Source of the DNA: Runella sp. MFBS21
Lineage (GTDB): Bacteria; Bacteroidota; Bacteroidia; Cytophagales; Spirosomataceae
Length of the DNA stretch: 64,000 bases
NCBI RefSeq assembly: GCF_029433105.1
Contig: NZ_JARNTW010000005.1
Coordinates: forward strand, 253,659 to 317,658
Direction of reading: 5' to 3'
Shown: one piece after another, positions 1 to 64,000 of the stretch
Layout: every line of letters begins with the position of its first letter
Position numbering within the stretch: position 1 is the first letter of the stretch
Position numbers and translations under genes: made by a program
Notes under the pieces: model-generated
What the model was told of the DNA's origin: nothing
Seen by the model: only the letters and a program-made list of their open reading frames with translations
Database searches by the model: none

Positions 1-1
1 G

Positions 2-895
2 AAAGGCGGAACCGAAATTGGAAAGCACATCGATACCCACGGCGACGGCGTGAAAGTAGTGGCACTTTGGGTAGATGATGCAGAATATGCTTACCATACC
101 ACGGTAGAGCGCGGCGCTAAACCATATTTTGAACCAGTAGTAGAGGAAGACCAGTGGGGCAAAGTAATTCGGTCGGGGATACATACCTATGGCGATACAG
201 TACATGTGTTTGTAGAGCGAAAAGAATATGAGGGCGTTTTTTTGCCAGGTTTTCAAGCTTGGAAGCCTGCCTATCAGCCTAGCGATGTAGGTCTCAAGTA
301 CGTAGATCACATGGTGGGCAATGTAGGCTGGAACGAAATGCTCCCTTGGGTAGAATTTTATGCTCACGTCATGGGCTTCAATCAATTGGTTTCGTTTGAT
401 GACAAAGACATCTCGACCGATTATACAGCCTTAATGAGCAAAGTCATGAGCAATGGAAACGGGCGCATTAAATTTCCAATCAATGAACCTGCCGAAGGCA
501 AGAAAAAATCGCAAGTGGAGGAATACCTTGATTTTTATGGCGGAGCGGGCGTACAGCACATCGCCGTTGCCACCGACAATATCATCGAGACTGTGACAGA
601 ATTGCAAGAGCGAGGCGTGGAGTTTTTGAACGTCCCTACCACTTACTACGACGATTTGCTAGAGCGTGTAGGCCATATCGACGAAGATTTGGAGCCGCTG
701 CGCCAATTGGGGATTTTGGTAGATAGAGACGATGAAGGCTACTTGCTGCAAATCTTCACGAAGCCTATCATGCCGCGCCCTACTTTGTTTTTTGAAATCA
801 TCCAACGCAAAGGAGCGAAATCTTTTGGTAAAGGAAATTTTAAAGCTCTTTTTGAGGCTATTGAGCGCGAACAGGCGTTGAGAGGTACGTTGTAA
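2..895 (+). CDS. hppD: 4-hydroxyphenylpyruvate dioxygenase, 5' end outside window
   Basis: Non-heme Fe(II) enzyme that converts 4-hydroxyphenylpyruvate to homogentisate in tyrosine breakdown, in the cytoplasm. The frame is open from base 2 with no start, so the N-terminal domain is cut by the window edge; the GTG at base 50 is internal. Visible family signatures are the C-terminal vicinal-oxygen-chelate domain with iron ligands His in DHMVGNV, His in GVQHIAVAT and Glu in the FFEIIQR block near the end. The C-terminus (GKGNFKALFEAIEREQ) is typical of the family. The stop is 9 nt before phhA, so the two are co-transcribed, consistent with a Phe to Tyr to homogentisate route. Identification is firm; the missing part lies to the left. 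Confidence 0.96.
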   Translation, partial: KGGTEIGKHIDTHGDGVKVVALWVDDAEYAYHTTVERGAKPYFEPVVEEDQWGKVIRSGIHTYGDTVHVFVERKEYEGVFLPGFQAWKPAYQPSDVGLKYVDHMVGNVGWNEMLPWVEFYAHVMGFNQLVSFDDKDISTDYTALMSKVMSNGNGRIKFPINEPAEGKKKSQVEEYLDFYGGAGVQHIAVATDNIIETVTELQERGVEFLNVPTTYYDDLLERVGHIDEDLEPLRQLGILVDRDDEGYLLQIFTKPIMPRPTLFFEIIQRKGAKSFGKGNFKALFEAIEREQALRGTL

Positions 896-904
896 AACTC
901 CCAA

Positions 905-1645
905 ATGAGACCAGACATGGAACAGGCATATCAAAAATATACCCAAGAAGACCAAGCCATGTGGCAGATGCTTTTTCAACGTCAGATGGCGCAGCTACCT
1001 GCTATTGCTAGTCGCATGTATTTAGAGGGCATCGAAAAGGTAGGGTTTAGGGCGGAGCATATTCCTAATTTCAACAACGAGACCAATCCGCGTCTACGGC
1101 AGTTGGCTGGTTGGGAGGTAGAAGTAGTGCCGGGATTGATTCCGCAGCCAGATTTTTTTAGATTACTTTCTAACCGTAAGTTTCCAGCTTCTACGTGGCT
1201 TCGTACGCCCGCCCAATTGGACTATCTCGAAGAGCCAGATATGTTTCATGATACTTTTGGGCATGTACCTTTGCTGACTCACCAGCCCTTTTGTGATTTT
1301 GTCGAAGATTTGAGTCGAATTGCTTTACGTTTCATCGATTTACCCGAAGCCATTGTGCAGATTAGTCGATTGTATTGGTACACGGTGGAGTTTGGTTTAA
1401 TAGAGGAAGCAGGTCAGCTCAAAATTTATGGGGGTGGAATTTTATCGTCAGCCGGAGAAAGTGTGTACTGCTTAAGCGACAAAATTCCCAAGTTACCTTT
1501 CGATGTTCGGACGATTTTGGCCACACCTTTTCATATTGACCGATTTCAGGAGCATTATTTTGTGATAAATTCTTACGAGCAGCTTTATCGCTCAACGCCT
1601 GATATTGAGGAATTTCTGTCTGAAAGCTATTTGGTTGGAAAATAA
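905..1645 (+). CDS. phhA: Phenylalanine 4-monooxygenase (monomeric bacterial type)
   Basis: Tetrahydrobiopterin-dependent iron hydroxylase that makes tyrosine from phenylalanine, in the cytoplasm. The 246-residue protein carries the family signature FHDTFGHVPLL, whose two histidines (about 115 and 120) bind iron, and the third ligand Glu (about 162) in the block YWYTVEFGLI. The motif GGGILSSAGES also fits the aromatic amino acid hydroxylase fold. There is no regulatory ACT domain, as usual in bacteria. It lies 9 nt after hppD, forming a catabolic pair. The first ATG is taken as start; an ATG four codons later (base 917) is equally possible. The tRNA promoter begins about 40 nt after the stop. 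Confidence 0.95.
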   Translation: MRPDMEQAYQKYTQEDQAMWQMLFQRQMAQLPAIASRMYLEGIEKVGFRAEHIPNFNNETNPRLRQLAGWEVEVVPGLIPQPDFFRLLSNRKFPASTWLRTPAQLDYLEEPDMFHDTFGHVPLLTHQPFCDFVEDLSRIALRFIDLPEAIVQISRLYWYTVEFGLIEEAGQLKIYGGGILSSAGESVYCLSDKIPKLPFDVRTILATPFHIDRFQEHYFVINSYEQLYRSTPDIEEFLSESYLVGK

Positions 1646-1681
1646 ATTTCAAAAATTTTGTTCTTTTTTTGACCTGAAAAC

Positions 1682-1713
1682 TTGCGAAAGAGAAATTAAT
1701 TCAGCTATATTTG
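1682..1713 (+). promoter_or_regulatory. Bacteroidota-type promoter of the tRNA pair
   Basis: TTG at 1682-1684 and TATATTTG at 1706-1713 match the Bacteroidota -33/-7 pattern (TTG, then TAnnTTTG) with a 21-nt spacer. Transcription would start near 1720, about 38 nt before the first tRNA. The match is by eye. Confidence 0.6.
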
Positions 1714-1757
1714 CACCTCGTTAAGCCAAACGCCGCTGCAAATGCAGCAAAATCAAC

Positions 1758-1844
1758 GGAGAGATGGGTGAGTGGCTGAAACCAGCAGTTTGCTAAACTG
1801 CCGTACTCGTAAGGGTACCGAGGGTTCGAATCCCTCTCCCTCCG
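1758..1844 (+). tRNA. tRNA-Ser(GCU)
   Basis: An 87-nt cloverleaf. The acceptor arms GGAGAGA and TCCCTCC pair except for one A-C position. The anticodon stem is GCAGT/ACTGC with loop TTGCTAA and anticodon GCT at 1792-1794. There is a long variable arm, as expected for class II serine tRNA, and a T arm GAGGG-TTCGAAT-CCCTC. The 3' CCA is not encoded. Confidence 0.95.
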
Positions 1845-1865
1845 CTGCTAATTTTGGCCTAGCAT

Positions 1866-1940
1866 CGGGATGTAGCGTAGTCCGGTCATCGCGCCTGGTT
1901 TGGGACCAGGAGGTCGCAAGTTCGAATCTTGCCATCCCGA
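1866..1940 (+). tRNA. tRNA-Pro(UGG)
   Basis: A 75-nt cloverleaf with acceptor arms CGGGATG/CATCCCG, anticodon stem CCTGG/CCAGG, loop TTTGGGA, anticodon TGG at 1901-1903 and T loop TTCGAAT. CCA is not encoded. It lies 21 nt after tRNA-Ser and shares its transcript. It borders an accessory gene segment on its 3' side. Confidence 0.95.
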
Positions 1941-1945
1941 CTTTA

Positions 1946-1980
1946 TAAAGCACTGTAAGACAGTTTCTTACAGTGCTTTA
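1946..1980 (+). terminator. Hairpin terminator after the tRNA pair
   Basis: A perfect 15-bp inverted repeat (TAAAGCACTGTAAGA at 1946-1960, its complement at 1966-1980) with a 5-nt loop starts 6 nt after tRNA-Pro. No clean T-tract follows, so processing or partial termination is possible. An ATG overlapping its right end opens a frame into the next gene but is an unlikely start. Confidence 0.7.
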
Positions 1981-2027
1981 TGCTTTATAAAACCTTTAGG
2001 GTGGCAGAATGGTGGCAAAAATACAGA

Positions 2028-2558
2028 ATGACCGATAAACTAATCATATTAGACCTTGACGAGACTCTTATTCACGCTACTTCCCATAAACGTGACCTTT
2101 TGGAAGATTTCATCTTCGATAAATATTTTGTGTATAAGCGGCCATTCCTTGATGATTTTCTTCAACAGCTGAGCCTCGATTTTAAACTGGGGATTTGGTC
2201 TTCAGCAGACGACAAATATGTGGAGTCTATTGTGAGTCTAATTAAAACCAGTATTCGTTTTGAAGTAGTTTGGGGGAGAAGTAAGTGTTCATATAGACGA
2301 AATATTGAACAAGATACTTATGTTTATGAAAAACGTCTCGCTAAGCTCAAAAAACGTGGCTTTGCACTTGAGCAAATACTTCTGATAGATGATACCCCAG
2401 AAAAGGCACGCCCTAATTATGGCAATGCAATTTACATTGATGAATTTAGGGGTGACCCAAACGACAATGAATTAAATCATCTTCTCAAATATCTGAGGAC
2501 ATTGAAAAACTGTGAAAATGTCCGAGCAGTTGAAAAAAGAAATTGGAGATACAAATGA
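2028..2558 (+). CDS. HAD-superfamily phosphatase of the NIF/FCP1-like type
   Basis: Predicted small phosphatase, 176 residues from the ATG at 2028 (MTDKLIILDLDETLIHA). The DLDET box gives the HAD nucleophile Asp9 and acid Asp11. WSSA near residue 59 is motif II, and LLIDDTPEKA near residue 123 is the metal-binding DD motif. Spacing and the RPFLDDFLQQL block resemble the NLI-interacting-factor (FCP1/SCP) branch. The frame stays open up to an ATG at 1980, but that lies in the tRNA terminator and adds residues that match nothing recognisable. The substrate is unknown. It stands alone on the plus strand beside tRNA-Pro, in what looks like a small genomic island, and is flanked by 13-bp direct repeats (2019-2031 and 2568-2580). 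Confidence 0.8.
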   Translation: MTDKLIILDLDETLIHATSHKRDLLEDFIFDKYFVYKRPFLDDFLQQLSLDFKLGIWSSADDKYVESIVSLIKTSIRFEVVWGRSKCSYRRNIEQDTYVYEKRLAKLKKRGFALEQILLIDDTPEKARPNYGNAIYIDEFRGDPNDNELNHLLKYLRTLKNCENVRAVEKRNWRYK

Positions 2559-2602
2559 TTCAATACGAAATACAGAATGATTTGTATAAGTGTTGCAAGG
2601 GT

Positions 2603-3205
2603 CTAATGATCACTTTTTTTTGTTAAAATCCCCTTTTCTACGCTTTCGTTAATCAGGCCTTCGGCATAATTCCAGAGCGATGTAGAGCCATGATTGATTA
2701 CTTTTTTCTTGTCATAAACTTTCTGGTAGTCTACATTAAATTCGGCCCAAGTTCCGCCATTGTTGGAGGTATTTTGAAGCAATGGTTCAAATCGGTCCAT
2801 TGCTCTGGCAAATTTGGCTTCATCGCTGATGCCCTCTTCAAACTCTAGCCAAATGGCGATTAATTCTTCGGCTTGGGGTGCTGGTAAAAGGCCAAAAATC
2901 CTTTTGGCCGCTATAAGCTCTTGCTCAGTGTTACAGTGATTTTTTGTGGTGTCATAAATAAACGTATCACCCGCATCTATTTCCACTATATCATGAATCA
3001 AGACCATTTTTAAGACTTTAAGAATATCAATCGGTGTGTTTGAATGTTCGGCCAGCACGATGGTCATCATCGCTAAATGCCAGCTATGCTCGGCGTCATT
3101 TTCACACCGGTCGCTGTTAAACAATTTTGTTTTGCGTTGGATGTACTTTAATTTGTCGATTTCTTTTATGAAATTAACCTGTTGTATTAGATTTTCTAAT
3201 GACAT
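2603..3205 (-). CDS. HD-domain hydrolase (YfbR/HD_3-like nucleotidase)
   Basis: Predicted metal-dependent phosphohydrolase, 200 residues. The HD signature is complete: His40 in ENDAEHSWHLAMM, His71-Asp72 in LIHDIVEIDAGDTF, and a distal Asp near 137 in ARAMDRFEPLL. This pattern fits the YfbR-type group, whose studied members are 5'-deoxynucleotidases; activity here is an inference. It is full length for the family. It is convergent with the HAD gene (44 nt apart) and has no close upstream partner on its own strand. It is part of the accessory stretch between tRNA-Pro and the acyltransferase operon. Confidence 0.85.
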   Translation of the reverse strand: MSLENLIQQVNFIKEIDKLKYIQRKTKLFNSDRCENDAEHSWHLAMMTIVLAEHSNTPIDILKVLKMVLIHDIVEIDAGDTFIYDTTKNHCNTEQELIAAKRIFGLLPAPQAEELIAIWLEFEEGISDEAKFARAMDRFEPLLQNTSNNGGTWAEFNVDYQKVYDKKKVINHGSTSLWNYAEGLINESVEKGILTKKSDH

Positions 3206-3551
3206 TGTGGTTGAGTTTTAAAAGTGATGAATGATATGGACAAACGAGCGCATTCAGCCCCTGATGGCTGAATTTTTCTGCTTTGTAAAGGAACTTTGTA
3301 CGATTCCTAATAACGGGTTGGCACTTGGCGCAGGGGGGGATTTCGGAGCACAAAACTGTCAATATACAATCCCTAAAGCTTTCGGGATTGAAGACAGGTA
3401 GAATGTTTAATTGACCAAGTCATCAGCCATTGCCATCAAACGCATATTATCGGTTCGATACTCTTTTCGTTCGTTGTTTTGTCTGTCGGTTGGACAGACA
3501 CATTCTTTGCCAAGCTTGGGTTGTGTACTTTTATAGGTGATGTCATTGTAC
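3206..3551. other. Gene-free accessory spacer with short palindromes
   Basis: No convincing coding frame. It contains small inverted repeats: ATTCAGCC/GGCTGAAT at 3250-3271 and AATCCC/GGGATT around 3369-3390. The stretch near 3310-3352 (TTGGCACTTGGCGCAGG and what follows) resembles, from memory, an intergenic sequence seen beside mobile or defence genes in related bacteria; this is not verified. Confidence 0.4.
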
Positions 3552-4589
3552 TTATTCATCTTGTATATTCTTTAATCCTGAAAATTCTGATTCTGACCCT
3601 AGTATTTTTTCGAGTTCTGCTTGCAATTGTTTTTTATCGGGCAGGTAGAGCTGATACTTACTTACAAAAAGCTGATTGGTAATGTTTTCGGTAGCGTACT
3701 CAACCAGGATATGGTCTTTGTAAGCACCTAACACTATTCCGATGGGCGGATTATCGTCTTGTTCATTTTCTTCTTTGGCAAAATAGTTCAGATACAGGTT
3801 CATTTGCCCAATATCATTGTGCTCAATTTCTCCCCGTTTTAAATCAATAAGTACAAAGCATTTTAAAATGCGGTGATAGAAAACCAAATCCACAAAAAAA
3901 TGGCGATTCGAAAGCGTAATTTTGTATTGTCTGCCGATAAAGGCGAAGCCTTTACCAAGTTCTAAAAGAAAATGTTCTAAATTTTGGATCAATCTGGTTT
4001 CTAACTCGCCTTCGAGGTACTGATATTGTTGGGGTATTCCCAAAAATTCAAAGATATAGGGGTCCTTAATAATATCAGTTGCCACTTGGGTTTCGGTTCC
4101 CTTTTGAGATAGTGTCAGCACTCCTTCTTTGTCTTTACTGAGTGCCAAACGGTGAAACAACATACTTTTCATTTGTCGTTTTAATTCCCTTACACTCCAA
4201 TTTTCTTTTTCGCATTGCTTTATATAAAAGCTAATTGCCAAAGAATCGTCATTTTTAAGAATCTCAAAGTAGTGACTCCAACTCAATTGGTGAGACAGTG
4301 TTTCACTAATTGGAAAAGACAAATAAAGTTTTCTGATATAAACGAGATTTGATCTACTGAATCCTCTCCCGTATTTAGAAGTCAGGTCTTTGGAAAGTCT
4401 ATCCAATACTTCACTGCCGTAATCGGATTTTTGCTTTCCTCTTTGCTCGTACTCAACAATATATTTTCCTATTTGCCAATAAGTTTGCACCAACAGGGTA
4501 TTTATTGCTTTTGCGGCATGCAATCTGGCATTAGCAAGTAAATTGCCAATTTGGTCAACTAAATCATCGTATGGCTTTACATCACTCAT
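3552..4589 (-). CDS. YhcG/DUF1016-family PDDEXK nuclease domain protein
   Basis: 345 residues with an N-terminal DUF1016-type helical region (LLVQTYWQIGKYIVEYE, then YGRGFSRSNLVYIRKLY) and a C-terminal PDDEXK nuclease-like domain. Residues about 228-262 hold FVDLVFYHR, LIDLKRGE and HNDIGQMNLY; the Asp in FVDLVFY and the Asp-x-Lys in LIDLKRG look like the catalytic pieces. Members are widespread, often close to restriction-modification loci, and are thought to act on nucleic acid; their exact role is unsettled. Here the gene lies 12 nt downstream of the remains of a DNA methyltransferase on the same strand, suggesting it was once part of a defence cluster. It appears intact. Confidence 0.88.
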   Translation of the reverse strand: MSDVKPYDDLVDQIGNLLANARLHAAKAINTLLVQTYWQIGKYIVEYEQRGKQKSDYGSEVLDRLSKDLTSKYGRGFSRSNLVYIRKLYLSFPISETLSHQLSWSHYFEILKNDDSLAISFYIKQCEKENWSVRELKRQMKSMLFHRLALSKDKEGVLTLSQKGTETQVATDIIKDPYIFEFLGIPQQYQYLEGELETRLIQNLEHFLLELGKGFAFIGRQYKITLSNRHFFVDLVFYHRILKCFVLIDLKRGEIEHNDIGQMNLYLNYFAKEENEQDDNPPIGIVLGAYKDHILVEYATENITNQLFVSKYQLYLPDKKQLQAELEKILGSESEFSGLKNIQDE

Positions 4590-4601
4590 CTTCGCCTAAT
4601 T

Positions 4602-5112
4602 TTAAGTAATGGATAAATTGCCTTCATCGTTAAAAAGCGTGAAGTGGGGTGTTTTTTCCACCAAAAATTTAAACATAGAGTCGTTTACAGTACTCCATTC
4701 AGAAAATACAATCGGTTGGTTTGGGGCGAGATTGGTAAAGTCCAAGGTATCCCCCCAAAGTGTATTTCGGCTCAATAAAAAACGAACAGAACGGATACAC
4801 TCATTTTCTACTTGCTCGAAAATCTTAGAATACCAAGCAAACGGTCTCGACATTCTTGTGCGTTGTCTTCTAAAATGTCTATTCCGTAAATACTGGAAAC
4901 CGCAATACTAGAATAACGTTCCTATTTCACTTGACTTTTGCTATATTGAGCATCTACTACGGCTAATTTTCTTTTTAGTACTTCCGCTAAAAAGTTTCCA
5001 TTACCACAAGCAGGTTCTAAGAAACGTGAATCAATCCTTTCTAAGATTTGAGAAGTCTTTTTCTCATGGTTTTTGGCTACTTACTCTCCAAACGGCCTAC
5101 TGCTGACCCCAC
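4602..5112 (-). pseudogene. Decayed adenine-N6 DNA methyltransferase fragment
   Basis: On the minus strand, reading from about 5112, a conceptual product is recovered: RPFGE, a TAA stop, then a frame with the methylase motif I RFLEPACGNGNF. It continues to SKSQVK, hits an in-frame TAG, resumes as ERYSSIAVSSIYGIDILEDN, and after RDRLLGI shifts frame. The shifted frame holds FEQVENECIRSVRFLLSRN, TLWGD, and ends at 4602. These blocks occur in this order in N6-methylases of type I/II-like systems. At least two nonsense codons and one frameshift, plus missing upstream and catalytic (NPPY) regions, mean it is non-functional. It is the likely former partner of the adjacent nuclease gene. Confidence 0.8.
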
Positions 5113-5131
5113 CTCAATTTTGTTCAACTAC

Positions 5132-6352
5132 TTATAGCTGCCACTGCTGTATGGTTTCGCTCCATTTGCGGGCCCAATGGTGAGTAAGATAACCACTGAT
5201 GGGAAGAGAGAGCGCATATAATAGCGTGCTTTGTGCGTCTGTAAAAATACCAACGATTGAAATTTGTATCAGATAAAAAATCGGAAAAGTTACTAAAGCG
5301 AATAGCACAATCCGGAAAGCACTCGAAAACTGAGGATCTTTTAATTTGCGCGTCATCAAAAAAGGAAAAGCGTAGGGGAGGCCATTGTTGACTACTCCAT
5401 ATAAGGCTAAAGGGCTGCTAATCAATAAAAAAAGCATTTTTAAAACCAACATAAATATAGCAGGTTTACCTTTGCCTACCGTAAACGGACTAATGCTTTT
5501 AGGCTCCATCAGAAGTCGTTGCTGATGAGCGGCTTGTATTTGACCCATGTACTTTTCGGGCGTATTTTTTCGCAATTCATCAAGCTCTTTTCGCGTAGAA
5601 AGCACCGTGTTCATCAAATCCCCTCCTTTGCCCGAAGCTACGTCTATAAGCCACTTGTAATCGTCATGATGTGGCAAATCGTCGATGTGTAGCATCAAGG
5701 CTTGTATTGAATCATACATGCGTCGGGTTACTTGCGTAAGCGTGCGAGGTGGGTTTTCTTGGTAGGCATTTTGGTATTCACTAAGTTTGAATGGTTCTCC
5801 AAAATTGAGTACAAGGCGTTCTCCCATTTTTTGGCAGTGGGTATAGTAAAGCCCACAAGGGAGTATTTGGAGGTTGAGCCGCCAATCGTGTTCCGTTTCG
5901 GCCTGAAATGCAATGCGCGCCAGCCCTTTTTTGAAAGAGCGTAAATGGTATTGTACCCCATGATTCCCTTCGGGAAAAGCCGCCAAGGTACCACCTGTAC
6001 TCAAAATTTTGACGCAGGTATTGAAAATGTCGTCATTTTGCTTCATTTCATCCATGCCATCGCGAAGGCGATAAACAGGTAGCATTTTGAGCGACATGAG
6101 GAGTTTGCGTACAAAATCTTTTTTGAAAATATCGGCGCGGGTCAAAAAGTAGGGCTGCCTTTCACCTACGTTGAGTACCACCGCCAAGGCATCCATGAGG
6201 GTATTTTGATGATTAGTAACAATCAACAACGGGATATCGGTCGAAAGATTTTTTGGGAAATTCTTGATTTCAACTTTGCGATAAAAAATACGATTGTGCC
6301 AAAAACGGACATAAGCTCTAAGAAGGCTGTAAAAAAAACTACGGTGTGACAT
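5132..6352 (-). CDS. PlsC-like glycerol-phosphate acyltransferase
   Basis: Membrane-associated acyltransferase, 406 residues, probably acting in phospholipid or aminolipid synthesis. The acceptor motif is VTNHQNTLMDAL (His48, Asp54; five residues between them, a spacing common in Bacteroidota members). The second block is FPEGNHG near residue 127, followed by FKKGLARIA. The C-terminal 100 residues contain at least two hydrophobic segments (IFMLVLKMLFLLISSPLAL and a later pair), placing it in the inner membrane. It ends a three-gene minus-strand operon (TRIC channel, BASS transporter, acyltransferase) with 19-20 nt gaps. The acyl donor and acceptor cannot be told from sequence. Confidence 0.88.
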   Translation of the reverse strand: MSHRSFFYSLLRAYVRFWHNRIFYRKVEIKNFPKNLSTDIPLLIVTNHQNTLMDALAVVLNVGERQPYFLTRADIFKKDFVRKLLMSLKMLPVYRLRDGMDEMKQNDDIFNTCVKILSTGGTLAAFPEGNHGVQYHLRSFKKGLARIAFQAETEHDWRLNLQILPCGLYYTHCQKMGERLVLNFGEPFKLSEYQNAYQENPPRTLTQVTRRMYDSIQALMLHIDDLPHHDDYKWLIDVASGKGGDLMNTVLSTRKELDELRKNTPEKYMGQIQAAHQQRLLMEPKSISPFTVGKGKPAIFMLVLKMLFLLISSPLALYGVVNNGLPYAFPFLMTRKLKDPQFSSAFRIVLFALVTFPIFYLIQISIVGIFTDAQSTLLYALSLPISGYLTHHWARKWSETIQQWQL

Positions 6353-6372
6353 TGATGATGATTTTTTCAGAT

Positions 6373-7326
6373 TCAGGGTTGGGGATTAAGTGAAGAGGTT
6401 TGACCACTACGTTGCCAATAAAAAGCTAAGGCCGTGCCTGACAAAATATGCCAAATACTCCACCATCCTGCAATGATAGCCATACCACCCAAAGGTAAAT
6501 CAGACGGAAAGACGGTAGGATTGAAGAGCAAAGCAAGGCCAAGACCAGAGTTGTGAATACCTGTTTCGATACTTAGGGTGCGGCGGTTTTGGACAGATAA
6601 TCCGAAGACACTTCCCATGCCATAGCCAATCGCCAACGCCAAGGCATTTTGGATGAGTACCACTATAAATACATAGCCGATGTGATTGATGAAAATATCG
6701 AAATTTTGGGTGAAAGCAATTACTACTAAAGCTGTAAAAAACACCAAAGAAAGTATTCTGAAAGGCTTGAGCAACAAGTGAGCGACGCGTGGAAGATAAA
6801 TAGAACACAGCATTCCTAGCAGCATCGGAATCCCTAGGATAGTCATCACTGATTTCAGTAATTCTACCCAATCCAGCGTAAGAGGCCGAACCAACGAGCT
6901 ACTTTGTGCGTATAGATTGCCCCAAAATGTAAAATTGAAAGGCGTCATCACTACGGCGATAATAGTACTGATTGCCGTCAAGCTCACAGCCAAGGCTACA
7001 TTGCCACGAGCTAGAGAGGTGATAAAATTAGAAATATTGCCTCCAGGACAAGCAGCTACCAAAATCATCCCTAAAGCGACACCCACAGTGATATGGTCGC
7101 CTAGTGCCATGACCAACAGAAAGGTAGCGGCGGGCATTACCACAGCTTGGCTCAATACACCCGCCAATAGCTGACGAGGATTTTGAATAAGGCTTTGAAA
7201 GTGAGAAGGTTTGATGTCGAGTGCTACACCAAACATCATCAAAGCTAAAGCAATGTTGACGGTAGCGGAGCTTTCGGCGGAGAAGTTGAGCCGAATATAA
7301 TCCAGAGCGGATAAAGATTCTTTCAT
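6373..7326 (-). CDS. Bile acid:sodium symporter (BASS) family transporter
   Basis: Inner-membrane transporter, 317 residues from the ATG at 7326 (MKESLSALDYIRL), with about nine or ten hydrophobic segments. Family marks are ACPGGNISNFITSLARGN near the middle and ETGIHNSGLGLALL towards the end; in characterised homologues these unwound helices form the sodium and substrate sites. An in-frame start at 7389 would add 21 polar residues overlapping the upstream gene and is rejected. Bacterial members carry organic anions such as 2-keto acids or pantoate as well as bile acids, so the substrate is open. It is the second gene of the operon, 19 nt after the TRIC gene. Confidence 0.9.
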   Translation of the reverse strand: MKESLSALDYIRLNFSAESSATVNIALALMMFGVALDIKPSHFQSLIQNPRQLLAGVLSQAVVMPAATFLLVMALGDHITVGVALGMILVAACPGGNISNFITSLARGNVALAVSLTAISTIIAVVMTPFNFTFWGNLYAQSSSLVRPLTLDWVELLKSVMTILGIPMLLGMLCSIYLPRVAHLLLKPFRILSLVFFTALVVIAFTQNFDIFINHIGYVFIVVLIQNALALAIGYGMGSVFGLSVQNRRTLSIETGIHNSGLGLALLFNPTVFPSDLPLGGMAIIAGWWSIWHILSGTALAFYWQRSGQTSSLNPQP

Positions 7327-7345
7327 ATAGGTATCATTGGGGGAA

Positions 7346-7957
7346 TCAAAAGTCAATCTTGGGTAAAGAAAGTTGGTATTTGACCGCAATCAAACGGACA
7401 ATAATAATCAATAAAATGCATCCGATGGCATTCCAATCAGTATGAATTCCGTAATAATCCAGCAAAACATATACTACAGCCCCCGCCATACACGCAGTAG
7501 CATAAATTTCTTTTTGAAAAATAAGAGGCAACTCATTGATGAGTGTATCACGAATGACTCCCCCAAATACGGCCGAAATCATCCCTAAAATAATAGCCGC
7601 GAAAGGATTGACACCATATTGAAGGGATTTTTGAACCCCAAGAATGGTATACACGCCAATGCCGATTGTGTCAAGGAAAAAAATTACTTTATGAAGTTTG
7701 AGAATTGCCTTCTTGAAAATCACAGTCAACAGCACGCCCAACGTAATAAAAACGAGATAGTCGATGTGTTTGACCCACGCCAAAGGGTATACTCCTAAAG
7801 TGACGTCGCGCAGGGTGCCACCGCCAATCGCCGAAATAAAACCCGTGAAGAAAACTCCGAAGATGTCTTGGTACATTTTTTTGCCGGCAGCCGCCAAAGC
7901 TCCCGAGATGGCAAATACCAAAACGCCAATCATATCAATATAATAAGGCAGTGACAT
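7346..7957 (-). CDS. TRIC-family (UPF0126/YicG-like) membrane channel
   Basis: 203-residue inner-membrane protein with about seven transmembrane helices in two homologous halves. Each half has the family's glycine-rich pore motif: ISAIGGGTLRDVTLG in the first and ISAVFGGVIRDTLINELP in the second. Homologues are trimeric cation channels, and some bacterial members have been linked to glycine uptake. It is full length. It is the first gene of a minus-strand operon running into the BASS transporter and the acyltransferase. The stretch upstream, beyond 8098, holds tandem hairpin repeats. No strong promoter was found for it. Confidence 0.9.
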   Translation of the reverse strand: MSLPYYIDMIGVLVFAISGALAAAGKKMYQDIFGVFFTGFISAIGGGTLRDVTLGVYPLAWVKHIDYLVFITLGVLLTVIFKKAILKLHKVIFFLDTIGIGVYTILGVQKSLQYGVNPFAAIILGMISAVFGGVIRDTLINELPLIFQKEIYATACMAGAVVYVLLDYYGIHTDWNAIGCILLIIIVRLIAVKYQLSLPKIDF

Positions 7958-8097
7958 AGACAGTAATCAAACAAAGCACAAAGTAAAAAGAAACACAAAT
8001 GGGAAACCAATTTTTGCATCTCAACAATTTTTTTTGACGCTTCATGCAACCTTGTAGTTCCTTCTTGCATCTTATGTATGAAATTAGCAGCCACAAT

Positions 8098-8390
8098 GAA
8101 AACAGTACCCGACTTTCCAAGTTTAGTTTGCGAGTTATGAAAAACTTGGAAAGTCAATATTTTGAATACGAACAGCCATTTTGAAAACAATACCCGACTT
8201 TCCAAGTTTAGTTTGCGAATTATGAGAAACTTGGAAAGTCAATATTTTGAATACGAACAGCCATTTTGAAAACAGTACCCGACTTTCCAAGTTTAGCTTG
8301 CGAGTTATGAGAAACTTGGAAAGTCACTTTTGAAGACCTAGTCAGACTTTCCAAGTAAAAGTCAATATTTTAGAATAACAGCCATTTTAA
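8098..8390. repeat. Three tandem 85-bp repeats, each an inverted repeat, plus a partial fourth
   Basis: Units start at 8098, 8183 and 8268 (exact 85-nt period). Each carries the 14-nt arms GACTTTCCAAGTTT and AAACTTGGAAAGTC around a 17-nt spacer (first copy 8110-8123 and 8141-8154). A degenerate partial copy follows at 8331-8390. It is non-coding and lies between divergent genes. Related single copies with the same 17-nt spacer are at 56001-56041 and 61375-61411. Confidence 0.9.
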
Positions 8391-8524
8391 ACGAATAAAA
8401 GGCAGTTTGTGACCGAATCTTTCATTTTATCGTTCTCTTACAAACTGCCTTCTCTCCCAAAACCGTTTGTCAAGATAATTTTACCGCTTATGTAAAAAAA
8501 GGTAGCTTGTATAACAAAGTACCA

Positions 8525-8532
8525 TACCTTTG
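8525..8532 (+). promoter_or_regulatory. Possible -7 element for the beta-barrel gene
   Basis: TACCTTTG matches TAnnTTTG and lies 36 nt before the start codon at 8569. The upstream TTG at 8507-8509 is only 15 nt away, so the -33 part is weak. Confidence 0.4.
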
Positions 8533-8568
8533 AAGCAGTAATTAAACAACAGCCATAAAACAACAGCC

Positions 8569-11013
8569 ATGAAAACTTCTATAAGTTTTGCTGCAGCAGC
8601 ATTGCTGCTCTGTTCGTCCGTTTTTGCTCAAAGTCCTATTCGGGGAAAAGTTTCGGGAGAGGCGCAAGAACCTAACGGAAAGCCACTTTCCTTTGCGACA
8701 ATCCTTTTGCTAAAAGTCGCTGATTCGACCTTGGTGAAAGGTGCCATCACAAGCGAAAGTGGAAATTATGAAATCGAAAATGTAAGTGGGGGCCGCTACT
8801 TGATAGCCGCTTCGATGATGGGATTTCAGAAAACTTATTCTTCTCCCTTTGAAATCACTGCCCAAGCTACCGATATAAAAATGCCCGTGCTTAAGGTGTT
8901 GGAAAATGCCCAAACATTACAGGAAGTAAAGGTTGTAACCAAGAAACCTTTTGTGGAGCAGCAAATCGACCGCATGGTAGTTAATGTCGAAAACAGCATT
9001 GTGTCGGCAGGTGGAACAGCCCTCGAAATTTTGGAAAAAGCGCCGGGCGTCACTATCGACCGTCAAAATGACCGCCTTCAACTTAAGGGACGCCAAGGTG
9101 TGATGGTGATGATTGACGGTAAATTGCAACAGATCTCAATGCAAGATTTGATGAATATGCTCCAATCAATGCCAAGTGATAATGTCGAAAAAATTGAACT
9201 TATCACCAACCCTCCTGCCAAATACGATGCCGCTGGTAATACAGGGATAATCAATATAGTGTTGAAGAAAAACAAAAACTTTGGGACTAATGGAAATTAT
9301 ACCCTTGGGGCAGGCTATGGACGATACGAAAAACTCAATGCTTCGATAGGTCTAAATCACCGCAACGCTAAAGTCAATTCGTTTGGAAATGTAAGTGTTT
9401 TTCATGGACGTTTCCAAAATACCCAAAGCATCGACCGTACGATTGCCTACAAAGATCAAATCACCTATTTGGATCAAAATAGCCCTCGCGTTGGCAATCC
9501 CCAAAACTTGAGCTTTAGAGCAGGTATGGACTTCTTTGTAAGCAAAAAAACAACATTAGGTGTATTGGCTAGTGGCTTCTTGAATCAGTTTCGGATGAAT
9601 GGAATCTCAAGTACTGACTTTTATGACAAAACCAATACGCTCACTAGTCGCTTTGAAACCGATACCTATAACCATAATCGCTTGGACAATTATACTGGTA
9701 ATTTCAACTTAAAGCATGATTTTGGCAAAGGACGTGAATTGACCGCCGACTTAGATTATTCTTTCTTCAACGGAAACTCTGGTAACGACCTCAATACTAC
9801 TTATTTTACACCTGCTGGAGCAGTGACAAGTAAAGACATTGTCCGTAATATCATGCCTTCGACTATTGGCATCGCAGCGGCCAAAGTAGACTATATTCAA
9901 CCTTTGAAAAACGGGAAGTTTGAAGCGGGAGCCAAAAGTAGTTTGGTCGATTCTGACAATGATATGAGATTTGAAAACCAAGTAGATAATCAGTGGATAT
10001 TAGATCCTACGCGCTCAAATCGTTTCAAATACAAAGAAAATATCAACGCTGCCTACGCTAACTATAGCACCAAACTCAACAAAAAGACGCAGCTACAAGT
10101 GGGACTAAGGGCCGAACATACACACTCTGAAGGTAACTCCGTAACATTGAATAATATCGTGACGCGCGACTATGTCAATTTGTTTCCAAGTGTGTTTGTA
10201 TCACGAACTTTAGATACCAACAACGTCTTGAATATTTCGTATAGTCGTCGTATCGACCGCCCCAATTACCGCAACTTGAATCCGTTTCAGTTCTTTTTAG
10301 ACCCGCTTACTTTTGAGCAAGGCAATCCTAATTTGCGTCCACAGTTTACGAATTCCTTCCAGATTACGCACGTTTTCAAAGGTGCATTCTCGACTACTTT
10401 GGGATATAGCCGTATCAACGATGTGATTGCTAACCAAATACCCAAACAAATCCCAGAAGAAAACAAAACGTATGTGACTACCGAAAACCTTGAACATCAG
10501 GATAGTTATAACCTAACGTTGAGTTTGCCCATCCCGATAAATAAATGGTGGACAATGCAAAACAACATCAGCGCGTTCTATAATCGATATCGTTCTTTCT
10601 ATTATGGTGCCGATTTGGACTTGGGGCAGTTTGGAGCTAGTGTGTTTGTGATGAACAATTTCACCTTACCCAAAGGCTATACAGCAGAGGTAAGTGGATT
10701 CTGGAATTCTCCTACCCAATACAACCTTTTGTTTGCAAAAGCACAAGGGCAGATAAGTGCGGGAGTTGCCAAATCCCTTTGGAATCGTAAGGCGTCGCTG
10801 AGAGTCAATATCAATGATATATTTTTCTTGAATCGATTTGCAGGAACAGTGAAGTACCAAGATTTGGATTTCAAAATCAATTCACGTTGGGAAAGCCGTC
10901 AAGTGAGAGTGTCGTTTACTTATCGTTTCGGGAATCAAAATGTGAAGGCAGCGCGTCAACGTAGCACCAGTACAGAAGACTTACGGAATCGTGCCAATTC
11001 GGGTCAGCAATAG
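8569..11013 (+). CDS. Outer-membrane beta-barrel protein with CarboxypepD_reg and plug domains (TonB-receptor-like)
   Basis: 814 residues. A signal peptide (MKTSISFAAAALLLCSSVFAQ) is followed by a carboxypeptidase-regulatory-like Ig domain (residues about 25-110, KPLSFATILLLKVADS). Next comes a plug-like region (about 120-225, LEILEKAPGVTIDRQND, then YDAAGNTGIINIVLKK) and a long barrel of alternating aromatic strands ending VSFTYRFGNQ plus a polar tail. This layout fits the Bacteroidota outer-membrane beta-barrel family related to TonB-dependent receptors. No classic TonB box is obvious and no SusD partner is present, so a nutrient role is not shown. It is convergent with the LytTR regulator gene and separated from it by a bidirectional-looking terminator. 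Confidence 0.88.
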   Translation: MKTSISFAAAALLLCSSVFAQSPIRGKVSGEAQEPNGKPLSFATILLLKVADSTLVKGAITSESGNYEIENVSGGRYLIAASMMGFQKTYSSPFEITAQATDIKMPVLKVLENAQTLQEVKVVTKKPFVEQQIDRMVVNVENSIVSAGGTALEILEKAPGVTIDRQNDRLQLKGRQGVMVMIDGKLQQISMQDLMNMLQSMPSDNVEKIELITNPPAKYDAAGNTGIINIVLKKNKNFGTNGNYTLGAGYGRYEKLNASIGLNHRNAKVNSFGNVSVFHGRFQNTQSIDRTIAYKDQITYLDQNSPRVGNPQNLSFRAGMDFFVSKKTTLGVLASGFLNQFRMNGISSTDFYDKTNTLTSRFETDTYNHNRLDNYTGNFNLKHDFGKGRELTADLDYSFFNGNSGNDLNTTYFTPAGAVTSKDIVRNIMPSTIGIAAAKVDYIQPLKNGKFEAGAKSSLVDSDNDMRFENQVDNQWILDPTRSNRFKYKENINAAYANYSTKLNKKTQLQVGLRAEHTHSEGNSVTLNNIVTRDYVNLFPSVFVSRTLDTNNVLNISYSRRIDRPNYRNLNPFQFFLDPLTFEQGNPNLRPQFTNSFQITHVFKGAFSTTLGYSRINDVIANQIPKQIPEENKTYVTTENLEHQDSYNLTLSLPIPINKWWTMQNNISAFYNRYRSFYYGADLDLGQFGASVFVMNNFTLPKGYTAEVSGFWNSPTQYNLLFAKAQGQISAGVAKSLWNRKASLRVNINDIFFLNRFAGTVKYQDLDFKINSRWESRQVRVSFTYRFGNQNVKAARQRSTSTEDLRNRANSGQQ

Positions 11014-11154
11014 TCATCTTATATTGCTTAGAAATGTTTGTCTATAAATTTAATGGTTGCAATGATGTAACTTTTTGACAAACTCAGAGTATCAACAATA
11101 TCAAAGGAGAATCAAAAGCATTGAAAAATTTAGTTTAGGTTAAGAAAACGTCGG

Positions 11155-11189
11155 AAAGCCGTACTTCAATTGAGGTACGGCTTTTTTTT
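11155..11189 (+). terminator. Rho-independent terminator
   Basis: Arms AAAGCCGTAC (11155-11164) and GTACGGCTTT (11175-11184) with a 10-nt loop, followed by a run of eight T. It ends the beta-barrel transcript and could also work for the convergent response regulator gene. Confidence 0.85.
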
Positions 11190-11190
11190 G

Positions 11191-11934
11191 CTAACGACGC
11201 GACGAAAACAAATGTAAAAACTCTTCTCTTTTTGTACGGGCGAGTTTGGCCTGAAGTTGGTTGCTCATAATGATTACATTCCAGTCTCCGCTTTTGTATT
11301 CTTTGATGTGTTTTAGGTTGATAATAAATTGTTTATGGGACCTGAAAAAACCTTTTTCGGAAAGTATTTCGTCAAAATAAGCCAATGTTTTAGAGGCTAC
11401 TACGAGCTTATTGTCTTTTAGATAAAATCGCGAATAGTTGCTGTCGGCTTCTATCAAAATAATGTCATCAAAGTCTAAAAACTGTACACCGTTTAAAGTA
11501 GAAATAGTTACTTTTTCAAACTTTCCTCTTTGATAATTATGATAAAGACTTTGGAGTTGTTCGCTACGGTTGGTGTTGATGGTTTGAAGGCGTGTAATCG
11601 CCGCCACTAATTCATGTTCATCAATAGGTTTTAGTAAATAATCAAAGGCGCTGAATTTGAATGCTTTAATGGCAAACTTGTCGTAAGCGGTAGTAAAAAT
11701 GATCGCAAAGTTGAGGTGCTCTGCCTGAATAGATTCGAGCATTTGAAACCCATTCATTTGGGGCATTTCAATGTCTAGAAAAACCAAATCAGGACGGTGT
11801 TTTTCAATACTTTTCCTGCCTTCTACACCATCTTTACATTCGTCAATGATTTTGATTTGTGGACAATATTTGTCGATTATCCGAACTAAGACATTGCGGC
11901 AGTGAGGTTCGTCGTCGATAATAATAGCGTTCAT
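11191..11934 (-). CDS. LytTR-family response regulator
   Basis: 247-residue cytoplasmic transcription factor. The receiver domain (1-120) has the acid pair Asp7-Asp8, phospho-acceptor Asp54 in LVFLDIEMPQMNGF and conserved Lys in LLKPIDEHEL. The C-terminal LytTR DNA-binding domain (about 140-245) has SNYSRFYL, LAYFDEIL and FFRSHKQFIINLKHI. Its ATG overlaps the stop of the upstream sensor kinase by 4 nt (ATGA), so the two are translationally coupled. It is the only response regulator in this part of the window, although two kinases with identical transmitter domains lie upstream. A likely target is the sequence repeated at 14236, 16516 and 31144, which contains a GTT core like LytTR half-sites; this is inferred. 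Confidence 0.93.
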   Translation of the reverse strand: MNAIIIDDEPHCRNVLVRIIDKYCPQIKIIDECKDGVEGRKSIEKHRPDLVFLDIEMPQMNGFQMLESIQAEHLNFAIIFTTAYDKFAIKAFKFSAFDYLLKPIDEHELVAAITRLQTINTNRSEQLQSLYHNYQRGKFEKVTISTLNGVQFLDFDDIILIEADSNYSRFYLKDNKLVVASKTLAYFDEILSEKGFFRSHKQFIINLKHIKEYKSGDWNVIIMSNQLQAKLARTKREEFLHLFSSRR

Positions 11935-12530
11935 ATGGGTATTTCGATAATAACGCGTGTTCCGGTGGGATTGGTCAAATCTTGGGTCGCGATAGTGGCG
12001 TCGAGGTTATAGAGTTGTTTGAAAATATCAAGTCTTTGGGAAGTGATTTTCATACCAAAGGATTTATGATTGGTAGAAGTTTTGCTTTTGAGTTCGGCGG
12101 CTTTGAGTCTACCGATACCGTCATCTTCGACCACGATTTGGATGCTTTTGTCTTTGGGTTGGGAGATGAAGATTTTGACCCACCCATGTTCTTCTTTTTG
12201 CATGATTCCATGCCAAATGGCATTTTCGACAAAAGGCTGAATGAGCAGAGGTGGAATTTCAATGAAATCGTCTTCGATGAGTGGGTCGATTTGAATGATA
12301 AAGTCAAACTTATCGCTAAACCTGAGTTTTTCCATTTCGAGGTACAGGTGCAGGGTTTCGATTTCGTTTTTGAGGGTAATTTTTTCTGATTTTGAGTTTT
12401 CGAGTACCAGCCTAATGAGTTTAGAGAATTTGGTGAGATAGACCGAGACATGCTCGGTATCGTTGTTGAGGGCGTAGCTTTTGATAGAATTGAGGCAATT
12501 GAAGATAAAATGTGGATTCATCTGCGAGCG
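11927..12530 (-). repeat. 604-bp perfect direct repeat, copy 1 (kinase 1 transmitter)
   Basis: Identical base for base to 14377-14980 (constant offset 2450). It runs from the Arg codon just before SQMNPHF in kinase 1 through its stop codon and into the first codons of the LytTR gene. Flanking DNA on both sides is different. Confidence 0.98.
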
Positions 12531-14042
12531 TAGCGCCATCATTTCGGTTTCGGAAAGACGCTGTTGAAAAACTCCCTCCTTTTCAATAAATAGTGCTTTT
12601 TGACGGGATTGATGAAATAAAAACCAGCCTACCAAAAATGCAAAAAGAAAAAGCATAACAAAAGACCCCGTCAGAATGTTTTGTTTTTGGTTTTGTAGAT
12701 AAAGGCTTTGCCGAAGTTCATTGATTTTTAGATTTCGAATAATAAGTTCTTGGCGAGACTGTGCTTCGGCTGCTTGGGTCTTTAAACGTTGTCTTTCGGC
12801 TTTGCGTAGTAGTTCGGCAGTTCTGGCTTTTTGGTATAGAAACTTGTTTTTAGAGTCGGCTTTGAGTCTATTCATGATGCTTTGCCGTTCTAAATCCATT
12901 AATTTTTGTTGTTGAATTTGGAGTTGTTTCCAATTTTCTAGTTCAAACTTTTCTCTTTCAAATTGACTTTGTACGGCAGATACTTGTTTGTCTCTTATTT
13001 TACTAATCGTGAGAGCATTAAGCTCAGTGAATTTTTCATGATACTGAAGTGCTTTTTCCCAATTATTTTGTGCTTTGTAGACTTTATAAAGTGCAAAATA
13101 GGAGTTCTCATCCACTAGCGGGACATTGTCATTATGTCCAATTACTTTCTGGGCATATTGAAGGGCATTGTCGTATTGGTTCATCAAGACGGAGAGTTTT
13201 GCTAAATTACTCCAAACTTCTATCAACTGATTTTTTAAGTTGAGCTTATTCCAAATGTTTTCTGCCTTTTGAAAAAAATATAAAGCATCCTCATATTTTT
13301 TTAGGTAGACATAATTATCTGCTAAATCTCCATAAATCCAAGCTTTACTACTTTCTGAGCCATATTGAGATAGTTTTTCGATTGCAATCGTGAGATACGT
13401 TTCTGCTTTTGCAAAATCATTCAGCTTTTGATAGTTTTTTGCAATTCCTTGATAAATATTGGCATAGTGGCTTGCGATGCTTACGTCTAAAGTATTTATT
13501 TTGATAAGCTCAAGTGCTTCTAAGTACAGCGTTAGAGATTGTTCGTATTGCCGCATTTCGAAGTAGATTTCCCCTAAATTGTTTTTAAACCGAAACGCAT
13601 TTTCTTGGCTAAATCGTCGATTGTCGAGGTTTTTGATTGCTTCATAATTAAGGCGTATAGCTTCTGGAAAATTGATATTGGCAATGCGTTGATAGTATTC
13701 TGCAACGATATATCCTCGCAATAAATAATCTCTATTTTTTAAGAGCTGACTTTCTTGAATGAGTTGGTTGGCGTAGTACAGAGACGTATCACGGCGTCCG
13801 TTCCAGATACGATATACGGTACCCAGAAAATAAAGCGTATAAAGTTTTGTAGTGTCTGTTTGGAAAGAACGCGGGATTTGAGATAAATAAACCATCTGTC
13901 GCTTGCCTAGTTGGGCAAGGCTATCTAAGTACATTTTATTACCCCGTTTGTCAAAGTTCACTTTGGGGAATGTAGTGATTTGGGCTATAGTTTTGTAAGT
14001 GACATTTCCCAAAATTACCACTAAAAATAAAATCACTCGCAT
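11931..14042 (-). CDS. TPR-containing LytS-type sensor histidine kinase
   Basis: 703 residues. A signal peptide (MRVILFLVVILGNVTYKTIAQ) leads into several TPR repeats (about 90-340), a coiled coil (about 345-450) and one transmembrane helix (about 459-478). The His_kinase domain has the phospho-His near 511 in SQMNPHFIFNCLNSIKSYAL, and the ATPase part has PPLLIQPFVENAIWHG and the G1 box VVEDDGIGR. The sensor is thus periplasmic TPR and the kinase cytoplasmic. It is coupled to the LytTR gene by an ATGA overlap. Its last 200 codons are identical in DNA to the next kinase gene (604 bp without a mismatch). A good promoter lies at 14121-14151. Confidence 0.93.
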   Translation of the reverse strand: MRVILFLVVILGNVTYKTIAQITTFPKVNFDKRGNKMYLDSLAQLGKRQMVYLSQIPRSFQTDTTKLYTLYFLGTVYRIWNGRRDTSLYYANQLIQESQLLKNRDYLLRGYIVAEYYQRIANINFPEAIRLNYEAIKNLDNRRFSQENAFRFKNNLGEIYFEMRQYEQSLTLYLEALELIKINTLDVSIASHYANIYQGIAKNYQKLNDFAKAETYLTIAIEKLSQYGSESSKAWIYGDLADNYVYLKKYEDALYFFQKAENIWNKLNLKNQLIEVWSNLAKLSVLMNQYDNALQYAQKVIGHNDNVPLVDENSYFALYKVYKAQNNWEKALQYHEKFTELNALTISKIRDKQVSAVQSQFEREKFELENWKQLQIQQQKLMDLERQSIMNRLKADSKNKFLYQKARTAELLRKAERQRLKTQAAEAQSRQELIIRNLKINELRQSLYLQNQKQNILTGSFVMLFLFAFLVGWFLFHQSRQKALFIEKEGVFQQRLSETEMMALRSQMNPHFIFNCLNSIKSYALNNDTEHVSVYLTKFSKLIRLVLENSKSEKITLKNEIETLHLYLEMEKLRFSDKFDFIIQIDPLIEDDFIEIPPLLIQPFVENAIWHGIMQKEEHGWVKIFISQPKDKSIQIVVEDDGIGRLKAAELKSKTSTNHKSFGMKITSQRLDIFKQLYNLDATIATQDLTNPTGTRVIIEIPI

Positions 14043-14087
14043 GATTCAGGTAGATAAAAAGCATAGACAGCGGATGTGATATTGAAA

Positions 14088-14110
14088 TAAGATATTTAAA
14101 AAATATCTTA
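14088..14110. promoter_or_regulatory. Perfect 10-bp palindrome in the kinase 1 leader
   Basis: TAAGATATTT, a 3-nt AAA spacer, then AAATATCTTA. It sits just downstream of the predicted transcription start of kinase 1, where an operator or leader hairpin could act. Confidence 0.5.
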
Positions 14111-14120
14111 TCGTCCACCA

Positions 14121-14151
14121 CAAATCTACACTTTGAGCGAGTATTACCAAA
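14121..14151 (-). promoter_or_regulatory. Promoter of the TPR kinase/LytTR operon
   Basis: On the minus strand, TTTG (complement of 14148-14151), a 19-nt spacer and TAGATTTG (complement of 14121-14128) match the Bacteroidota consensus exactly. The start of transcription would be near 14114, about 70 nt before the ATG. Confidence 0.75.
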
Positions 14152-14235
14152 AATGAGGCTTTCTATGAAGGGAAGTTTAGGAGGTTTATAGACTCATTTT
14201 AAGGACAAAAAAGCAGTTTTTGGCCTATTCATAGG

Positions 14236-14296
14236 ACGTACACTCACTCAACCTATCACTACACTCAATGAAGATACCGTTTGCTAAATTTTGTTC
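14236..14296. promoter_or_regulatory. Shared upstream element, copy A
   Basis: Shares with copies at 16516 and 31144 the blocks CACTCA, CACTCAATG and TACCGTTTGCT followed by TTTT. It lies in the spacer between kinase 2 (end) and kinase 1 (start), about 85 nt upstream of the kinase 1 -33 box. It is less conserved on the right side than copies B and C. Confidence 0.7.
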
Positions 14297-14376
14297 TAAA
14301 TGCCTATTGAAACAAAAAATAATGCAAAAATACCTCGAAAAGAATTGCCTAAAAAGTCAAAAAGAGAAGAAGAAGC

Positions 14377-14980
14377 GCGTTCATATGGGTATTTCGATAA
14401 TAACGCGTGTTCCGGTGGGATTGGTCAAATCTTGGGTCGCGATAGTGGCGTCGAGGTTATAGAGTTGTTTGAAAATATCAAGTCTTTGGGAAGTGATTTT
14501 CATACCAAAGGATTTATGATTGGTAGAAGTTTTGCTTTTGAGTTCGGCGGCTTTGAGTCTACCGATACCGTCATCTTCGACCACGATTTGGATGCTTTTG
14601 TCTTTGGGTTGGGAGATGAAGATTTTGACCCACCCATGTTCTTCTTTTTGCATGATTCCATGCCAAATGGCATTTTCGACAAAAGGCTGAATGAGCAGAG
14701 GTGGAATTTCAATGAAATCGTCTTCGATGAGTGGGTCGATTTGAATGATAAAGTCAAACTTATCGCTAAACCTGAGTTTTTCCATTTCGAGGTACAGGTG
14801 CAGGGTTTCGATTTCGTTTTTGAGGGTAATTTTTTCTGATTTTGAGTTTTCGAGTACCAGCCTAATGAGTTTAGAGAATTTGGTGAGATAGACCGAGACA
14901 TGCTCGGTATCGTTGTTGAGGGCGTAGCTTTTGATAGAATTGAGGCAATTGAAGATAAAATGTGGATTCATCTGCGAGCG
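14377..14980 (-). repeat. 604-bp perfect direct repeat, copy 2 (kinase 2 transmitter)
   Basis: Identical to 11927-12530. It includes the kinase 2 stop codon and carries over the first seven bases of the response regulator gene (ATGAACG). After that the sequence diverges and an 11-codon frame ends in TAG, so no regulator follows this copy. Confidence 0.98.
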
Positions 14981-16384
14981 CAAGGCGGAGATTTCTACCT
15001 CCGCGATTTTTTGCTGAAACATATCCGTAATTTGTCGAATGCGTTGTTCTTCCAATTGTTTGTTTTGAAGCTCATTTTCATTGATTCGGAGATTTAGTTC
15101 ATTCTCAAGTCGAGCCATATAGTTTTTTTGAAGAGCAAGATGTTCCTGTCTTATCAAGCGTGTACGTTCGCTGAGTGCTAAAGAAAAGAAGGCCAATTCC
15201 CAGATAGTACCACAGCCAAAAGAGACCAAAGGACTTAGCCAAAAATCATTTACCTCTTTGATTTCTAGTACCTCTCTAATCACCGCTATAGTAGCTGCCA
15301 ACAATACCCCACAAGTGCCTATCAGAATAAGACGAGTCTGGGGTATGGCAGAAAAACCTGTTTTGAAGACAATGATAGCGATTAGTAAATTGGTGAATAC
15401 CAACAACATATCTGCGTAGTCGGTGAGGTGTAAGTCGTAGTGCCTAATGGCAAATACCGCAAACACAAAACAAATCAACATAATCACTAAGCTGCCTTTT
15501 AGAAAGCGATGAATGGCTTTGCTGTGATGCTCTATTGATAGAAAAGAATTTAAAAAAAGTAAATAGGTAATTTGGACTAAAAACTGAACCGCGATAGCCC
15601 AAGGAAGAAATCGTCTATCGTCTTTGAGATTGGTGAGAACCCCTAACTTAAAAGAACGATCGAGTTCGGTAAAAAAGAAAAACGAATTGACTAAAAGATA
15701 ACTCGCCCAAAAGCCATAAGGGAGATCTTTGCCATAAGCGTACTGGACAAACGCAAAAATTCCCAAGAAAAAACACAATCCAATCACCATCCATATAAAG
15801 ATATAGCGTTGGGAATAGTTAAAATCAATTTGAGGAAGCAAACGCTTAAAGGTACTCTCGGCGTATAATTCTGGGTGGAAGTCGCTAAAATGCCTAGAAA
15901 GTGAAGTACGAATCCAATAAGTGACCGTTTGGTGAGGTAAAACACTAAAAGAAATTTGGTTGTGGTTGTTGAAGAAGGATTTTTGGAGATTACTTTGATG
16001 AACTACTCTATATTCTTTTTTGAAGACATCATCGAGGTGTATATCTCCTGCCCACAATACCAAACGAAGCGTGTCTTTGGGATGAGTATTGTTGATATTT
16101 AGCCTTACCCAAGTCGTGACAGATTTATGTCTAAGTGCCAAATCAGGGTTATACTTCTCAAATACGATGTTGTGTGGGAAGGCTGCTGGATTAAAATTAT
16201 TGTAATAAAATCGGCAATAATCAATCACCGATAGATAGCCTTCGGGCAAAGTACCATTTAAGAAAAGGGTGTCTTTGTCGGTAGTTTGTGCCAAGCAAAA
16301 GCTCTGACATCCCAAAATAAACCAAATTCCCCAAAGCAACTTTGAAAAGTAAGAGGAAGCAGTACTTGATTCTGAACGAGGCAT
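14381..16384 (-). CDS. 7TMR-DISM LytS-type sensor histidine kinase without its own regulator
   Basis: 667 residues from the ATG at 16384 (MPRSESSTASSYFSKLLWG); a GTG 13 codons earlier lies inside the promoter and is rejected. A signal peptide ends at FCLAQ. A periplasmic 7TMR-DISMED2-like beta domain (about 35-180) is followed by seven transmembrane helices (about 190-400), a coiled coil and the His_kinase domain (phospho-His near 475 in SQMNPHFIFN, G1 box VVEDDGIGR). From that Ser onward protein and DNA equal kinase 1. It therefore senses something different but should phosphorylate the same LytTR regulator. The gene ends with no regulator gene after it. It has its own consensus promoter. 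Confidence 0.93.
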   Translation of the reverse strand: MPRSESSTASSYFSKLLWGIWFILGCQSFCLAQTTDKDTLFLNGTLPEGYLSVIDYCRFYYNNFNPAAFPHNIVFEKYNPDLALRHKSVTTWVRLNINNTHPKDTLRLVLWAGDIHLDDVFKKEYRVVHQSNLQKSFFNNHNQISFSVLPHQTVTYWIRTSLSRHFSDFHPELYAESTFKRLLPQIDFNYSQRYIFIWMVIGLCFFLGIFAFVQYAYGKDLPYGFWASYLLVNSFFFFTELDRSFKLGVLTNLKDDRRFLPWAIAVQFLVQITYLLFLNSFLSIEHHSKAIHRFLKGSLVIMLICFVFAVFAIRHYDLHLTDYADMLLVFTNLLIAIIVFKTGFSAIPQTRLILIGTCGVLLAATIAVIREVLEIKEVNDFWLSPLVSFGCGTIWELAFFSLALSERTRLIRQEHLALQKNYMARLENELNLRINENELQNKQLEEQRIRQITDMFQQKIAEVEISALRSQMNPHFIFNCLNSIKSYALNNDTEHVSVYLTKFSKLIRLVLENSKSEKITLKNEIETLHLYLEMEKLRFSDKFDFIIQIDPLIEDDFIEIPPLLIQPFVENAIWHGIMQKEEHGWVKIFISQPKDKSIQIVVEDDGIGRLKAAELKSKTSTNHKSFGMKITSQRLDIFKQLYNLDATIATQDLTNPTGTRVIIEIPI

Positions 16385-16422
16385 ATCGTGTATTTTAAAG
16401 TGCCCAAAAAAGCCACCTACCA

Positions 16423-16453
16423 CAAAGCTACATTTAAGAATGACATCCCCAAA
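16423..16453 (-). promoter_or_regulatory. Promoter of the 7TMR-DISM kinase
   Basis: Minus strand: TTTG (complement of 16450-16453), a 19-nt spacer and TAGCTTTG (complement of 16423-16430). It has the same layout as the kinase 1 promoter. The predicted start is near 16416, about 32 nt before the ATG at 16384. Confidence 0.75.
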
Positions 16454-16515
16454 AACATGGCAGGAGGGGAGTTTTAGAAGTTACAAAAAACGGATTTTGG
16501 AGGCACTTTTTCCGA

Positions 16516-16614
16516 ACACACACTCAGCCAACTCCCTACTACACTCAATGCCTCTACCGTTTGCTCAGTTTTGAATTGAATCTAAATCAAATGAGTGAAG
16601 ATTAGCGCTGGAAA
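16516..16614. promoter_or_regulatory. Shared upstream element, copy B
   Basis: Matches copy C (31144-31242) over nearly its whole length, including CCAACTCC, CACTCAATG, CTACCGTTTGCTCAGTTTT and GTGAAGATTAGC. It lies between kinase 2 and the FN3 lipoprotein gene, about 85 nt before the lipoprotein start. Confidence 0.75.
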
Positions 16615-16699
16615 TCAAAAAAATCGTCTTAGGCGTGATTTTGGTAAAAGCGATGGTTTCTCTTTTCTACTATCAATCCTTAGGGTATAAAATTTTATA

Positions 16700-18520
16700 A
16701 TGATGAAAACTTTATCCAAATATTTTAAGGTCGCTCATGTGTTGCTCTTATGGGGGCTAGTTGTCTATGTAGGATGCCGTACCAATAAAAACGACCCTAC
16801 TGCGAGTTTGCCTATATTGGGAAATGTCAAAATCAATGACATAAAAACCACCTCAGTACAAGCCTCTTGCTCCATTTCCAAAGTGGGCGTAGGCAGTGAT
16901 GGAAGTTCATCAATCAAAGAATATGGGATTTGCTATGCCACGAAAGAAAAACCAACTATCAGCGATACTAAACTAAAAGCTGGTGAAAAAACCGACATCC
17001 CTGTCGACTTTCAGGTGACTATTTCGGGGCTTACAGCCAATACCAAATACTATGTAAGAGCATATGTACTCCACGAAGGAGACCCTGTGTATAGTGAAGA
17101 ACTCGCCTTCAGTACTACTGCCCAAAAAGCGCCAGAAGTTACTACAGGAACGGGCGAGAATATAACAAGCACTTCTTTGGAAGTTTCGGGGAAAATAGCC
17201 AATATAGGTAGCAGTGATGTAGTTCAACATGGTCATGTATTATCTGAAACCAACCAAACTCCTACGACTTCCGATTTTAAAACCGAACTTGGCACGGCCA
17301 ATGCTCCTAAAGATTATAAGAGTGGTTTTTCGGGACTTAAAGCCAATACTACTTACTACGTACGTGCATATGCGACCAACGCCGCTGGTACAGGCTACGG
17401 CTCTGTAGCGACCATAAAAACTGCAAACGTAGTGGCTTCCACCGTGACAACTGGCAATGTAACTAACATCACAACCTCCTCGGCCGATGTGGGTGTAACC
17501 CGCAATACGCTCGGAACAACGACCAATGGGCAAGTGGGTATCTGCTGGAGCAGTACGAATCAGACCCCTACCATTGCCGATACCAAACGCGAGAATGGGT
17601 CTTCAAACGCACCTGAGTTTTTTAATATAAATCTAACAAATCTTAACCCCAACACTACTTACTATGTGCGCGGCTATGCTACTACGGCTGCCGGAACAGG
17701 CTATGGTGAAGTAAAAAGTTTTAAGACAAATGCTGCTGTTCCTACCATAGGCTATACCTCCGCTTCCTTTAGTACGATTGTCAATTTGGAAAGTGATGAT
17801 GATAGAATAGCCCTTAGGTGTACTCTTACTACCAATGGAGCACAAATTGTGGAATATGGCTTTGTGGTTCATGATTCTAAAACTGCTAACCCAACGCTTG
17901 ACAATAACGTTTTGAAAGTGGTAAGTACGACCTCAATAAATGGTTATGGCGTAATACTGAGTGGAATTAAAAAAGCAGACATCGCAAAACTGGAAGCTAC
18001 TAATAATTTCAGAGCTTACATTAAAACCACTGACGGCGTTTACTACGGCAGTAGCCAAACCTTTTCTTATACCTATCCTCCCGAGTTTAGCAGTTTAAAG
18101 TTTGATTGCAATGGTACTTCTTTTACCGTAACCAAGTACAGCCGTACTCCTCAAATAACGGAAATAGGGGAAATTGAAATATTGAGTACCAACTATGCAC
18201 AAGTAACCCCTCAAACCCTACCTCCAAGTACAAGTTACACCACAAAAGGATATTTCAGTATTCCCTCGGGCGATAATAGCTATGCGCTTTATGTGTATAA
18301 CACTACCGGAAAACTCATCAGTTTGCTTCCTTCTGCTAATGGAAAAGTATATACAACCAATCGTAAAACGGAAGGAGGAAGTTTACAAGCACCTTGTAGT
18401 AGCTATCCTTGGAGGTTAGTAATTCCTTATGTTAAAATGGCCAATGGTACGGTCTATTATCCTAATCCCCCTTCTATCAAACCAGTCGAGAAGTGTTTTA
18501 TTGACTGCACAGTAAAGTAG
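16700..18520 (+). CDS. Secreted or lipid-anchored protein with FN3-like repeats
   Basis: 606 residues. The hydrophobic N-terminus ends in VVYVGCRTNK, a near-lipobox (Tyr at -3), so it is either lipid-anchored or cleaved. Several repeated beta domains of about 95 residues follow, each with a block like LTANTKYYVRAYV, LKANTTYYVRAYATNAAGT or LNPNTTYYVRGYATTAAGT. These are FN3-like domains common in Bacteroidota surface proteins. The C-terminal 170 residues look unrelated and include several Cys. No enzyme motif was found. It starts with two ATG codons in a row (16700 or 16703). It is first in a plus-strand run of envelope genes and is preceded by shared element B. Confidence 0.75.
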   Translation: MMKTLSKYFKVAHVLLLWGLVVYVGCRTNKNDPTASLPILGNVKINDIKTTSVQASCSISKVGVGSDGSSSIKEYGICYATKEKPTISDTKLKAGEKTDIPVDFQVTISGLTANTKYYVRAYVLHEGDPVYSEELAFSTTAQKAPEVTTGTGENITSTSLEVSGKIANIGSSDVVQHGHVLSETNQTPTTSDFKTELGTANAPKDYKSGFSGLKANTTYYVRAYATNAAGTGYGSVATIKTANVVASTVTTGNVTNITTSSADVGVTRNTLGTTTNGQVGICWSSTNQTPTIADTKRENGSSNAPEFFNINLTNLNPNTTYYVRGYATTAAGTGYGEVKSFKTNAAVPTIGYTSASFSTIVNLESDDDRIALRCTLTTNGAQIVEYGFVVHDSKTANPTLDNNVLKVVSTTSINGYGVILSGIKKADIAKLEATNNFRAYIKTTDGVYYGSSQTFSYTYPPEFSSLKFDCNGTSFTVTKYSRTPQITEIGEIEILSTNYAQVTPQTLPPSTSYTTKGYFSIPSGDNSYALYVYNTTGKLISLLPSANGKVYTTNRKTEGGSLQAPCSSYPWRLVIPYVKMANGTVYYPNPPSIKPVEKCFIDCTVK

Positions 18521-18577
18521 TTCATTTCTAAAAATCTTATTCTAAAAAACTCGTCGGAGGTTAAACGAGACAATACC

Positions 18578-19408
18578 ATGAAAAAAATAACTTCTTTTTT
18601 TTTGCCACTTGTATGTGTTTCAATGCTGTTTTTATTAACGGGCTGCCCCAAACCTGCTGACCCTGATTACAAAGCCTCGATTAAAGCTAAATATCAACAA
18701 CTGGGCTGGATGCCAGAAGCCGATAACGGTGGCGAACCAGTTAAAACCGCAAGTGGTAACGGTTGGGTGCAATATTATGGCAACAAAGACCGCGCAATTT
18801 ATTATATCGACGGAAAGGCATTTGGTTTCTTAAATTATGAAATGAAGAAATATGAAGCCCTCGGTCAAGATAAGTTTACGGCATTGGGTACGCCCACTTC
18901 TGATTGGCAACAGTTTTTGACGGGAATTACGGGTAATGAGTTTACTAAAGGAGTTATTGTTTCTACTCCAAAAGGTGTATTTGCCGTTTATGGCTCTATT
19001 TACGAAAAATACAAAGCCCTCGGCCGTTGGAATAGCCCACTGGGATATCCTATTGGTGATGAAGGTACCATGACTACTCGCAAAGAAGGACACTTTCAGC
19101 ATTTTACCAAAACTGGGCCGCTTGGGCAAATTTATTGGAGCCAAGCCACAGGTGCTCAGGCGTTTTGGGGAAAAGTAGAGGGTATGTACGGGAGAGCTGG
19201 TGTCGGATATGATGGCAGTTGGTTGGGCTTACCAAAGTCGAGCTGTGACCCAAATAAAGCTGATAATCAACAAACAGTGGATTTTGAGAAAGGAAAGATT
19301 ATAACTGGACCTACTTGCGGAGCTTACTTAAACCAAGCGAATGAAACGGTGTATCAAAACGGCGACAGAGCAGCTAATGTAAATTCTATTCCTTGTTATA
19401 ATTATTAA
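18578..19408 (+). CDS. LGFP-repeat lipoprotein
   Basis: 276 residues with a clear lipobox (LFLLTGC, Cys about 23), so probably anchored in the outer membrane. The body holds LGFP-type repeats: residues about 150-215 include KYKALGRWNSPLGYPIGDE, a GHFQHF strand and IYWSQATGAQAFWG, then GVGYDGSWLGLPKSS. LGFP repeats are best known from actinobacterial cell-wall proteins and are thought to bind glycans or anchor to the wall. Here the repeats may hold peptidoglycan or surface glycan; that is inference. It lies 57 nt after the FN3 lipoprotein and 17 nt before the next gene, so it is likely in the same transcript. Confidence 0.8.
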   Translation: MKKITSFFLPLVCVSMLFLLTGCPKPADPDYKASIKAKYQQLGWMPEADNGGEPVKTASGNGWVQYYGNKDRAIYYIDGKAFGFLNYEMKKYEALGQDKFTALGTPTSDWQQFLTGITGNEFTKGVIVSTPKGVFAVYGSIYEKYKALGRWNSPLGYPIGDEGTMTTRKEGHFQHFTKTGPLGQIYWSQATGAQAFWGKVEGMYGRAGVGYDGSWLGLPKSSCDPNKADNQQTVDFEKGKIITGPTCGAYLNQANETVYQNGDRAANVNSIPCYNY

Positions 19409-19425
19409 TCCATTCCTGAAAACTA

Positions 19426-20052
19426 ATGAAAACACTGTTTTTTACATCTATATTTTTCTTAGTTGGCCTTTTGAGCATGGCCCAAGAAACCACGTGGCGA
19501 GATGTACCTGCCAACGAGCTCAATGGCGTAGCTATCAATGATTTGCAGGGACGTATGCGCGAAAGCATGGCTTATGCCACCCGCTATGGGTTTGGGGCGG
19601 GAGTTCCTACCTTTGAAAATGGCAACCAAAACGGCCAAATCGTCTATGGGACAGTGCTTGTTCCTAAAAAATATGTGGAGTTCAAAGATATTCCTCAGTC
19701 AGAACTGGGCAATGTTGATTTAAACAACTTTCAGGAGCGTGTTCGTCAATCGATGACATGGGCCGCCAACCACGGCTACTCAGCGGGTATTCCTACTTTT
19801 TATCATGCCGATCATGGTCGTGGAGTCGTATGCGGAACGATACTTTTCAAACCAGATGCCGTCACATTCCGAGATATTCCACAGAGCCGTATGGAACCTA
19901 TCAACCGCGATGAGGCGGGTACAGCAGGCTGGGTAAGATCGGCAGTAAGGTACGCTTCTAAAATAGGGCAAGTGGGGGCTTTCCCTACCTTTCACCAAGC
20001 TACGTATAATGACAAGGGATTGGTTTATGGAGTTGTTTTTTTCAAAAAATGA
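19426..20052 (+). CDS. Secreted protein with three ~60-residue GxPTF repeats
   Basis: 208 residues. A signal peptide (MKTLFFTSIFFLVGLLSMAQ) precedes three tandem units. Each unit has the order (W/F)(R/K)D(V/I)P, then a helix-like stretch with RxSM or RSAV, then G(V/I/A)(P/F)PTF- or GIPTF-like text, then VYG or VCGT and a closing beta strand. The repeats fill the whole mature protein. I do not recognise a named family; similar units occur, from memory, in proteins of mixed bacteria next to LGFP-like domains. There are no catalytic residues to point to. It may be a sugar or surface binding module. It follows the LGFP lipoprotein by 17 nt. Confidence 0.7.
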   Translation: MKTLFFTSIFFLVGLLSMAQETTWRDVPANELNGVAINDLQGRMRESMAYATRYGFGAGVPTFENGNQNGQIVYGTVLVPKKYVEFKDIPQSELGNVDLNNFQERVRQSMTWAANHGYSAGIPTFYHADHGRGVVCGTILFKPDAVTFRDIPQSRMEPINRDEAGTAGWVRSAVRYASKIGQVGAFPTFHQATYNDKGLVYGVVFFKK

Positions 20053-20091
20053 CAAAATAGGGGACGAACTTACCTTTGGATTTCTACTGGT

Positions 20092-20463
20092 ATGAAGTAT
20101 CTTTTACTGTGTACTCTATTGTTTTCAATGGGCTATGGGGCAGCCACTGTTACCCATCAAAGTGTAATATCTCAAAGAATACCCGAACTCCATCCTACAG
20201 ATGAAAGAAAGCAACCGCGTCCCATTGAACCCTTAGCGCTGATTGCGTTTGGAACAACGATTTTGACCCCTGTTTTATTCTTTGGAGGTGTTGGGGTGGG
20301 AATTGTGGCGGTCATGGCACTTGGTAGCTTAACGCTCAGTATTATTAGTCTTGTGCGAATCAAACGCGGGAAGGAAAAAAAGAGGGGAAAAGGATTAGCC
20401 TTGCTGTCATTATTTTTTAGCCTGATTCTAACGGGTTTTGCTTTAATGATGGTGTTCATATAA
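20092..20463 (+). CDS. Small membrane protein, DUF4190-like
   Basis: 123 residues. A hydrophobic N-terminus (MKYLLLCTLLFSMGYGAATV) may be a signal peptide. A polar stretch with many Pro follows, then two or three hydrophobic helices (about 48-85 and 103-122) separated by a Lys/Arg-rich loop, IKRGKEKKRGKG. The helix-basic loop-helix pattern resembles DUF4190-type small membrane proteins. No function can be given. It sits 39 nt after the triple-repeat protein and 111 nt before the start of the barrel/giant/FN3 operon, and may be cotranscribed with either. Confidence 0.65.
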   Translation: MKYLLLCTLLFSMGYGAATVTHQSVISQRIPELHPTDERKQPRPIEPLALIAFGTTILTPVLFFGGVGVGIVAVMALGSLTLSIISLVRIKRGKEKKRGKGLALLSLFFSLILTGFALMMVFI

Positions 20464-20574
20464 ATAGTTTGAACTACTATTCAAGAATGAAAAATCTGTC
20501 TAAGACAGAGTAGTGCGGAGCATCGAGCCATGGTATGTTTTAAAAATGGAATGACCCTAAAATTTTTAATCCTA

Positions 20575-22254
20575 ATGAAGAAAGGAGAGCTATACCTTTT
20601 GCCCTTGCTACTGCTTTGGACGTTTGGCTTGTGCCCTGTATTCGCCCAAGACCTCAGTCAGCTTTCTGCCAAAAATCCCGTGAAGGTATCGGGAAGTGTG
20701 GGCGCACGAAGCTACTACAGTATGGGGAGTCGTAGTCCGTTGTACCGAGCCAATCCGTTTGGCTATGGGCTGTCGGGAAGTGTGACGATTACGTTGTTAA
20801 ATGGACTCAGCTTTCCTTTTTCGGTTAGTTATTCAAATCGTCAAACGAGTTTTGCCCAGCCTTTTAATCAATTTGGTATGAGTCCTACCTACAAGGGATT
20901 TACCCTTCACGCTGGCTACCGAAATCTACGTTTCTCAGACTATACCCTCAATGGCTTTACAGTGCTTGGCGGGGGCTTGGAAGTACAGAAAGGGCTTCTG
21001 AGGATGGGTTTTATGATGGGGCGGCTCAACAAAGCAATTACATCGGCCGAAAATCGCCCCACTACTTTTCGGCGTATGGGCTATGCGGCAAGGCTGGGCG
21101 TAGGGAAAGGACAAAACTACGTTGATCTGATTATGATGCAGGGCTATGACGACGCTACCTCACTGACAGATTATGAGAAGTTTGGACTGAGTCCAGCCAA
21201 AAATACGGTCGTGGGAGTGGTCATAAATAAGAGCTTTGGAACGCGACTGGTTTTTAATGCAGACGCCGCCTTTAGTATCTATACGGGCGATGTCAACGCC
21301 GCCAAAATAGACCCCGCCCTGCTTGAAGCTCAAGTGTCGCCTGTGCTCTACAAAACGGTTGATGTCAATATCTCTTCAAGAGGGTTAATAGCTGTCAGTA
21401 GCAGCTTGTCGTATAGTGGAAAAGGTTATGGGATTCGGGCAGGTTATCAGCGTATCGACCCAGGGTTTACGACCATGGGAATGTATAATGTGAATAACGA
21501 TTTGGAAATTATCTCCGTCGCTCCGCGTTTTAATCTTTTGAAGAATAAAGTGGTTTTTAATGGCAATTTGCGTCTTCAACGCGACAATCTCTACAGCGAT
21601 AAGCTACGAAGTACGCGGCGATTTTTGCCCTCTGCTACGCTATCAATCAATCCTTCGGCGATGTTTGGCTTTATGGTCAATGCCAATTACAGCACGCTCA
21701 ATCAAGCGCCGGGTATCAAGCAAACCGTTACGCAAGCAGTACAACTTATGAATCAGGCCAATTATACCCTGATGCTCATGCCTAGGCTTACATTTGTAAA
21801 TGAAGCGTTTAGCCACAATCTGATGTTATCCGTGGGGACTAACCAGCTCATCGATAACAGTACGGATACTACCTTTAAACGTAACACCGAATATAGTGGC
21901 CTTAATGCTAACTTTAATTATGGACTTTCGCTCGATAAACAGTTTTTAAGTGCTGATTTTGGGGTGAGTTATTTTTCCCTCACAAACATTGGTGGTACTA
22001 CCGATAACTTGGGTATGACGGCTGGGGTAAGCAAAGGTTTCCTGAAAAATAAACTTACTACCAATTTCAGTGCCAACTACAACCTATCTAAAGAGAGCAA
22101 CGCTATGAGTTTTTCGGCTTCGGCTCACATGAAACCTGCCAAACATCATCGCGTAGGGTTGACTGCTTACCAAGTGATGAGCCAAGATGAAACTGCTACG
22201 AATCGCAATTTCAATGAATTTAGAGGCACACTCGACTATACCTATACTTTCTGA
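20575..22254 (+). CDS. Outer-membrane beta-barrel protein, first gene of giant-protein operon
   Basis: 559 residues from the ATG at 20575 (MKKGELYLLPLLLLWTFGL), ending its signal peptide at FAQ; an ATG 15 codons upstream would spoil the signal peptide. The mature part is made of alternating polar and aromatic strands (SVSYSNRQTSFAQPF, FTLHAGYRNLRFSDY and many more) and ends FRGTLDYTYTF, a C-terminal aromatic typical of outer-membrane barrels. No CarboxypepD_reg or plug domain is seen. The stop is 2 nt before the start of the 2267-residue giant protein, and the third gene overlaps the giant, so the three are almost certainly one unit. It is a possible pore or assembly partner; no family name is certain. 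Confidence 0.78.
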   Translation: MKKGELYLLPLLLLWTFGLCPVFAQDLSQLSAKNPVKVSGSVGARSYYSMGSRSPLYRANPFGYGLSGSVTITLLNGLSFPFSVSYSNRQTSFAQPFNQFGMSPTYKGFTLHAGYRNLRFSDYTLNGFTVLGGGLEVQKGLLRMGFMMGRLNKAITSAENRPTTFRRMGYAARLGVGKGQNYVDLIMMQGYDDATSLTDYEKFGLSPAKNTVVGVVINKSFGTRLVFNADAAFSIYTGDVNAAKIDPALLEAQVSPVLYKTVDVNISSRGLIAVSSSLSYSGKGYGIRAGYQRIDPGFTTMGMYNVNNDLEIISVAPRFNLLKNKVVFNGNLRLQRDNLYSDKLRSTRRFLPSATLSINPSAMFGFMVNANYSTLNQAPGIKQTVTQAVQLMNQANYTLMLMPRLTFVNEAFSHNLMLSVGTNQLIDNSTDTTFKRNTEYSGLNANFNYGLSLDKQFLSADFGVSYFSLTNIGGTTDNLGMTAGVSKGFLKNKLTTNFSANYNLSKESNAMSFSASAHMKPAKHHRVGLTAYQVMSQDETATNRNFNEFRGTLDYTYTF

Positions 22255-22256
22255 AA

Positions 22257-25200
22257 ATGATGAAAAAGGCATTACTATTTCTTTACTTCTTGGCTATCAG
22301 TATGGCTACTTGGGCGCAGTATCCTGTTCAAGCAACGCTTTCTGTCAACGCGCCTTATTCAAATCTGTTTGGAGACTATCTGAAACCAGAAAAAGTACAG
22401 CTACAACTTTTCGGAAATAACACTGAGGTCAGAATCACAGGTTCGTTGAGAAGCAATACAGGCGTTGATTTGAGTTTACCCGACAATCTTGAATATTATA
22501 CAGGTGATAAGAGCGTTTATCCGATTGTAGTTACAAATGCGGGTAAATTGTTGAATTCTAATGATTTACAGCAGTCTTATTCGGCCGAGAAACTACTTGA
22601 TAAAAGTACCCAACCTCTAAAATTAGATGCTATCGGTAATTATATTTTGCCCGAAGGAGACTATGAACTTTGTGTCAAAACTTTTGAAGCAAACGGGTAT
22701 AGGCAGCTATCTGAACAGGTCTGTTATAGGTTCACGATTACTTCTATCGAAGCCCCATTTCTGTTACAACCCCAAAACAAAGAATCCATTGCCAACGCAA
22801 GTGCCAACTATCAACCTTTGCAATTTTCGTGGACAAGCACGGCAGGTGTACTACCAAGTCGTATCAAATACAATCTTCAAATAGCCGAACTGCTCCCCAA
22901 TCAAAACGAATACGATGCTTTTCGGTCGGGGCCGTTGTTTGCAGATATTCAAATAGAAAATGGTAGCCCTACATACTTATACAAGGCAAGTGACCCCAAA
23001 TTTGAAGTGGGGAAAAGCTACGCTTGGCGCGTGGTAATAGCTGAAAAAGAACCGATTTCTAAGTATTACTCTTTCCAAAATCAGGGACTTAGTGAAGTTT
23101 TTACGTTTAAGTATGGTGGAAGTGATCCTTCCAGTCCCTTTACTATTTCGGCTGCTTATCCCAAAAACAACCGAGCGATGCCTTTTAGAGGAATGCCCTT
23201 GGTAATCCAATATGCCCCCTACAAAGAAAGCTATCAGCGTTTTGATTTTAAGTTAAAAGTATGGGATGAAAAAAACAAAGAAATAGGCTCAAATGAAGCG
23301 AGTAACGACTGGTCAAGGTTTAATTCACCCGCCAAAGCGCAGGAGTTCGCCTTAAAGGGAATACCCGTCGATGATATTCTCGCCACTTTTCTGCCACTGA
23401 GTCTGCCTGAGGGCACAGCGGGGGCTAAGTTGTTGGCCGAATTTGAAAAACATCGTATCGCAAAATGGGGGGTCAATGCTATTATGACCGATAAGCCTGG
23501 CAAAGAGCTGAGTGGCAGTTGCAATGCGCAATTTGTCGCGGGTATGGATCAGCCTGTGTTGAAAACTCCCGCTGCCAATGCTAAAATAAACGATACAGGT
23601 GAGCTAACCTTCGAGTTTGAAACAAGCAAGCGACCCGCCGACGAAGATTTATTCCCGTTTGACATCACCCAGGCACAAAATGGAACAATAGGAAAATATA
23701 AATTGAGTGTCAATGAAAAGTATGTATTGGAAGTAGCCACTTCCAAAGAGTTCAAGCCAGACGACATCAAAGCTGTTCGGTCAGGGCAATTGACTGTCAA
23801 TTCGGGGGACATTAAAAATGCTGCCCAACTGGCCGACTTGACGTATGCTACAATTTCTCAAAAAATACCCCTTACCACCGAGGTGATGTATTACTGGCGC
23901 GTAAAATGGCTCACCGATCCTGCTGCTGACGAAAAAAGCGCGCATTACGCGGTCAGCGAAATACGCTCGTTTTGTGTGGGAAAGTGTGGATCTCCACCAC
24001 CACCTGACCCCGTTGTAACTATGGCCGAATGCAGCGGCTGCAAGTTTCCTGATATTCAGGATAAAATAGAAGAAAAAGCCAATCTGGCAGAAAGCAAAAC
24101 CTTTTTGGCGGGTGGCACCAAAGGCTACAAAGTGGCCATTAATAAAATAAGCGATGCCAACAGCGGCAAAGGGGAAGGTATTGCAACCATTTTGGGTTTG
24201 CCCATGCAGGTAACATTTGAAGGAGTAAAAGTAAACAAAGACGGGGTCATGTTTGCGGGTAAAATTATGTCTAAGAAAAACAGTAGCGGTATCCCGAGCC
24301 TCATGCCCGATGCTACGCTGCCCAACAAACTGCCCGATTTTGATAAATTGACCAACACCAACGGCCTCACGCCTGATTTGACCAACCCCACACAGCTCGA
24401 AGCCCAAGCCCAACAAGTACAAACCGAACTTAAAAACCGCTGGGGACAAATCACCAACTATATCAATGAAAATGCGGCTACTCTCAAAAATGCTCCCAAC
24501 ACTGCTGGCTGGCAAACGCCCCTGGGTTTTACCCAAAACGCTGGTGGAGTGGACATTACTACGGCCTTCGAGAATTTCCTGATTACGCCCACCAATGCCC
24601 AGTTTGACGTAATGACGGTGGTGGAACTAAAAGAAGAAAATATCGTGATTCCATTTGGTTTCAAAGGAGCGTGCATTGGGATAGAAGGCAGTTGCCAGGA
24701 ATATACATTGTACCTCTACAAAGATGTGCCTATCAGTAACTTAACCCTTAAAGGAGGTGCGGACTTGAGCAAAGCTACGTACGTGGTTTACAATACTAAA
24801 GATGGATTCAAACAGATCAATATTTATGCCGAATACGAGTTTAAAAAAGACATCATTCGCCGCAAAGACAATGACGAAAAAGTAATAGCCACGCTCAAAG
24901 CCCAAACACCTAACGGGTTTTCGGACTGGGTAGCCAAGGTAAGCATCCCCGCATTTAAAGTACACGGCATGGAAGACCTTGACTTTGAACTTGTAGGTGA
25001 AGCTACCTACGACCACAGCGACAAAGAAAACCCTGCTGGTATGGACAAAATGCTGGCGGCTCTCGAACCTAAACTCCCCAACAATGACAAAGGAGACGTG
25101 GGTTTGCTGAAAGAGAATACGTGGAAGGGGTTTTATTTGCCCCAACTCAAAGTAACGCTGCCCGAGGTATTCAAAGCCGACCAGAAAGACCGCGTAAACG

Positions 25201-28200
25201 TAACGGTTAATAATTTTGTAATTGATAGCCGTGGTGTAACAGGGAGTTTGGTCGCTAAAAACGCCATTGGTATCGGCGACGGAAATCTGGCAGGTTGGTA
25301 TTTTTCGTTGGATAATTTCAACGTTACTTTTTTCAATAACGTGTTCATCGAAGCTGCTGCCGATGGCAAAATCGTGTTACCAATCTCGGGCGATGACAAA
25401 AGTACATCCCTTGCTTATACCACCACCCTTACCAAAGACAAAGAAGACAGCAAGCTGAAGTATCAGTTTGTGATTAAACCTGATAAAGATAAAGACATCA
25501 GCGCATCTATCTGGAAAGCCAAAATGAGTTTGTTGGCCACTTCTAACATCACTGTAACGGTGGGTGATAAAGCAGTGAATGAAGGTAAATTTCTGGCAAA
25601 GGCCGATTTGAACGGTGAGATGAGTTTTGATGTAAGCGAAGCCGTAACCGATGTCGCAGGCCTACCGCTACCGAGTTTCAAATTGGATATGTTTACATTT
25701 CAGGGACTTAAAATACAAAGCCAAGCACCCTATATTGAGTTAGGAAATTTTGACTCGCCTGCCCTCAAAAAAGGAAAAGATGTTTACCAAGGCTTTTCGG
25801 GCTTTGTTAGCAAATTTGCCAGCCCCCAAAAGAGTATCGGGGGATTTCCATTTACAGTAGATGCCTTTATGCCTGTCATGAAAGACGGCAAAGTAGGGTT
25901 TGTATTTGGAGGTGGCTTAGAAATGTCAAATATTCCACTCAAACCCGTTGCCAAAGTAGGATTGTCTATTTTGGCTGATGTAAAGCTGGAAAATCTACGA
26001 CCCAAAATGCGTTTCGACGGGGTGTATTTAGACAGCGTATATGTTTCGGGAGAGTTGGGGCCTGTGAGTGTCAAAGGCTCATTGACTTTTTATCGTGGAG
26101 ACAAAACAATGGGGAATGGCTTTGCTGGTAACTTAAGGGCAACATTTCCTCCAAAAATTGCACTTGCTGCGGAGGCTAAATTTGGTCATAAAGACAATTT
26201 TGGTTATTGGTATGTCTATGCTAATCTCAATGGTTTCAAACTTCCTATGGTACCGCCCGCAGTTTATATTACAGGTTTTGGCGGTGGTGCCTATCATAAT
26301 ATGACTCTCACCACACCGATTGAGAAAGGTCAAAATATCACTACAAAGCCTAACTATATTCCGAAAGAAGGGCCAATTGGCATTAAGGCGGGCGTAAACT
26401 TATGTATTGTCAAAGAAGAAATAGCCGCAGGACAAGTGGTGATGGGAGCGGAGTTTGGCGATGGGCTTAAACTCACACTCGACGGTGATGTGCAGCTTAT
26501 CAATGCCTCTAACACCCCCTCCAAAGCAGGTGATGGGTTGATAAATGGCTCTTTCAATGCCATTTATGATAGTCAACAAAATCTTTTCGATTTCACGGGT
26601 AGTGTCACTGCCAAACAGGCTGGAATAGAACTTACTGCTGATAAAAACCTGCGGATTCATGCCAGCCCAGAGGGGTATTTTCTAAAAATTGGGGAGCCCG
26701 AAAATCGAATAAATTTGAATATCGTAGATGTCGCCACTGCCAAAACCTATTTTATGCTTGGTACAGACATTCCCGATATACCTGCTCCTGATGTGCCCGA
26801 TGATGTACTTCGTAAGCTCAACTATAAGCCTTTCAAAATGGATAATGCCAAGTCGGGAGATGGTATTGCCTTCGGAGCCTCCCTCAACGCCGCTGCAAAA
26901 ATAGACCTTGAAGTGGTGAGCGTAGGCTATCGCGCAGGGTTGGGCTTTGATATCAATCTTAAAAGCGGTGCTGGCGATTGCAACGGCAAACCCGCAGGCT
27001 TCAAGGGATGGTATGCTCAAGCACAAGCTTATGGGTATCTGCAAGTCACGGCAAGCGTGTTTTTGTTGGGTTCTACAAGTATAGGTTTGTATGCAAGACT
27101 GGGTACGGGGCTGCCCAACCCTACGTGGTTTGATGGCATGGTGTATGTCGAAAACCCTATCAAAGATTTCAGCTTGCCAGTTCAGATTGGTACCAAATGC
27201 GTAGTACGTACCAATCCGTTTGATAACAACCTTCTTATTAATAGTGTCAACATTAGCGCTGGCGAAAAAGACGTAAATGTGTTTCATTCTCCGGTACTGG
27301 TTCTGAATTATCCACTTGAATTTGAAGTGGATGCGCTTGATGACAACGAAAACCCTATCGTTGAGTCGTACAAGCTGGAAGTGGAAGCAGCTTATACAGG
27401 TACATCTTCTGCGTCGGTATCTACCAAAACGACCAACGATTTTATCTTAAAACGTGACGGGCAAACCCTGTTTTGGAATAAAGAAAGCATGTTTTTCCCC
27501 AAACAAGATTATCAATTAAGAGTATCAGCCAAGGCTTTGGTTAAGCGCGGCAATGAGGCAAATTATCAGGAGTATAAATGGAAAAACAACCCGGTCAGCG
27601 AAACAAGAAACATTAATTTTAGCACTGGAAAAATGCCCGATTCTTTTGATGACAATTTGGTAGTGGCACGGCTTCCATTTAAAAATCAACAATACGCATT
27701 GGCGAATGAATACAAACGTGGCCGCTTGGGAATGGCCACTAAAGTAGAGTTTACAACCTATAGTGACGAAGAACGGCAGTTTGAGGACAAACCTATCATA
27801 TTACTGACGAACCAAAAAACACAAAAAGCCGTAGAAATTCCTACCCAACTCGACGGAGCAGATATTGATTACTCTTTTGCAGGTGGCCTTTCTTCTTTTG
27901 GAGGAGCTGGGAAACTCGAAAAAAACACAGAATATACTGTCAAATTGGTATTGAGGGGAAAATCTTTGGTTTATACAACTGATGCTTCAAATACCACTTT
28001 TGCTAAATTAAATACCAAACCCAGTACTGCGCTTGATGCAGAAAGCAAAACCAATACCGTAAAAGCGACAGCTACTGGGGGAGAACGAATCACCTCTCTC
28101 AAAAATAACATGACTACATCCAAAAAGCTAGTTCTTGAAAAACAACCCGATTTGACGTTATATCAATACCGTTTTAAAACGAGTGAGTATGCTACTTTCA

Positions 28201-29060
28201 ATGAGAAAATGGCGGCTTACCAAAGCGATATAGAAGGGAAAGGATATGGCTACTTAGCAATGGTAAGTTTGGGAGGGAATCAGACTCTTGAACCATTAGA
28301 AAAAACAGATGTAGAACCGCAGGTTTTTGGAGAAAGGGGGAAAAATAAGGGCGTATTGTTTGAGATTATCCCTGCGCCTAAGCTGAGTCGATATTATACT
28401 CAAAAATTGGTACAGCTTGATAATCTCTTCACTGGTACCAAACTCAATAATTGGTCGTGGAATTTACTGTCGCCTGAGATGAAAAACTTGAGGTTTCAAA
28501 ACAAAATCAGAACCTATTTTACAGGTTATGACAAGGCGGACTTAGGAACTCAAAAAGTAGAAAAGAAGGCACGTTTTAGCATAGGAGGGGGAGGCGCTAA
28601 CTTAAATAAGTCGTTGGTTTATACAACGTTTGCGTATTCACTTGAAGAAGTGAAGGCCAACTATGAAAAGCTCAAAAATGAAGCCAATGGAGTTTGGGGA
28701 CGGGTACTGGCTTATTACGAAACCCAAGAACTACACCAGCGCTTGCGTCAGGAGTTAATCAATAAAAAACCGATGTATCTCAATGACGCCCTGAAAAAAT
28801 TTGACGTCGAATCGGTCAAAGTCATTGCAGAGGCATTCGGAAAAGACATCATTACCTATGGTGATTTGCTCAAAAAAGATACTGCTACTCGTGATAAGTT
28901 ATTTGAGTTATTGCTCGGGCGCTTTGATATTGTTCCCTTCGACGACGACACCGCGGCGGCTGTTATTAGGTATTATGGTGGTCAAATCGGCGGGAATACC
29001 TTAGAAAAAAAGATAGAATTTAGATACGCTCAACCCTCTGCTTATCGACAACCTGACTAA
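22257..29060 (+). CDS. Giant exported protein, TANFOR-domain-like
   Basis: 2267 residues, starting at ATG 22257 or the next codon (MKKALLFLYFLAISMATWAQ is the signal peptide). Residues about 20-170 resemble the TANFOR region (YPVQATLSVNAPYSNLFGDY, LPEGDYELCVKTFEANGY) known from large Bacteroidota proteins. Two Ig/FN3-like domains follow with the pattern SYAWRVVIAEK and MYYWRVKWLTD. A Cys-rich, Pro-rich link lies near 570-600 (CVGKCGSPPPPDP), then a very long beta-rich middle (about 600-1650) of repeating glycine strands, and a mixed alpha/beta C-terminus. There is no T9SS sorting domain and no lipobox. It is between a barrel protein and an FN3 protein with a 2-nt gap and a 1-nt overlap. Function unknown. 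Confidence 0.75.
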   Translation: MMKKALLFLYFLAISMATWAQYPVQATLSVNAPYSNLFGDYLKPEKVQLQLFGNNTEVRITGSLRSNTGVDLSLPDNLEYYTGDKSVYPIVVTNAGKLLNSNDLQQSYSAEKLLDKSTQPLKLDAIGNYILPEGDYELCVKTFEANGYRQLSEQVCYRFTITSIEAPFLLQPQNKESIANASANYQPLQFSWTSTAGVLPSRIKYNLQIAELLPNQNEYDAFRSGPLFADIQIENGSPTYLYKASDPKFEVGKSYAWRVVIAEKEPISKYYSFQNQGLSEVFTFKYGGSDPSSPFTISAAYPKNNRAMPFRGMPLVIQYAPYKESYQRFDFKLKVWDEKNKEIGSNEASNDWSRFNSPAKAQEFALKGIPVDDILATFLPLSLPEGTAGAKLLAEFEKHRIAKWGVNAIMTDKPGKELSGSCNAQFVAGMDQPVLKTPAANAKINDTGELTFEFETSKRPADEDLFPFDITQAQNGTIGKYKLSVNEKYVLEVATSKEFKPDDIKAVRSGQLTVNSGDIKNAAQLADLTYATISQKIPLTTEVMYYWRVKWLTDPAADEKSAHYAVSEIRSFCVGKCGSPPPPDPVVTMAECSGCKFPDIQDKIEEKANLAESKTFLAGGTKGYKVAINKISDANSGKGEGIATILGLPMQVTFEGVKVNKDGVMFAGKIMSKKNSSGIPSLMPDATLPNKLPDFDKLTNTNGLTPDLTNPTQLEAQAQQVQTELKNRWGQITNYINENAATLKNAPNTAGWQTPLGFTQNAGGVDITTAFENFLITPTNAQFDVMTVVELKEENIVIPFGFKGACIGIEGSCQEYTLYLYKDVPISNLTLKGGADLSKATYVVYNTKDGFKQINIYAEYEFKKDIIRRKDNDEKVIATLKAQTPNGFSDWVAKVSIPAFKVHGMEDLDFELVGEATYDHSDKENPAGMDKMLAALEPKLPNNDKGDVGLLKENTWKGFYLPQLKVTLPEVFKADQKDRVNVTVNNFVIDSRGVTGSLVAKNAIGIGDGNLAGWYFSLDNFNVTFFNNVFIEAAADGKIVLPISGDDKSTSLAYTTTLTKDKEDSKLKYQFVIKPDKDKDISASIWKAKMSLLATSNITVTVGDKAVNEGKFLAKADLNGEMSFDVSEAVTDVAGLPLPSFKLDMFTFQGLKIQSQAPYIELGNFDSPALKKGKDVYQGFSGFVSKFASPQKSIGGFPFTVDAFMPVMKDGKVGFVFGGGLEMSNIPLKPVAKVGLSILADVKLENLRPKMRFDGVYLDSVYVSGELGPVSVKGSLTFYRGDKTMGNGFAGNLRATFPPKIALAAEAKFGHKDNFGYWYVYANLNGFKLPMVPPAVYITGFGGGAYHNMTLTTPIEKGQNITTKPNYIPKEGPIGIKAGVNLCIVKEEIAAGQVVMGAEFGDGLKLTLDGDVQLINASNTPSKAGDGLINGSFNAIYDSQQNLFDFTGSVTAKQAGIELTADKNLRIHASPEGYFLKIGEPENRINLNIVDVATAKTYFMLGTDIPDIPAPDVPDDVLRKLNYKPFKMDNAKSGDGIAFGASLNAAAKIDLEVVSVGYRAGLGFDINLKSGAGDCNGKPAGFKGWYAQAQAYGYLQVTASVFLLGSTSIGLYARLGTGLPNPTWFDGMVYVENPIKDFSLPVQIGTKCVVRTNPFDNNLLINSVNISAGEKDVNVFHSPVLVLNYPLEFEVDALDDNENPIVESYKLEVEAAYTGTSSASVSTKTTNDFILKRDGQTLFWNKESMFFPKQDYQLRVSAKALVKRGNEANYQEYKWKNNPVSETRNINFSTGKMPDSFDDNLVVARLPFKNQQYALANEYKRGRLGMATKVEFTTYSDEERQFEDKPIILLTNQKTQKAVEIPTQLDGADIDYSFAGGLSSFGGAGKLEKNTEYTVKLVLRGKSLVYTTDASNTTFAKLNTKPSTALDAESKTNTVKATATGGERITSLKNNMTTSKKLVLEKQPDLTLYQYRFKTSEYATFNEKMAAYQSDIEGKGYGYLAMVSLGGNQTLEPLEKTDVEPQVFGERGKNKGVLFEIIPAPKLSRYYTQKLVQLDNLFTGTKLNNWSWNLLSPEMKNLRFQNKIRTYFTGYDKADLGTQKVEKKARFSIGGGGANLNKSLVYTTFAYSLEEVKANYEKLKNEANGVWGRVLAYYETQELHQRLRQELINKKPMYLNDALKKFDVESVKVIAEAFGKDIITYGDLLKKDTATRDKLFELLLGRFDIVPFDDDTAAAVIRYYGGQIGGNTLEKKIEFRYAQPSAYRQPD

Positions 29061-31102
29061 TGCCCATGAAAAAATTGTTTATTCTTTTATTCGCGTGTAT
29101 GGGGTATTTTGTTCAGGCTCAGAAGGCCAACATCACACTCCAAGCCCATTATACAGGTGACTCAGTGATTTTACGTTGGTTACCCAAAGATGCCCTTGTG
29201 TGGAAATCAGGCAATCAATCGGGGTATCGGCTGATGCGATATACTGTGGATAGTGGCAATTTTAAAATTCTTGATTCTACGGTATTGAGTGCTAACTTAA
29301 AAGCATTTTCGCAAGCTCAATGGGCAGCTTTGCCGCCCCAAGATACCCTTGCCCAAGGATTTGCAAAATTGTTAAAAGAAGAAAAAAATACAAAAACAGG
29401 GTCGTTTGGCGAAGCTTTTGAAAGAAAAAATCATAACGATTATCGTTTCTTCTTTGTAATGCTCTATACAGCGGTTTATGCTGACTATGGTCAAAAAATG
29501 GGACTGAGATTTGTGGACAAAAACATCGCCAAAAACAAAAACTATCTCTATGTACTGAAGCAAGCGTCTCCTCTGAAAGGGTTGCCTGCCATTACGCCCG
29601 CGTCCATTCTAATCAATACCCAAAAGGTGGATGATAAACCCCTAATGCCAGTGATTTTCAAAGAAATAGGAGATAAAGTAGTAAAATTTAGGTGGAATCA
29701 GGCATTGGCCAATCAGCAATTTGTGGCTTATTACTATGACCGTTCGGACGACGGAGGAAAAAGTTTTAAGCGAATCAATAAAGACCCCTATCTCTACGGA
29801 AACCGTGATTCGTTATACATTACACTTGTGGATTCGTTGCCTCAAAACTATACAAATTACCAATATAGAGTCATTGGGCTGACCACTTTCGGCGTATTGA
29901 GTTCTCCTTCACCCATTTTGAATGTAAGAGGGCGTGATTTAACCCCTCCGATAGCTCCTACACATCTAAAAGCGACCAATTCTAAGGGGAGTGAGGTACT
30001 TATAGAGTGGCAAAAACAACTGAAAGAGGGTGATTTTAAGGGTTTTGTAGTAAAGAAAAGTAGCGAAATAAACGGTACTTATCAAACTATTTCTGAACTT
30101 TTGACTAAAGACATTACACGGTTTAAAGACCCATTAGGAAATCAATATGGTAAAAACTATTACGTAGTATCAGCCATAGATACCGCAGGCAATACGGCCA
30201 TTTCATTACCTGCTTATGTGGTGATGAAAGACGAATCGGCTCCCTTAAAACCCACGGGTCTCAAAGGTAGTATCGATAGCGCAGGTATTGTTAAAATTCA
30301 ATGGTCAAAAAACAATGAACCCGATTTGCTGGGCTATATGGTTTATAAAGCCAACGCCATCGACCACGTTTTTACACCCATCACCACTGATTTTTTGGCA
30401 GACGAGTTCTTTGCCGATAGCATTACGCTTCGTAGCCTTACCAAAAAAATTTACTATCGCGTGGTAGCTTTTGATAAGTCGCGCCGAGCCAGTCCCTATT
30501 CAGAAATTTTAGAACTCAAAAAGCCCGACCGTATTCCTCCCGTCAGTCCTGTATTCGATGGTTTTTCAGTATCCGACAGTACGGCGACTCTCCATTGGGT
30601 GCCGTCTTCGAGCGAAGATGTAAAAATGCAGATAGTATATCGGAAAGAAGATGGCAAAGACCCCGAATGGCGCGAACTGACGCGTCTGGATGCCAAAAAG
30701 AATTCATACATTGACAAGACCGTTTTACCAAAACATCGGTACAGTTATACATTAGTTGCCATGGATGACAGCCAATTGTTATCCGAAAAATCATTCCCAA
30801 TCCAAGTAAAACCCTACGATTCGGGGATACGGCGAGGCGTGCAAAATTTAAAAGTTACCAAAACTACTGATGGTAAGCAGATTTTACTGACATGGAACGT
30901 AAATTCAGTGACCGCTAACCGGGTTTTGATTTACCGAGAAATAAATCAGTCAGGTTTGGTTTTGATAGAAGGATTACCAAGCACCACCAGTCAGTTTGTT
31001 GACAAATCTACGCAAACGGGAAAATACCGCTATGCCATAAAAGTGCTTTACAAAGACGGAGGAGAATCGATATTGGATAGTGTACCCAGTGTTCAAAGAT
31101 AA
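29060..31102 (+). CDS. Secreted FN3-domain protein, third gene of giant-protein operon
   Basis: 680 residues. The start ATG overlaps the stop of the giant gene (TAATG); an ATG two codons on gives the cleaner signal peptide MKKLFILLFACMGYFVQAQ. After a 250-residue N-terminal region with no clear family, four or more fibronectin type III domains run from about 205 to 680 (RDLTPPIAPTHLKATNSKG, DESAPLKPTGLKGS, PDRIPPVSPVFDGFSV, RRGVQNLKVT). There are no Cys pairs, catalytic motifs, lipobox or T9SS sorting domain. The translational coupling to the giant protein implies they work together, perhaps as a surface or periplasmic complex with the barrel; this is inference. Confidence 0.8.
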   Translation: MPMKKLFILLFACMGYFVQAQKANITLQAHYTGDSVILRWLPKDALVWKSGNQSGYRLMRYTVDSGNFKILDSTVLSANLKAFSQAQWAALPPQDTLAQGFAKLLKEEKNTKTGSFGEAFERKNHNDYRFFFVMLYTAVYADYGQKMGLRFVDKNIAKNKNYLYVLKQASPLKGLPAITPASILINTQKVDDKPLMPVIFKEIGDKVVKFRWNQALANQQFVAYYYDRSDDGGKSFKRINKDPYLYGNRDSLYITLVDSLPQNYTNYQYRVIGLTTFGVLSSPSPILNVRGRDLTPPIAPTHLKATNSKGSEVLIEWQKQLKEGDFKGFVVKKSSEINGTYQTISELLTKDITRFKDPLGNQYGKNYYVVSAIDTAGNTAISLPAYVVMKDESAPLKPTGLKGSIDSAGIVKIQWSKNNEPDLLGYMVYKANAIDHVFTPITTDFLADEFFADSITLRSLTKKIYYRVVAFDKSRRASPYSEILELKKPDRIPPVSPVFDGFSVSDSTATLHWVPSSSEDVKMQIVYRKEDGKDPEWRELTRLDAKKNSYIDKTVLPKHRYSYTLVAMDDSQLLSEKSFPIQVKPYDSGIRRGVQNLKVTKTTDGKQILLTWNVNSVTANRVLIYREINQSGLVLIEGLPSTTSQFVDKSTQTGKYRYAIKVLYKDGGESILDSVPSVQR

Positions 31103-31143
31103 AATAGCGATTTATCACTTTGAGTTTGGATACAATGTAATGA

Positions 31144-31242
31144 ACGCACACTCAACCAACTCCACATTGCACTCAATGAACCTACCGTTTGCTCAGTTTT
31201 AGCTTGGATCTATTATAAACGGGTGAAGATTAGCACTGAAAA
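31144..31242. promoter_or_regulatory. Shared upstream element, copy C
   Basis: Same blocks as copies A and B: CACTCAACCAACTCC, CACTCAATG, CTACCGTTTGCTCAGTTTT and GTGAAGATTAGC. It lies after the FN3 gene and about 50 nt before the start of the PQQ-propeller lipoprotein gene. Confidence 0.75.
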
Positions 31243-31290
31243 TAGGGTTAAAAGCCCCTAAAGAATTGTTAACTTTTTAATTTTATTAAA

Positions 31291-32718
31291 ATGAAAATTA
31301 TCAAGAAACTCAGCTGGATAGGGTTGGTATTAATGGTTTGCGTGGTGTCTTGTAAAAAAGAAGATTCGCCACCAACCCCCGTGGCTAAAAGCTCCGCAAA
31401 AGCTATTACGAAGTTCACTTTTGCGGCTCTTAACCTCGCAGTGGATGCGACTATAAGTGGTACTACTCTGTCGGCTACAGTACCAGCCGCTACGGATATT
31501 ACCAAGCTCGTACCCACGATTACGGTATCTGATAAAGCCACTGTATCACCTGCCTCTGGTGCGGCACAGGATTTTTCAAAATCCGTAACGTATACCGTAA
31601 CTGCCGAAGACGGTAGTACGCAGGCGTATACAGTGAGTGTCGATAAAGAAAAAGGAGGGACAGTGTATATAGGCAACTTAGATGGTGTCTTTTATGCAAT
31701 AGATGCGACTACTGGTGTCAAAAAATGGGAGTTTAAGACGGGGGCAAGTATTAATTCCTCCCCAACAGTGGTGAATGGTGTCGTATTTTTTGCCAGTTGG
31801 GATAAAAAACTCTATGCCCTCGACGCTGAGACAGGGGCTAAGAAATGGGAGTCAAATCCCTCAACCGTCAAATTGTTGCAGCCTTTTGCTGCCCCTTTGG
31901 TGAGTGATGGGCTGGTTTATTATCCTGGTGATAATTATTTCTATGCTTTAGATGCTACGACGGGTACCAAAAAATGGGAGTTTAGAGATGATGAAATATA
32001 CGGCTGGCAGGCTTCTCCTACGCTCGTAAATGGTATTGTTTATGCTAGTATTAGAGGAACAGGAGTTCAGGTAGGCATTTATGGATTGGATGCGAAGACT
32101 GGAGCTAGAAAATGGAAGGCAGACAAAACATTTATTACCGAGTCGTCACCTGCAGTGATTGATGGGCTTTTGTATGCTGGGTCGGAGTTTAGTGGCTTTA
32201 ACGCCTTTGATATTTCATCAGGAGTGACTAAATGGACGTTTGACAGCGGTTTGATTACCAATTCATCTCCCACTGTTGCGAATGGCGTCGTTTATATTGG
32301 GACTAGTGCGGTTGCTAACACTAACAATGATAAACTCTATGCTCTGGATGCTAAAACAGGGGCAAAGAAGTGGGAATTTAAAACTCCTGATGGCGGCCCT
32401 GATTATTCGTCACCTATAGTGGCTAGCGGTATCGTCTATATCGGTGCGGGAGGCACCCTTTACGCCGTAGATGCGACCTCTGGTATCAAAAAATGGGAAG
32501 CAAAACCTGAAGCCAACAATTTGATTGCTTCTGGGGCAGTTGTAGCAACGGGGCTAGTTTATCAGGGCATTGGCAAGAAACTCTATGCCTTTGATGCGGC
32601 TACAGGTACCAAAAAATGGGAATACGATACTGGCCGTACTATTGACCAATCATCTCCCTGCGTAGTAGCCAAAGACGGCACAGTGTATCATGCGGGTATT
32701 AGTGGAATGGTACAGTAA
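31291..32718 (+). CDS. Lipoprotein with Ig-like (DUF5018-type) and PQQ-like beta-propeller domains
   Basis: 475 residues. The lipobox VVSC (Cys21) predicts an outer-membrane lipoprotein. Residues about 35-120 form an Ig-like domain common in Bacteroidota lipoproteins (AITKFTFAALN, then TYTVTAEDGSTQAYTVSV). The rest is a beta-propeller of seven or eight PQQ-like blades, each with a phrase such as LYALDAKTGAKKWEFKT and SSPTVANGVVYIGT. No PQQ dehydrogenase catalytic residues were seen, so binding or scaffolding is more likely than enzyme action. It is preceded by shared element C. The caspase-like gene follows after 44 nt and may share its transcript. Confidence 0.85.
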   Translation: MKIIKKLSWIGLVLMVCVVSCKKEDSPPTPVAKSSAKAITKFTFAALNLAVDATISGTTLSATVPAATDITKLVPTITVSDKATVSPASGAAQDFSKSVTYTVTAEDGSTQAYTVSVDKEKGGTVYIGNLDGVFYAIDATTGVKKWEFKTGASINSSPTVVNGVVFFASWDKKLYALDAETGAKKWESNPSTVKLLQPFAAPLVSDGLVYYPGDNYFYALDATTGTKKWEFRDDEIYGWQASPTLVNGIVYASIRGTGVQVGIYGLDAKTGARKWKADKTFITESSPAVIDGLLYAGSEFSGFNAFDISSGVTKWTFDSGLITNSSPTVANGVVYIGTSAVANTNNDKLYALDAKTGAKKWEFKTPDGGPDYSSPIVASGIVYIGAGGTLYAVDATSGIKKWEAKPEANNLIASGAVVATGLVYQGIGKKLYAFDAATGTKKWEYDTGRTIDQSSPCVVAKDGTVYHAGISGMVQ

Positions 32719-32762
32719 AAGTAAATAGAGAGAAATGGAGGGTTTTATTAAAAAACAAACAA

Positions 32763-33335
32763 ATGGCTAAAAACATGATTTTGCATGATACGCGGCTACT
32801 GGGAAAAGCTCCTACCCATCTTGCGGATAATATTTTTAAAGTAAATAAAGAGAATAATATATCTCATATATTTGAGTGGATAGCCACCTATGCTCGTTCC
32901 CAAAATGGATTAGATAATCTTTTTATTATGTGTCATGGAGGTGCAAAACCTGCTGGAATAGAATCTGATAAAGCTGCCCAATCTATACCAAGTAGTGATG
33001 AACGAGGGTTGGCGATTGGGAAGGAGAATCTTCTGCTTTCTAATCTAAATGTGACAAGGGCCTTGTATGGCTTGGTCAAAAAAATTACAATTTATGCTTG
33101 TAATATAGCCCAGCAAGATAAAGGTGCCAAATATACTGCAAACGATGGTGAGTTGTTTTGTAGTTATTTGGCGGCTTATACCAATGCTGAAGTAATCGCG
33201 AGCCCTATGACTCAGAAATATAATAGAATTGGAATTTTTGCCCCTTTAACAGAAAGCGCAGGGACAATTGATTTTGGGGCATGGGAAGGACCAGTGTTTT
33301 CGTTTACGCCAGACGGTAAGAAAAAAAACCTTTGA
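32763..33335 (+). CDS. Caspase-like (DUF4347/CHAT-like) single-domain protein
   Basis: 190 residues, no signal peptide and no transmembrane helix. Two beta-strand motifs stand out: LFIMCHGG with His58-Gly59, and ITIYACNIA with Cys113, about 55 residues apart. A His-Gly plus Cys dyad on hydrophobic strands is the hallmark of clan CD (caspase-like) peptidases, and the text between (LGLAIGKENLLLS-like) resembles DUF4347, an uncharacterised relative. The assignment rests on motifs only and activity is unproven. An Ala-Cys rather than the caspase QACRG context fits CHAT/DUF4347 better. It lies 44 nt after the propeller lipoprotein and 54 nt before a serine hydrolase gene. Because it lacks an export signal it should be cytoplasmic. 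Confidence 0.5.
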   Translation: MAKNMILHDTRLLGKAPTHLADNIFKVNKENNISHIFEWIATYARSQNGLDNLFIMCHGGAKPAGIESDKAAQSIPSSDERGLAIGKENLLLSNLNVTRALYGLVKKITIYACNIAQQDKGAKYTANDGELFCSYLAAYTNAEVIASPMTQKYNRIGIFAPLTESAGTIDFGAWEGPVFSFTPDGKKKNL

Positions 33336-33389
33336 TTGTATAGAGGCTGATTTGGTAAATTGCAGCAACACTAAAAAAAGGATTGCTCT

Positions 33390-34493
33390 ATGAACCGACA
33401 TGCTTTTATGTTTATAATGTGGTTGGGAGGATTTTGTTTGCAAATTCATGCACAACAGGTACTCTCTCCCAATCACTTAGATACCCTTATCCAACAAATG
33501 ATGACTCAGGCGAAAGTGCCAGGTTTATCGCTTGCGCTACTTGGTCCCAACGAACCTATTTCTCTTAAAATGTACGGAATGACTAAGGCAGATTCTTCAC
33601 AGAAAGTGGATGTCAATACCGTTTTTGAAGCGGCCTCGCTTACCAAACCGATTTTTGCTTATGCCGTAATGCAACTTGTAGAAGCAGGGAAAATCGATTT
33701 AGACAAGCCTCTTTATCAATATTTGCCTTATGCTGATGCCGCTTTTGATGGGCGTTATAAGCAAATCACTGCGCGGCTAGTATTGAGTCATCGTTCGGGG
33801 TTTCCTAATTGGCGACGTAATCGACAAAAACCTCGGGTGAATATGTCATTTACGCCGGGCGAAAGGTTTGGGTATTCGGGGGAGGGCTTCGTGTATTTAC
33901 AAAAAGTAGTTGAAAAAATCACAGGAATGCCCATCAATGATTGGATGGAGCAGCAGATTCTTAAGCCTCTTAAAATGAACCATAGTGGTTTTGTTTGGAA
34001 AGCCGATTTTGAATCCGATTTTGCTTTCCCTCATAATGACAAAAAAGCGATTGGGCAAAAATACAAACCTACACAAGCCAACATGGCTTATTCTCTTCAG
34101 ACCACGGCAGCAGATTATGCACTTTTTTTACAAGCCTTACTCGACTCAAAAGGACTAAATCAAGCTTTGCTCGCCGAAATGCTTAGCCCTCAAACACCGC
34201 TACCGGAGCGTTTCTCGGGAGGAGAAATCGTCCCCCAATCTTTTTGGGGATTAGGAATGGGGGTGGAGCAACTGTCCGACGGAACCTATTTGTGGCATTG
34301 GGGGGATAATGGGGACTTTAAAGCCTTTTACATGGTAAATCTGACCAAAAAGGAAGGGGTAGTTTATTTTGCCAATGGAGAAAAAGGTCTCGATTTTGCC
34401 GATGAAATCATATATCACACGATTGGTGGAGCTCACCATGCTTTTAGTTTTTTGGGAATCAACTGGCAACAAGAACTAAAAAAACAAAAGTGA
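33390..34493 (+). CDS. Serine hydrolase of the beta-lactamase class C/DD-peptidase family
   Basis: 367 residues, exported (signal peptide MNRHAFMFIMWLGGFCLQIH, then AQQ). The catalytic SxxK is Ser83-Lys86 in EAASLTKPIFAY. The second motif is Tyr162 in FGYSGEGFVYL (YSG rather than YAN), and the third is HWGDNGDFKAF in place of KTG. This combination is usual for Bacteroidota PBP4*/esterase-type members rather than for true beta-lactamases, so D-amino-acid peptidase or esterase activity is likely; substrate unknown. It lies 54 nt after the caspase-like gene. Its end faces the giant adhesin gene, with a hairpin between. Confidence 0.88.
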   Translation: MNRHAFMFIMWLGGFCLQIHAQQVLSPNHLDTLIQQMMTQAKVPGLSLALLGPNEPISLKMYGMTKADSSQKVDVNTVFEAASLTKPIFAYAVMQLVEAGKIDLDKPLYQYLPYADAAFDGRYKQITARLVLSHRSGFPNWRRNRQKPRVNMSFTPGERFGYSGEGFVYLQKVVEKITGMPINDWMEQQILKPLKMNHSGFVWKADFESDFAFPHNDKKAIGQKYKPTQANMAYSLQTTAADYALFLQALLDSKGLNQALLAEMLSPQTPLPERFSGGEIVPQSFWGLGMGVEQLSDGTYLWHWGDNGDFKAFYMVNLTKKEGVVYFANGEKGLDFADEIIYHTIGGAHHAFSFLGINWQQELKKQK

Positions 34494-34511
34494 TTTTGGT
34501 GAATAAAAATA

Positions 34512-34543
34512 TCCCCCCAAGCGATGAAAATGCTTAGGGGGAG
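34512..34543. terminator. Hairpin between convergent genes
   Basis: TCCCCCCAAGC and GCTTAGGGGGA form an 11-position stem with one mismatch around a short loop. It lies between the serine hydrolase stop and the adhesin stop and could serve both. Confidence 0.6.
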
Positions 34544-34549
34544 GCATGA

Positions 34550-37500
34550 CTAGTCTACTTTAACAATTTTCAATGTAATACTTCGAACATCTGTATTGAA
34601 CTTTAAAAAATAAGTACCAATAGGCGTATTCTGCAAAGGAATTTCTTGACGGTGGTGAAGGGAGGTGATTTCAAAAGTATTTTGTTTCAAAATATTGCCC
34701 TTCAAGTCAATGAGTTTCCATTGAATCGTTTGATTTGCTTGCCCTTTTATCAAAACTGTAGCAAAAGAATTCACCACTGGATTGGGAGCGATAGTGGCCC
34801 AATCTTTAATTTCGGTACTTTCAATAGGACTATTTTCTTTATTGGCGACTCTGGCATTGCAATTGGTGATGGTTACCGTTTTTGAACCGCTCATGTTTCT
34901 GTTACAAGACGAAGTAGCTTGAGTGGCTACGACGGTATAGGAACCTGCAGTAGTTTGATTTCCAAAACTGATGGCATTACCAGTGCCTGAGATTGGAGTG
35001 CCGATGTTGGTATTGCTGCGTCGAAGTTGGTAGACGAATCCTTCTTGCGAGCCAGATAGACCAATCGCCACGCCTGAGCCGCCATTACAATAACTACCAC
35101 CTCCTGTGAGAGCAAAGACATTAGGGCTCTGTCCGAGGTAGATTGTAGCAGTTCCATTCATATTGGTCAAACAAGCTCTTCCTTCTACAAACGCTTCGAC
35201 TGTATACGTACCAGCTTCGGTGATGTTGGAAAATATGAGGTTGCTGCCTGTACCAGAGATAGGTTCGCGGAAGTTTTGGTTGTCTTTTTTGAGTTGGTAT
35301 ATTACTCCGACTTGTGACCCATTGAGGACGATAGCCGCGGCAGGTGTGTTGCCCGAACTATTAGCACATAGAGTGGCTCCACCTTGCAAATTAAATACGG
35401 TCAGTGATGTGGGAGTTGCGTTAATGGTTTGCTGCTGTGAAGAAGCCGAGCAAGTGATATTATTCTGTAAACGCACTTGGAAGGTATAATTTCCTGCGGC
35501 AAGGTTGCTGAAAGTGTTGCTTTCTTGCCAATTGGTACCGTCTTTAGAATACTCAAGTGTACCTGTACCAGAAGCATTGACGACGGCGGTACCCGTGTTG
35601 GTGGCACAAGTAGGCTGAGTCAAGTTGACGCTGGAAATGGTCGGCGCGTTTGGTACTGCGTTGATTGTTTGCTGTTGCGAAGAAGTCGAACAAGTCGTAT
35701 TGTTCTGCAATCTCACTTGGAAGGTGTAATTGCCTGCGGCAAGAGTGTTGAAAGTATTACTTTCTTGCCAGTTAGTACCGTCTTTAGAGTATTCCAAAAT
35801 GCCCGTTCCAGAAGCATTGACAACGGCGGTACCAGTGTTGGTGTCACAAGTAGGCTGGGTCAAGTTGACGCTGGAAATGGTTGGGGCGTTTGGTACTGCG
35901 TTGATAGTCTGCTGTTGAGAAGAAGCCGAGCAAGAGGTGTTATTCTGCAACCTTACTTGGAAGGTATAATTCCCTGCTGTGAGTCCACTGAAAGTATTGC
36001 TTTCCTGCCAGTTGGTAGCGTCTTTAGAATATTCGAGTGTTCCCGTTCCAGAAGCGTTGACGAGGGCGGTACCGGTGTTGGTAGCACAAGTAGGCTGGGT
36101 CAAGTTGACGCTGGAAATGGTTGGCGCGTTTGGTACAGCGTTGATAGTCTGCTGTTGAGAAGAAGCCGAACAAGTCGTACTGTTCTGCAACCTTACTTGG
36201 AAAGTATAATTTCCTGCGGGGAGGTTGGTAAAAGTATTACTTTCTTGCCAGTTGGTGCCGTCTTTAGAATATTCAAGTGTTCCTGTACCAGAAGCGTTGA
36301 CGAGGGCGGTTCCGGTGTTGGTGGCACAAGTGGGCTGGGTTAGGTTAACGCTGGAAATGGTTGGCGCGTTTGGTACGGGGTTAATGGTCTGCTGAGCCGA
36401 ACTATTGCTGCAAGATGTATTATTCTGCAAACGTACTTGGAAGGTATAATTGCCCGGAGCAAGGCTGTTGAACGTATTACTTTCTTGCCAGTTGGTAGCG
36501 TCTTTAGAATATTCAAGTGTTCCTGTACCAGAAGCATTGATGACGGCGGTACCAGTGTTGGTAGCACAAGTAGGTTGGGTCAAATTGACGCTGGAAATAG
36601 TTGGGGCGTTTGGTACGGGATTAATGGTTTGTTGTTGTGAAGAAGCCGAGCAAGAGGTGTTATTCTGCAATCTTACTTGGAAAGTATAATTCCCTGCTGT
36701 GAGTCCACTGAAAGTATTGCTTTCCTGCCAGTTGGTAGCGTCTTTAGAATATTCAAGTGTTCCTGTTCCAGAAGCGTTGACGAGGGCGGTACCGGTGTTG
36801 GTAGCACAAGTAGGCTGGGTCAAGTTGACGCTGGAAATGGTTGGGGCATTTGGTACGGGATTAATGGTCTGCTGTTGAGAAGAAGCCGAACAAGTCATAC
36901 TGTTCTGCAATCTCACTTGGAAAGTATAATTTCCTGCGGGGAGGTTGGTAAAAGTATTACTTTCTTGCCAATTGGTAGCGTCTTTAGAATATTCGAGTGT
37001 TCCCGTTCCAGAAGCGTTGACAACGGCGGTCCCGGTGTTGGTAGTACAAGTAGGCTGGGTCAAGTTGACGCTGGAAATGGTTGGGGCGTTTGGTACAGCG
37101 TTGATTGTTTGCTGCGCCGAACTATTGCTACAAGAGGTATTATTCTGCAACCTTACTTGGAAAGTATAATTACCTGGGGCGAGTCCACTGAAAGTATTGC
37201 TTTCCTGCCAGTTAGTAGCGTCTTTAGAATATTCAAGTGTTCCTGTACCAGAAGCGTTGACGAGGGCGGTACCGGTGTTGGTGGCACAAGTAGGCTGGGT
37301 CAAGTTGACGCTGGAAATGGTTGGGGCGTTTGGTACAGCGTTGATTGTTTGCTGAGCCGAACTATTGCTACAAGAGGTATTATTCTGCAACCTTACTTGG
37401 AAAGTATAATTACCTGGGGCGAGTCCACTGAAAGTATTGCTTTCCTGCCAGTTAGTAGCGTCTTTAGAATATTCAAGTGTTCCTGTACCAGAAGCGTTGA

Positions 37501-40500
37501 CGAGGGCGGTAGCGGTGTTGGTGGCACAAGTAGGCTGGGTCAAGTTGACGCTGGAAATGGTTGGGGCGTTTGGTACAGCGTTGATTGTTTGCTGCGCCGA
37601 ACTATTGCTGCAAGAGGTGTTATTCTGCAACCTTACTTGGAAGGTATAATTTCCTGAGGCAAGGTTGTTGAACGTATTACTTTCTTGCCAGTTGGTGCCG
37701 TCTTTAGAGTATTCCAGCGTACCTGTACCAGAAGCGTTGACGAGGGCGGTTCCGGTGTTGGTGGCACAAGTGGGCTGGGTTAGGTTAACGCTGGAAATGG
37801 TTGGGGCGTTTGGTACAGCGTTGATTGTTTGCTGTTGAGAAGAAGCCGAACAAGTCATACTGTTCTGCAATCTCACTTGGAAAGTATAATTTCCTGCGGG
37901 GAGGTTGGTAAAAGTATTACTTTCTTGCCAATTGGTAGCGTCTTTAGAATATTCAAGTGTTCCTGTACCAGAAGCGTTGACGACGGCGGTACCGGTGTTG
38001 GTAGCACAAGTAGGCTGGGTCAGGTTAACGCTGGAAATAGTTGGGGCGTTTGGTACGGGGTTGACAGTCTGCTGAGCCGAACTATTGCTGCAAGAGGTAT
38101 TATTCTGCAACCTTACTTGGAAAGTATAATTACCTGGGGCGAGCCCACTGAAAGTATTGCTTTCTTGCCAGTTAGTACCGTCTTTAGAGTATTCCAAAGT
38201 CCCTGTACCCGAGGCGTTGACGACGGCGGTACCGGTGTTGGTAGCACAAGTAGGCTGGGTCAAATTGACGCTGGAAATAGTTGGGGCGTTTGGTACGGGA
38301 TTAATGGTCTGCTGTTGTGAAGAAGCCGAACAAGTCGTACTGTTTTGCAAACGTACTTGGAAAGTATAATTTCCTGCTGTGAGGTTGGTAAAAGTATTGC
38401 TTTCTTGCCAGTTGGTCCCGTCTTTAGAATATTCGAGTGTTCCCGTTCCAGAAGCGTTGACGACGGCGGTACCGGTGTTGGTGGCACAAGTGGGCTGGGT
38501 TAGGTTAACGCTGGAAATGGTTGGGGCGTTTGGTACAGCGTTGATAGTCTGCTGCTGAAAAGAAGCCGAACAAGTCGTACTGTTCTGCAACCTTACTTGG
38601 AAGGTATAATTACCTGGGGCGAGCCCACTGAAAGTATTGCTTTCTTGCCAGTTAGTAGCGTCTTTAGCATATTCCAGAGTACCCGTTCCTGAGGCGTTGA
38701 CGAGGGCGGTTCCGGTGTTGGTGGCACAAGTGGGCTGGGTTAGGTTAACGCTGGAAATGGTTGGGGCATTTGGTACGGAGTTGATAGTCTGCTGAGCCGA
38801 ACTATTGCTACAAGAGGTGTTATTCTGCAAACGTGCTTGGAAAGTATAATTACCTGGGGCGAGTCCACTGAAAGTATTGCTTTCTTGCCAGTTGGTGCCG
38901 TCTTTAGAATATTCGAGTGTTCCCGTTCCAGAAGCGTTGACGACGGCGGTACCGGTGTTGGTGGCACAAGTAGGCTGGGTCAAATTGACGCTGGAAATAG
39001 TTGGAGCGTTTGGTACGGGGTTGACAGTCTGCTGAGCCGAACTATTGCTACAAGAGGTATTATTCTGCAAACGTACTTGGAAGGTATAATTTTCTGGGGC
39101 GAGTCCACTGAAAGTATTGCTTTCCTGCCAGTTGGTAGCGTCTTTAGAATATTCGAGTGTTCCCGTTCCAGAAGCGTTGACGACGGCGGTACCGGTGTTG
39201 GTAGCACAAGTAGGCTGGGTCAAATTGACGCTGGAAATAGTTGGGGCGTTTGGTACGGGATTAATGGTCTGCTGTTGTGAAGAAGCCGAACAAGTCGTAC
39301 TGTTTTGCAAACGTACTTGGAAAGTATAATTTCCTGCTGTGAGGTTGGTAAAAGTATTGCTTTCTTGCCAGTTGGTCCCGTCTTTAGAATATTCGAGTGT
39401 TCCCGTTCCAGAGGCGTTGACGACGGCGGTACCGGTGTTGGTAGCACAAGTAGGCTGGGTCAAGTTAACGCTGGAAATAGTTGGCAGGGTACATGTTTTG
39501 CCTGTTGCTTTAATGGAAAAACTATAAGGATTTTCGTCAGTGTCGTCGTTAGCAATGCTAACTAAAGTTGTGCGATCTCCTACTGTTGTGGGTTCAAATT
39601 GAATACTAAAGGAAGTACTATCGCCTGGACTGACGGGAGAGTTAGGTTGGGTAATGACCGAAAACTCAGGATCACCCAAAAGCGTTACTTTGGGCGTGCC
39701 TGTTAAATTTAGATTTGGTGCTCCCGTATTGAAGATAGTGTACAAGCGACTTGTAGTAGTTCCAATTTCAACTGATCCGAAAAAGGTGTTATTAGGCGTA
39801 GAAAAAGTACCAGAACCATTCGCAATAGGCGTATTTTTGCTCTTAATCCCTATTTCTGGAAATACAGAGGGAAGTTCTGCAAATGTAAAGTCTGAAAAAT
39901 TGCTAACGCCATTGATGTAGCCTATGCGATTTGATAAATCATGGAAAAAACTAATAGGAGGAATAAAACCATTGTTATATTGGACAATACGATAATTACT
40001 TGGAGTGCCTACTACATCGGTAGGCAGATAATAAAAGGCAAGATTGGCAGTAATACTACTACCCGTAATGTGCCAATACCGATTGAGTGCATTCGGGCCA
40101 ATTATATTAGGGTGTTTGCTTTGAATAGCTCTAGCCATTAGAGTGCCAGGGCCGCTCAAGAATAATATACTAACGGGAGAGTAACCATTAGGTGTACCTA
40201 CGGGTAAGGTAAAAGGTGCGCTAGTGCTAAATGTTTTCTGCAAATTTCCAATGACGTAACCTTGAGTTCGGCTGATACTTCCAGTAGCAGATGACTCCAA
40301 TATATTATCTCCGCTAGTGATGGTACCAGAGGTGAGAGCCAATACATCACTGATCTCAAGCGGACTCAGAAGAGTAATATTGCCTGTTGAGGTGGTTCTG
40401 TTGATGGTTAGATTGCCGAGGAGTTGGTGGTCAGCTACAAATCGAATGCTTCCCATATCGCCCGTAGTATCTCCATCATTTAGGATTAAGTTGCTTGTTG

Positions 40501-43500
40501 AACTCCCAATAATTCCCGAGTTGAGTGGGGGAGTGGGGAGGAAGCCTCCCAAAGTCAGTGTATTGCTGTTAATGGTAAGAGTACTTGATTCTGTGTTGAA
40601 TATCAATGAGCTGCCTCCGCCATCGCCATTGATATTCAGGTTGGTATTTAAGTTGACAGTTCCCCCTCCTTTATTAATAGTAAGGTGTGGAAAAGTCAAT
40701 GAACCAGTACTTGAGGATATATTTTGAGTGGAGCTGCCTTCAAAATAAATAGTTCGACCGTTAAAAGTTAGTGTACCAGAATTCTGCTGACTTAAATCTC
40801 CCCATAATTTTAAATCTCCCCCTATTCCTGAAGAGAAGACAAGTGTACCACTATAAATCAGATTTCCTAAGATAATCAAGGGTTGAGTCATCGCTCCCAT
40901 TGATAAGGTAGAGCCATGATCGATGATTAGATTTCCCGCCAACTGAAAAAGAGAGCTAGTGGAGCTGTTGGAGAGATCAAGGGCTGTATTGTTGCTAAGT
41001 TGTACATCAAAGGGATATCCTGTCCCTGAAATAGCATTAGGGGTCCATTCGTTGCCACGAGCAAAGCTGCCAGCTGTATTGTATTTCAGTAAAGAGCCTA
41101 TGGCGTAGGTGGGAGCATTGCTCAGGGTACCTTCTTGGTTGATTTGAAGAGTTCCGTTTATTTGAACTTGGCCGTTGTTGATTATGGTTCCCGCTATTGC
41201 TAATAAACCTGCGACGCTTACATCTACTCCTGTTCCGTCATTGATAGTCAATGAAATTCCATTGTTGACAATAAGGGTTCCACCATTTGCAATAGAAACT
41301 TCATCGGCATCTACGCTAGCTGATACAGTGACTATGTGTGGACTTCTGATGGTGATGGTATTAGCATAATTAGCGGTGGGAGCATTGAGCGCTGCCTCCC
41401 ATTCGATACCGTCAATAGAGGTTTCCCAAGTTGCTAAGTTGTTCCAATGATTGCTTGAAATACTTCGGTAATGCCGAGCTACTGGAGTACTTATGTTAAT
41501 ATTAAAACTTGCATCAGTATAAGCTCCGCAATCATCGCTAGCTCTGATAATAATAATGTGATTACCAGTAGGCTGTACATTATTGAAAGATACTACACCG
41601 CTGTTGTTGACCGATACACTTCCGCTGTAAGTTCCCGATGATTGAATTTCATAGGTTAAGATAGAACCATTGTCGGTAGCCACGGAAGGCGAATTTGTAG
41701 TAGCAGTGCCTGCTTCAATGGAAATGTCGGCGTAAGACAATGTAGGGGAGGGGTTGGTGTGGGTACTAACGGAAAGAGACGTCGTTTGCGACTGATTGAG
41801 GGCATTGGTTACTTTGACGGTAAAAGTAGCGTCGGTAGCATCGCAAAGGGTAGCTATCGAAGCATCCACGATTCCAGTAGGAGCAATAGCAATATTGCTG
41901 ATAGTGACACCATTAGAGGTAGCCGAAGGCCCGAAGTTTGTCCCATCACTACTGATACTTATAGAAAGAGTTTCGGGCATTTGGTCAGTACCAGAGGTGA
42001 CAGTCCCCAAGGAGCTAACAATCGTTTTTCCTTGCGTATTGCTCACCGAAGATACCACAAAAGAAGGCTGGAAATTTTCTGGGTAGAATTTGACTTCGGC
42101 GATTTGGGTAGAAATAACGGTGCTGGAGTTTTGAATGCTAGGAAATATGAGCATGTAGCTCTTGTAGGGAGTAGTATTAGTGAAGCTTACTAATTGAGAA
42201 TAGGCGTCGTTGAGGGAATTGATATTGCGATCTAGTGGAAGATTTAGGTCCCCCGAACTGATAAGGGTAAAAACAGAAGTATCAAAAGGACCGCTACCGT
42301 TAAAGGTATTATTAGTTCCATAAATAGCATAACTTGCAGGGTCGCGGTCAGGGTAGTCATTGGCAGTGTAGATGCGCATTTGATTGATAATTCTCCCATT
42401 TCCTTCGCAAGTAGAAGGGGTAAATATGAATCCTGCGTTGCTAGTGGTACGAATAAGCGATTTACTAGCCGTTCCGTCAAAGGCAAACATAGGTCCTTCT
42501 GAGCTGTTCCATAAACCTACTCCTAACTGAAATTGGCCTTCATTGAGGCGTCCTCCCCAAAAAGGCATATCCGGCGTCATAACTGCCGCGCTGAGTAGGG
42601 TAAGTGTGGCGGCACTTGATGTAGCACTTGTACAGCCAGTAGAAGACACGATGACATCATAGGAGCCTGCGTCAGTGATACTGACGTTTGGGATGGTATA
42701 ATTATGGTCGGTAGCATTCGGAATATCAGTACCCCCTTTACGCCATTGGTAGCCTAAATTGGTACCAGTAGCACTTACAGAAAAGGTTGCGGAGTTGTGG
42801 GGACAAACCAACTGGTTTGAAGGAGATGTAATGATTGACGCACCATTGACCGTCACTGTAGCGGAGGCAGTCAAAGAAGTGCCACAAGCTCCGCTCACAA
42901 CTACACTGTACTCATCGCCGCTGTTGCTTAACGTAAGTAGAGGGGTATTATAAGTAGAATTAGTAGAGAGAGTTTGGTCATTTTTTTTCCAGACATACGT
43001 CAAAAGAGAGCCAGTGGCGGTCACATTAAATGTAGCTTTTGATCCTGCACATACCGTCGTAGAAGCAGGAGGTATTGTGATAGAAGGTTCAGTACAGATG
43101 TTTGTCAAGGTAAAGCTAGTTGGAGAAGTCACCCCATTGGACTCTGTGGTGACGGTATAGGTACCGCCTACATTGTTGGCACTGACGGTGCCACTAGTGG
43201 CTAGACCTTGGTCATTGATGGTAGCCATAGTGGTAGTAATAGTTGCTTTTGCTCCACTAGCAGGCGCTGTAAATGTCACTTTTCCATCCTTTACTGGCTC
43301 AGAATAAGAAGATGTAACGGTGACAATCAATGGATGAGTGAAGGCAGTACTGAGATTGGCGCTTTGATTGTTGCCTTCAGAAATGAACATGGTAAAGCCC
43401 TGAGATTCAAAAGCTCCTATGTCAACGCCGCTTTGGTGGGGACGGCTAATCCCTCGCTGGTCAGTATTTATACTAGTATTGGTGCCTGCATTAATAGCGG

Positions 43501-44449
43501 GACTGCCTGGAAGTAATGGATGGGTAGGCGTATAATAACCATACGTATCAAGGGGGGCTAATAAGGGAGATGTAGAAAGTATATTGCCGTTGACGCCATT
43601 GCTCATTCCTCCCGACGTACTTGGAGTTGAGCTTAAAATATTATGGGAACTCGTATTACTTACAGTTCCATAAATATTAGTAGCTGGATTGTTAGCAAGA
43701 ATTGTATTGGTAAGCACAATGGTTGAATTATTGGCAATAAAAATCCCTCCCCCCTCTGACGCTTGATTATAAGCGATTGTACAATGTGTCATGGAGAGGT
43801 CGCCAAATTGAATATTAAGGCCCCCGCCCCCTCCAGAAGCCACGTTGTTACTGATGGTACAGTTGGTGAGTGTATTGGAGGTTCCAAAACTGATAAAACC
43901 CGCCCCCGTACTACTGACAGTATTATTGTCGATAGTACAGCTGTTAAGCGTAATTACCCCGTCGTTTTGGATGCCGCCTCCTTGAAGTGCGGTATTGCCC
44001 GTAATTCTACATTGATTTAAGGTCAAAGTAGCTGAATTTTGGATACCTCCTCCTTGAGTGGGGTGATTTCCATTGCTAATAGTAAGTAGAGTCAAAAAAG
44101 CTGTTACAGGGCTTTGCTCAGAGGCACTTTCAACATTGAAAATTCGAAACTGTATATCTCCAGATCGTGTGATAGTGACACCACTTGTGCCACCGTTGAT
44201 ATGGACGCTTTTTTCAATCAGCAGTTCCCCGCTAGTAAGCGTAACGGTCGAAACATTTGATGCAAACACGATAAGGTCATTGTTGGAGGCGGTAGCAAGT
44301 GCGTTTCGCAATGAACCAGGGCCGTTGTCGTTGCCATTGGTAACGGTGAGCGTAGCAGCGGCACTAATAAAAGGGGTAAAAGTCAGCCATAAAATGACCA
44401 AACTCTGCCCCAAAAAACAGAGCGGATGCAAGCGTAGAGAGTTTTTCAT
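34550..44449 (-). CDS. Giant T9SS-exported adhesin with 17 SprB-like repeats
   Basis: 3299 residues from ATG 44449 (MKNSLRLHPLCFLGQSLVI); an upstream in-frame start adds 12 polar residues. Order: signal peptide; right-handed beta-helix with choice-of-anchor-Q-like end (about 35-350, GGGIQN, GVDIGAFES); Ig/PKD-like domains (about 370-1650); 17 tandem 80-residue units (about 1653-3012) resembling SprB repeats, each with ISSVNLTQPTCATNTGTA, GTLEYSKD and NYTFQVRLQN; two further beta domains; and a T9SS type A sorting domain in the last 80 residues (IAPNPVVNSFATVLIKG). It should be exported across the outer membrane and attached at the surface, as for gliding or attachment adhesins. It lies downstream of a hybrid regulator gene on the same strand. 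Confidence 0.88.
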   Translation of the reverse strand: MKNSLRLHPLCFLGQSLVILWLTFTPFISAAATLTVTNGNDNGPGSLRNALATASNNDLIVFASNVSTVTLTSGELLIEKSVHINGGTSGVTITRSGDIQFRIFNVESASEQSPVTAFLTLLTISNGNHPTQGGGIQNSATLTLNQCRITGNTALQGGGIQNDGVITLNSCTIDNNTVSSTGAGFISFGTSNTLTNCTISNNVASGGGGGLNIQFGDLSMTHCTIAYNQASEGGGIFIANNSTIVLTNTILANNPATNIYGTVSNTSSHNILSSTPSTSGGMSNGVNGNILSTSPLLAPLDTYGYYTPTHPLLPGSPAINAGTNTSINTDQRGISRPHQSGVDIGAFESQGFTMFISEGNNQSANLSTAFTHPLIVTVTSSYSEPVKDGKVTFTAPASGAKATITTTMATINDQGLATSGTVSANNVGGTYTVTTESNGVTSPTSFTLTNICTEPSITIPPASTTVCAGSKATFNVTATGSLLTYVWKKNDQTLSTNSTYNTPLLTLSNSGDEYSVVVSGACGTSLTASATVTVNGASIITSPSNQLVCPHNSATFSVSATGTNLGYQWRKGGTDIPNATDHNYTIPNVSITDAGSYDVIVSSTGCTSATSSAATLTLLSAAVMTPDMPFWGGRLNEGQFQLGVGLWNSSEGPMFAFDGTASKSLIRTTSNAGFIFTPSTCEGNGRIINQMRIYTANDYPDRDPASYAIYGTNNTFNGSGPFDTSVFTLISSGDLNLPLDRNINSLNDAYSQLVSFTNTTPYKSYMLIFPSIQNSSTVISTQIAEVKFYPENFQPSFVVSSVSNTQGKTIVSSLGTVTSGTDQMPETLSISISSDGTNFGPSATSNGVTISNIAIAPTGIVDASIATLCDATDATFTVKVTNALNQSQTTSLSVSTHTNPSPTLSYADISIEAGTATTNSPSVATDNGSILTYEIQSSGTYSGSVSVNNSGVVSFNNVQPTGNHIIIIRASDDCGAYTDASFNINISTPVARHYRSISSNHWNNLATWETSIDGIEWEAALNAPTANYANTITIRSPHIVTVSASVDADEVSIANGGTLIVNNGISLTINDGTGVDVSVAGLLAIAGTIINNGQVQINGTLQINQEGTLSNAPTYAIGSLLKYNTAGSFARGNEWTPNAISGTGYPFDVQLSNNTALDLSNSSTSSLFQLAGNLIIDHGSTLSMGAMTQPLIILGNLIYSGTLVFSSGIGGDLKLWGDLSQQNSGTLTFNGRTIYFEGSSTQNISSSTGSLTFPHLTINKGGGTVNLNTNLNINGDGGGSSLIFNTESSTLTINSNTLTLGGFLPTPPLNSGIIGSSTSNLILNDGDTTGDMGSIRFVADHQLLGNLTINRTTSTGNITLLSPLEISDVLALTSGTITSGDNILESSATGSISRTQGYVIGNLQKTFSTSAPFTLPVGTPNGYSPVSILFLSGPGTLMARAIQSKHPNIIGPNALNRYWHITGSSITANLAFYYLPTDVVGTPSNYRIVQYNNGFIPPISFFHDLSNRIGYINGVSNFSDFTFAELPSVFPEIGIKSKNTPIANGSGTFSTPNNTFFGSVEIGTTTSRLYTIFNTGAPNLNLTGTPKVTLLGDPEFSVITQPNSPVSPGDSTSFSIQFEPTTVGDRTTLVSIANDDTDENPYSFSIKATGKTCTLPTISSVNLTQPTCATNTGTAVVNASGTGTLEYSKDGTNWQESNTFTNLTAGNYTFQVRLQNSTTCSASSQQQTINPVPNAPTISSVNLTQPTCATNTGTAVVNASGTGTLEYSKDATNWQESNTFSGLAPENYTFQVRLQNNTSCSNSSAQQTVNPVPNAPTISSVNLTQPTCATNTGTAVVNASGTGTLEYSKDGTNWQESNTFSGLAPGNYTFQARLQNNTSCSNSSAQQTINSVPNAPTISSVNLTQPTCATNTGTALVNASGTGTLEYAKDATNWQESNTFSGLAPGNYTFQVRLQNSTTCSASFQQQTINAVPNAPTISSVNLTQPTCATNTGTAVVNASGTGTLEYSKDGTNWQESNTFTNLTAGNYTFQVRLQNSTTCSASSQQQTINPVPNAPTISSVNLTQPTCATNTGTAVVNASGTGTLEYSKDGTNWQESNTFSGLAPGNYTFQVRLQNNTSCSNSSAQQTVNPVPNAPTISSVNLTQPTCATNTGTAVVNASGTGTLEYSKDATNWQESNTFTNLPAGNYTFQVRLQNSMTCSASSQQQTINAVPNAPTISSVNLTQPTCATNTGTALVNASGTGTLEYSKDGTNWQESNTFNNLASGNYTFQVRLQNNTSCSNSSAQQTINAVPNAPTISSVNLTQPTCATNTATALVNASGTGTLEYSKDATNWQESNTFSGLAPGNYTFQVRLQNNTSCSNSSAQQTINAVPNAPTISSVNLTQPTCATNTGTALVNASGTGTLEYSKDATNWQESNTFSGLAPGNYTFQVRLQNNTSCSNSSAQQTINAVPNAPTISSVNLTQPTCTTNTGTAVVNASGTGTLEYSKDATNWQESNTFTNLPAGNYTFQVRLQNSMTCSASSQQQTINPVPNAPTISSVNLTQPTCATNTGTALVNASGTGTLEYSKDATNWQESNTFSGLTAGNYTFQVRLQNNTSCSASSQQQTINPVPNAPTISSVNLTQPTCATNTGTAVINASGTGTLEYSKDATNWQESNTFNSLAPGNYTFQVRLQNNTSCSNSSAQQTINPVPNAPTISSVNLTQPTCATNTGTALVNASGTGTLEYSKDGTNWQESNTFTNLPAGNYTFQVRLQNSTTCSASSQQQTINAVPNAPTISSVNLTQPTCATNTGTALVNASGTGTLEYSKDATNWQESNTFSGLTAGNYTFQVRLQNNTSCSASSQQQTINAVPNAPTISSVNLTQPTCDTNTGTAVVNASGTGILEYSKDGTNWQESNTFNTLAAGNYTFQVRLQNNTTCSTSSQQQTINAVPNAPTISSVNLTQPTCATNTGTAVVNASGTGTLEYSKDGTNWQESNTFSNLAAGNYTFQVRLQNNITCSASSQQQTINATPTSLTVFNLQGGATLCANSSGNTPAAAIVLNGSQVGVIYQLKKDNQNFREPISGTGSNLIFSNITEAGTYTVEAFVEGRACLTNMNGTATIYLGQSPNVFALTGGGSYCNGGSGVAIGLSGSQEGFVYQLRRSNTNIGTPISGTGNAISFGNQTTAGSYTVVATQATSSCNRNMSGSKTVTITNCNARVANKENSPIESTEIKDWATIAPNPVVNSFATVLIKGQANQTIQWKLIDLKGNILKQNTFEITSLHHRQEIPLQNTPIGTYFLKFNTDVRSITLKIVKVD
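35412..39490 (-). repeat. 17 tandem 240-bp units (80 codons each)
   Basis: The period is exactly 240 bp, so 17 units span 4.08 kb. Units differ at a few positions with two or three standard variants each (AVV/ALV, DGTNW/DATNW, SGLAPGNY/TNLPAGNY/TNLTAGNY, NNTSCSNSSAQQ/NSTTCSASSQQQ) and the variants are combined in different ways. Bases 38221-38400 and 39181-39360 are identical, at a distance of four units. A related unit occurs in the second adhesin at about 49620-49860. Confidence 0.97.
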
Positions 44450-44486
44450 AACTACTTTGAAATGTAAAATTGAGCGAAAAACCATT

Positions 44487-44515
44487 CTTTACTCGCCCTC
44501 TTTAGGGTAGTAAAG
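44487..44515. promoter_or_regulatory. Inverted repeat upstream of the giant adhesin
   Basis: CTTTACT (44487-44493) and AGTAAAG (44509-44515) with inner CCCT/AGGG pairing. It lies about 38 nt before the adhesin ATG, in the leader or promoter. No consensus -7 box was found nearby. Confidence 0.4.
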
Positions 44516-44582
44516 ATGGAATGAATACAAACACAAAGATGGTTTTTGAGGCTTGGGCTGTGTTAACTCAAAATGGAGATTC

Positions 44583-44603
44583 TTTTGCTCATTTTGAGCA
44601 AAA
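44583..44603 (-). terminator. Hairpin after the propeller hybrid regulator
   Basis: A perfect 9-bp stem TTTTGCTCA/TGAGCAAAA with a 3-nt loop, 27 nt after the regulator stop. It lies in the spacer between the regulator and the giant adhesin, so it may end the regulator transcript. Confidence 0.55.
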
Positions 44604-44629
44604 TGCAATTTTTGAATAAAGGAAAGGGG

Positions 44630-47600
44630 CTATTTGATTAATTCAGACGGAGTATGTCCAAATTCCTCTTGAAAAACTTTTGTGAAATAGGACAGGCTTT
44701 CAAAGCCTACTTGAAAGGCTATATCGGAGACGGTTCCGGTTTTTTGTTTGAGTAAATCAGCCGCCCGCTGTAACCTATAACGTCTCACAAACTCTGTCGC
44801 GGTATAATTGGTGAGAGCTTTGAGTTTGCGGCGGAGTTGAAAAGAAGAAAGGCTCATTTCATGGGCAAACTGCGTGATATCGAAGCTACTGTCAGCAATG
44901 TTTTTTTCAATAACTTCTTTTGCTTTTTGGAGGAAAGCTTCATCGATAGAGCTTACTTTTACTTCCGTGGGTCGTAGGTCAACGATAGCTTTACTGAACA
45001 ATTCCTGAAGCTGCCTACGAATTTTGATTAAGTTTTGTACTCGTATTTTGAGTTCATTGGCATCAAAAGGCTTAATAAGGTAATCATCTGCGCCGAGTTC
45101 CAAACCTTCGATGCGGTTGGCTAGGGTGGCTTTAGCGGTGAGTAATATGAAAGGGACATGGCTGGTTTTGGCGGAAGATTTAAGGTATTTACAAAGCTCA
45201 AATCCATCCATACGAGGCATCATAAGGTCACTGATGATAATATCAGGGATAGAGTTCATTGCTTTCTCAAGCCCGTCTATGCCATCTATAGCTTCGATGA
45301 TTTGGTATTCATCCTCAAAAATTTCTCTTATGTAAGTTCTCAAGTCTTGATTGTCTTCCACAATTAACAGCACCTCTTCGGGCATTTTGGGAGGAGGTGG
45401 GGGTGTGAGGGGGGCGTCGGCAGTAGAGAGTGCGGAAATGGCTTCATGCTTTTGTGAATTAAGCGGCCTAATTTGGGTTTTGGAGTCTGCGGCTCTTAAT
45501 GGCAAAGAGAGGCTAAAGGTAGTTCCTAAGTTTTCTTGGCTTGTGACCTGGATTGACCCTTGTAGCAAATCAACTAGTTCTTTGACCAAGGTAAGGCCAA
45601 TGCCGGTACCTTCGTAGTTTTGTTTTTTGGAGACATCGACTTGAAAAAAGCGGTCAAAAATCTTCTCCAAATTTTGTTCAGGAATACCAATGCCGGTGTC
45701 TTTGAGGATAATTTTTATTTGGTCAAAAGCTTCGCTATAATAAATACTCAGTGAAATGCGCCCACCATTTGGGGTAAACTTAAAGGCATTGGAAAGCAGA
45801 TTGAGAATGATTTTTTCGAACTTATCATGGTCAAAAAAAACCGTTGCGTTAGATTTGTTTTGGGCGAATTCAAACTGAATATCTCGGCTTTGTGCCAAAG
45901 ATTGAAAAGAAGTGACCAACACTTGAATAAATTTTGCTAAGTTTCCTGGTTGCGAGTCAACAGTCATTTGTTTAGCATCAAGTTTAGTGACGTCAAGGAG
46001 TTGGTTGATAAGTGTGAGTAAACGCTGCGCGTTTCGTTCGATGAGCGAGAGGCTTTCTAGGGTAGGAAACTTCTTTTTTAATTCCTGAATAGGGCCGATA
46101 ATAAGGGTAAGTGGGGTACGAAATTCGTGTGAAATGTTGGTGAAAAAATTGGTCTTAAGCGTGTCTAATTCTGCTAATCGGGAGGTTTCTTGGTCTTTAA
46201 AACGGATTTGTTCTTTTAATCGTACCCGATTGAGTTGGATATAATAAAGACGATAGAGTACGTAGCAAATTATGATTGAATAAATCAAATACGCTGACCA
46301 AGTTCGATAAAAAGGAGGTCGAATATAAATATGTAGCGCGATAGGTTTGCTCCATAGCTCGCCGTCGGTAGTACCTTGTACTTTGAGTGTATAGTGCCCA
46401 TAGGGAAGTTGGGTAAAATTAGCGAAGCGATTGGTACCTATATCTATCCATTCTTGACCGCTGCCGGATAATTGATATCGAAATCGATTTTTGATAGGGT
46501 TACTCAAGTCCATGACTACAAACTCAAAGGTGAGTGAATTTTGCTTATAGTCTAGTAGTAGTTGTGAAGTATATTCAATAGATTGTTGAAGAATACCAGT
46601 CGTATCGCCAGGAATGACAGTCTTGTTGTTAATTTTTAGGTCAATAATTTTAACGGTGGGTGATTTTTTATTGTGACCTATTTTAGAGGGTCGAAAAATG
46701 GTAATGCCATTGACGCCACCAAAGAGAATCTCGTCTGAAGAGGCTTTGAAATAAGAATTGGTATTAAATTCGTCACCTTGTAGACCATCCGATTTATTAA
46801 AATTACTAAAAATAAAAGTGCTAAGATTGAGTCGAGCAATACCCCTGTTGGTACTTACCCAAAGGTTGTTGTATTCGTCGGAGAGTACCCCATATACTAC
46901 TTTGTTGGGTAATCCTTGGGCTTCTGTAAAATGCTGAAATTGTCCATTTCGTTTGTCGAGGCGTTCGAGCCCCCCTCCTTTGGTACTCACCCATAGATAA
47001 TTGCGCGGCTGTAAAGGGTCATCTAGTAACCCTGATACAAAATCATTGCTTAAACTTTGCCGATTAGTAGGGTTGTTTTTGTAAATCGAAAAAGAAGGTG
47101 ATACATAAGGGTTTTCGACTTTAATGAGACCTTTTTGGGTTCCAATCCATAGATTGCCTAATACATCTTCCAAAAGAGAAAATGTTTCAACAGTGGCGCC
47201 ATTTTGGGGTAATAAGTGCTTATAATTGTGGATTTTATATTGCTCTTTGGTGGGGTCAAAATACAACAAAATACCATCGGTATAACCTATCCACAGCGAC
47301 CCATTTTTACTTTCTAAAAGTCTATAACTAGCCGTAGAGGTTTCTTTGAGAGCAGGAATAGGATATTGTTTTAGTAGTTGCCAGTTGGGGGCATATTTCT
47401 TTAAAGTGCGACTGACTTGAGGTACAACTCTCGTCAATAACCAATAATGGCCCTTTGAGTCTTGCAATAAAGCATCGTGAAGGTCATTGGAGGCATAAGA
47501 AGTGTTGGGTATTTTTTTTAGGGTATTTGTAATTTTGTCTAATTCATAAAAATGATACGAAGGACGATAATTGGCATGTATATATACTTTTCGTTGACGG

Positions 47601-48658
47601 TCTTGGTAGAGGTAGGCTGGCGAATAGCTTGGTAAAAATGACTGAAACTCTTTGGTATGGGGATTAAATTTTAACAGGCCATAGCCTAGAGTGGTAGCCC
47701 ATAGATTATTTTGTTGGTCTTGAAAAATATAATTAATCGTACGAGTCGCCTTACTCAAGTGAAAGGGTATAGAAAGTTGGGCGTGAGCATTTTGAGGCGT
47801 AAGTTCAGAAGTTTTATGAAAATCCTTTATAGGGAGTAGCCACACATACTCCTGATTGTAAATTGTTAAGGTGCTGTCATTCAGTAAGTTTAAACTGCTT
47901 TGTTTATTGGCAGGAACCCGAATTTGTGTTAACTTTTGATGATTCCAATTGATAATTGATTCATCAGTTGCAGCCCAGAAACCGTGCCTGGAGGTTTTCA
48001 AAACAGCATTAGTAACAGTACGCTGGAGGATTTTATGGTGTTTCTGATAAATAGTATCTAGTTGATAAAGGTGCTCGGCATATTGTAGGGGTAGGGGAAC
48101 ATTGTCATGGATAAACTGAGGGATTTGTTGGCTATGTTTGATGTTTACTTTTTCGACCAGATGCGAAAACTCACTGGTAGAGAGAGTAAGCTGACGTGGG
48201 TTAATTTTAAAGTATTTTCCAGCTTGCACGGTGAAAATCCAAATATAACCTTGTTGATCTTCTTTTAGATAAACAATGCTATAATTGCCCGCATTGTTGA
48301 ATCCTTGGTCGCGGATGTCTGCATGGTAAAATTTATGGGTCTTTGGGTCATACAAGTTGAGGCCGTCTTTTTCGGTTCCCACCCATATCCTCCCTTTGGT
48401 GTCTTCCAACAAAGCAGTACAAGTATTGCCAGAAATACTGAAAGGATTGTAGGGGTCATTGGTAAATACCTTGAAATTGTAGCCGTCGTAGCGATTGAGG
48501 CCATCTTTGGTCGCAATCCACATAAAGCCTTCTCGGTCTTGGCGCAGGTCATACACCATGCCTTGCGAAAGCCCGTCAGAAATAGTAATACTTTGCCAAG
48601 GGGAAGATTGTGCAAAAAGAAAGGAAGAGTAAAGATAAAGAATCAAGAAAAAACGCAT
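44630..48658 (-). CDS. Hybrid two-component regulator with beta-propeller sensor (HTCS)
   Basis: 1342 residues from ATG 48658 (MRFFLILYLYSSFLFAQ); an earlier GTG lies beside the promoter. Domains: periplasmic two-component regulator propeller (about 20-690, SDGLSQGMVYDLRQDREGF and many WIGT blades); Y_Y_Y domain (about 700-770); one transmembrane helix (about 786-805); HisKA with the phospho-His near 840 (NISHEFRTPLTLI); HATPase (FKFTPNGG, GTGIGLTLV); receiver with phospho-Asp near 1144 (IIISDLMMPRMDGF); AraC-type HTH (about 1263-1340). One protein thus senses, signals and binds DNA. Such proteins usually control polysaccharide-use loci; here the neighbour is an adhesin. Its kinase-to-HTH half is closely similar to the protein at 52121-54889. 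Confidence 0.93.
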   Translation of the reverse strand: MRFFLILYLYSSFLFAQSSPWQSITISDGLSQGMVYDLRQDREGFMWIATKDGLNRYDGYNFKVFTNDPYNPFSISGNTCTALLEDTKGRIWVGTEKDGLNLYDPKTHKFYHADIRDQGFNNAGNYSIVYLKEDQQGYIWIFTVQAGKYFKINPRQLTLSTSEFSHLVEKVNIKHSQQIPQFIHDNVPLPLQYAEHLYQLDTIYQKHHKILQRTVTNAVLKTSRHGFWAATDESIINWNHQKLTQIRVPANKQSSLNLLNDSTLTIYNQEYVWLLPIKDFHKTSELTPQNAHAQLSIPFHLSKATRTINYIFQDQQNNLWATTLGYGLLKFNPHTKEFQSFLPSYSPAYLYQDRQRKVYIHANYRPSYHFYELDKITNTLKKIPNTSYASNDLHDALLQDSKGHYWLLTRVVPQVSRTLKKYAPNWQLLKQYPIPALKETSTASYRLLESKNGSLWIGYTDGILLYFDPTKEQYKIHNYKHLLPQNGATVETFSLLEDVLGNLWIGTQKGLIKVENPYVSPSFSIYKNNPTNRQSLSNDFVSGLLDDPLQPRNYLWVSTKGGGLERLDKRNGQFQHFTEAQGLPNKVVYGVLSDEYNNLWVSTNRGIARLNLSTFIFSNFNKSDGLQGDEFNTNSYFKASSDEILFGGVNGITIFRPSKIGHNKKSPTVKIIDLKINNKTVIPGDTTGILQQSIEYTSQLLLDYKQNSLTFEFVVMDLSNPIKNRFRYQLSGSGQEWIDIGTNRFANFTQLPYGHYTLKVQGTTDGELWSKPIALHIYIRPPFYRTWSAYLIYSIIICYVLYRLYYIQLNRVRLKEQIRFKDQETSRLAELDTLKTNFFTNISHEFRTPLTLIIGPIQELKKKFPTLESLSLIERNAQRLLTLINQLLDVTKLDAKQMTVDSQPGNLAKFIQVLVTSFQSLAQSRDIQFEFAQNKSNATVFFDHDKFEKIILNLLSNAFKFTPNGGRISLSIYYSEAFDQIKIILKDTGIGIPEQNLEKIFDRFFQVDVSKKQNYEGTGIGLTLVKELVDLLQGSIQVTSQENLGTTFSLSLPLRAADSKTQIRPLNSQKHEAISALSTADAPLTPPPPPKMPEEVLLIVEDNQDLRTYIREIFEDEYQIIEAIDGIDGLEKAMNSIPDIIISDLMMPRMDGFELCKYLKSSAKTSHVPFILLTAKATLANRIEGLELGADDYLIKPFDANELKIRVQNLIKIRRQLQELFSKAIVDLRPTEVKVSSIDEAFLQKAKEVIEKNIADSSFDITQFAHEMSLSSFQLRRKLKALTNYTATEFVRRYRLQRAADLLKQKTGTVSDIAFQVGFESLSYFTKVFQEEFGHTPSELIK

Positions 48659-48678
48659 AATCAATAGGTACTTCACTA

Positions 48679-48686
48679 CAAATATA
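48679..48686 (-). promoter_or_regulatory. -7 element of the propeller hybrid regulator
   Basis: The complement reads TATATTTG, an exact TAnnTTTG match, 20 nt before the ATG at 48658. No good TTTG was seen at the -33 position, where the arms of an inverted repeat lie instead, so an activator may be needed. Confidence 0.5.
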
Positions 48687-48691
48687 GGAGA

Positions 48692-48734
48692 AATCTCATA
48701 AGCATAAATTGAATCTACCTATGCTTATGAGATT
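48692..48734. terminator. 15-bp-stem inverted repeat between adhesin and regulator
   Basis: AATCTCATAAGCATA (48692-48706) and its exact complement (48720-48734) with a 13-nt loop. It is 18 nt after the adhesin stop, so probably a terminator for it. It directly abuts the -7 box of the next gene and could double as an operator. Confidence 0.65.
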
Positions 48735-48752
48735 AAAGTGAAAAAACCTTGA

Positions 48753-51700
48753 TTATATTTTAATGACTTTGATAGATGTTTTTTGGAATGTAGAAGTTGT
48801 TAAGTGTATCCAATAAACCCCCGCTTTTAAATGAGATACATTTAAGGTGGTGGTATACATAGGTGAAGAAACTTGAAAAGAGCCCTGCTGTAATAAAGAA
48901 CCTTGTATATTTGAAATATGCCATTCAACAGATTGTTGAGCAATACCCCTTACGATAAGTTCAAGGATTGAATTTACCACAGGATTGGGAGCGATAGTGA
49001 CCCATTCTTTAGTTTCGCTACTTTCAATATTGCTATTTTCAGCATTGGCGACTCTGGCATTACAATTGGTAATGGTTACAGTTTTAGACCCTGTCATGTT
49101 TCTGTTACAAGACGAAGTAGCTTGAGTAGCCACGACGGTGTATGAACCTGCGGCGGTTTGATTTCCAAAGCTAATGGCATTGCCAGTGCCTGAGATTGGA
49201 GTACCGATGTTGGCATTGCTGCGTCGAAGTTGATAAACAAATCCTTCTTGTGAACCACTTAGGCCAATAGCTACGCCATTTCCACCGTTGCAGTAGCTAC
49301 CTCCCCCAGTGAGAGAAAAGACATTGGGTGTCTGTCCGAGGTTGATTGTAGCAGCTCCATTCATAGTAGTCAGACAAGCCCCTCCTTCCACGAAAGCTTC
49401 TACCGTATAGTTACCAGCTTGGTTTATGTTGGAGAATACGAGGTTGTTACCATTACCAGAGATAGGTTCTCGGAAGTTTTGGTTGTCTTTTTTGAGTTGG
49501 TAAAGTACTCCGACTTGTGAGCCATTGAGGAGGAGGGCGGCGGCAGGAGTGTTACCCGAATTATTAGCACAGAGTGTGGTTCCTCCTTGTAAGGTAAAGA
49601 CAGTTAAAGAAGTAGGCACTGAATTAATGGTTTGCTGCTGAGAAGAAGCCGAGCATGTCGTATTGTTCTGCAATCTTACTTGAAAAGTGTAGTTGCCTGG
49701 GGCAAGCCCGCTAAAAGTGTTGCTTTCTTGCCAGTTGATGCCGTCTTTAGAATATTCCAGAGTACCTGTACCAGAGGCGTTGACGAGGGCGGTTCCGGTG
49801 TTGGTGGCACAAGTAGGCTGAGTCAAATCTATCCCTGAAATGGTTGGAGCAGTGGGCACAGGGTTGACAGTTAGACTTAATGCTTCTGAAATACAACCTG
49901 TTTGCGTGTTTTTAGCAGTTATTGAATAGTTATTTGGAGCTAGTGCACTAAAGGTAGTTTGTGGTTGATAATCAGTACCGTTTACACTATACTCTATATT
50001 GCTTCCCGTTGGCGTAGTAATGGTAATTGTTCCGGTTTGAATGGCACAAGTGGGTTGGGTAGTAACAGATGCCGTAGGTGCGCTAAAGGCACTGCATACT
50101 ACCGTAATGACCACATCATTTCCATCGCCACCGATATAAGATATAGAAGCAGAGAAATTACTTCCTAGAAAACTGCTGATAGTTGCCCCTTCGGCGAGGC
50201 CAATAAAAGTACCAGTAATAGCATCGGTATTGTCATTATCAACAATCTTAAACGTTTGGCCTAATACGGGAACATAAGTACCGCTTAGTGCCAGTGTGGC
50301 TCCGGTCAAATTAATCCCTCCTGACACCGTCAGTTGGGTATATGAGTTTCCAGTACCATCTCCAGGCGTAGTGCCGTTGAGAACAATGGCCACATCACTA
50401 CTAAAGGAAAGCGTACTGCTTGTAACGTCAGTACCCGTAAAAGTAGGTTTCACCGCCGCAGGCGAAGTGCCTGAATCAAGAAGTAATGTACCCCCGCCTG
50501 TACTGATACTTCCACCTTTGATATTGATATCACCATTGCTAATCAACTGCATTGCGGTGGCAGTAGTTCGCGAAATGTCGGCTTCGACGTTGATAGTACC
50601 ACTATTGGCTGCGCCAATGACCAACGTACCGCCACTCACTAGGTCTAGCTCGGTATCAGTTAAACTTAATTGCCCGTTAGTTTCGGTACCGAGAGAGATT
50701 GAGCGAGCAGTAGTAGCTGAGGCTAAGATGACAGTAGAAGAGGTTGCTATTCCCCCAGAAAGTAAAGAGATATTATCCGCATTGATGGTGATTGTTCCAC
50801 CATTTGCTGCGATTCCGCCGTTAGAGCCTTGATCTAAAACAAGGGTTCCCTCTGCCCCAGTTGAAATCGTAATGGGAGCATTGCCGGCATTGTTATTAAA
50901 AACGGAGCCTCCTCCATTGGTTTGAAGGATTTTAAAATCTCTCCCTGCCGTGGCTGATAAGCTTCCGCCGTTACTTTGTACATATGTAGCAGCAGATATG
51001 ACAATATCACGGTCAGCTAGAACTGCTACACTCTGACCGTTTACATCTCCGTATCCGTTTACAGTACCCAAAATAAGGTCACGACCCGCATTCACGGTCA
51101 TCACTCCGCTTGCTGCACCAATCCCGTTTACAGCCCCGTGTTCTGTGATAAGGTCTGAGGCAACCCCCGTAGTCTGTAGGGTTACATTACCCGAACCTTT
51201 CACTTGTTCTACGACTCTCATAGTACCGCTTGTCACTATGTGAATTATTCCGGAAGTACCTGTTGCCGTTACTCCATTTAAGCTACCATTCGTACCGCCA
51301 AGGGTTAGGTCACCAATGTTTGAAACAAATATCCCGGCGTTAGTGGTAGTGCCTTCAAATTTACCGGTTTGTGTATTGATTGGGACGGAGGAGGTTCCCA
51401 CTCCCGCTGTAGCTTGAAAAACTAATTCGGTAGCAATCAGACTAAACGTGGCAGAAGCACTAATAGTACTAGAAACTCCCGTTTGGGCAATATTGATATT
51501 GATTGCAGCAGACGATAGACTTCCACTTCCGCTGAATGTGACATTGTTTGTACCACTACTGATAGAAACATTATCGATTGTTAAAGACGAAACTAAATCG
51601 GCATCTGCAATTGTAATGGTGCTTGTGCCGCTACCAGTGGCAATATCTCCGCCCGATTGGGTAAATACACCACTATTAAGCGTAAAGGAGGTGTTTGCTC

Positions 51701-51878
51701 CACTTTTACTAATTGAGATACTTTCATCGGTAGATAGCGAAATAAGCAAGGTATTGTTGGCATTGTCCCAAGTATAGGTAGCGGCAAACGTATTGCTAAA
51801 CATCATCAAACTTAAAAAGCCACTCATTAATGGTTTAAAGGCAGACTTGAAGAAATGGGGTGTAAATTTTTTTTTCAT
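48753..51878 (-). CDS. Second T9SS-exported adhesin (autotransporter-like beta repeats)
   Basis: 1041 residues. The signal peptide ends near TFA. Residues about 35-590 are a repetitive beta-helix-like region (GNVTLQTTG, INADNISLLSGGI) that ends in the autotransporter-like phrase YIGGDGNDVVITV. Two SprB-like units follow (about 593-753): one divergent, and one nearly the same as the units of the giant adhesin (TQPTCATNTGTALVNASGTG). The next 200 residues (VFTLQGG, then GGGSYCNGG) and the T9SS sorting domain (IAPNPVVNSILELIVRG) also match the giant adhesin closely, except for the very end. It is exported to the surface by T9SS. It lies between the two hybrid regulators and is probably controlled by the one upstream. 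Confidence 0.87.
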   Translation of the reverse strand: MKKKFTPHFFKSAFKPLMSGFLSLMMFSNTFAATYTWDNANNTLLISLSTDESISISKSGANTSFTLNSGVFTQSGGDIATGSGTSTITIADADLVSSLTIDNVSISSGTNNVTFSGSGSLSSAAININIAQTGVSSTISASATFSLIATELVFQATAGVGTSSVPINTQTGKFEGTTTNAGIFVSNIGDLTLGGTNGSLNGVTATGTSGIIHIVTSGTMRVVEQVKGSGNVTLQTTGVASDLITEHGAVNGIGAASGVMTVNAGRDLILGTVNGYGDVNGQSVAVLADRDIVISAATYVQSNGGSLSATAGRDFKILQTNGGGSVFNNNAGNAPITISTGAEGTLVLDQGSNGGIAANGGTITINADNISLLSGGIATSSTVILASATTARSISLGTETNGQLSLTDTELDLVSGGTLVIGAANSGTINVEADISRTTATAMQLISNGDINIKGGSISTGGGTLLLDSGTSPAAVKPTFTGTDVTSSTLSFSSDVAIVLNGTTPGDGTGNSYTQLTVSGGINLTGATLALSGTYVPVLGQTFKIVDNDNTDAITGTFIGLAEGATISSFLGSNFSASISYIGGDGNDVVITVVCSAFSAPTASVTTQPTCAIQTGTITITTPTGSNIEYSVNGTDYQPQTTFSALAPNNYSITAKNTQTGCISEALSLTVNPVPTAPTISGIDLTQPTCATNTGTALVNASGTGTLEYSKDGINWQESNTFSGLAPGNYTFQVRLQNNTTCSASSQQQTINSVPTSLTVFTLQGGTTLCANNSGNTPAAALLLNGSQVGVLYQLKKDNQNFREPISGNGNNLVFSNINQAGNYTVEAFVEGGACLTTMNGAATINLGQTPNVFSLTGGGSYCNGGNGVAIGLSGSQEGFVYQLRRSNANIGTPISGTGNAISFGNQTAAGSYTVVATQATSSCNRNMTGSKTVTITNCNARVANAENSNIESSETKEWVTIAPNPVVNSILELIVRGIAQQSVEWHISNIQGSLLQQGSFQVSSPMYTTTLNVSHLKAGVYWIHLTTSTFQKTSIKVIKI
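49620..49859 (-). repeat. Single 240-bp unit shared with the giant adhesin array
   Basis: This unit encodes the same 80-residue repeat (DLTQPTCATNTGTALVNASG onward) as the 17-unit array at 35412-39490, with only scattered base differences. It is a possible donor or recipient for recombination between the two adhesin genes, about 10 kb apart and in the same orientation. Confidence 0.85.
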
Positions 51879-51944
51879 GAGTTGAGCATTTGATTTTCAG
51901 GGAATCGTATTTGATAAAACAAGGATTGAGTAATACAAGACAGG

Positions 51945-51973
51945 CAAACTTTACACTTATCGATAAGTGCAAA
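51945..51973 (-). promoter_or_regulatory. Promoter-like site with a 16-bp palindrome in its spacer
   Basis: On the minus strand: TTTG (complement of 51970-51973), then the perfect palindrome CACTTATCGATAAGTG (51954-51969), then TAAAGTTTG (complement of 51945-51953), a near -7 box with one extra base. It lies 67 nt before the second adhesin gene. A further hairpin GCGATA-AAA-TATCGC is at 51994-52008. Confidence 0.45.
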
Positions 51974-52120
51974 GAAGCAAGCAGCCTTTTAGTGCGATAA
52001 AATATCGCAAATGTGTGGTTTTTGTAAAAAGAAGGGTTAACACAAATCCAGCATTCTTTGCCATAAATCCAGCAATCTGACAAAAAAACTATGAAATCAT
52101 AACTTTAGAGCCTTTTAAGA

Positions 52121-54889
52121 CTAGTACTCTGAAGGTAATACATGGTATCTTTCTTGAAATACTTTGGTGAAATAAGAAAGGTTTTCAAAGCCCGTTTGGT
52201 AAGCGACTTCAGAAACAGTCGCATTTTTTTGCTTTAACAAAATCGCCGCTTTTTCTAAACGATACACGCGGATAAATTCTACGGTGGTGAGATTGGTGAG
52301 TGCTTTGAGTTTTCGAAGCAATTGAGAAGCGCTTAGATTAGCGGCAGCGGCCAACTGCTCTACACCAAAAGTACTATCAGATAGATTTTTATCAAGAATG
52401 ATTTTGATCTTCTGGATAAATACCTCTTCTAAAGATAAACTTGCCTCTAAAGCAGAAGGCGTAGTTGTGGCAGTCTGTAAGTAATATTGTTTGAGATTTT
52501 CTCGCATACTAACCAGATTTTGCACGCGTATTTTTAGCTCAGCGGCATTGAAAGGCTTGATAAGGTAATCATCTGCGCCAAGTCCTAAACCTTGTAGTTT
52601 ATTCTCAAGTGTTACTTTGCCTGTTAATATTATAATAGGAATATGGCTGGTTTTGACGGAAGATTTGAGGTATTTGCAAAGCTCAAACCCGTTTATACGG
52701 GGCATTATCAGGTCACTGATGATAATGTCGGGGATAGAATTGGTTGCTTTTTCAAGTCCGTCTATACCATCAACGGCTTCGATGATTTGGTAATCATTCT
52801 CAAAAATCTCTCTTATGTAAGTTCTCAAATCTTCATTGTCTTCCACAATCAGCAATACCTCTTCGGTTGTATTTGGAGCAGGGAAGAGGGGGGGCATGGT
52901 GGTGGCGTCGTTGGCAGAAGGAGAGAAAATAGCCTCGTCTTTTTGAAAATAGAGTGGTAAGTTTTCCGTTGGGTGTGTGGCTGGTTTTAATGGCAAAGTT
53001 ACGCTAAAAGTAGTACCTAGGTTTTGTTGGCTAGTGACTTGGATGGAACCTTGGAGCAAATTCACGAGTTCCTTAACCAAAGTAAGGCCGAGGCCTGTAC
53101 CTTCATAGTTGGGTTGGTTGGTGCCCTCGACTTGAAAAAAGCGGTCAAAAATCTTCTCTAGTTTTTGTTCAGGAATCCCGATGCCGCTGTCTTTGACGAT
53201 GATTTTGACTTCGTCCAAAGCTTCACCATAATAAACGCCGAGCGAAATACTCCCTCCATTGGGGGTAAATTTAAAAGCGTTGGAAAGCAAATTGAAAATG
53301 ATTTTTTCAAACTTATCGGGGTCAAAATAGACGTTTGCATTGATTTGGTTCTGAAAAATCTCAAACTGAATATGTCTGCTTTCGGCCAAAGATTGAAAAG
53401 AAGGCACCAAGGATTGAGTAAACTTTGCTAAGTTTCCAGCTTGCAAATCAACGGGCATTTCTTTGGCCTCCAATTTACTGACGTCTAGCAGTTGATTGAT
53501 AAGAGAGAGTAGACGTTGGGCGTTTCGTTCGATGAGCCAGAGGCTTTCGAGGGTAGGAAACTTCTTTTTTAATTCTTGAATAGGACTGATAATAAGGGTA
53601 AGTGGAGTACGGAATTCGTGCGAAATGTTGGTGAAGAAATTGGTTTTGAGGGTGTCTAGCTCTTTTAGGTAGTTGGCTTGCTGTTGTTTGTACGACAGCT
53701 CTCTTTCGGTATCTGATTGGGCTTGTTGAGAATTGTGAATAATTTTTCCTAAAAAAAGGCCAAATACAAAAATCTCGATAATATACATTAGGTAGGCAAA
53801 GGTGTATTTCCAAGGAATTTCGATTTGGGTAACCAAGCTAATTTGAATCAAAATATAGCTACTGATACCCAACAAAAAAGGGGTAGAATAGCTCCAGTCG
53901 ATTTTGGCTGAATGGATACCCGCAGCCATATATAGTCCAACGACCACAAGCCAACAAAAAATAGACAGATAGGAGGAGATTTCTAACCAATACCATTGAT
54001 AATTAAAAATGATGCAAAGTGCAAGGATAACCGTAATTCCGATGATGATATTTAAGAGTAATCTGACAGGCCTGAGCTTACTTGGATAGGGCAATATGGA
54101 CTGAACTACCCAGACGTATCCAATTGGCATGATATGATAAGACATAAAATTGATGATAGTAGCGGTAGACCCAGGTTGGGTGAAAAATACTCCCAAGAGG
54201 CTATTGATACCCCAGAAGGCGAAGGTCCTTAAAATTAAGAAGTAAGAATAGTAGCGAAACGTAACATCTTTGACGACAAAAAACACCAATAGCAGTACAT
54301 AAAAAAGCCGAAGAAGGCTAATACCATGCAAAAAACCATTGCCTTGGAGTTCTGCTCCTTGGGTGGTGATATATTGGGAGTAAGTATATAATTCAATCTG
54401 GGCATAATGACTCCGTTGACTTTGAACGCGGATAAAAATGATCTTTTGGCCTTGAGGAGTGAGATTAAAACTTGTATGAGGACTCATACTACCATAAAAA
54501 AACTCGGGTTTTGAAACAAGGGTGCCTTTTTTCTGAACCTTATAACGGCCCTGTGAATCAGGTAAATAAAAGTCAAGGCTCTCGGGAAGGGGATTGTCCC
54601 ACTTTATCACCCAATGCGCATTTTGAGAGCTTGTATTTTTTAAATGTACCTTGAACCAGAATGTACGCTTTGAAAAAGGAATCAAAATATCTTTTTTTTC
54701 AATGGGCTTGAAGTCTTTGTGCTGAATTTCTTTAAAAGTAAGTTTAGAAGTACTATCTTCAAAAACTGAAGAATAAGGGGTGAGATCAATCTGCGTTGAA
54801 ATATCACTTATAGATACTAGACACTGACTATTAGTTGATAAGGATAAAAAGAAGAATATAAAAACTAAAATCGATTCCTTATATTTCAT
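52121..54889 (-). CDS. Hybrid two-component regulator with 7TMR-DISM sensor and AraC output
   Basis: 922 residues. Signal peptide (MKYKESILVFIFFFLSLST), a periplasmic 7TMR-DISMED2-like domain (about 30-180), seven transmembrane helices (about 185-390), HisKA with the phospho-His near 420 (NISHEFRTPLTLI), HATPase (FKFTPNGG, GTGLGLTLV), receiver with phospho-Asp near 725 (IIISDLIMPRINGF) and an AraC-type HTH (about 835-922). The kinase, receiver and HTH portions parallel the propeller regulator at 44630-48658 in order and in wording, so one arose from the other with a swap of the sensor part. It lies upstream of the second adhesin gene (242-nt gap). A consensus promoter lies at 54960-54989. Confidence 0.93.
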   Translation of the reverse strand: MKYKESILVFIFFFLSLSTNSQCLVSISDISTQIDLTPYSSVFEDSTSKLTFKEIQHKDFKPIEKKDILIPFSKRTFWFKVHLKNTSSQNAHWVIKWDNPLPESLDFYLPDSQGRYKVQKKGTLVSKPEFFYGSMSPHTSFNLTPQGQKIIFIRVQSQRSHYAQIELYTYSQYITTQGAELQGNGFLHGISLLRLFYVLLLVFFVVKDVTFRYYSYFLILRTFAFWGINSLLGVFFTQPGSTATIINFMSYHIMPIGYVWVVQSILPYPSKLRPVRLLLNIIIGITVILALCIIFNYQWYWLEISSYLSIFCWLVVVGLYMAAGIHSAKIDWSYSTPFLLGISSYILIQISLVTQIEIPWKYTFAYLMYIIEIFVFGLFLGKIIHNSQQAQSDTERELSYKQQQANYLKELDTLKTNFFTNISHEFRTPLTLIISPIQELKKKFPTLESLWLIERNAQRLLSLINQLLDVSKLEAKEMPVDLQAGNLAKFTQSLVPSFQSLAESRHIQFEIFQNQINANVYFDPDKFEKIIFNLLSNAFKFTPNGGSISLGVYYGEALDEVKIIVKDSGIGIPEQKLEKIFDRFFQVEGTNQPNYEGTGLGLTLVKELVNLLQGSIQVTSQQNLGTTFSVTLPLKPATHPTENLPLYFQKDEAIFSPSANDATTMPPLFPAPNTTEEVLLIVEDNEDLRTYIREIFENDYQIIEAVDGIDGLEKATNSIPDIIISDLIMPRINGFELCKYLKSSVKTSHIPIIILTGKVTLENKLQGLGLGADDYLIKPFNAAELKIRVQNLVSMRENLKQYYLQTATTTPSALEASLSLEEVFIQKIKIILDKNLSDSTFGVEQLAAAANLSASQLLRKLKALTNLTTVEFIRVYRLEKAAILLKQKNATVSEVAYQTGFENLSYFTKVFQERYHVLPSEY

Positions 54890-54959
54890 GCGATTTACTC
54901 TAAGGCTTTTAAGGACGATTTGAGCCTGCCGGGGACTTTCAAACGTTGCTAAGAGTTAT

Positions 54960-54989
54960 CAAAATTACAGATTGGATTTAATTGCACAA
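54960..54989 (-). promoter_or_regulatory. Promoter of the 7TMR-DISM hybrid regulator
   Basis: Minus strand: TTG (complement of 54987-54989), a 19-nt spacer and TAATTTTG (complement of 54960-54967). The predicted start is near 54953, about 64 nt before the ATG. Confidence 0.65.
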
Positions 54990-55181
54990 TAATTTTAGAA
55001 GTGGAATATTCTTATTCAACATATTGCTTCGCTAGAAAATGTCGTGTCTTACTTTGTATATGGGGCAAAATTTTCATCCTTAGTTTTTATAATCCCCAAA
55101 ATGTACGCTTGATTCCCCAAACCAAATTGGCATGGTTGTTTTGAACGTATAGTTATGTACGACAACAAATCTTACTAAACT

Positions 55182-55763
55182 ATGAAAACAAACATGAAAT
55201 TGGTGGCAGTTCTGTTCTTGATAGGAGGGTTGACTGCCTGTGGTGGCTCATCAGACACAGAAGATACCACCGAAAAAACAAACGAAGAACGAATCGAAGC
55301 CACTGCTCCTACAGAGGCAGCGGCAGATGCCCAAGAAGACGATGCTGAGTTTTTGGCAGAAGCCGCAAGCGGGAGTATGATGGAAGTCGAGTTAGGGAAA
55401 TTGGCACTTCAAAAATCAATGTCGCCTAAGGTCAAAGACTTTGCCCGAATGCTCGTGGATGACCATACCAACGCTATTGCTGATTTAGAAAATATTGCTT
55501 CTCAAAAAAATTTGGCTTTGCCAGTAGCCCTGATGGATAAGCATCAAAGAATGGTCAATAAGTTTAAGGATGAGACTGGGAAAAATTTTGATAAAAAATA
55601 CCTCGATATGATGGTGGATGACCATAAAGAAGATATCAAAGAGTTTCAGGAAATAGTGGAAGAATCAAAAGATACAAATATCAAGGATTTTGCTTCTAAA
55701 ACGCTTCCCAAATTGACCGCTCATCTGGAAATGGCCGAACGTCTCGAACGTGGAATGAAGTAA
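55182..55763 (+). CDS. DUF4142-domain lipoprotein
   Basis: 193 residues with a lipobox (GGLTAC, Cys about 20) and a short acidic linker rich in Glu, Thr and Ala. The DUF4142 domain runs from about 65 to 190: DAEFLAEAASGSMMEVELGK, SPKVKDFARMLVDDHT, then helices with HLEMAERLERG. The fold is a four-helix ferritin-like bundle; most members are exported and uncharacterised, and some are linked to stress. His and Asp residues are conserved but no metal site is proven. A YdaT-like stress-type small gene follows after 26 nt, so the two may form an operon. Confidence 0.9.
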   Translation: MKTNMKLVAVLFLIGGLTACGGSSDTEDTTEKTNEERIEATAPTEAAADAQEDDAEFLAEAASGSMMEVELGKLALQKSMSPKVKDFARMLVDDHTNAIADLENIASQKNLALPVALMDKHQRMVNKFKDETGKNFDKKYLDMMVDDHKEDIKEFQEIVEESKDTNIKDFASKTLPKLTAHLEMAERLERGMK

Positions 55764-55789
55764 TATTAATTTCAAAACGCTATACCATC

Positions 55790-55990
55790 ATGCCGTGGAC
55801 CAAGGATGATTATCCCGTTTCCTTGAAAAACTTTCGGGCACGGGTACGGAATAAAGCCATCGAAATAGCGAATGCTTTGCTAGAAGAAGGCAACGACGAA
55901 GGCCGAGCTATTGCAATCGCCACCGCGAAAGCCCAAGAATGGGCCGAAAATAGAGGCATCACTATCAGAAAAAAAGTGGCGTCTTCATAA
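55790..55990 (+). CDS. YdaT-like small conserved protein
   Basis: 66 residues, cytoplasmic. The sequence MPWTKDDYPVSLKNF, then VRNKAIEIANALLEEG and EGRAIAIATAKAQEWAE, matches the N-terminal segment of YdaT-type small proteins found in many bacteria, where some are general-stress genes. The usual C-terminal DUF2188 part is absent, but this short form is common. No catalytic role is known. It follows the DUF4142 lipoprotein by 26 nt. The family name is from memory of the motif order. Confidence 0.75.
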   Translation: MPWTKDDYPVSLKNFRARVRNKAIEIANALLEEGNDEGRAIAIATAKAQEWAENRGITIRKKVASS

Positions 55991-56000
55991 CAATCAAAGG

Positions 56001-56041
56001 CTTTCTAAGTTTGAGGCAGTAGAAGCTAAAAACTTAGAAAG
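56001..56041. repeat. Dispersed inverted repeat, same family as 8098-8390
   Basis: Arms CTTTCTAAGTTT (56001-56012) and AAACTTAGAAAG (56030-56041) with a 17-nt spacer. Arm sequence and spacer length match the tandem units at 8 kb, with paired C-to-T and G-to-A changes that keep the stem. It lies just after the YdaT-like gene. Confidence 0.85.
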
Positions 56042-56176
56042 TCTCTATTGTATGTGGCTCTATAGGCAAGAAGCCCATCTCTTCCAATCCATGTAAAAAG
56101 GAGGGAATTTGCTTTCTTGTAAGCACTCCATCACGAAACCTTAGTTTCTACCAAAATCAACAGACTTTGTAGCTTC

Positions 56177-56449
56177 TCAAAACTGTTGATTCAAAACATG
56201 ATATTCTATTTTCGACATATATGGAAAGTAGGGTAGTGATTCTATAAGTTTCTTAACTTGCGGCTCGTCAATGCTTTTAAAAATTAAGACGGCATTTACT
56301 TTCGTTACCGATATAAAAAAACTTTCCAAAATTTCTTCTTTTTGCCACAAGTTTACAAACTCCATTTCCTTTTTAGGAAGTTCTGGCGTAGATTTTATGG
56401 TTTCAATTCCACTATCCGACAAGGTTATTACAACTAATATTTTATTCAT
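56177..56449 (-). CDS. Small protein, possibly muconolactone-isomerase-like (dimeric alpha/beta barrel)
   Basis: 90 residues, cytoplasmic. The pattern beta (MNKILVVITL), helices, beta (SFFISVTKVNAVLIFKSI), helix (EPQVKKLIESLPYF), then a closing strand (SKIEYHVL) fits the ferredoxin-like fold of the muconolactone delta-isomerase/YciI-type superfamily. Catalytic residues cannot be assigned. It is 45 nt downstream of an AraC-type regulator on the same strand and is probably its partner or target. The pair looks AT-rich compared with its surroundings and may have been acquired. Confidence 0.5.
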   Translation of the reverse strand: MNKILVVITLSDSGIETIKSTPELPKKEMEFVNLWQKEEILESFFISVTKVNAVLIFKSIDEPQVKKLIESLPYFPYMSKIEYHVLNQQF

Positions 56450-56494
56450 AGCTTAAAGTGTTGAATTTTTATGAGATTGGTTTGAGCCACAAAT

Positions 56495-57229
56495 TTAATG
56501 GGGTTCCATCTCTAAAAATTGTATCAAATCACTTTTTTGCCGAAGCTTTAGAGGGCCAACTCCAAACATTTGATACATGTATTTGTTCATTTGTGAGGAG
56601 TCATAAAAGCCACTTTCTAATGCAATGTCAGTAATTCTTTTTTTATGATTTGTAAGTATTAAAAATATAGCCCTTCTCAGCCTTGTCCACAAAAGATACT
56701 TAGTAATACTACTCCCCGTTTCTTGTTTAAACAAAAAACCTAATCGAGAGGGTGATAAGAAAACGTGATTCGCAATATCGTTAAGTGAAAACTGTTCTGT
56801 TTGAAAATTTTGGTTGATATGAACGATTACTTTTTCAACTCTTTCATCTTTTTCTGTGAGGGGTTTGGGTAGCTGATTGGACTTTACAAGATTGGATATA
56901 GAAAACTTGAACTCCGAAATATTGAAGAAGTTTGTAAGTTCGTCATTGTTATTAAACACTTTAGAATTGTTGTTCCCAAGTTTGTCAAGGATAATTTTAC
57001 CAATAAAAGAGTAAGGTTCAATATTGATAATAGTAAGAGTGCTATTACTACATTCACAGGCATGTGCTACCTGAGGTCTGATTACAAAACCATAAATATT
57101 TTGATATTTCTTTCTTTCAATTGTAGAATGAAAGGGATTGTCAGTCGTAAATACAATTTGGTACGCTGAATGCCTATGAATTTCAACGTCAGATTGATAG
57201 GCTCTTAATGCAAGAATAAATTTGTCCAT
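56495..57229 (-). CDS. AraC-family transcriptional regulator
   Basis: 244 residues. The N-terminal half (about 1-130) is a cupin-like sensing region with IHRHSAYQIVFTTDNPF-style text, probably for a small ligand. The C-terminal half (about 140-240) has the two AraC helix-turn-helix motifs: FSLNDIANHVFLSPSRLGFL and ITDIALESGFYDSSQMNKY, ending FGVGPLKLRQ. The second motif is the most conserved. A promoter is predicted at 57308-57338. It is followed by the small isomerase-like gene. No operator could be identified. Confidence 0.9.
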   Translation of the reverse strand: MDKFILALRAYQSDVEIHRHSAYQIVFTTDNPFHSTIERKKYQNIYGFVIRPQVAHACECSNSTLTIINIEPYSFIGKIILDKLGNNNSKVFNNNDELTNFFNISEFKFSISNLVKSNQLPKPLTEKDERVEKVIVHINQNFQTEQFSLNDIANHVFLSPSRLGFLFKQETGSSITKYLLWTRLRRAIFLILTNHKKRITDIALESGFYDSSQMNKYMYQMFGVGPLKLRQKSDLIQFLEMEPH

Positions 57230-57307
57230 CAGTTAATCAGTCCGACTAAGCTTACTACTAGCGGTTTGGGAATTGCCGAAGTGGGAGAATTTGAAATACT
57301 GTCAGTA

Positions 57308-57338
57308 CAAATATAGGACGAAAGCTGATAGGTATCAA
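57308..57338 (-). promoter_or_regulatory. Promoter of the AraC regulator
   Basis: Minus strand: TTG (complement of 57336-57338), a 20-nt spacer and TATATTTG (complement of 57308-57315). The start would be near 57301, about 72 nt before the ATG. Confidence 0.65.
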
Positions 57339-57400
57339 GGTTGATGTACTTGCCTTAGTTTCCAGTTTGCCAATAGGGTAGTTTTGAGTTATCCTGAGCA

Positions 57401-57479
57401 TCCCGACAGCACGTCGGGACAAGCGATAACTTGGCCCAAACTACGATTTGGGTCAAAAATGGTGCAGCGTCTCCGACGC
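57401..57479. other. Row of three hairpins in a divergent intergenic region
   Basis: Hairpin 1 is TCCCGAC/GTCGGGA (57401-57419), hairpin 2 is 57433-57440 with 57447-57454 (8 pairs, one G-U), and hairpin 3 is GCGTC/GACGC (57467-57479). They lie 80-150 nt upstream of the DUF6786-type gene. The rest of 57230-57557 holds only the AraC promoter. The first hairpin resembles a repeat common in related genomes; a leader RNA is also possible. Confidence 0.5.
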
Positions 57480-57557
57480 AGCTCATCTTACGGGTCATGA
57501 GTATTTGAGAATCTAAGTACGCTTTCATTCACAAATAGAATATTCACTAACTCTGCT

Positions 57558-58805
57558 ATGGCTTTTCCCCAAAAACACTTTTGTTGCACTCATTCGATAG
57601 TCATTTTGGCGATGACGGCGGTAATGATACTAAACACGACGAGCTGCTCGTCTCCTAAAAACGATACTATGTCTTCCAACACAAACACTTTTAGTACAGA
57701 TATCGAAACCCTAAAAAAATTCAAACCCACTCTTGTTCTTGTTTCGCCCGACGATGATTCTGCTCAGGTGGCCGTAGTAGCGGCTCTGCAAGGACGGGTC
57801 ATGACTTCTACGGCCAATGGCGCGGCGGGCAATAGCTACGGCTGGATTAACCAATCATTGTTAAAAGAAGGGAAATTTACTTCTCATATGAGTGCTTTTG
57901 GGGGCGAAGACCGCTTTTGGTTAGGCCCCGAAGGAGGGCAGTTTTCTATTTATTTCCAACCTGGCAAAAAGTTTGTCTTTGATGATTGGCAAGTCCCTGC
58001 GGTGATTGATTCTGAGGCGTTTGAGGTGGCCTCGTCCGACAAATCAAAGGCCGTATTTCGCAAAACGACTTCGCTTACCAATTACAGTGGCACTACCTTC
58101 GACTTGGTGATTGAGCGTCGTGTGGAGGTACTTAGCAAGGTGGATGTGGAGACGGCGTTTAATCTGCCGCTAAAAAATGTGAAAACAGTAGCTTACGAAA
58201 CCGTCAATCAAATCACCAATCAAGGGGCTGACTGGAAAAAAGAAACGGGCTTATTGTCGATTTGGATTTTGGGGATGTTTAACCCCTCACCCAAAACTAC
58301 CGTCGTTATTCCTTTTGAGGGAGGAAATGAAAATAAATCCAAAATCAATGATAGTTATTTTGGGAAAGTCCCCGCCGAGCGTCTTATCATCGAAGACAGT
58401 GTGTTGTATTTCAAAGCAGATGGCAAGCATCGCAGCAAAATAGGCTTGCCACCGGGTATTTCAAAACCCGTGATGGGTAGCTATGATGCCGAAAAAGGTA
58501 TTTTGACGATTGTTAGTTACGACCTTGACCCTACGGGTGACTATGTCAATTCGATGTGGGAAATCCAGAAAGAACCTTTTAAAGGCGATGCCGTCAATTC
58601 TTATAATGATGGACCCGTGGCAGATGGGACTCAAATGGGACCCTTTTATGAGTTGGAATCATCGTCGCCCGCAAAAGCCCTCAAAAAAGGCGAAAGCCTC
58701 AGACACAGCAGTCGTACCTATCATTTTGAAGGCGACGAAAAAGATCTCAATGCCCTCGCAAAGAAAGCTTTAGGCGTGAGCTTGGAGGAGATTGCGAAGC
58801 ATTAA
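57558..58805 (+). CDS. DUF6786-type exported protein (galactose-mutarotase-like fold suspected)
   Basis: 415 residues. The N-terminus is hydrophobic (SIVILAMTAVMIL) and ends NTTSCSS, a weak lipobox, so it is probably a lipoprotein. The body has all-beta text such as GGEDRFWLGPEGGQFSIYF, which resembles DUF6786-type proteins with a mutarotase-like sandwich. The His and Glu of true mutarotases were not confirmed. A role in binding or trimming sugars outside the cell is possible but not shown. It is followed after 90 nt by a large metalloprotease gene on the same strand. The family name is from pattern memory. Confidence 0.65.
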   Translation: MAFPQKHFCCTHSIVILAMTAVMILNTTSCSSPKNDTMSSNTNTFSTDIETLKKFKPTLVLVSPDDDSAQVAVVAALQGRVMTSTANGAAGNSYGWINQSLLKEGKFTSHMSAFGGEDRFWLGPEGGQFSIYFQPGKKFVFDDWQVPAVIDSEAFEVASSDKSKAVFRKTTSLTNYSGTTFDLVIERRVEVLSKVDVETAFNLPLKNVKTVAYETVNQITNQGADWKKETGLLSIWILGMFNPSPKTTVVIPFEGGNENKSKINDSYFGKVPAERLIIEDSVLYFKADGKHRSKIGLPPGISKPVMGSYDAEKGILTIVSYDLDPTGDYVNSMWEIQKEPFKGDAVNSYNDGPVADGTQMGPFYELESSSPAKALKKGESLRHSSRTYHFEGDEKDLNALAKKALGVSLEEIAKH

Positions 58806-58895
58806 TACAAATCTCACTGTGTTGGTGAAAGTTTCCTGAAAAAGTGGTTTATTTGTGAATAGCCCACTTTTTCATTCAACAAACCAACGCTTCTT

Positions 58896-61358
58896 ATGAG
58901 AAAAATTCTTCTTTTTACGCTCATTTCGTTTTCAGTTTTTAGCCAAAATCCCATCGAAACTTTTACCAAAGACATGGAAAAGAAAGATGGGTTTTTACCC
59001 TTTTATTGGGATACCAAAAAGGGAAAGATTTACCTAGAAATCAAACAGTTTGATACCGAATTGTTGTATTATCCCACTTTAGCTCAGGGTATTGGCTCAA
59101 ACGACATTGGCCTTGACCGGGGTCGTTTGGGGCAAGAACACATCATAAAATTTCAGCGCACTGGCAACAAAGTATTGATGATAGAACCCAACTATGGCTA
59201 TCGAGCGGTGAGTCAAGATCCACTCGAACGTCGTGCGGTGGAGGAGTCGTTTGCGCAGTCTGTTCACTGGGGCTTTGAAATTGCCGCCGAAAATTCGGGA
59301 AATGTCTTGGTTGATTTGACCCCGTTTTTACTGCAAGATGCGGTAGGAGCAATTCAGGACATCAGTCGTTCCAAGCAAGGTACTTACAAATTGGATGCGT
59401 CGCGCTCCTCGATGTATTTGCCCAATACCAAAAATTTTCCAAAAAACACCGAATTTGAAGTAACCATCACCCTCACTGGCGATTCTCCAGGTGCTTACTT
59501 GCGCCAAGTAGTACCTACTCCCACTACTGTCACAATGCGTCAGCACCATTCGTTTGTGCAGATCCCCGATGCAGATTTTCAACCCCGAGAGTTTGATCCA
59601 CGCATGGGGTATATTTTTACTTCGTTTTACGATTATGCCACCCCCGTCAGTGAGCCTATCACAAAGCGGTATATTGTGCGGCATCGTCTCAAGAAAAAAG
59701 ACCCTAATGCCGCATTGAGTGAGGCCGTGGAGCCTATCGTGTACTATATCGATCCCGGTGCCCCAGAGCCTATTCGGACGGCTTTGGTAGAAGGTGCCAA
59801 ATGGTGGAATCAAGCTTTTGAGGCTGCTGGCTATAAAGATGCCTTTCAAGTCAAATTGCTACCTGCCGATGCCGATCCCATGGATATACGCTATCATTTG
59901 GTTCAGTGGGTGCATCGATCTACCCGAGGATGGTCTTATGGCGGTAGTATCATCGACCCGCGCACAGGAGAAATTTTAAAAGGGAAAGTAACTTTGGGGT
60001 CATTGCGGGTACGTCAAGATTACCTCATTGCTCAGGGTTTGGTTGGTGATTTTCAGACCGATACTACTAACGTAGAAGATATGATGGGGATGTCGATTGC
60101 TCGCCTCCGACAACTCTCCGCGCATGAGATAGGTCATACCTTAGGCTTACCACACAATTACGTAGCGAGTGTGCACAATCGGGCTTCGGTGATGGACTAT
60201 CCTCACATGCTGGTAGAGCTCAAAGACGGAAAAGTAGATTTATCAAACGCCTACGACCAAAAAATAGGAGACTACGACAAGTGGTCTATTATGTGGGGAT
60301 ACCAAGATTTTCCCAAAGGCACTGACGAGAAAAAAGCCCTTAATGGTATCGTAGAGCAAATGTATGCCAAGGGACTGTATTTTTTGACTGACCAAGATGC
60401 ACGCCCCGAAGGAAGTGCTCACCCTCAGACGCATCTTTGGGACAATGGCGTGAGTGCGATTGCCGAACTAAAACGTATTTCGGAAGTTCGGAAAGTCACT
60501 TTGACTAATTTTGACGAACGTAAACTTCGTACGGGAACTCCGATGAGTTCGTTGGAAGAGGTTTTTGTGCCGATGTACCTTTTTCATCGGTTTCAGGTAG
60601 AAGCTACGGCCAAAGTATTGGCAGGCGTAAACTATCGTTTTTCGGTAAAAGGTGAGAAAAATCTTGAAACATTGCCTGTCAATGGTAAAGAACAACGGGA
60701 AGCACTGGAGGCTTTGTTACAGACTTTACAACCTTCTTTTCTGAAAGTGCCTTCCTCGGTGTTAAAACTAATTCCTCCCCGTGCTTTTGGATATAGTGCC
60801 AATCCCCGTGAGACCTTCAAACGTCGCACAGGACTTGTGTTTGATCCACTTGGGCCACCCGAAGCTGCGGCAGGAATGAGCCTTCGGATGTTACTCAATC
60901 CCGAGCGTTTGAGTCGTTTGGTGATTCAGTCAGCAATTGATCCTTCCTTGCCAAGTCTTGAAGAAGTCATCGGGCAGCTTATCAATGCTACTTGGAAATC
61001 GACGCAGAGCCGCGCAGGATATGAGGGAGAAATTGAGCGCTTGGTAGAAAAGCTAATCTTGACACATCTTCTGGATTTGAGCCGAAGCAAAGACGTCACT
61101 CCTCAAGTACGAGCTAGTATAGGATTGAAAGTGCAAGATTTAAAAACTTGGTTATCAAGACAAACCACGGCGGATATGAAGCAAAAAGCACATTATTTGT
61201 TTGCCGAAAATCAGATAAAAGAAGCAGCTTCCAACGCATCAGATATAGTCCCTATCAATGCCATGACTCCACCCGACGGCCAGCCGATTGAATCGGGTTA
61301 TGAGTGGTTGAAGCCGGTATGTGATTGGGAGCTACCCCAGTATTCACGCATAAAATAA
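58896..61358 (+). CDS. Exported zinc-dependent metalloprotease (DUF5117/DUF4953-like)
   Basis: 820 residues. Signal peptide MRKILLFTLISFSVFS, then a long N-terminal beta domain (about 20-270, DUF5117/5118-like). The zinc site HEIGHTLGLPH has His410, Glu411, His414 and His420, an extended HExxHxxGxxH of the metzincin type, followed after 12 residues by a Met in SVMDYPH (Met-turn). The C-terminal part (about 520-820) is helical. Proteins of this build are common in Bacteroidota, are exported to the periplasm or surface and are largely uncharacterised. It lies downstream of the DUF6786-type gene. Confidence 0.9.
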   Translation: MRKILLFTLISFSVFSQNPIETFTKDMEKKDGFLPFYWDTKKGKIYLEIKQFDTELLYYPTLAQGIGSNDIGLDRGRLGQEHIIKFQRTGNKVLMIEPNYGYRAVSQDPLERRAVEESFAQSVHWGFEIAAENSGNVLVDLTPFLLQDAVGAIQDISRSKQGTYKLDASRSSMYLPNTKNFPKNTEFEVTITLTGDSPGAYLRQVVPTPTTVTMRQHHSFVQIPDADFQPREFDPRMGYIFTSFYDYATPVSEPITKRYIVRHRLKKKDPNAALSEAVEPIVYYIDPGAPEPIRTALVEGAKWWNQAFEAAGYKDAFQVKLLPADADPMDIRYHLVQWVHRSTRGWSYGGSIIDPRTGEILKGKVTLGSLRVRQDYLIAQGLVGDFQTDTTNVEDMMGMSIARLRQLSAHEIGHTLGLPHNYVASVHNRASVMDYPHMLVELKDGKVDLSNAYDQKIGDYDKWSIMWGYQDFPKGTDEKKALNGIVEQMYAKGLYFLTDQDARPEGSAHPQTHLWDNGVSAIAELKRISEVRKVTLTNFDERKLRTGTPMSSLEEVFVPMYLFHRFQVEATAKVLAGVNYRFSVKGEKNLETLPVNGKEQREALEALLQTLQPSFLKVPSSVLKLIPPRAFGYSANPRETFKRRTGLVFDPLGPPEAAAGMSLRMLLNPERLSRLVIQSAIDPSLPSLEEVIGQLINATWKSTQSRAGYEGEIERLVEKLILTHLLDLSRSKDVTPQVRASIGLKVQDLKTWLSRQTTADMKQKAHYLFAENQIKEAASNASDIVPINAMTPPDGQPIESGYEWLKPVCDWELPQYSRIK

Positions 61359-61374
61359 GATACGGCACACTCTG

Positions 61375-61411
61375 CCTAGGCTTCTCAAGAAAAATCGGCG
61401 GGAAGTCTAGG
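61375..61411. repeat. Diverged inverted repeat with a 17-nt spacer
   Basis: Arms CCTAGGCTTC (61375-61384) and GAAGTCTAGG (61402-61411), one mismatch, again with exactly 17 nt between. It resembles the family at 8098-8390 and 56001-56041 and lies just after the metalloprotease stop. Confidence 0.6.
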
Positions 61412-61419
61412 TAGGTGTT

Positions 61420-61545
61420 TTAGTCAAAAAAAATACTAGAGATAATTACCAACAAAAAGAAAACGACAATCACGATTAAGTAATAAAACAAATCGATGAA
61501 AGGATAGTCGTGTCGGTTGAGCTTATTGAGCCACTTATTGAGCAT
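61420..61545 (-). CDS. 41-residue single-pass membrane protein
   Basis: A short frame, ATG at 61545 to TAA at 61420. The product starts MLNKWLNKLNRHDYPFID, with a basic amphipathic start, and continues with a strongly hydrophobic stretch of about 20 residues (LIVIVVFFLLVIISSIFF) before a final Asp. Such short one-helix proteins are often missed. Support is only the coherent charge and hydrophobicity layout; a comparison between related genomes would be needed to prove it. It lies between the protease and the dehydrogenase, on the opposite strand. Function unknown. Confidence 0.45.
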   Translation of the reverse strand: MLNKWLNKLNRHDYPFIDLFYYLIVIVVFFLLVIISSIFFD

Positions 61546-61649
61546 ATGCTTGAAAGTGAGTTTAATGAAATGTCAATTTTATTGGTTACTTTCTAAAGTA
61601 ATTGATAAAAATCCGCTACTTTTAGCTATGTAACTTCCCCACAAATCTA

Positions 61650-62585
61650 ATGCAAATATTTGTAAATACACCTTTGAATGAGGTATTACGCCAGAAATTA
61701 CGTCAGCAGCTTCCTGCGGAGCATTCAGTATTTTTTAAAATAGAACACACCGAACAACAACAACGCGAAGGCTTTCGACAATCTCAAATTATCTTAGGAA
61801 ATCCCCCTGCGGCATGGTTTGAGGAGGTTTCGCCAGATCTTCAATTTTGGCAGCTAGATTCGGCTGGATTCGATGGTTTCAAACATGTTTCTTTGCCAGA
61901 AGCAGTAGTGTGTAATCTGGCCGATTATTTTTCGATTCCTTGTGCGGAGACAATCATCGCCGGTATCATGGCTTTTTATCGAGGAGTGGACGAACTTACC
62001 CTGCTCAAAGCTGAAAAACGTTGGATTGGAGCTCCGCTACGTTTTCGCCTCAATCTCCTAACAGGCAAGCGGGTGGTTATTTTGGGGGCTGGGAGCATTG
62101 GTCAAGCCGTCAAAAAAATGCTTGCTGGCTTTGATTGTGATATAAGTATGGTAGCACGATCGCATCCGAGTGCCGATATTCACTCCCCTGAAGCTCTTCT
62201 GAAAGTCTTACCTGAGACTGATTTAGTCATTAATTGCCTGCCCGGCATGGCCAAAGGTTTTTTTACGGCTGAGATGATAGACGCTTTACCTTCTACGGCT
62301 GTTTTTGCAAATGTAGGCCGTGGGACTACCGTCGATGAAGAAGCGTTGATTAAGGCTCTACAAGAGAAGCGCATTGCGGGTGCAGTATTGGATGTAACGG
62401 AAGTAGAACCTCTCCCTTCTGATAATCCCTTGTGGGAAATGCCCCACGTCATACTTACTCAACACACAGGCGGTGGTCAAGCAAGTGAAGATGAAGGAAA
62501 AGTCAATTTTTTCGCCAAAAACCTTACCCGATTTTTAGAAGGCAAGCCTGTCGAAAACCAAATCAATTTGTCAAGAGGATATTAA
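61650..62585 (+). CDS. NAD-dependent D-2-hydroxyacid dehydrogenase
   Basis: 311 residues, cytoplasmic. The NAD-binding Rossmann motif is VVILGAGSIGQAVKKML (GxGxxG). The catalytic Arg lies in ANVGRGTTVDEEAL, the Glu in LDVTEVEPLPSDNPLW, and the His in LTQHTGGGQ. The order and spacing fit the D-isomer-specific 2-hydroxyacid dehydrogenase family, glyoxylate/hydroxypyruvate-reductase-like branch. The N-terminal substrate domain is shorter and divergent. Substrate unknown. The NTF2-like gene follows after 11 nt, so the two form an operon. Confidence 0.9.
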   Translation: MQIFVNTPLNEVLRQKLRQQLPAEHSVFFKIEHTEQQQREGFRQSQIILGNPPAAWFEEVSPDLQFWQLDSAGFDGFKHVSLPEAVVCNLADYFSIPCAETIIAGIMAFYRGVDELTLLKAEKRWIGAPLRFRLNLLTGKRVVILGAGSIGQAVKKMLAGFDCDISMVARSHPSADIHSPEALLKVLPETDLVINCLPGMAKGFFTAEMIDALPSTAVFANVGRGTTVDEEALIKALQEKRIAGAVLDVTEVEPLPSDNPLWEMPHVILTQHTGGGQASEDEGKVNFFAKNLTRFLEGKPVENQINLSRGY

Positions 62586-62596
62586 ATCTAATAGGG

Positions 62597-63034
62597 ATGA
62601 ACAAAAAAATCACCATTGCGCTACTGTTGTTTTTAGCAGTTTGGAATATAGGCTTTGGCCAAAAAAACGCAGACGAAAAAGCCATTTTGGCTATTCTTCA
62701 AAAACAAGAAGCGGATTGGAATGCGGGCGATGTTAATTCGTTTATGCAAGGTTACTGGAAATCAGACTCTTTGGCTTTTATCGGTGCCAAGGGGCCGACT
62801 TATGGGTGGCAAAATACCTTAGACAACTACAAAGTGCGCTACCCTGACCGTGCTTCTATGGGAACATTGAAGTTCACAATTCTGCGTCTTAATCGCCTTG
62901 ACAAAAACGCCTATTTTGTGATAGGAAAATGGCACCTGACTCGCCCCGAAAAGGGAGACATTGGGGGACATTATACTTTAGTGTTTCGCAAAATAGGAGG
63001 GAAATGGTTGATAGTAAGTGATCATACTTCTTAA
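62597..63034 (+). CDS. Exported NTF2/SnoaL-like (DUF4440-type) protein
   Basis: 145 residues. Signal peptide (MNKKITIALLLFLAVWNIGFGQ), then a DUF4440-type NTF2-like domain: AILAILQKQEADWNAGDVNSF, then TYGWQNTLDNYKVRYPD and HYTLVFRKIGGKWLIVSDHTS. The cone-shaped fold often binds small hydrophobic ligands or acts as isomerase or hydrolase; no catalytic residue can be named here. It lies 11 nt after the dehydrogenase gene and ends in a hairpin terminator. Confidence 0.87.
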   Translation: MNKKITIALLLFLAVWNIGFGQKNADEKAILAILQKQEADWNAGDVNSFMQGYWKSDSLAFIGAKGPTYGWQNTLDNYKVRYPDRASMGTLKFTILRLNRLDKNAYFVIGKWHLTRPEKGDIGGHYTLVFRKIGGKWLIVSDHTS

Positions 63035-63041
63035 AAACAAA

Positions 63042-63071
63042 AATTCCCTTCGGCAATCGCTAAAGGGAATT
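63042..63071 (+). terminator. Hairpin after the NTF2-like gene
   Basis: AATTCCCTT (63042-63050) and AAGGGAATT (63063-63071) with a 12-nt loop, 7 nt after the stop. A short T-rich run follows (CTACTCTTTT). Confidence 0.65.
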
Positions 63072-63467
63072 CTACTCTTTTCACACTATATTAAAATTTT
63101 GATGCCTTTTTAGAACAAAAGAAAACTCTTTGGGATAATTACTGCTATAGTTTTTATCAATTAGCATGGGCTTTGCCCCAATACTACTTTTTCTTAGAAT
63201 GTTTCTTCTACAAACATTTGTCTTCACAAAAAGTTGCGGGAAATTAGTAAAATAACATCGCTTGGTCATTGGAGTTTGAAAGAAATAATATTAAGCAAAG
63301 ACCAAACACTTTGTAAATGAGAGAGCTAAAGACAGCTTCACCTTCTCTTCTGAAGAGAGAAAGAATGGGTATTTCATAGTAAGTAGGGTATAATGACACT
63401 TGCGCCATATAGGCTTTAACTTAAACCAGCAATAATCTTGCCAAAAATAAATTGAAGAGATTGCTTC
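63072..63467. other. Gene-free stretch
   Basis: No convincing gene, tRNA or long repeat on either strand. A minus-strand frame of 62 codons (63081-63269) has unlikely composition (Phe/Asn/Lys-rich, no known motif) and is not called. An imperfect hairpin lies near 63338-63362 (CTTCTCTT/GAGAGAAAG). Confidence 0.5.
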
Positions 63468-64000
63468 CTATCGGTTGGGCAACGAAGAAGGATGAGGCAA
63501 GGAGGATTTTGGCGTTAAGATGAGCCTTTTTTCTACCTCTTCTAATTTGTACATAATAGTACGAAGCCCTCCTGTTGGTTTGGCATTGGTATCGCCGGGA
63601 TGGTAAATGGGAAATTTTCTGATGAGCATGTTGTCTTCTATCATAAATGAATCATGCCCCATATAACCTTCCGCTAAGTCTGCGGTAAGAGGTGTGGTAT
63701 GAATTTTGTCAAAAAAATCAGGGAAAAACTGAAACGCATACACCTTACCAAAGGCACCACTGCCATAGGTGCAAGAATAAATATAGATTTCGGGAGCATT
63801 GTTTTGGTCCAAATCACCTGCTTCTGCATTGACGACCCAGCCGTCGGTTTTTTGTCGAATAGTCATCAAAAACGCATTGTCACGACTAACTCGTATCACA
63901 AGCTCTCGTACAGATCCAGCATCGCTGGTTGAAATATCAAACTGATGTTTTTTGAAAATAAGGGTTTTCTTGAAGCTTTCGGAGGTAGGAGTTTCGGTAG
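63468..64000 (-). CDS. PliI-like lysozyme-inhibitor-family protein, 5' end outside window
   Basis: The frame is open through the right edge of the window; an ATA/GTG start near 63899 is internal, since the coding text continues upstream (SFKKTLIFKKHQFDISTSDA, then GSVRELVIRVSRDNAF). The pattern strand, SVRELVI, DLDQNNAPEIYIY and TYGSGAFGKVYAFQF resembles the PliI family of I-type lysozyme inhibitors, which are periplasmic and block host lysozyme. The N-terminus with its signal is missing, so export cannot be confirmed. The assignment is tentative. Confidence 0.55.
   Translation of the reverse strand, partial: TETPTSESFKKTLIFKKHQFDISTSDAGSVRELVIRVSRDNAFLMTIRQKTDGWVVNAEAGDLDQNNAPEIYIYSCTYGSGAFGKVYAFQFFPDFFDKIHTTPLTADLAEGYMGHDSFMIEDNMLIRKFPIYHPGDTNAKPTGGLRTIMYKLEEVEKRLILTPKSSLPHPSSLPNR

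Follow-up and report, generated by a model that had tools for sequence, protein, structure and literature searches.

The closest described relatives of the locus reported here are systems in which a LytS/BtsS-type kinase is paired with a LytTR response regulator, namely, BtsS/BtsR and YpdA/YpdB of E. coli. As in these systems, the kinases of our locus have a PF06580 module with NPHF and DDGIG motifs, the LytTR regulator gene is adjacent, and direct repeats occur at a 21-bp period. Unlike them, the locus combines two kinases with unrelated sensors, one identical kinase module, and a single regulator gene. BtsS is described as a 7-transmembrane pyruvate receptor (PMC10653868), whereas the sensors here are of the TPR and 7TMR-DISM types. 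New sensor-kinase pairings also arise through domain shuffling and duplication of two-component genes; one paper calls shuffling occasional and raises gene conversion only as a possibility (PMC4603909). Here, in contrast, an output module appears to have been exchanged between standing neighbors, and no synonymous divergence is seen. When tandem paralogues undergo gene conversion, a sharp tract of identity likewise remains inside otherwise diverged homologues, but the tract described below is confined to the signaling module. Among the papers listed in literature searches, none describes module-limited conversion for histidine kinases in its title or the opening lines of its abstract.

The locus lies in a 64-kb window (the whole stretch of Runella sp. 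DNA that was analyzed) with the following features.

11191 to 11934, minus strand: LytTR response regulator (Response_reg and LytTR domains)
11927 to 12530, minus strand: first copy of the repeat, made up of A's kinase module with its stop codon plus 4 nt that belong to the regulator gene
11931 to 14042, minus strand: sensor kinase A, 703 aa (N-terminal hydrophobic stretch, TPR repeats, one transmembrane segment, His_kinase module)
14121 to 14151, minus strand: site resembling a Bacteroidetes promoter (TTTG-N19-TAnnTTTG), upstream of kinase A
14240 to 14285, plus strand: composite element 1 (ACACTCA-N14-ACACTCA-N7-TACCGTTTGCT), lying between kinases A and B
14300 to 14380, plus strand: doubtful, possible start of a truncated gene (27 codons facing element 1, ending at the repeat edge)
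14377 to 14980, minus strand: second copy of the repeat, made up of B's kinase module with its stop codon plus 4 nt
14381 to 16384, minus strand: sensor kinase B, 667 aa if translation starts at the ATG at 16384 (7TMR-DISM sensor, His_kinase module)
16423 to 16453, minus strand: promoter-like site of the same type, upstream of kinase B
16520 to 16565, plus strand: composite element 2, lying between kinase B and the divergently oriented fn3 gene
16700 to 18520, plus strand: fn3 protein, first gene of a presumed target operon
31148 to 31193, plus strand: composite element 3, upstream of the gene for the PQQ propeller
31291 to 32718, plus strand: PQQ beta-propeller protein, a presumed target downstream of element 3

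Pfam analysis assigned TPR repeats and a His_kinase domain (PF06580) to kinase A and a 7TMR-DISM_7TM domain and PF06580 to kinase B. The PF06580 scores (85 bits for A and 85.6 bits for B) exceed the curated cutoff of 25.2, which identifies both proteins as LytS-type kinases. Both HATPase_c scores (21.7 and 21.5 bits) are below the cutoff of 26.4; the module contains the motifs PFVENAI, DDGIG, and SFGMK, which we take to be those of the ATPase domain. Hydropathy analysis placed an N-terminal hydrophobic stretch at residues 1 to 22 and one transmembrane segment at residues 453 to 479 of A, and a multitransmembrane block at residues 191 to 404 of B. An earlier note on this DNA had described the sensors as unrelated (TPR with one transmembrane segment versus 7TMR-DISM), in agreement with both analyses. 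The regulator scored 92.2 bits for the receiver (cutoff, 30.2) and 57.0 bits for LytTR (cutoff, 22.6). Its ATG and the stop codon that ends kinase A overlap in the sequence ATGA; no regulator gene directly follows kinase B. The open frame of B begins with a GTG at 16423, but the ATG at 16384 is the likelier start because the −7 box of the presumed promoter covers that GTG.

The earlier note had also claimed that bases 11927 to 12530 and 14377 to 14980 match without a difference and span the whole kinase module to the stop. Both claims held: the two stretches agree at 604/604 bases, the maximal exact match at an offset of 2450, and on the coding strand they comprise 199 codons of the LytS-type module followed by the stop codon and another 4 nt (ACGC). 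The common C terminus of the two proteins is 201 residues long, since two extra residues (A and L) use different codons. Past the upper edge of the repeat, similarity is 0.48 in the first 60-bp window and then approximately 0.25, the level expected by chance; values past the lower edge are approximately 0.2 to 0.3. This is the longest exact direct repeat in the window among those of at least 24 bp, the second longest being 239-bp repeats formed by units inside a large repeat gene at 34.5 to 44.5 kb. Within the genome, 100% matches to the repeat occur at these two sites only; other kinases match it at 65 to 69% DNA identity over 335 to 522 bp, and four further matches are short (45 to 58 bp at 82 to 87%). 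The exact identity is as represented in one 72-contig assembly and, because of this, could hide a few true differences that were collapsed.

We assign a probability of about 0.78 to a recent, module-limited gene conversion between kinases A and B, two old and separate kinases lying over one regulator gene. Immediately 5′ of the tract, the two kinases have homologous codons that have diverged (FQQRLSETEMMALR in A and FQQKIAEVEISALR in B), and the two genes are 0.52 alike over the 60 nt preceding the His motif; on its 5′ side, the tract thus borders diverged homologous sequence. Its 3′ end is indistinguishable from a duplication or deletion junction because B keeps no diverged homologous 3′ flank. 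No synonymous differences were found at the approximately 125 sites of the module, and the upper 95% bound on divergence of the copies is 0.5%. By comparison, three orthologous modules of another array show 11 to 24% synonymous difference between G000 and its near relative G012. Whole-gene tandem duplication is not borne out by the sensors, which belong to different Pfam families and are 0.28 identical in a forced global alignment. Plain tandem duplication is unsupported because neither the sensors nor the intergenic DNA show duplication at the identity of the repeat. Of the two origins the earlier note had offered, recent duplication or gene conversion, conversion is well supported by the sharp tract end in diverged homologous sequence, by a tree conflict, and by a second case.

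The sensor of B is most closely related to those of G071 (41%), G136 (41%), and G509 (33%), and the modules attached to these three sensors fall elsewhere in the module tree. There, the two window copies and the G006 module form a 3-row group with support of 100/99 (99 in an earlier tree with three rows removed). Grouping of the window module with the G071 module was rejected by the AU test (P = 0.0036), as was its grouping with those of G071, G136, and G509 (P = 1e-5); because A and B have the same module in the tree, the result applies to both. The phylogeny of the module is accordingly at odds with that of the rest of the gene, though long branches are in play (0.35 for the window module, 0.40 for G006, and 0.59 for G071). 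The first tree (58 rows), to which a more distant kinase type contributed three long rows, gave the window-G006 group only 94/13. These rows were removed from later trees and the AU tests, and four modules were added for the final tree and AU tests (59 rows).

A Cytophagales MAG from the same family (G019; pair values as JAAFKE010000008.1) contains a second tandem pair, with sensors 0.30 alike. The modules of this pair share a 452-bp identical tract that begins 12 nt before the His motif, nearly the same point as in the window, and ends inside the module, so that the 3′ ends of the two tracts differ. Past the tract, there are 26 differences up to the module end, and the stop codons differ; diverged homologous sequence flanks the tract on both sides, as expected of a conversion tract. 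When the 26 sites were compared with four related modules, agreement with the first and second kinases was 11/12, 12/9, 8/7, and 11/9, a balance that favors neither direction of conversion in G019. Among the 14 tandem pairs surveyed (11 loci), these are the only two with such tracts; the other 12 have diverged modules, and homogenization is therefore no rule of the tandem arrangement. On the basis of the module trees, we rejected concerted evolution as a general feature of tandem kinase arrays: in the arrays of G000 contig C2/G012 contig C3 and of G004/G001, modules pair by position with their orthologues rather than within a genome, and within-locus grouping is limited to the window and G019 pairs.

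We propose that two old, separate LytS-type kinases, arranged in tandem with a single LytTR regulator gene, underwent a recent nonreciprocal homologous exchange, most likely from the regulator-adjacent kinase A onto B. The kinase module of B would thereby have been replaced, starting 6 nt ahead of the QMNPHF codons and continuing through 4 nt past the stop, the tract being confined to the module because the unrelated sensors offered recombination nothing to work on. The stop of B is followed by the same 4 nt as that of A, where they are part of the regulator gene, and the module of G006 (related at 69%) likewise overlaps a related regulator (60%) by 4 nt. The direction was thus probably A to B, a weak call because the 4-nt extension could be accidental with a chance of 1 in 256. 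TPR and 7TMR-DISM inputs would then drive an identical dimerization/phosphotransfer and ATPase unit, and therefore presumably the same LytTR regulator. With one LytTR gene and two identical modules, phosphotransfer from both kinases to one regulator is plausible, in line with the suggestion of the earlier note that both sensors stay able to signal to it.

It is unlikely that B is instead a de novo chimera, formed when a duplicated kinase module, along with 4 nt from the regulator gene, became fused to a kinase-less 7TM protein. The tract does stop almost at the domain edge and extends beyond the stop codon, as such a fusion would predict, but the B codons 5′ of it already encode the pre-His segment of the family in diverged form, four B-like relatives inspected (of 28 nonself matches) continue in frame into QMNPHF, and the G019 tract ends within an older module. 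An assembly artifact, with copies not truly identical or one filled in from the other, is more improbable still. A 604-bp repeat would exceed short reads in this single 72-contig assembly, and the second case comes from a MAG; against this, both sensors run in frame into the repeat and neither open frame is interrupted by a stop, deletion of one copy would strip a sensor of its kinase, and two separate assemblies show nearly equal tract starts with different 3′ ends. Selection alone, without exchange, is very unlikely: a common regulator would constrain the protein, but protein-level selection does not hold approximately 125 synonymous sites identical, and four comparisons of tandem paralogous modules are at or near synonymous saturation (pS, 0.66 to 0.77).

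Paralogue-rich bacteria are thought to insulate their kinases through diverging dimerization and regulator-binding surfaces. Under the gene conversion reading, a natural event seems to have wiped out this insulation between neighboring kinases in one step, and such tracts occur at least twice in one family. With the A/B pair, it can be cleanly tested whether exchange of the output module alone is enough to redirect a sensor to a new regulator and whether mixed dimers of distinct sensors then arise. Because the identical modules are 604-bp direct repeats, one crossover could excise 2450 bp. We regard it as unlikely that the locus serves as a recombinational sensor switch; if it did, this loss would take away sensor A together with its promoter, and sensor B would then be joined in frame to the same module and would overlap the same regulator gene. 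Before the crossover, identical dimerization domains would let A/B mixed dimers merge two signals, and repeated conversion would keep such switches working.

The 46-bp LytTR-like composite element was newly recognized in the present analysis. LytTR binding sites consist of two repeats of 9 to 11 nt, 11 to 13 nt apart, that are bound by the regulator; with a 7-nt core and a 21-bp period, the element fits this spacing as a candidate site, judged from sequence. A YehT (BtsR) oligonucleotide given in PMC4847170 contains ACCGCTTA-N13-ACCACTCA, repeats close to ACACTCA-N14-ACACTCA here. The LytTR regulator would bind the three elements, which precede the kinases and divergent surface-protein genes; gene order suggests a presumed target operon at approximately 16700 to 31102. 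The 27-codon start at 14300 is doubtful as a truncated target gene; among the matches listed in a search of relatives' loci, none besides itself was convincing. None of the 14 relatives' loci scanned carries a composite element within 6 mismatches. Looser forms are near chance: the short form with 1 mismatch occurs 10 times in the whole genome versus 6 in the reversed control, the short form with 3 mismatches occurs 6 times in the window versus a shuffled mean of 4.84, and the 15-mer CTACCGTTTGCTCAG with 3 mismatches occurs 3 times versus 1.26. Only the exact and composite forms stand out; the composite element has exactly three copies in the 7.9-Mb genome (control, 0), all at most 17 kb from the kinase locus.

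Two sensor kinases had been reported to share 604 bp of identical DNA, and self-comparison of the window bore this out: positions 11927-12530 and 14377-14980 form a maximal exact match of 604 bp that could not be extended at either end. On the minus strand, this stretch codes for 199 residues of a LytS-type kinase module (RSQMNPHF through IEIPI), followed by the stop codon and 4 nt. The features at the locus are as follows.

11191-11934, minus strand, LytTR regulator, its start overlapping the stop of kinase A as ATGA
11931-14042, minus strand, kinase A, TPR repeats and one TM, PF06580 above its cut-off
14381-16384, minus strand, kinase B, 7TMR-DISM sensor, PF06580 above its cut-off
14240-14285, 16520-16565 and 31148-31193, composite LytTR-like elements, all at this locus

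The sensor parts are unrelated, as the earlier note had stated (TPR repeats and one TM in A, 7TMR-DISM in B). In the profile search, HATPase_c scored under its cut-off in both kinases. The same 4 nt follow the stop of B and then give way to unrelated DNA up to kinase A; no regulator gene was found directly after B in the sequence between the two.

The earlier note had left recent duplication and gene conversion side by side. The sensors are unrelated, but the segment just 5' of the tract is homologous in A and B with differing codons. The tract therefore looks like the product of gene conversion and not of gene duplication. In the module tree, the window copies and the module of a related genome, G006, formed a three-row group with support of 100/99 (99 in another tree, but only 94/13 in a tree with three long foreign rows). 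The nearest relatives of the B sensor are in G071 (41%), G136 (41%) and G509 (33%), and their modules lie elsewhere in the tree. Forcing the window modules together with that of G071 cost 32 log units (AU test, P = 0.0036), and with those of all three genomes 64 log units (P = 1e-5); A equals B in the tree, so the constraint covers both, and several branches are long. Module B thus probably differs from the one with which its sensor descended.

The proposed recency of the exchange was supported by the synonymous comparison. Inside the repeat there are 0 synonymous differences, and the 3 counted for the A/B pair fall in the two codons 5' of the repeat. The window genome and its near relative G012 differ at 11, 21 and 24% of synonymous sites in three orthologous modules from another array. 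An upper bound on divergence of 0.5% follows from 0/604 differences. A G012 contig (C33, L199) aligns to the window with 91% identity as far as 11279, which lies in the 3' part of the regulator gene; alignment returns at 33024, where 102 bp match, and continues at length from 33313. Window positions 11280-33023 are absent from G012 at the matching site, where a 3' stub of the regulator gene is retained. G012 seems once to have had the locus and to have lost about 21.7 kb, leaving the stub as a scar, and the exchange would therefore be younger than the split from G012. Elsewhere in the window, 34550-44485 is an open frame of 3311 aa in which near-identical 240-bp units recur many times at about 35.8-39.5 kb (likely G012 counterpart, 1201 aa). 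Short direct repeats with 85-bp spacing at 8097-8356, upstream of the gene at 8569, match several places in G012.

In order to assess how frequent such tracts are, 222 family genomes were searched with the module of a further genome, G019 (cut-off, 1e-66; no more than 14 candidates scored per genome). Among the matches listed, 11 loci had at least two lying on the same strand no more than 8 kb apart, and all were examined, yielding 14 neighbouring pairs, which are not independent (a window-genome array on C2 is orthologous to one on G012 C3, and G004 to G001). Long tracts were present in two of the 14: 604 bp in the window (597 in this survey, since the slice ends before the stop codon) and 452 bp in G019. 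No long tract occurred in the other 12, where the longest exact match in each pair measured 14-38 nt and the modules were 0.66-0.77 identical. Beyond these pairs, 175 loci were compared and one, L046 from a Bacteroidales MAG, had high identity (0.82-0.88); the parts before its module are also alike (0.65-0.74), a pattern that looks like gene duplication. A genus-wide PF06580 search gave 405 matches in 13 genomes.

The G019 pair, whose values are the same as those of JAAFKE010000008.1 (a Cytophagales MAG), consists of two kinases 4.4 kb apart: one is adjacent to the regulator gene (open frame, 1044 aa), and the other has a sensor that resembles that of A at 26%. Their 452 bp of identity start 12 nt ahead of the His motif; past the tract, the rest of the module carries 26 differences, and the two stop codons are not the same. 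This tract ends within an older, diverged module. The constituent parts are all of known kinds; the accessible literature on gene conversion, domain shuffling or concerted evolution in histidine kinases, PMC4603909 included, yielded no description of module-limited conversion in tandem sensor kinases.

Two sensors feeding one identical output module and one regulator would form an OR-like or averaging input stage, and identical dimerisation domains would permit mixed A/B dimers. The direct repeats could also loop out 2450 bp; a check of the reading frame showed that the predicted product would keep sensor B in frame with the module and its overlap with the regulator gene.

The whole genome contains two copies of TGAGTGT-N14-TGAGTGT, one preceding A and the other between B and the divergent fn3 gene; with one mismatch allowed, there were 10 copies versus 6 in the reversed control. 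The composite pattern derived from the three window copies, RCACTCA-N14-RCACTCA-N7-TACCGTTTGCT, has exactly three occurrences in the 7.88-Mb genome with at most 3 mismatches, and none in the reversed control. The usual LytTR site is described in PMC4847170 as two repeats of 9-11 nt, 11-13 nt apart. A promoter-like TTTG-N19-TAnnTTTG (motifs as in PMC2483708, N19 spacing set here) has two occurrences in the 64 kb, one upstream of each kinase. The fn3 operon and the PQQ gene downstream of the third element are the presumed targets of the regulator, which perhaps controls its own kinases too. A truncated gene may have its start at 14300-14380, where 27 codons face the first element and end at the edge of the repeat; the loci searched gave no convincing homologue.

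Large pieces of the surface-protein operon (17207-31078; L161, L200) align to G006 (C1, about 33.5-47.9 kb) at 86-92% identity, namely 17207-22273, 22722-23119, 23706-25616 and 30146-31077; one 117-bp piece matches at 73%, and other stretches have no match. Window genes at 1-11 kb, in contrast, are 74-75% identical to G006, and the PQQ gene 74%. This difference, together with the other chromosomal site and different two-component system, makes acquisition of the operon by transfer likely. The G006 operon adjoins a different kinase and regulator, and the composite element is absent from its locus; given the contrast in identity as well, the target operon seems not to share its history with the regulator and kinases. 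Just upstream of the G006 single-kinase locus (L148, 6443-7268) are five consecutive predicted tRNA-Val(tac) genes, the last two of which, at 92 bases, contain additional sequence and look like degenerate copies.
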